Assembly: GCA_024206195.1 (NCBI GenBank)
Contig: JAAGZO010000675.1
Location: 1 to 17,564 of the forward strand
Reading direction: 5' to 3'
Origin: a bacterium
Lineage (GTDB): Archaea > Nanoarchaeota > Nanoarchaeia > Woesearchaeales > UBA10216
Length of the DNA: 17,564 nt
The notes below the pieces were generated by a model that was not told where the DNA came from, ran no database searches, and worked only from the letters and a program-made list of their open reading frames with translations. This document shows, piece by piece, positions 1-17,564 of the stretch (the stretch's first letter is position 1; every line of letters begins with the position of its first letter). The position numbers and the translations under genes are program-made.

Positions 1-430
1 ATTCTATGACGGAACCGTACATGGAAAAAGCTGATGGTGTGCATGTAAGTAGCGGTCAGGCGGTAATAGATGTAAATATGGTTCTTGATGATCCTTCCGG
101 TGGTCCTTCAGCAGGTTCAATTTCAGGAGTAACGATATATACAGGCAGTTCAACCGGAACTCTAAGAGTTTTATACTGGAATGAGCCTGGAAGAGGTGGA
201 CCTCCTATAGGATCTACAGTAGCTTTAACAGCATCAGCTACAACATGGACATATACTTTAGCAGATTTAACAACACCTGCTACTTTTTATCTGACATCAT
301 TTATAGATTCAAATGCCAATAGTCAGTTTGATTCTATGACGGAACCGTACATGGAAAAAGCTGATGGTGTGCATGTAAGTAGCGGTCAGGCGGTAATAGA
401 TGTAAATATGGTTCTTGATGATCCTTCCGG
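1..430 (+). repeat. Exact 100-base direct repeat (1-100 and 331-430), period 330 bases
   Basis: Bases 1-100 are identical to 331-430 and diverge immediately after (T at 101, C at 431). The period of 330 bases equals 110 codons, so the repeat is in frame and covers the end of an A module of the giant surface protein. It implies at least one further A module directly upstream of the window. It could be a very recent tandem duplication, or an assembly effect, because the window itself begins at the repeat edge. Confidence 0.95.
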
Positions 431-3400
431 CTCAGGTGGGAGTTTAAGTGTAAATGGAGTGCAGCCGATAAGTATAATGCAGGGGAGCAATTCTATATAT
501 GTAGATATATATGGTTCAGAGTTCTCGACAGCAGCTGTTGTTACGATTTCTGATTCTGATGTTAATGTCGATTCATATCACTGGAGTAATACAGGATACA
601 TGTATATGTTTGTCAGTGTTTCTTCAGTGGCTGCAACTGGTTTTAAAACAATACGAGTAACGAATCCGGATACCAGTTATGCTGAATTTTATAATTTTAG
701 TATACAACAGGCGGGATCAGGCGGTAGTGGTGCGCCAACAGGAATTGACGTTTTTGCCATGCCATGGAATCCTCAGGTAAATGGAACTTCCACACTGGAA
801 GCATGGATAAAAGATAATAATCATAATAATGTTCCTGATGCCAGTAATCCCGTATCTTTTGTAAGGACATCCGGTCTTGGTAATTTTTCAGGATACAGCG
901 CAGCAGTTGATTCCGTTACAGTTGATGCAGTTAATGGTTTAGCATCGATAGATTATATAGCTTCATCTACTTCCGGTTATGTATATATAGAGGCAATGTC
1001 CCCGGGGCTTTACAGCGGATATATGGATCTGCAGGTTATGGAAGAAGGTTCTTCTTCAAATTTTGGGACAATATCCGGAGATATGTCTTACAACGGTTCC
1101 AGTATGGGATCCTCATCTACTTTTAAAATAGAAGTATTTGATAATCCTCAATTTTCAAGCTCGCCGGTAGTTTCAAAACAGATGACTCAGACCGGGTATT
1201 ATGAGATAAATAATGCGCCGGCAAATATGGACCTTTATATAAGGGCATATAGGGATATTAACTTTAATGGGAGTTTTGACAGTGCAAGTGATCCGAATGG
1301 CGCATATAATATGTATGGTTCCACTTTACCACAGTCCATATGGCTTAATCCGTATGGGTATATGTCAAGTATTTTTATTGAGGTGAATGATGCGGGAGTA
1401 ACTCCATCTGATATGTATGTGGATTATGTTTCACCGTTTCAGCTTTCTCAGGGTGGCGGATCAATTATAGTTGATGTATACGGGAATTTTGTAACAGATG
1501 TTTCTTCGGATACATCAATTTCTTTTAGCCCTTCAATACAGGTTTCAACAAAAACTGTTATGAGTTCATCCCATATCAGACTTACGTTAAATATCACTGA
1601 GTCTATACTTCCCGGATACTATGATATTATACTAAAAGATAACAGAGGCAGCTACTCTAATAAGACACTTTTTGGTGCAATTCAGATAGTAGGAACGACA
1701 AATTCAGGTGAACCTTCAATGATATCATGTTATCCCATGCCGAGTAGTTTGCCTGCTGACGGTGCTTCGGAATCAACGATAAGAGCAGAAATAGTAGATT
1801 TTAATTTTAATATGGTAGGCAGTGCAACAAATGATGTAACTTTCAGCTTAACAGGCCCAGGTACTCTTGTGGGCGACAATCCGGTAGCTGCAGTAAATGG
1901 CGTAGCAACAATAAATGTCATGGCAGGTTCTGTTCAAAATACAAGTATTGAAATAAAAGCGGAGTCTTCAGGACTTTCTGATGGCTGGGCATATGTGTCC
2001 ATGTACTCAACAAGTAGCGGTTCCAGTTATGCTACTGTATCCGGTTTTATTAATTATTACGGTACTTATTCCAGTGCGTCAGGTGATATTTATGTGTTAC
2101 TAACAAGCTCATCCAGTCTAGCTTCAACTATTGATGTTACGGTAGATACTTCAACAATAAAGGTTTATACAAAAGCTGCAGCCGATAAGAGCTATAATAT
2201 GCCGGATGTACCGTCATATGAGACACTATATCTTATGTGCTTTAAGGATTTGAATTCTGATAAAAAATATGACAGTTCAAGTGAACCTTATGCATTTTTA
2301 CCTTATCCGCATAACATGTCTATGCCGGAACCGTTATATTTTATGCCGTACGAAATGAGGTATTTTGATGTTTTTATGAATGATCCGGGCTCCAGTGCTT
2401 TAACAGCATTTATTAATGAAATACAGCCTTACAGTTTTTCACTACCTACTGTAGGTACAACATATTATTTTACTATTTTTGGTGATGGTATGGCTTCGGG
2501 AGATACAATTGAGCTTAAATCTCCTTCGGGATCACTTGATGTTACATCGTCGGAATACCTGGATTCGCATTCACTAAAGGGCAGTGTTTTAATACAAAGC
2601 AGTGATTATCCCGGAAGTTACGATATAGTATTAAAGGACATGGCCGATGGCGTTAAAGCCATGGCTCCGGGTATGGCATATCTGGCCGGGCAGACAAATA
2701 CGGGTTCCGGTCAGGCTACTCAAATTATGTGCTGGGCGGATATGTACAGTATACCGGCAGATAGCCAGACAACAACAATTATACATGCCGAGATAGTAGA
2801 TGCTAATTACAACAGGGTTACAAATGCTACGGATAAAATTACATTTTCGGTATCAGGAGCATTGGATGTAGTTTCAGTTAATCCGACATATGCAAGTTAC
2901 GGAGAGGCACAGCTGACAGTTCAGGCAAAAGGGTCTTCTGATGATGTGAGAATCACAGCATCTGCACAGGATCTTGTAAGCGGAAATGTGGAAATTAATA
3001 CATATGATCCGGGTTCGGGATCAGCATATGCCACAATTGATGGTAATGTGTTTTATTCCGGAAGCGAACCGGGGAGTAAGTATGTAAAGGCAATACTTGC
3101 GCCGCCACCTCCCGGGCCGGCAGGATTTACACAACTTGAAACCATAGCTTCAACAGCAGCCCTGGCTGCTTTGGGTTTGCATGATGGCGAAAAGAATATG
3201 CTTACGCTTGATGCAATGAGCAGGACAATAAATTCAGATCTTCAGGGAGCAAATCAGGACGTAGTTGAAGAACTCATAAATAATTTTCCACATGGAGGTT
3301 GGCTGGGTACTTCAGCTGCTGACAACTTTGGACATTACAAGATTAATGATGCGAATTCCCAGATAGACCTTATGGTCTTTGCTTTTGTAGATGTTAACAG

Positions 3401-6400
3401 TGACGGTATGTTTGCAAAGGACCCTGTTACACCTTCATATGAACCGTTTGGATTTTATAAATTTTACGGCACAATGGGAGACCATCCTGCTGTTTTATGG
3501 CTTATGCCAAATGATTTTATGAATTACGTTAATATAGACATTAAGGATCCTGTCGCTGGCGGCAGTGAACTTGATATACAGGTATATGGGATAGATCCTC
3601 CTTCTTTCCCGCAGGCGCTTCCCGGCCAATCGGCTACTACTAAAAATGTATGGGTATATGGTAGCGGCTTCGTGCCGGGGAGCGTTTTAAGTTTCTATCC
3701 CAATAATCCGCCTATTTCGGTGACAAATACAAATTACATTGATCAATACTCACTGACTGCTGAAATTGAGATTTCTTCAAATGTATATGCAGGTGATTAT
3801 GATGTGGTAGTTACTTCAGCTAACAGTTCGGCAAAATCTTATAAAATATTCCATATAGACAGTTCCATGGGGTCAAATAGTATATCGGGTGTTGTTACAT
3901 ATTCGGGAGGTGATGGAGCTACAGGTAAAATATATGTGGGTGTATTTAAGGGTAATTCAGCCGAAGGAGAACCATTCATGGGTACGCAATCTGTGTCAGA
4001 TTCAACCGACACATACAGTTATAGTTTTTCTGGTTTGCCTGATGGCCAGTATAGTGTATATTCAATAATGGATACGGATGGTACCGGTACGGATGAAGAT
4101 CCGAAAGAACCATTTGGAATGTGTCCGGAAAATCCTATTTACTTATATGGCGGTATAGCAAAAACTAATGCTGATATTCAACTATTCAAGATGTCGTATA
4201 ATAGTACTTATATTTCAGGTGTTTCTCCTCCGTCTCTGGAGCAGGGAGAAACTGACAGGCAGATTACGTTATTCGGAGGTAACTTAAGCGGTGCTGTAAA
4301 CCTGAATTTCGGTCCGGGTGTAACTGTTACAACTTTTACTGCTACCGAATATGACATAATTGCTACTGTAAGTATTTCTACTTCCGCATATCTGGGTGAC
4401 AGAACAGTTCAGGTAACGGATAATACCGATTATATTGCAAATGCAATGGGGATATTCAGAGTTACAGGAGTAGGTGTTACCGGCTCCGGTAAGATAAACG
4501 GTACTATATCTTATGTGAGCTCGGATGGATCGGGAAGCGGTACGAAAGGCGGGACTATTATAACTGCCATATGGCGTGGTGGGCTTTTCCAGGGACCGCC
4601 GTTAAAAGAAGTATATAATACTTATCTGACTACAGCGCCATCTCCGGCAAATTATGAAATAAGCGGTCTGGATAGTGACAATTACAGTATATTTGCATTT
4701 GTAGATTTAAACAGTGATTACGTTCCCGATATGAATGAACCACAGGCAATTTATCAGTTTAATCCTGTATATGTAAGTGACGGATTAACTACCAGAGTTG
4801 ATATGACTATTTTTGATTATGCCAGTTCCGGAGGTAGCAATATAACTGTAACGGATGTAATGCCGAAATATGTAATGGCAGGTACTCAGGTTGCAGTGGA
4901 AGTTTATGGGTCGGGTTTTCAGAGTGACTCAAAAGTACTTTTTGGCCAGGGAATAAGTATCTCAAGTTCTACTCCTGTAACAGTCAGTACAGCTACAGGT
5001 AGAATTACTGCTGAAATTAATATAGCAGATAATGCTAATGAAGGATTTAGAAATGTTAATGTAACAAATTCCGATGGTTCCTTCGGTATAGGTATGAATA
5101 TGCTTATTGTTCAGCCGTCAATGGCTACTCAGCAGCTTGCAGCAGGAGATGGTTCTATTTCAGGTACTTTATTTAATAATTCAGGTTCAACAGGAACTTA
5201 TGTAATAGCTCTCTGGGATGGATATATATTCAATGGTCCGCCGGTAAGGATGGAAACTATGGCGGCTCCTGCCGGTGTGGCATCATCTACTTATTCAATA
5301 ACAGGTCTGGCAGATTCAAGCCAGTATTATCTTGGAGTTTATATTGATACTAATGACAATATGATGCCTGATCATGATCCTTTTCTTGGTCTGGAGGAAC
5401 CTGAAACCGTATATGGAAGTTTTGATTCGCCAAGAGCAATTATTGTAAGTGGTGGTTCCCAGGTGAAAAATGTAAATTTGACATTTGAGCAGGCTGTAAC
5501 GATAGATGTAAAAGAGTTTATGCCGAATGTAATGTCAATTGGTACAAGTCAGGATATATATATATTCGGATATGGATTCAGTTCATCAATTACAACTTCT
5601 CATGTTAGTATAAGCGGACCGGATATTACATTAAATAGTGTAAGGCATATTGATTTTTCACAGATTGTTCTGGATATTACAATAGCAGCTGGCGCGCCAG
5701 TCGGAGTAAGGACAGTTACAATAACAAATCCCGGTGATGCAACTACTGCAAGCGGTACGATAGAACTTGTAGCTTCGGTAGGTGAGATGGTAACAGCTAC
5801 AGGAGAAGAACCATTTGATGTGATAGTAAAGGATGATTCGGGAAGTCCAATTGAAAACGCTCTTGTTATGGCCGTAAGCTTTAATGCCATGAATTTTGAG
5901 CCTGATGCGACTATCAGCCGTTCCGGATATACAAAATCCGATGGAAGAGTTACGTTGTATCTTAGGGCTAATAAGGATTATATGATAGCTGCCGGTAAAC
6001 ATATGTATAAATCTTCAATAAAGGTTCAGATGATGAGTCCTTCAAATGTGCCGGTCAGAACAACAGCCGGTTCAAAAACTGTAACACTTACAAGAAGACC
6101 GGATCCTGATTATGCTACAACGCAGGAGTATGAAAAAGTGGGTATAATTACAGGCAAGATATCTAACGTACGGCTTTCAAGTACACCAAGAGTGTTGTTG
6201 ATGTCGGTAGATAATAGGAGAACTTATGAGCCGGTGAATTTTGCGATGATATCAGCAGCGTCTAAAACCATTTATTATTCGATAGGAAATATTCCTATAA
6301 CCTCAAGGACAGATGAATATCAGGTAAATATATTTGATCCGGCATTTGGTATAGGTACAGGTGCAGAAATTACTTCTGCCGTACTTGTAAGTGAAGATGG

Positions 6401-9400
6401 TACTACAAATGCATTGGAAGTTAATCTTGATTTTGAGGATGTTGAGAGCCTTTCCACTACAGGTGATAAGGAAGTAACGAGAACCGATGATTCGGCCTTT
6501 GAAGGACTTATCTATGAAGATTTAAACAGTAATGGTTCTTATGATGAAGGTGAAGGTATAGAAAACGCAAGAATAAGATTCCGTTCATATGCATATAGAG
6601 ATGACGGTATGAATTCCGGTATAGAAGGCGAAATAGAAGTTGTTACAAATGCAAGTGGAAAGTATACCTTGTATGGTTTACCGTTATATCAGACAAGTGA
6701 TTCGGGAGCTGATTACTATACACCTGTGAATTACGTAGGGCCGTCAGGTGGAACACCAAATAATAATACATATAGTGTAACGGTATTTGTTCAGGGATAT
6801 AATGGTGTAAATGATTTCTATGGTTCTGCCAGCGGTAAGTATTCGGATTATGAAAGGACTTATGCCGGTTCCAAGAAAACACTTAATTATCCTTTAAGTC
6901 AGGCAACCGGAAGTATTAACGGATATGTATATCTTGGAAGTGTGGGAGATGGTAATAAAATTCCGGCAGATATTAATGTCTGGCCGGATCATAATAGTTA
7001 CGGTAATATGCCGTCTAATCCTGGTTTATCGCATGGGCATACAAGAGCAGATAATGGATTATTTGAATTGACAGGACTTGGAGATGGAAATTATATGCTG
7101 AATATATGGAGTGAATTCAGCCAGCGCGGTTTTGAGTATAATTATGGAGATGACGGTCAGTATGGCGGCGGAGATGATTTAAGGGTAACAGTTAAAGATG
7201 GTAGTTATGCCGTATATCAGGCATCAAGCGGTATAAAAGTGGCGGATACAACTAATCCTATTAACATAATACTGAAGCAGCAGGGTGTCTCCGGTATAAC
7301 TGCTGATTGTAATGTGAGAGGAACTGTTACGCTTTTAAAGAGTGGCATGGATCTTACCGGTACAATGGTGGTTGCAAGAGAGGACTGGAATTCAATTAGT
7401 GAAAATGATGAATGGGGTAACAGGCGTCCGCCAAGAACAAGTTTTGTACAATTAGGAACAGCTACGGTAGTTAATAATACAATAACATATGAGATTACTA
7501 TTCCTACGGGCTCGTATTATGTAAGGCTTAATTCACAGAAAAATGGTGTGCTTGGCGAGCCTGAATACAGAGTCCAATTTCAGGATACAGGTTCTGTAAG
7601 AAATAATGTTGATTTTGACATTGCTCCGGCGGGAAGGATAAGAGGAGTTGTAAGACTACCTAACGGAAAATTGTTTATACCGGATTGGAATCAGCAGCAA
7701 TGGATGTGGATAAATGCAGAAGGTGAAAATGTTGACTGCTGGTCCGGTACCGATGTAAATGATAAGGGGGAGTTTAATATAAATGGAGTTCTACCTGGAA
7801 TCTACACATTGATGTCACATTTACCGGAGTCTATTGATTATGCTAATCCGTTTGTAGAAAATGTTATAGTAACAGCGGGTCAGGAAACAATAGTAAATAT
7901 AGATCTTCAGGATGCCAATGATCTTGTACATCAGGTTACAGGGCTGCCGGGTGATCCTGCCGAGATGAGAGAAACAGGCAGCGGTAATCTGGTTTCTAAT
8001 GTGGCTATATTAGCAATAGAATCCGGTAAAGAATTTACTATTGCGGATGATATACTGGATATGGGTGAGGAAACTCCTTCATCAACGTATGCGGATTGGG
8101 GTTCGATTCAGGGTGGAGCATCAAGCTGGGGTTGGTCTGCACTTAAATTAAGTCCCGGTGAATATGATTTTTATTTAACTTATTTCAGCCAGTTCGGAGG
8201 GGGAGGAGATCACGGTACTCCAGGGTTCAGCTGGTCAAATGAAACTGCATTTGGAACAATTCTGGATAAAGCAACAGGAGTCACACTGTCTACGGAAACT
8301 ATTAGTTTTACATATAGTAAAGGTTTATATGAAATAAGCGGAAGCGCTAAAGGACAGAATGTATTTACTGAGGAAGATATAAAGAAAGCTTCAACAAATT
8401 TTGATTATTTCATAAGCCTTATACCAAAGATAACAATACTTGATTCAAATGGTATCCAGAAAGCAGGTGGCGCTGTAATTCCTAAAATAGGTACTTTTGA
8501 CGGATCAAATTGGTCAGGTATGGCTGTACTTGAACAGTTAGATGAGTGGATAGAAACAAGTAATGTAGCTGCTGTTATAAATTATTTCAATAATCCTGCA
8601 AATGTTCAATATAAAATTGGAGGATTGGCCGCAGGTGATTATACACTGGTAGCAAAATCAAAAAATTATCCGCCGGTTGTGAAACGGGTGACAATAGGGT
8701 CTTCAAATATAGTTCAGAATATTGATTTTGATTCTGATGTAAGTGAATCAGGCAGATTAACCGGAACTGTAAAAGTGAAGAATTCAACTGAGACTATAGC
8801 CGGAGCAACAATAGTATTGACAATTGGAACAGAACAGAAGAAAGCAAATTCAGGGATTGATGGTATATACACATTTGACGGACTACCTGGCGGTAATTAT
8901 AAGGTTAAGGTTACTGCTTCAGGATATGGGTTTAAGGAAGATAAGGTTGTAATAACGAAGGGGCAAATTGTTACAAAGAACTTTGAATTTGAAGAAGTGG
9001 TAAGGAGTTCATTAACAGGAACGATATATAAACAGAAAATACCATATCCAAGAACATATGCAGGAGCAACTGTAGTGCTTCTAGATCAGACGGAACAGGC
9101 TGCATCGGACAAGAAAATTGCTACAAAATTTGAAACAACTACAGGGGATAACGGACAATATTCGTTTACTGATCTTGCTTCAGGACATGTTTTTAAACTG
9201 TATGTTGTAGTTCCGGGATATAAACTGGCTGAATATACGATATCAAAGGCAACTTATACAGAGACACAGGATGTTGTCCTTCAATCTGATCCTCCGAATG
9301 TATCTATATTCCAGTGGCGTGACGAGAATGATGATATTCAGTTCCAGATTGAGTCTAATAAGCTTCTTGTAACAAAACCTACAGTTAATTTTATTCAAGG

Positions 9401-10613
9401 GCTGTCAAATGTGAATGTGTCAGCATTTATAGTAGAAGGTTTAGATAAAATTTATAAAATGACAATTTATAAAGCCGTTAATGCAGCAGAGATGGATATT
9501 GCGGATTTTCCGGCTTCCGGTTTTGATATAGAACAGGATATAGGTATAAGAGTTGTAGGTACCGACGGATCACAGGAGGGAGTTGGTACGGCAACACTTA
9601 ATCTGAAATCAAAGGCTAAGGTTGAACAGATACTATCTACTTTAATAGCTGTCGGAGGAGATGTCTCTGTAGATAAATCAGGAACAGACAAATCAAAAAT
9701 TACAATTAATCCGGGGGCGCTTACAACTACAGGTTCGGATGTAACGCCTACAATTACAATTGATAAGACTTCAGTTGGTGATGAGACTGCAATTGATGAT
9801 GAAGAAACAGGATTAACAGCCAGCAATATTTACTCACTTGATATAGAAAATGCGGTGTTGGCAGGAGACAGTCCGCTGACATTGACTTTTGACTATGATG
9901 AAACAAAAGATACTGAGTCAGTTACTGTATGTTATTATGATGCCGGAGCTGATCAGTGGAGCGCAATAGATACAACTGTAACAAAGGACCTTGTATCGGG
10001 TACGCTGGAAATAGACGTTACAGCAAGTGATATAACAACAACATCCGGGGCTTCTATGTTTGCTTCCGCACCATATATTAAAGGTAAAGGCTATGTTGCT
10101 GCAAAAGCTGTTATACCTGAGCCTGTAAGAAAGGCCAATACAATTTTATCAGGTGTAAAATTTGCTGTGTTTACTGCAGCACCTGATTATACTATTGCCG
10201 AAGAAGAACAGGGACAGGTAGAGGCAAATGCTACGTATAGCGGTGATGAATTCAGGATATATAATTTCCCGAATCCATTTTCTCTTGAAAGTAAAACGGT
10301 AAGACTAGCTAATACCGGTACAAATTCAGCTTTAGCCGGAGATAAGACGGTTACAGGAACAGTGCTTAAATACTACTTTCCTACTAAGTATGATGGCAAA
10401 GCAGTTAAATTTTATATATATAATATTGCCGGTGAATTAGTGAGAGTGATAGATGATGAACCGGCACGTGACGGAGGATATATATATTTCAGCGAGTGGG
10501 ATGGAAAAAATGATAATGGGAAAAAGTGTGCCAGCGGAATATATTTCATGTTTTCAAAAATTGATGGTAGTACAGTGACAGATAATCCATTGAAAGCGGC
10601 AATAGTTAAATAG
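3..10613 (+). CDS. Giant modular secreted surface protein with FlgD-like C-terminal sorting domain (5' partial)
   Basis: The frame is open to the left edge, so the true start and signal peptide lie outside; ATG at 6 is mid-module and is not a start. Numbering residues from that ATG, beta-rich modules repeat. Module A has an 'SGxVxYxG' opening, a 'GPPV' loop, an acidic DxNxDxxxDxxEP loop and a 'VNIxLxD' end. Module B is IPT/TIG-like. Module C is Big-1-like. The order is A tail (1-32), A-B-C (38-349), A-B-C (353-669), A-B-C (676-1002), then A-B four times (1006-1925). Next come carboxypeptidase-regulatory-like segments, an SdrB-like segment (about 2160-2300, 'EDLNSNGSYDEGEG'), more such segments (8755-9300 nt) and a ZU5-like region (about 3205-3355). 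The C-terminus has FPNPF (3421-3425), WDG (3498-3500) and 'CASGIYF' (3508 on), as in FlgD-Ig-like or type IX sorting domains. Likely an extracellular adhesin or cell-surface scaffold; its ligand is unknown. Confidence 0.9.
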   Translation, partial: SMTEPYMEKADGVHVSSGQAVIDVNMVLDDPSGGPSAGSISGVTIYTGSSTGTLRVLYWNEPGRGGPPIGSTVALTASATTWTYTLADLTTPATFYLTSFIDSNANSQFDSMTEPYMEKADGVHVSSGQAVIDVNMVLDDPSGSGGSLSVNGVQPISIMQGSNSIYVDIYGSEFSTAAVVTISDSDVNVDSYHWSNTGYMYMFVSVSSVAATGFKTIRVTNPDTSYAEFYNFSIQQAGSGGSGAPTGIDVFAMPWNPQVNGTSTLEAWIKDNNHNNVPDASNPVSFVRTSGLGNFSGYSAAVDSVTVDAVNGLASIDYIASSTSGYVYIEAMSPGLYSGYMDLQVMEEGSSSNFGTISGDMSYNGSSMGSSSTFKIEVFDNPQFSSSPVVSKQMTQTGYYEINNAPANMDLYIRAYRDINFNGSFDSASDPNGAYNMYGSTLPQSIWLNPYGYMSSIFIEVNDAGVTPSDMYVDYVSPFQLSQGGGSIIVDVYGNFVTDVSSDTSISFSPSIQVSTKTVMSSSHIRLTLNITESILPGYYDIILKDNRGSYSNKTLFGAIQIVGTTNSGEPSMISCYPMPSSLPADGASESTIRAEIVDFNFNMVGSATNDVTFSLTGPGTLVGDNPVAAVNGVATINVMAGSVQNTSIEIKAESSGLSDGWAYVSMYSTSSGSSYATVSGFINYYGTYSSASGDIYVLLTSSSSLASTIDVTVDTSTIKVYTKAAADKSYNMPDVPSYETLYLMCFKDLNSDKKYDSSSEPYAFLPYPHNMSMPEPLYFMPYEMRYFDVFMNDPGSSALTAFINEIQPYSFSLPTVGTTYYFTIFGDGMASGDTIELKSPSGSLDVTSSEYLDSHSLKGSVLIQSSDYPGSYDIVLKDMADGVKAMAPGMAYLAGQTNTGSGQATQIMCWADMYSIPADSQTTTIIHAEIVDANYNRVTNATDKITFSVSGALDVVSVNPTYASYGEAQLTVQAKGSSDDVRITASAQDLVSGNVEINTYDPGSGSAYATIDGNVFYSGSEPGSKYVKAILAPPPPGPAGFTQLETIASTAALAALGLHDGEKNMLTLDAMSRTINSDLQGANQDVVEELINNFPHGGWLGTSAADNFGHYKINDANSQIDLMVFAFVDVNSDGMFAKDPVTPSYEPFGFYKFYGTMGDHPAVLWLMPNDFMNYVNIDIKDPVAGGSELDIQVYGIDPPSFPQALPGQSATTKNVWVYGSGFVPGSVLSFYPNNPPISVTNTNYIDQYSLTAEIEISSNVYAGDYDVVVTSANSSAKSYKIFHIDSSMGSNSISGVVTYSGGDGATGKIYVGVFKGNSAEGEPFMGTQSVSDSTDTYSYSFSGLPDGQYSVYSIMDTDGTGTDEDPKEPFGMCPENPIYLYGGIAKTNADIQLFKMSYNSTYISGVSPPSLEQGETDRQITLFGGNLSGAVNLNFGPGVTVTTFTATEYDIIATVSISTSAYLGDRTVQVTDNTDYIANAMGIFRVTGVGVTGSGKINGTISYVSSDGSGSGTKGGTIITAIWRGGLFQGPPLKEVYNTYLTTAPSPANYEISGLDSDNYSIFAFVDLNSDYVPDMNEPQAIYQFNPVYVSDGLTTRVDMTIFDYASSGGSNITVTDVMPKYVMAGTQVAVEVYGSGFQSDSKVLFGQGISISSSTPVTVSTATGRITAEINIADNANEGFRNVNVTNSDGSFGIGMNMLIVQPSMATQQLAAGDGSISGTLFNNSGSTGTYVIALWDGYIFNGPPVRMETMAAPAGVASSTYSITGLADSSQYYLGVYIDTNDNMMPDHDPFLGLEEPETVYGSFDSPRAIIVSGGSQVKNVNLTFEQAVTIDVKEFMPNVMSIGTSQDIYIFGYGFSSSITTSHVSISGPDITLNSVRHIDFSQIVLDITIAAGAPVGVRTVTITNPGDATTASGTIELVASVGEMVTATGEEPFDVIVKDDSGSPIENALVMAVSFNAMNFEPDATISRSGYTKSDGRVTLYLRANKDYMIAAGKHMYKSSIKVQMMSPSNVPVRTTAGSKTVTLTRRPDPDYATTQEYEKVGIITGKISNVRLSSTPRVLLMSVDNRRTYEPVNFAMISAASKTIYYSIGNIPITSRTDEYQVNIFDPAFGIGTGAEITSAVLVSEDGTTNALEVNLDFEDVESLSTTGDKEVTRTDDSAFEGLIYEDLNSNGSYDEGEGIENARIRFRSYAYRDDGMNSGIEGEIEVVTNASGKYTLYGLPLYQTSDSGADYYTPVNYVGPSGGTPNNNTYSVTVFVQGYNGVNDFYGSASGKYSDYERTYAGSKKTLNYPLSQATGSINGYVYLGSVGDGNKIPADINVWPDHNSYGNMPSNPGLSHGHTRADNGLFELTGLGDGNYMLNIWSEFSQRGFEYNYGDDGQYGGGDDLRVTVKDGSYAVYQASSGIKVADTTNPINIILKQQGVSGITADCNVRGTVTLLKSGMDLTGTMVVAREDWNSISENDEWGNRRPPRTSFVQLGTATVVNNTITYEITIPTGSYYVRLNSQKNGVLGEPEYRVQFQDTGSVRNNVDFDIAPAGRIRGVVRLPNGKLFIPDWNQQQWMWINAEGENVDCWSGTDVNDKGEFNINGVLPGIYTLMSHLPESIDYANPFVENVIVTAGQETIVNIDLQDANDLVHQVTGLPGDPAEMRETGSGNLVSNVAILAIESGKEFTIADDILDMGEETPSSTYADWGSIQGGASSWGWSALKLSPGEYDFYLTYFSQFGGGGDHGTPGFSWSNETAFGTILDKATGVTLSTETISFTYSKGLYEISGSAKGQNVFTEEDIKKASTNFDYFISLIPKITILDSNGIQKAGGAVIPKIGTFDGSNWSGMAVLEQLDEWIETSNVAAVINYFNNPANVQYKIGGLAAGDYTLVAKSKNYPPVVKRVTIGSSNIVQNIDFDSDVSESGRLTGTVKVKNSTETIAGATIVLTIGTEQKKANSGIDGIYTFDGLPGGNYKVKVTASGYGFKEDKVVITKGQIVTKNFEFEEVVRSSLTGTIYKQKIPYPRTYAGATVVLLDQTEQAASDKKIATKFETTTGDNGQYSFTDLASGHVFKLYVVVPGYKLAEYTISKATYTETQDVVLQSDPPNVSIFQWRDENDDIQFQIESNKLLVTKPTVNFIQGLSNVNVSAFIVEGLDKIYKMTIYKAVNAAEMDIADFPASGFDIEQDIGIRVVGTDGSQEGVGTATLNLKSKAKVEQILSTLIAVGGDVSVDKSGTDKSKITINPGALTTTGSDVTPTITIDKTSVGDETAIDDEETGLTASNIYSLDIENAVLAGDSPLTLTFDYDETKDTESVTVCYYDAGADQWSAIDTTVTKDLVSGTLEIDVTASDITTTSGASMFASAPYIKGKGYVAAKAVIPEPVRKANTILSGVKFAVFTAAPDYTIAEEEQGQVEANATYSGDEFRIYNFPNPFSLESKTVRLANTGTNSALAGDKTVTGTVLKYYFPTKYDGKAVKFYIYNIAGELVRVIDDEPARDGGYIYFSEWDGKNDNGKKCASGIYFMFSKIDGSTVTDNPLKAAIVK
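306..5402 (+). repeat. Seven in-frame acidic DxNxDxxxDxxEP loops marking the A modules
   Basis: Loops of the form D-x-[ND]-x-[DN]-x3-6-D...[ED]-P occur at 306-347, 1254-1295, 2247-2288, 3390-3446, 4071-4112, 4704-4742 and 5346-5402. Start-to-start distances are 948, 993, 1143, 681, 633 and 642 bases. The longer distances belong to A-B-C units and the shorter to A-B units; the 1143-base interval includes an insertion. The acidic spacing resembles dockerin, EF-hand and thrombospondin type 3 Ca-binding loops. Calcium binding is inferred, not shown. A related loop at 6519-6560 belongs to the SdrB-like segment. Confidence 0.75.
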
Positions 10614-10760
10614 CTATAAGCTGTAGGCTTTAAGCTATAAGGTGGAAAAGAGTTATTTGTGAAAATATAGAAGATGATTGTAATAAATATGGAAAAGTTG
10701 TGAGTTTTAATTCCAGAAAAATAGTTATGCTTATGACTTACAGCTTACGGCTTATAGCTG
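10611..10760. repeat. Heptad inverted-repeat element 1 (giant gene | porV)
   Basis: The left arm at 10612-10641 is four degenerate heptads of the AGCTNTA type plus AG. The right arm at 10730-10760 is CTTATGA, CTTACAG, CTTACGG, CTTATAG, CTG. Reverse-complementing the right arm aligns it to the left over 30 bases with five mismatches, mostly at the variable heptad positions. The left arm overlaps the TAG stop of the surface-protein gene. The loop is about 88 bases, AT-rich and without a gene. Unlike the other elements, the right arm here is not followed by GGGTRGG; a conventional AGGAGGG ribosome site for porV follows instead. Confidence 0.85.
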
Positions 10761-10780
10761 AAGAATAACAGGAGGGTAAT

Positions 10781-11713
10781 ATGAATAGAAAAATATTTAT
10801 ACTTGCGGTAGCAGTGGTCTTTACACTATTAAATTTTGCTGAAGCAAGCAATATGGGTACAACAGGCGCTCAATTTCTAAAAATAGACCCTGCGGCAAGG
10901 CCATTAGGCATGGGGGGAGCCTATTCAGCTGTTGTTGATGACAGCAATGCAATTTTTTATAATCCTGCCGGAATTGCCCGGCTTGAAAACAGGGAAATAT
11001 CCGGTACGTATCTGCAGTATTTTCAATCGGTAAGTTATGGCAGTCTTGCTGTAGTTCTCCCATCAGAAAATTGTGTTCTTGGTGTTGGTGTGAATTATCT
11101 TGGAGTAGGTGATATTGATAAAAGAGCAGCTATAGATACGGACGATCCTACTGGTACAGGTGTTGTTGATACATTTGGCGCTATGGATACGGCTGTTTCC
11201 ATTGTATATGCAAAGGGAAATGTTTATGAGGATCTGGATGTAGGTGTAAATATGAGGTTTGTTTATCAGACAATAGATGATGACAGTGCGTTTTCTGTTA
11301 TGATGGATATCGGAGGATTTTATCCTGTAAATGATAAATTATCTCTGGCTCTTGGCGTACAGAATATTGGTATGGGTGTAAAATTTAGTGATGAAAATGA
11401 TCCGTTACCTTTGAATCTTAAAGCAGGAGCTGCATATAGGCCGATAAGTAATTTAGTTGTTTCATGTGATATTAATGAATATATAATAGATCAAGTGCTT
11501 TATGCATCAGCAGGAGCTGAATTCTGGTTTAAAGAAATGGTGGGATTGCGGGCAGGTTATAAATATGGATATGATACCGATAGTCTTGGCTCAAATGTGG
11601 GGCTTGCATTTGGAGCAGGATTCAGGTATTCAAATATGGGAATAGATTACTCATTTGCTCCTTTTGGAGAGCTGGGAGATACGCACAGGATCTCTTTTTC
11701 TACAAAATTGTAA
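10781..11713 (+). CDS. PorV/PorQ-family outer-membrane beta-barrel protein
   Basis: The protein is 310 residues. It has a signal peptide of about 22 residues (basic MNRK start, hydrophobic core, AEA before S23), then the family signature 'FLKIDPAARPLGMGGAYSAV' and 'NAIFYNPAGIARL'. Alternating glycine-rich beta strands continue to a C-terminal strand ending 'ISFSTKL'. This is the PorV/PorQ (UPF0164, FadL-like) family. In type IX secretion PorV is an outer-membrane shuttle that binds C-terminal sorting domains and passes cargo to the anchoring machinery. The start is fixed by AGGAGGG at 10770-10776, five bases before ATG. The upstream neighbour's sorting-type C-terminus makes a cargo-shuttle pairing plausible. 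A general transport porin is the alternative. The exact orthologue is uncertain, so no symbol is given. Confidence 0.85.
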   Translation: MNRKIFILAVAVVFTLLNFAEASNMGTTGAQFLKIDPAARPLGMGGAYSAVVDDSNAIFYNPAGIARLENREISGTYLQYFQSVSYGSLAVVLPSENCVLGVGVNYLGVGDIDKRAAIDTDDPTGTGVVDTFGAMDTAVSIVYAKGNVYEDLDVGVNMRFVYQTIDDDSAFSVMMDIGGFYPVNDKLSLALGVQNIGMGVKFSDENDPLPLNLKAGAAYRPISNLVVSCDINEYIIDQVLYASAGAEFWFKEMVGLRAGYKYGYDTDSLGSNVGLAFGAGFRYSNMGIDYSFAPFGELGDTHRISFSTKL

Positions 11714-11770
11714 ATAGTTGGATAATGTATTGTAATCTTTATCGTTTTTAATTACTGCAATCTAAAAATT

Positions 11771-11784
11771 TTGTATTAATACAA
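11771..11784. promoter_or_regulatory. 14-base perfect palindrome, candidate operator
   Basis: TTGTATTAATACAA is its own reverse complement. It ends three bases before the proposed -35 box of the purU promoter, where a regulator could act. Perfect palindromes of this length do arise by chance in AT-rich DNA, but the position is suggestive. No regulator is encoded nearby. Confidence 0.4.
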
Positions 11785-11787
11785 TCC

Positions 11788-11816
11788 TTGTAAAGAAAAA
11801 TAAAAAATATTATACT
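11788..11816 (+). promoter_or_regulatory. Sigma-70-type promoter of purU
   Basis: TTGTAA (11788-11793) and TATACT (11811-11816) are separated by 17 bases, close to the consensus -35 and -10 boxes. The -10 box ends only six bases before the purU ATG at 11823, so transcription would begin at or next to the start codon. The rest of the 109-base gap after porV shows no hairpin with a T-run, so I call no terminator there. Confidence 0.6.
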
Positions 11817-11822
11817 TTACGC

Positions 11823-12698
11823 ATGAATAATAATTCAGCACACGCTATTTTACTTATATCCTGTTCTGACCGGCGAGGACTTATAGCGGCAGTAACAGAC
11901 TTTATCTATAAGAATAACGGGAATATAGAAGATGTTGATCAGCATGTAGATAAGGACAGTGGAATATTCTTTATGCGAATAGAGTGGTCTCTGGACGGAT
12001 TTGGTATTTCAAGAGAAAACATCTATGATGCATTTTCTCCTGTTGCAAAAAACTATAATATGAATTGGAATCTCTATTTCACTGACATAAAACCAAAGGT
12101 TGCAATATTTGTGTCAAAACAACTTCATTGTCTTTATGATCTACTGTATCGTTATAAGGAAGGTCAGTTTAATATAGATATCCCTGTTATTATATCAAAC
12201 CATCCTAATGCAAAAGAACTGGTAGAAACCTTTGGAATCAAATTTTTTGAAATTTCAAAAAATAAAACAAATAAGGCTGAACAGGAGAAAAAAGAATTGC
12301 AGATTCTGGAAGAAAAAGAAGTAGAGCTGGTTGTATTAGCCAGATATATGCAGATTCTTACCAGGCAGTTTGTGGACAGATTTCCTAATAAAATGATAAA
12401 TATTCACCATTCGTTTTTACCGGCTTTTATGGGCGCTAAACCCTATGAGCAGGCTTACAGGAGGGGAGTAAAAATAATAGGTGCTACAAGTCATTATGTT
12501 ACCGAAGAACTTGATGCCGGGCCAATTATAGAACAGGATGTAGTAAGGGTGAGTCACAGGGATTCTGTTGAAAATATGCAGAATAAGGGTGAAGATCTGG
12601 AGAAGGTTGTGCTGGGCAGAGCTGTTAGATGGTATGTTGAACGGAAAATACTTGTTTATGGAACAGACGGCGGATCTAAAACTGTTGTATTTGATTAA
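11823..12698 (+). CDS. purU: Formyltetrahydrofolate deformylase
   Basis: The enzyme hydrolyses 10-formyltetrahydrofolate to tetrahydrofolate and formate, balancing the cytoplasmic one-carbon pool and supplying formate. The 291 residues match the usual length of about 280. An N-terminal ACT domain (about 8-88, 'SCSDRRGLIAAVTDFIY') is followed by a formyltransferase fold with 'NIHHSFLPAFMGAKPY' and 'ELDAGPI'. The catalytic triad of the family maps to N193, H195 and D231, with the expected 38-residue gap between N and D. The product ends 'LVYGTDGGSKTVVFD'. No ribosome-binding site precedes the ATG; alignment with the E. coli enzyme by eye supports this start, which agrees with a leaderless message. 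The gene has its own promoter and sits between porV and the Rnf cluster without an obvious functional tie to either. Confidence 0.95.
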   Translation: MNNNSAHAILLISCSDRRGLIAAVTDFIYKNNGNIEDVDQHVDKDSGIFFMRIEWSLDGFGISRENIYDAFSPVAKNYNMNWNLYFTDIKPKVAIFVSKQLHCLYDLLYRYKEGQFNIDIPVIISNHPNAKELVETFGIKFFEISKNKTNKAEQEKKELQILEEKEVELVVLARYMQILTRQFVDRFPNKMINIHHSFLPAFMGAKPYEQAYRRGVKIIGATSHYVTEELDAGPIIEQDVVRVSHRDSVENMQNKGEDLEKVVLGRAVRWYVERKILVYGTDGGSKTVVFD

Positions 12699-12877
12699 TA
12701 AGTTGTAAGCCATAAGCTGTAAGCCTTAAGAAAAATACAGATAATATGGTGAATAGTATATAGCACATAAAGAGACAACAGACTAGAGACCAAACAATAT
12801 CAAAATACTTAATAAAAAGTTTGAATTGATATTTGTGATTTATATTAATACAGCTTATAGCTTACAGCTTACAGCTG
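12699..12877. repeat. Heptad inverted-repeat element 2 (purU | rnfC)
   Basis: The left arm at 12699-12730 begins at the base after the purU TAA and reads TAAGTTG, TAAGCCA, TAAGCTG, TAAGCCT, TAAG. The right arm at 12854-12877 reads CTTATAG, CTTACAG, CTTACAG, CTG, with a decayed unit before it. The arms pair in heptad register. The right arm runs directly into GGGTGAGATTAAGGGTGAG and then the rnfC ATG. The AT-rich loop of about 120 bases has no gene but may contain a promoter (TTGAAT at 12821-12826, TATTAA at 12843-12848). Confidence 0.85.
12821..12848 (+). promoter_or_regulatory. Possible promoter of the rnf cluster
   Basis: TTGAAT (12821-12826) and TATTAA (12843-12848) are 16 bases apart and lie 53 bases upstream of the rnfC ATG, inside the loop of the repeat element. 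The boxes are imperfect and the surroundings are AT-rich, so chance matches are likely. Confidence 0.3.
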
Positions 12878-12900
12878 GGTGAGATTAAGGGTGAGCAATA

Positions 12901-14163
12901 ATGTTTGGTGGATTAAAAATAAAAGCAAATAAAGAAAATACAAGGTTTGAAAAAATTGAAAACCTTCCTTTTCCCGAAGAAGTAGTAATATACAGTTCTC
13001 AGCATATAGGCGCTCCTTCAAAAATTATTGTAAAAAAGGGTGATGTTGTACAAAAGGGCCAGTTAATAGGAGAATGTCAGGGTTTGTGTTCAATGAATCT
13101 GCATGCATCCATAGGCGGAAAAGTAAAGAGTATTTCAAAGATAGCCCGGCCTGGAGGCATAGTGTGCGATGCTGTAATAATGAGCAAGGAAGGCGATCAA
13201 ACAATAACTTTAATGGAGCCGTTAAATGAATTAACACCTGAAAAAATAAGAGCTAGAGTAAAAGAAGCAGGTATTGTTGGATTGGGAGGTGCTGGATTTC
13301 CTACGCATTTAAAACTTAATCCCCCAAAAGAAATAGATACAGCTTTTCTTAATGGGTGTGAGTGTGAACCTTATCTTACTTCAGATGAGCGATTAATGAT
13401 AGAAAATTCACAGAAAATTGTTGAAGGATTTTTATTTGTTAAAAATGCTACCGGAGCTAAAGAGGGCGTTATTGTTATAGAAGATGATAAAATCGATGCT
13501 ATTAGATATATGAAAATGGCAGCATCAAGATATAAGGATATAAGAGTAGTTGTGCTGCCAAAAGTTTATCCCCAGGGGTACGAAAAGAGACTTATAACTG
13601 CAGTTACAGGCAAAGAAGTTCCTTCCGGCGGGCTTCCGCATGATGTGGGAGTGTCTGTACATAATGTAGGAACGTGCTTTGCTGTGTATGAAGCGGTGCG
13701 GGAAGGTAAACCCCTGATAGACCGGGTATTGACATTGACAGGACCTGAAGTAATAAATGGTGTAAATGTCCGGGCAACGCTGGGAATGAGTATTAAGGAA
13801 ATTCTTGGTTATTACCAGGTCGAATCAAGAGATTCATATGAGATTCTAATGGGCGGACCCATGATGGGATTTTCTCTTGATTCTATAGATCTGGCAATAC
13901 TAAAAACAACATCGGGAATTCTAGTGAAATTACCGGAAAAACAGAGTGAATATCCATGCTCCGTATGCGGAAAATGTGTGGAAGTGTGTCCTATGAGACT
14001 GGTGCCGCAGAGATTAAACCGGTTTTTTGATGGTGGAGATTGTGCTAAACTGAATGAAGAAGGCTTGTTTGATTGTATGGAATGCGGAAGCTGCAGTTAT
14101 ATATGTCCGTGTAATATACCATTAACTTATAAATTCAAAGCAGCAAAAACTAGATGTAATTAA
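12901..14163 (+). CDS. rnfC: Rnf complex subunit RnfC (NADH-binding, FMN and two 4Fe-4S)
   Basis: This is the cytoplasmic, NAD(H)-reacting subunit of the Rnf ion-pumping ferredoxin:NAD+ oxidoreductase. The 420 residues are similar to the compact anaerobe form rather than the long enterobacterial RsxC. It has an N-terminal barrel-sandwich region ('HIGAPSKIIVKKGD', 'NLHASIGGKV'), the FMN/NADH-site motif GLGGAGFPTH from residue 127, 'NGCECEPY' from 151, and two 4Fe-4S sites: C353/C356/C359/C363 and C392/C395/C398/C402. The start is supported by AAGGGTGAG at 12887-12895, five bases before ATG. That GGTGAG-type site lies in the conserved tail of repeat element 2. The gene is followed directly by repeat element 3 and then rnfG, without the usual rnfD. 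Confidence 0.95.
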   Translation: MFGGLKIKANKENTRFEKIENLPFPEEVVIYSSQHIGAPSKIIVKKGDVVQKGQLIGECQGLCSMNLHASIGGKVKSISKIARPGGIVCDAVIMSKEGDQTITLMEPLNELTPEKIRARVKEAGIVGLGGAGFPTHLKLNPPKEIDTAFLNGCECEPYLTSDERLMIENSQKIVEGFLFVKNATGAKEGVIVIEDDKIDAIRYMKMAASRYKDIRVVVLPKVYPQGYEKRLITAVTGKEVPSGGLPHDVGVSVHNVGTCFAVYEAVREGKPLIDRVLTLTGPEVINGVNVRATLGMSIKEILGYYQVESRDSYEILMGGPMMGFSLDSIDLAILKTTSGILVKLPEKQSEYPCSVCGKCVEVCPMRLVPQRLNRFFDGGDCAKLNEEGLFDCMECGSCSYICPCNIPLTYKFKAAKTRCN

Positions 14164-14253
14164 TAAGCTGTAAGCCTTAAGCTTTAAGCTGTAAGAAAGA
14201 TAATAAAAACTTAATTTTATTACTTATGGCTTAAGGCTTATGTCTTACAGCTG
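14164..14253. repeat. Heptad inverted-repeat element 3, in the place of rnfD
   Basis: The left arm at 14164-14195 begins right after the rnfC TAA and is TAAGCTG, TAAGCCT, TAAGCTT, TAAGCTG, TAAG. The right arm at 14223-14253 is CTTATGG, CTTAAGG, CTTATGT, CTTACAG, CTG. Only 27 bases separate the arms, so this is the tightest hairpin of the family. GGGTGGGATTGGGTGAG follows, before the rnfG ATG at 14282. Nothing resembling rnfD remains in this 118-base gap. Confidence 0.9.
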
Positions 14254-14281
14254 GGTGGGATTGGGTGAGTGAGTATAAGTT

Positions 14282-14803
14282 ATGAATAAAAAAGAATCTG
14301 GAATAAAAATGTTGATTGTTTTAACCGGAGTCTGTCTTCTTTCGGCAGCAGTACTGGGTTACATACACATATCAACATTTGAAAGAATTGAGAAGAATAG
14401 AATTAAGCGTATTGAAGAGGCTGTAAGTAATGTATTGCCCGGTATAACTGATTATGAAAAAGTCAGTTCGGATCCCGTTATTTTCAAAGGTAAAAATGGT
14501 GATGCAGATGCCGGGTACGCTGTTTTGTCTTCGGGGATGGGTTTTCAGGGGGATATAGTACTTATGGTTGGATTAGACAGTACAATTAATAATATAGAAG
14601 GTGTTGTTATATTAGAATCGGTTGAGACACCCGGTCTTGGTGATAAGATAAGAGAATTAGATTTCTTAAAACAGTTTCAGGGAAAGAATGTGTCCTCTGA
14701 TAGTGAAATAGGAGTGGATGCAATAACAGGAGCAACAATATCTTCAGTTGCTGTAGGTAAGATAATTAATAAGGCAGTGGAGTATGCTAAAAGAATTTTT
14801 TAA
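14282..14803 (+). CDS. rnfG: Rnf complex subunit RnfG (covalent FMN)
   Basis: The 173-residue protein has an N-terminal membrane anchor (about 8-28) and an extracytoplasmic FMN-binding domain. Family motifs seen are 'ESVETPGLGDKI' and D146-A-I-T-G-A-T152; in this family FMN is bound through a phosphoester to the threonine equivalent to T152. In the complex it takes electrons from the RnfA/E iron-sulfur site and hands them on, normally to the flavin of RnfD. The last 20 bases overlap rnfE, which suggests translational coupling. The nearest ribosome-site-like sequence (GGGTGAG, 14263-14269) lies 12 bases before the ATG, somewhat far, with a second GTGAG just after it. Confidence 0.93.
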   Translation: MNKKESGIKMLIVLTGVCLLSAAVLGYIHISTFERIEKNRIKRIEEAVSNVLPGITDYEKVSSDPVIFKGKNGDADAGYAVLSSGMGFQGDIVLMVGLDSTINNIEGVVILESVETPGLGDKIRELDFLKQFQGKNVSSDSEIGVDAITGATISSVAVGKIINKAVEYAKRIF

Positions 14804-15371
14804 AGGACTCTGGAAAGAAAATCCGGTATTAAGACAGCTTTTAGGAATGTGTCCTACGCTGGCTGTTACTACATCTGCAGTAAATGGAATGTCAATGGGT
14901 ATTGCAACTACATTTGTTGTAGTAAGTTCCGGAATAATAGTTTCTATTTTTAGAAAAATAATACCTGCTCAGGTAAGGATACCGGTGTTTACTGTTATTA
15001 TAGCAACATTTGTTACAGTAGTGGATATGGTATTAAAGGCTTATTTTCCTGATATAAGTAAAGCGCTGGGGCCGTATGTACCGCTTATTGTTGTTAATTG
15101 TCTTATTTTAGGAAGGCAGGAAGCGTTTACATCAAAAAATCCGCTGCATCTTTCCATATGTGATACACTTGGCATGGGGCTTGGATTTACATTTGTTTTA
15201 ACAATATTGGGCAGTGTCAGAGAACTGCTTGGATCCGGCAGTTGGTTTGGTATCGGTGTTATGCCTGTTACATTCAGGCCGCTGGTTATAATGGTATTAC
15301 CGGCAGGAGCATTTATTACTCTTGGTATTATAGCTGCGTGTTATAATCTGGTAAATCATAAGAGAGGGTAG
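14784..15371 (+). CDS. rnfE: Rnf complex membrane subunit RnfE
   Basis: This is a 195-residue polytopic membrane protein of the RnfA/RnfE (NqrE/NqrD) family. It opens with the family start 'FKGLWKENPVLRQLLGMCPT' and carries 'VVNCLILGRQEAF'. Cys23 and Cys106 are the conserved pair that, with two cysteines of RnfA, hold a 2Fe-2S cluster within the membrane in solved Rnf/Nqr structures. It forms the channel core together with RnfA. The start lies inside the end of rnfG with GTGGAG just upstream, consistent with coupled translation. The rnfA start follows eight bases after the stop. Confidence 0.95.
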   Translation: MLKEFFKGLWKENPVLRQLLGMCPTLAVTTSAVNGMSMGIATTFVVVSSGIIVSIFRKIIPAQVRIPVFTVIIATFVTVVDMVLKAYFPDISKALGPYVPLIVVNCLILGRQEAFTSKNPLHLSICDTLGMGLGFTFVLTILGSVRELLGSGSWFGIGVMPVTFRPLVIMVLPAGAFITLGIIAACYNLVNHKRG

Positions 15372-15379
15372 GAGATAAA

Positions 15380-15967
15380 ATGGTTTTAATTTCAATTTTT
15401 GTTTCAGCTGTTCTGGTTAATAATTTTGTATTATATTATTTTCTGGGAATATGCCCTTTTTTGGGGGTGTCTTCAAAACTGGATTCTTCTATAGGTATTG
15501 GTATGGCCACAACGTTTGTTATGACCATGACAGCACTTGTTACCTGGCCGGTAAATCATTATATAATATCTTCAGAAACAGGTTTAAATCTTCCATTTCT
15601 GGAATATGTGTCGTTTATTATTGTTATAGCAACGCTGGTTCAGTTTGTAGAAATGTTTTTAAGAAAATATTTTCATAATCTGTATAAATCATTGGGAATA
15701 TATTTACCCTTAATAACAACCAATTGCGCTATTCTAGGAATGGCACTTTTTATGGTTTTAAGGGAGTACAGTTATATTGAAACTATGGTATTTGGTTTTG
15801 GCGCCGGTGTCGGATTTACTATGGTAATAGTAATAATGGCCGGTATACGTGAAGAAATACAATATGCTCCGGTTCCGGAAATATTTAAAGGTGCGCCAAT
15901 AACATTGATTACTGCAGGGCTTCTTGCACTTGCTTTTATGGGGTTTTCGGGTATAATTGCACCATAA
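15380..15967 (+). CDS. rnfA: Rnf complex membrane subunit RnfA
   Basis: This 195-residue membrane protein, with about six hydrophobic segments, is the pseudo-symmetric partner of RnfE. Conserved cysteines are C25 in 'FLGICPFLGVS' and C116 in 'TTNCAILGMALF', the expected ligands for the shared intramembrane 2Fe-2S cluster. 'NNFVLYYFLGICPF' is typical of the family. AGGAG at 15370-15374 overlaps the rnfE stop and sits five bases before the ATG. The order G-E-A is compact, as in other Rnf operons. A 361-base repeat-rich gap follows before rnfB. Confidence 0.95.
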   Translation: MVLISIFVSAVLVNNFVLYYFLGICPFLGVSSKLDSSIGIGMATTFVMTMTALVTWPVNHYIISSETGLNLPFLEYVSFIIVIATLVQFVEMFLRKYFHNLYKSLGIYLPLITTNCAILGMALFMVLREYSYIETMVFGFGAGVGFTMVIVIMAGIREEIQYAPVPEIFKGAPITLITAGLLALAFMGFSGIIAP

Positions 15968-16063
15968 ATAGTGAAAATAAGCTGTAAGCTCTAAGTTGTA
16001 AGCGGTAAGTTGAAAAGGAGAAAAGTAAGCAAATATCAAAATTTCAATGACCAAAATACAAAA

Positions 16064-16209
16064 TAAGCTTTAAACCGTAAGCTATTAGCAAAAAGGATTA
16101 TTATTCTTATTACAAGAAGCTAGTATAGAGCGGCTTTAGCCGCCACCAGAGTGTAACAAGCGAGACAGGCTTTTGTCTGGTGATGCTTAGAGTTTAAGGT
16201 TTACAGCTG
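16064..16209. repeat. Heptad inverted-repeat element 5, inner copy nested in element 4
   Basis: The left arm at 16064-16089 is TAAGCTT, TAAACCG, TAAGCTA, TTAGC. The right arm at 16186-16209 is CTTAGAG, TTTAAGG, TTTACAG, CTG, followed by GGGTAGG as in the outer copy. The order left-left-right-right shows that one element lies within another. The inner copy is more decayed than the outer, and its flank lacks the terminal GGGTGAG. Confidence 0.75.
16130..16182. other. GC-richer block with nested hairpins inside the inner repeat
   Basis: GCGGCT (16130-16135) pairs with AGCCGC (16138-16143). CACCAGA (16144-16150) pairs with TCTGGTG (16176-16182) around an inner stem AGACA/TGTCT (16163-16167 and 16174-16178). 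No T-run follows, so it is not a standard terminator, and no open frame or tRNA fold is visible. The base composition differs from the AT-rich surroundings. It could be a separate repeat or a structured RNA. Confidence 0.5.
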
Positions 16210-16328
16210 GGTAGGTTTTGAATTTGGTAATAACATTATAAATTGGTATTTGTTGCTTGTTTTTTATAGTCTTATGGCTTAAAGCTTAAAGCTTAAAGCT
16301 GGGTAGGATTTAGGGTGAGAAAAATAAT

Positions 16329-17123
16329 ATGACACTAATACAGAGTATAATAGCATTAGGAAGTATAGGAATATTAGCCGGGATAATACTGGTTATAGCA
16401 TACAATAAACTTAAAGTTGAAGAAGATCCCAGAGTTGAAGAACTAATAGAAGCTCTTCCAGGTACAAACTGCGGAGCATGCGGCTATGCTTCCTGCCATG
16501 AATATGCAGTTTCAATTAATAAGAGTGAATCTGAAACAAACCTGTGTCGTGCCGGCGGAACCGAATTGGGTAGAGTAATTGCAGAAATAATGGGTGTTTC
16601 ACATGAAGATTCTAATGAGATTATGCAGAAAGCTGTTATTAGATGTCAGGCGGAGGAGAGAAAAGCCCTTGCAGAATACACAGGGCCTGAAACCTGTGAA
16701 ACTTCACAACTGCTTGGCGGTGGCACAGCCTGTAAGTATGGTTGTCTTGGATATGGCGATTGTGTTATTGTATGTCCATTTGATGCTATATATCTGGATA
16801 ATAATTCATTGCCAGTAGTAGTATTGGATAAATGTACAGGTTGTGGTTTGTGTTTAAAGGCTTGTCCAAGAAATATTATTGCACTGAAAGATCTTAGAAA
16901 TAAAAGAATAGTGTATGTCGGATGTAACAATGTACAGACCGGACAGGAAACAAGGAAATTATGTGCTTCGGGTTGTATTGCCTGTAAGATTTGCGAAAAA
17001 AAGGGTCCTGAAAACGCATTTACTGTAGAAAATAATCTGGCAGAAGTTCGGAATCAGACTGCGAAATTAGTCATATCTGAGATAAAATGCCCTACTACTT
17101 GTATATATGAAAAAAAAGTATAA
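16329..17123 (+). CDS. rnfB: Rnf complex subunit RnfB (ferredoxin-accepting iron-sulfur protein)
   Basis: RnfB accepts electrons from reduced ferredoxin at the cytoplasmic face. The 264 residues comprise an N-terminal membrane helix (about 5-25), an Fes domain with C48/C51/C56/C73 ('GTNCGACGYASC'), and a ferredoxin part with C135/C139/C145/C149 and C169/C172/C175/C179. A third cysteine-rich set follows (C212, C216, C219, C222), and then a short tail with CPTTC. AGGGTGAG at 16312-16319, from the tail of the repeat element, is nine bases before the ATG. The gene is separated from rnfA by 361 bases, unlike the tight G-E-A block, so separate expression is possible. Confidence 0.95.
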   Translation: MTLIQSIIALGSIGILAGIILVIAYNKLKVEEDPRVEELIEALPGTNCGACGYASCHEYAVSINKSESETNLCRAGGTELGRVIAEIMGVSHEDSNEIMQKAVIRCQAEERKALAEYTGPETCETSQLLGGGTACKYGCLGYGDCVIVCPFDAIYLDNNSLPVVVLDKCTGCGLCLKACPRNIIALKDLRNKRIVYVGCNNVQTGQETRKLCASGCIACKICEKKGPENAFTVENNLAEVRNQTAKLVISEIKCPTTCIYEKKV

Positions 17124-17150
17124 AAGATATTAATAGATTATGGGTTCGGA

Positions 17151-17543
17151 ATGAGGTCAGAAAAGTTAAGAGTTAGTGGAATTGTTTTAAGGGCATCCGG
17201 AAATAATATTGAAGTAGAGATTTCTAAGCCTGAAGAATGTAGTGGCTGTGACAGCTGCAGTTGCCTGAAACCCCAAAAAATAAAGCTAAAAACAGAAAAG
17301 AAATTCCAGTCAGGAGATAGAGTATTCCTGAATATTCTATGCTCAAACGTAATAAGTTTATCATTCCTTTTTTATTTATTTCCTGCGCTAGTTGTATTGG
17401 CAGGTTTTATTCTGGGTTATTTGTGGAAGGGGGATCTTGGGGGATTTTCAGGAGCGTTTATCTTTTTATTAATAGGATATATCTGTATGAAAAAATATTC
17501 AGCAGGAAGATATCGGGATATAATAGATATTGAGAAAGAGTAG
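17151..17543 (+). CDS. RseC/MucC-family membrane protein
   Basis: The protein is 130 residues. An N-terminal beta-rich part with a cysteine cluster (C30-x2-C33-x2-C36-x-C38) is followed by two membrane segments (about 67-92 and 99-114) and a charged tail 'RDIIDIEKE'. This is the RseC/MucC layout. In E. coli RseC works with the Rsx (Rnf) complex in reducing SoxR and affects sigma-E. The place 27 bases after rnfB and on the same strand supports a role linked to Rnf, perhaps assembly or redox tuning; its exact job here is inferred. Only a weak ribosome site precedes the ATG. Confidence 0.8.
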   Translation: MRSEKLRVSGIVLRASGNNIEVEISKPEECSGCDSCSCLKPQKIKLKTEKKFQSGDRVFLNILCSNVISLSFLFYLFPALVVLAGFILGYLWKGDLGGFSGAFIFLLIGYICMKKYSAGRYRDIIDIEKE

Positions 17544-17564
17544 TAAGCAGAAGGCAGGGAGCAG

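What the first reader, a model, noticed from the sequence alone, without database searches (positions are those of the whole stretch)
12901..17123. Rnf cluster lacks rnfD
Typical Rnf operons are C-D-G-E-A-B. Here C, G, E, A and B are all intact by length and key residues, but no rnfD is present; the rnfC-rnfG gap is 118 bases. RnfD carries a covalent FMN and helps form the membrane core between RnfG and RnfC, so its absence breaks the accepted electron path. Either rnfD lies elsewhere in the genome, or the complex is rearranged or lacks this subunit.
Basis: partly seen in the sequence, partly recalled or inferred. Interest (0 to 1): 0.8.

Follow-up and report, generated by a model that had tools for sequence, protein, structure and literature searches.

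The report
Rnf operon with rnfD moved elsewhere
This bacterium's Rnf energy-conversion operon really lacks one of its six genes, but in most of its relatives that gene sits intact elsewhere in the genome, so the complex is most likely complete and only its gene layout is unusual.

Summary
The window encodes purU, rnfC, a 118-nt gap, rnfG, rnfE, rnfA, rnfB and an RseC-like gene; a six-frame RnfD profile search finds nothing. It is not a mis-join: rnfC is followed directly by rnfG in all five related genomes where that junction can be read (G001, G002, G003, G007, G009). "D-less Rnf" is not supported. Four of those five carry a full-length rnfD elsewhere; six of the class's eight held genomes do. 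In G002, G003, G008 and G011 it lies near proS, in G007 beside nifS-iscU-cysE with proS 10 kb away, in G009 elsewhere. An ATPL motif (the flavin site, by recall) is kept in 29 of 30 clade RnfD rows. RnfC and RnfD of the group each form one clade. A sister class splits the genes differently: rnfC alone, rnfDGEAB together. In a control phylum 51 of 57 genomes keep rnfC and rnfD within 3 kb. Best reading: an ordinary six-subunit Rnf from a split operon. The window's own genome is not held, so its rnfD is inferred. G001 yields no rnfD; true loss there is not excluded.

The parts
11823..12698 (+). purU (formyltetrahydrofolate deformylase), the conserved upstream neighbour of rnfC in the group
   Evidence: TIGR00655 397.8 bits; also upstream of rnfC in L001, L002, L003, L094, L095
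12901..14163 (+). rnfC, 420 aa
   Evidence: TIGR01945 460.8 bits; aligns over residues 14-416 with 7zc6_C; in a 28-row clade with SH-aLRT 100
14164..14281 (+). 118-nt rnfC-rnfG gap where rnfD would usually lie; a heptamer-repeat hairpin, no rnfD remnant
   Evidence: sequence; inverted repeat 14166-14207/14211-14252; MFE -39.7, z -4.64; no RnfD profile match in six frames
14282..14803 (+). rnfG, 173 aa, with the TGAT motif
   Evidence: FMN_bind 62.1 bits; TIGR01947 99.5 bits, just under the cut-off of 102; VDAITGATISSV; 7zc6_G match
14784..15371 (+). rnfE, 195 aa; overlaps rnfG by 20 nt, as in L002 and L003
   Evidence: TIGR01948 245.8 bits; 9eri_E and 7zc6_E matches; overlaps read
15380..15967 (+). 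rnfA, 195 aa
   Evidence: TIGR01943 246.9 bits; 7zc6_A match
15968..16328 (+). 361-nt rnfA-rnfB gap holding the same heptamer repeats
16329..17123 (+). rnfB, 264 aa
   Evidence: PRK07118-type RnfB model 217.5 bits (under its equivalog cut-off of 252), TIGR01944 105.4 bits (over its cut-off of 68.7); 7zc6_B match
17151..17543 (+). RseC/MucC-family protein, conserved after rnfB in the group
   Evidence: PF04246 67.6 bits; same place in L002, L003, L094, L095, L114

Best explanation
The operon is one half of a split rnf gene set. In the lineage to which the window belongs, rnfD is no longer between rnfC and rnfG and is kept as a single gene elsewhere, most often in a block with proS or with the cysteine desulfurase/IscU/cysE genes. 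The complex would then assemble from all six subunits and work like other Rnf pumps: ferredoxin to RnfB, to RnfA-E, to RnfG, to RnfD, to RnfC, to NAD+, coupled to Na+ or H+ movement. Shown: the D-less operon in the window and in five relatives; rnfD elsewhere in four of those five; the ATPL motif kept. Inferred: that the window's organism has the same distant rnfD; that the subunits assemble; the direction and the coupling ion.
For: (1) The same D-less order purU-C-G-E-A-B-rseC stands in other assemblies: L002, L003, L095 and L094. In G001 rnfG starts at the GTG overlapping the rnfC stop, and the rest of the operon is on another contig. rnfC-rnfG spacing is -4 to +29 nt there, 118 nt in the window. 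(2) PF03116 over its cut-off, 323-333 bits, full length, one such copy each in 6 of 8 class genomes; in the four of them with an RnfC over cut-off the two are on different contigs. (3) That rnfD lies in G002 as rseP-ispG-proS-rnfD-nifS-cysE-mnmA; in G011 as rseP-ispG-proS-HEAT-rnfD-nifS-iscU-cysE; in G003 and G008 as proS-HEAT-TPR-rnfD-ThiI-like; in G007 as rnfD-nifS-iscU-cysE with proS 10 kb away on the same contig. (4) G007 RnfD aligns over its length with 7zc6_D, 9eri_D and 8ahx_D; ATPL motif in 29 of 30 clade rows, some of them near-duplicates. (5) RnfC clade of 28 rows including the window, RnfD clade of 30 rows, each SH-aLRT 100. Among the listed database hits the clade counts are similar: 24 RnfC (P0121-P0144, then a drop from 55 to 46% identity) and 27 RnfD (P0001-P0027, then 55 to 47%) (both scored only the roughly 8000 candidates sharing most words and list the best 120). 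(6) ApbE, the flavin transferase, in 6 of 8 class genomes.
Against: The window's own genome is not held, so no rnfD is shown for it. G001 has the D-less operon and no rnfD was found there; the 235 nt of its contig after proS, and its nifS-iscU-cysE-mnmA region, show no rnfD. G001 is fragmented (its rnf operon spans two contigs) and no completeness figure was given, so this is not proof of loss. No ApbE was found in G003 or G008 although both have rnfD. In G009 rnfD is in neither the proS nor the nifS place. Expression and assembly are untested. One RnfC (P0136) and one RnfD (P0013) are listed with contigs of identical length, 5620 bases, so one clade member may still carry both genes together; its DNA could not be fetched.
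Confidence: 0.88

Rival explanations
1. A truly D-less Rnf: the window's organism has lost rnfD, and the complex works with five subunits or as a half-circuit.
For: No rnfD in the 17.6-kb window; G001 has the D-less operon and no rnfD hit.
Against: rnfD is present in 4 of the 5 relatives with a readable D-less junction and in 6 of 8 class genomes. The nearest relative whose genome is held, G007 (RnfC 65% identical), has a full rnfD. RnfG keeps its TGAT motif, and solved complexes pass electrons from RnfG through RnfD to RnfC (PMC12174285, passages).
Confidence: 0.06
2. Assembly artefact: rnfD was lost from the contig by a mis-join at the repeats between rnfC and rnfG.
For: The gap is made of repeats that recur in other gaps of the window, the kind of place where assemblies can collapse.
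Against: Five other genomes have rnfC followed directly by rnfG, and an exact pattern for the repeat matched none of the 115 loci held then, those five included.
Confidence: 0.02
3. RnfD is replaced in this operon by another membrane protein, for example the short RnfD-like subunit of the second, divergent Rnf-like cluster seen in this class.
For: Five class genomes hold such a cluster with a protein of about 240 aa at the RnfD position; G001, which has the D-less operon and no rnfD hit, is among them.
Against: G002, G007 and G009 have both the cluster and a full-length rnfD. The short protein is only distantly RnfD-like (hhalign E 4e-4, probability 35%) and its cluster has its own C- and G-like proteins.
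Confidence: 0.03

Closest known systems
Rnf complex (RnfABCDGE; solved in 7zc6, 9eri, 8ahx)
   Same: Five window subunits match the solved subunits; a relative's RnfD matches 7zc6_D, 9eri_D and 8ahx_D.
   Different: rnfD is not in the operon; the orders given in PMC4014512 (rnfABCDGE, rnfBCDGEA, and rnfCDGEB as printed; passages) all hold it with the other genes.
Na+-NQR
   Same: Homologous core (NqrB, C, D, E).
   Different: RnfB is present and RnfC carries Fe-S motifs; the four window subunits with Nqr counterparts score better against Rnf than Nqr models, and no NqrF was found among the eight proteins scanned.
NQR/RNF-like two-subunit systems (PMC8238504 passages; PMC10979944 passages)
   Same: They use part of the Nqr/Rnf core.
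   Different: There an RnfD-like domain is fused to an NAD-binding domain, with one RnfG-like partner; here C, G, E, A and B are all present.
Thioalkalivibrio thiocyanoxidans rnfABCE, reported as lacking rnfDG (PMC5328954 passages)
   Same: A reported Rnf set without rnfD.
   Different: It lacks rnfG too and is another lineage; I did not examine its genome.

Membership tests
Rnf complex | RnfC with FMN-binding 51K-like domain, RnfC_N and two 4Fe-4S motifs | tested here: met
   (the Fer4 Pfam matches themselves lie under their cut-offs)
Rnf complex | RnfG with an (S/T)GAT motif for covalent FMN | tested here: met
   TGAT present; flavinylation itself not tested; TIGR01947 score 99.5 against a cut-off of 102
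Rnf complex | Homologous membrane pair RnfE and RnfA | tested here: met
Rnf complex | RnfB ferredoxin-like subunit | tested here: met
   the third motif lacks a Cys
Rnf complex | RnfD with covalent-FMN Thr, encoded in the same genome | tested here: inconclusive
   absent from the window; own genome not held; present in 6 of 8 class genomes; motif in 29 of 30 clade rows
Rnf complex | rnfD in the operon with the other rnf genes (usual, not strictly required) | tested here: not met
   window and five relatives
Rnf complex | Ferredoxin:NAD+ oxidoreductase activity coupled to ion transport | not testable with these tools
   needs membranes or purified complex

The most novel reading that the evidence does not exclude
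In the window's organism, and perhaps in G001, rnfD has been lost altogether after it left the operon. The remaining RnfC-G-E-A-B set would then work without the flavin/riboflavin subunit, for example as a one-way ferredoxin-to-outside electron exporter or with a borrowed RnfD-like partner from the second Rnf-like cluster.
Probability: 0.05. Interest if true: 0.8.

Novelty: new variant of a known kind. Interest (0 to 1): 0.3.

Why it matters
It warns that a gene missing from an rnf operon is not a missing subunit: in this phylum-level group none of the 10 genomes with both genes has rnfC and rnfD on one contig, so operon-based annotation could call the complex incomplete. It also gives a natural case of a membrane pump whose core subunit is encoded at a separate locus, often beside Fe-S/cysteine genes. 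If a genome of the group proves to lack rnfD altogether (G001 is the candidate), the need for RnfD in Rnf could be tested.

Tried and rejected
Own-genome search for RnfD: no genome is held for the window, so relatives had to stand in.

Contig-end artefacts: checked. In the sister class rnfD of G014-G019 has its own upstream gene and is followed by G-E-A-B, so it is not a broken rnfC-rnfD junction; G012 stays open (rnfD starts at a contig end, rnfC ends about 440 nt from one). For G001 I suspected a contig break exactly at proS, but the 235 nt after proS read as the start of another gene (ComM-like, a recalled name), not rnfD, and its nifS region has none either. The missing rnfD of G001 is therefore unexplained.

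Weak RnfC hits in G007:C7 and G008:C42 are rearranged RnfC-like proteins among small repeated genes (PduS in microcompartment loci, by recall), not a second rnfC.

Neighbour gene names (proS, ispG, rseP, nifS, iscU, cysE, mnmA, HEAT, TPR, Lgt, Fur, ZIP, cysK) are my reading of the sequences, recalled and not scanned against a library, except the ThiI-like protein. That the Thr of ATPL in RnfD carries the FMN is recalled, helped by the alignment to 7zc6_D. The name Omnitrophota for the control phylum comes from the record title of L059 alone. A link of the group to CG03/Shingomicrobia is only suggested: PMC12057145 (passages and section 10) reports RnfABCDEG in related lineages, but the three record names I looked for are not in its main text.

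Papers: PMC4014512, PMC12174285, PMC5328954, PMC10117432, PMC11484514, PMC8238504 and PMC10979944: passages only; all others search listings. No title or abstract start describing a displaced rnfD in this group was seen in searches, some of which list only part of the papers that matched.

Full report
What is there. The window carries, on +, a PorV-family gene, purU, rnfC (12901-14163), rnfG (14282-14803), rnfE (14784-15371), rnfA (15380-15967), rnfB (16329-17123) and an RseC/MucC-family gene (17151-17543). There is no rnfD: an RnfD profile built here gives at best 0.9 bits over the six frames of the window, and 417.4 bits on L093, which holds one. The 118-nt rnfC-rnfG gap consists largely of an imperfect inverted repeat of heptamers that folds with z -4.64. 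Related repeats lie in other long gaps of the same region: 20 matches to AAGCTRTAAGC with up to one mismatch, against 0.71 expected.

Is it an artefact? Very unlikely. L002 and L003 read purU-rnfC-rnfG-rnfE-rnfA-rnfB-rseC with rnfC and rnfG overlapping by 4 nt, or 29 nt apart. In G009 (L095) the order is the same with a 4-nt overlap, and in G007 (L094) with 3 nt between. In G001 the contig of rnfC ends inside rnfG, whose GTG overlaps the rnfC stop, and the rest of rnfG and E-A-B-rseC are on a second contig. All five relatives with a readable junction are thus D-less.

How unusual is it? Of the 80 rnfC loci, 60 carry rnfD at the locus. Of the 20 without, 12 show rnfC alone, 6 show A-B-C, and 2 (L002 and L003) show C-G-E-A-B. 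The six A-B-C loci end 47 to 982 nt after the rnfC match (lengths), so they say nothing; of the 12 with rnfC alone, L001 is cut by its contig end and the other 11 seem to be rnfC-like genes outside an rnf operon. In a control phylum (that of L059), 57 of 117 genomes have both rnfC (E up to 1e-90) and rnfD (E up to 1e-60); 51 of 57 have them within 3 kb, and the other 6 have them on different contigs. In the phylum of G003, 16 genomes are held: 12 have RnfC (E up to 1e-75), 13 have RnfD (E up to 1e-30), 10 have both, and 0 of 10 have both on one contig.

Where is rnfD? In the class of G003 (8 genomes) PF03116 finds one full-length RnfD in six (G002, G003, G007, G008, G009, G011) and none in G001 and G010. 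G007 has in addition one weak, partial match, the RnfD-like protein of a second cluster. G010 also has no E/A gene and no full RnfC. In G002 rnfD overlaps proS by 4 nt and nifS follows; in G011 it lies between a HEAT-repeat gene after proS and nifS-iscU-cysE; in G003 and G008 it follows proS, a HEAT and a TPR gene; in G007 it precedes nifS-iscU-cysE with proS about 10 kb away on the same contig; in G009 it lies elsewhere. The sister class (G012-G019) shows another split: rnfC by itself in the seven genomes with rnfC, and rnfD-G-E-A-B together in the seven with rnfD, on a different contig from rnfC in the six that have both; G012 is cut at contig ends and stays open. Both layouts separate rnfC from rnfD, but by different breaks.

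Is that RnfD a working partner? The RnfC tree puts the window among 28 rows of one clade, and the RnfD tree puts the class's RnfD with its database relatives in one clade of 30 rows, both SH-aLRT 100 (quick trees). The sister class joins neither clade, so the trees give no evidence on whether both splits go back to one event. G007 RnfD aligns over its length with three solved RnfD chains, and its TGATPL lines up with TTATPL of 7zc6_D. The ATPL motif is found in 29 of 30 clade rows; P0011 lacks it. The 30 rows hold near-duplicates, such as G007 and P0001. The window's other subunits match the solved Rnf subunits. ApbE is found in 6 of 8 class genomes, not in G003 or G008.

Reading. In solved complexes electrons pass from RnfG through the FMN and riboflavin of RnfD to RnfC (PMC12174285, passages), so a bacterium that keeps RnfC, RnfG and their motifs most likely keeps RnfD. 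The simplest account is a split operon with a complete complex. The neighbourhood of rnfD with Fe-S/cysteine genes is observed in G002, G007 and G011; a regulatory reason for it would be speculation.

Open points. The window's own rnfD is not shown. G001 gives no rnfD, and neither the short stretch after its proS nor its nifS neighbourhood holds it. P0013 (RnfD) and P0136 (RnfC) are listed on contigs of the same length, 5620 bases; it is the only such coincidence I see between the 27 clade RnfD and 24 clade RnfC rows, compared by eye. It may mean that one member keeps both genes on one contig.

Novelty. Searches listed no paper on a displaced rnfD in this group; the library holds open-licence papers only and some listings are partial. 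The complex is known; the gene layout is a variant.

Noticed in passing
L097:1-6000 (G007), L133:3356-6352 (G002), L134 (G009), L135:3516-8905 (G010), L136 (G001): A second, very divergent Rnf-like cluster in five of eight class genomes: HDAC-like gene (not in L136, whose contig starts at the C gene), short RnfC-like (51K domain plus Fer4 in G007 and G010, no RnfC_N), RnfD-like of about 240 aa, an FMN_bind-type protein of about 135 aa, small membrane proteins at the E and A positions (not reached in G002), and a heptaprenyl-diphosphate-synthase-I/Maf gene (not reached in G002); polyferredoxin and NusG_II identified in G007. It keeps the C-D-G-E-A order; hhalign links D, G and A weakly to Rnf (E 4e-4 to 7e-4) and E not at all. 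It differs from the published two-subunit NQR/RNF-like systems.
   Followed up: partly
window 10611-10760, 12700-12877, 14164-14260, 15979-16312: Heptamer tandem repeats (AGCTGTA-like) at the start of intergenic gaps with their reverse complement towards the end; 20 matches against 0.71 expected; no exact match to a longer form in the 115 loci held then.
   Followed up: partly
window 3-10613: An open frame of 3536 aa running in from the window's edge, a giant repeat-rich surface-type protein with an FlgD-like end (names recalled), followed by a PorV-family gene; L094 and L001 have the same pair before purU.
   Followed up: no
window 16329-17123 and L002, L003, L094, L095: RnfB of the group has KGP, KAP or RAP where solved 7zc6_B has a Cys-Pro in the third ferredoxin-like motif, and a short tail with KCPxxC, so it may hold one cluster fewer.
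   Followed up: partly
L004, L006, L008, L011, L015, L016, L021, L022, L025, L026, L035: Eleven loci, clostridial by their record titles where these tell, with an RnfC-like gene at 40-44% identity and no other rnf gene over 40 bits in the DNA held.
   Followed up: no
P0013 and P0136: RnfD and RnfC of the group listed on contigs of identical length, 5620 bases; possibly one contig with both genes.
   Followed up: no
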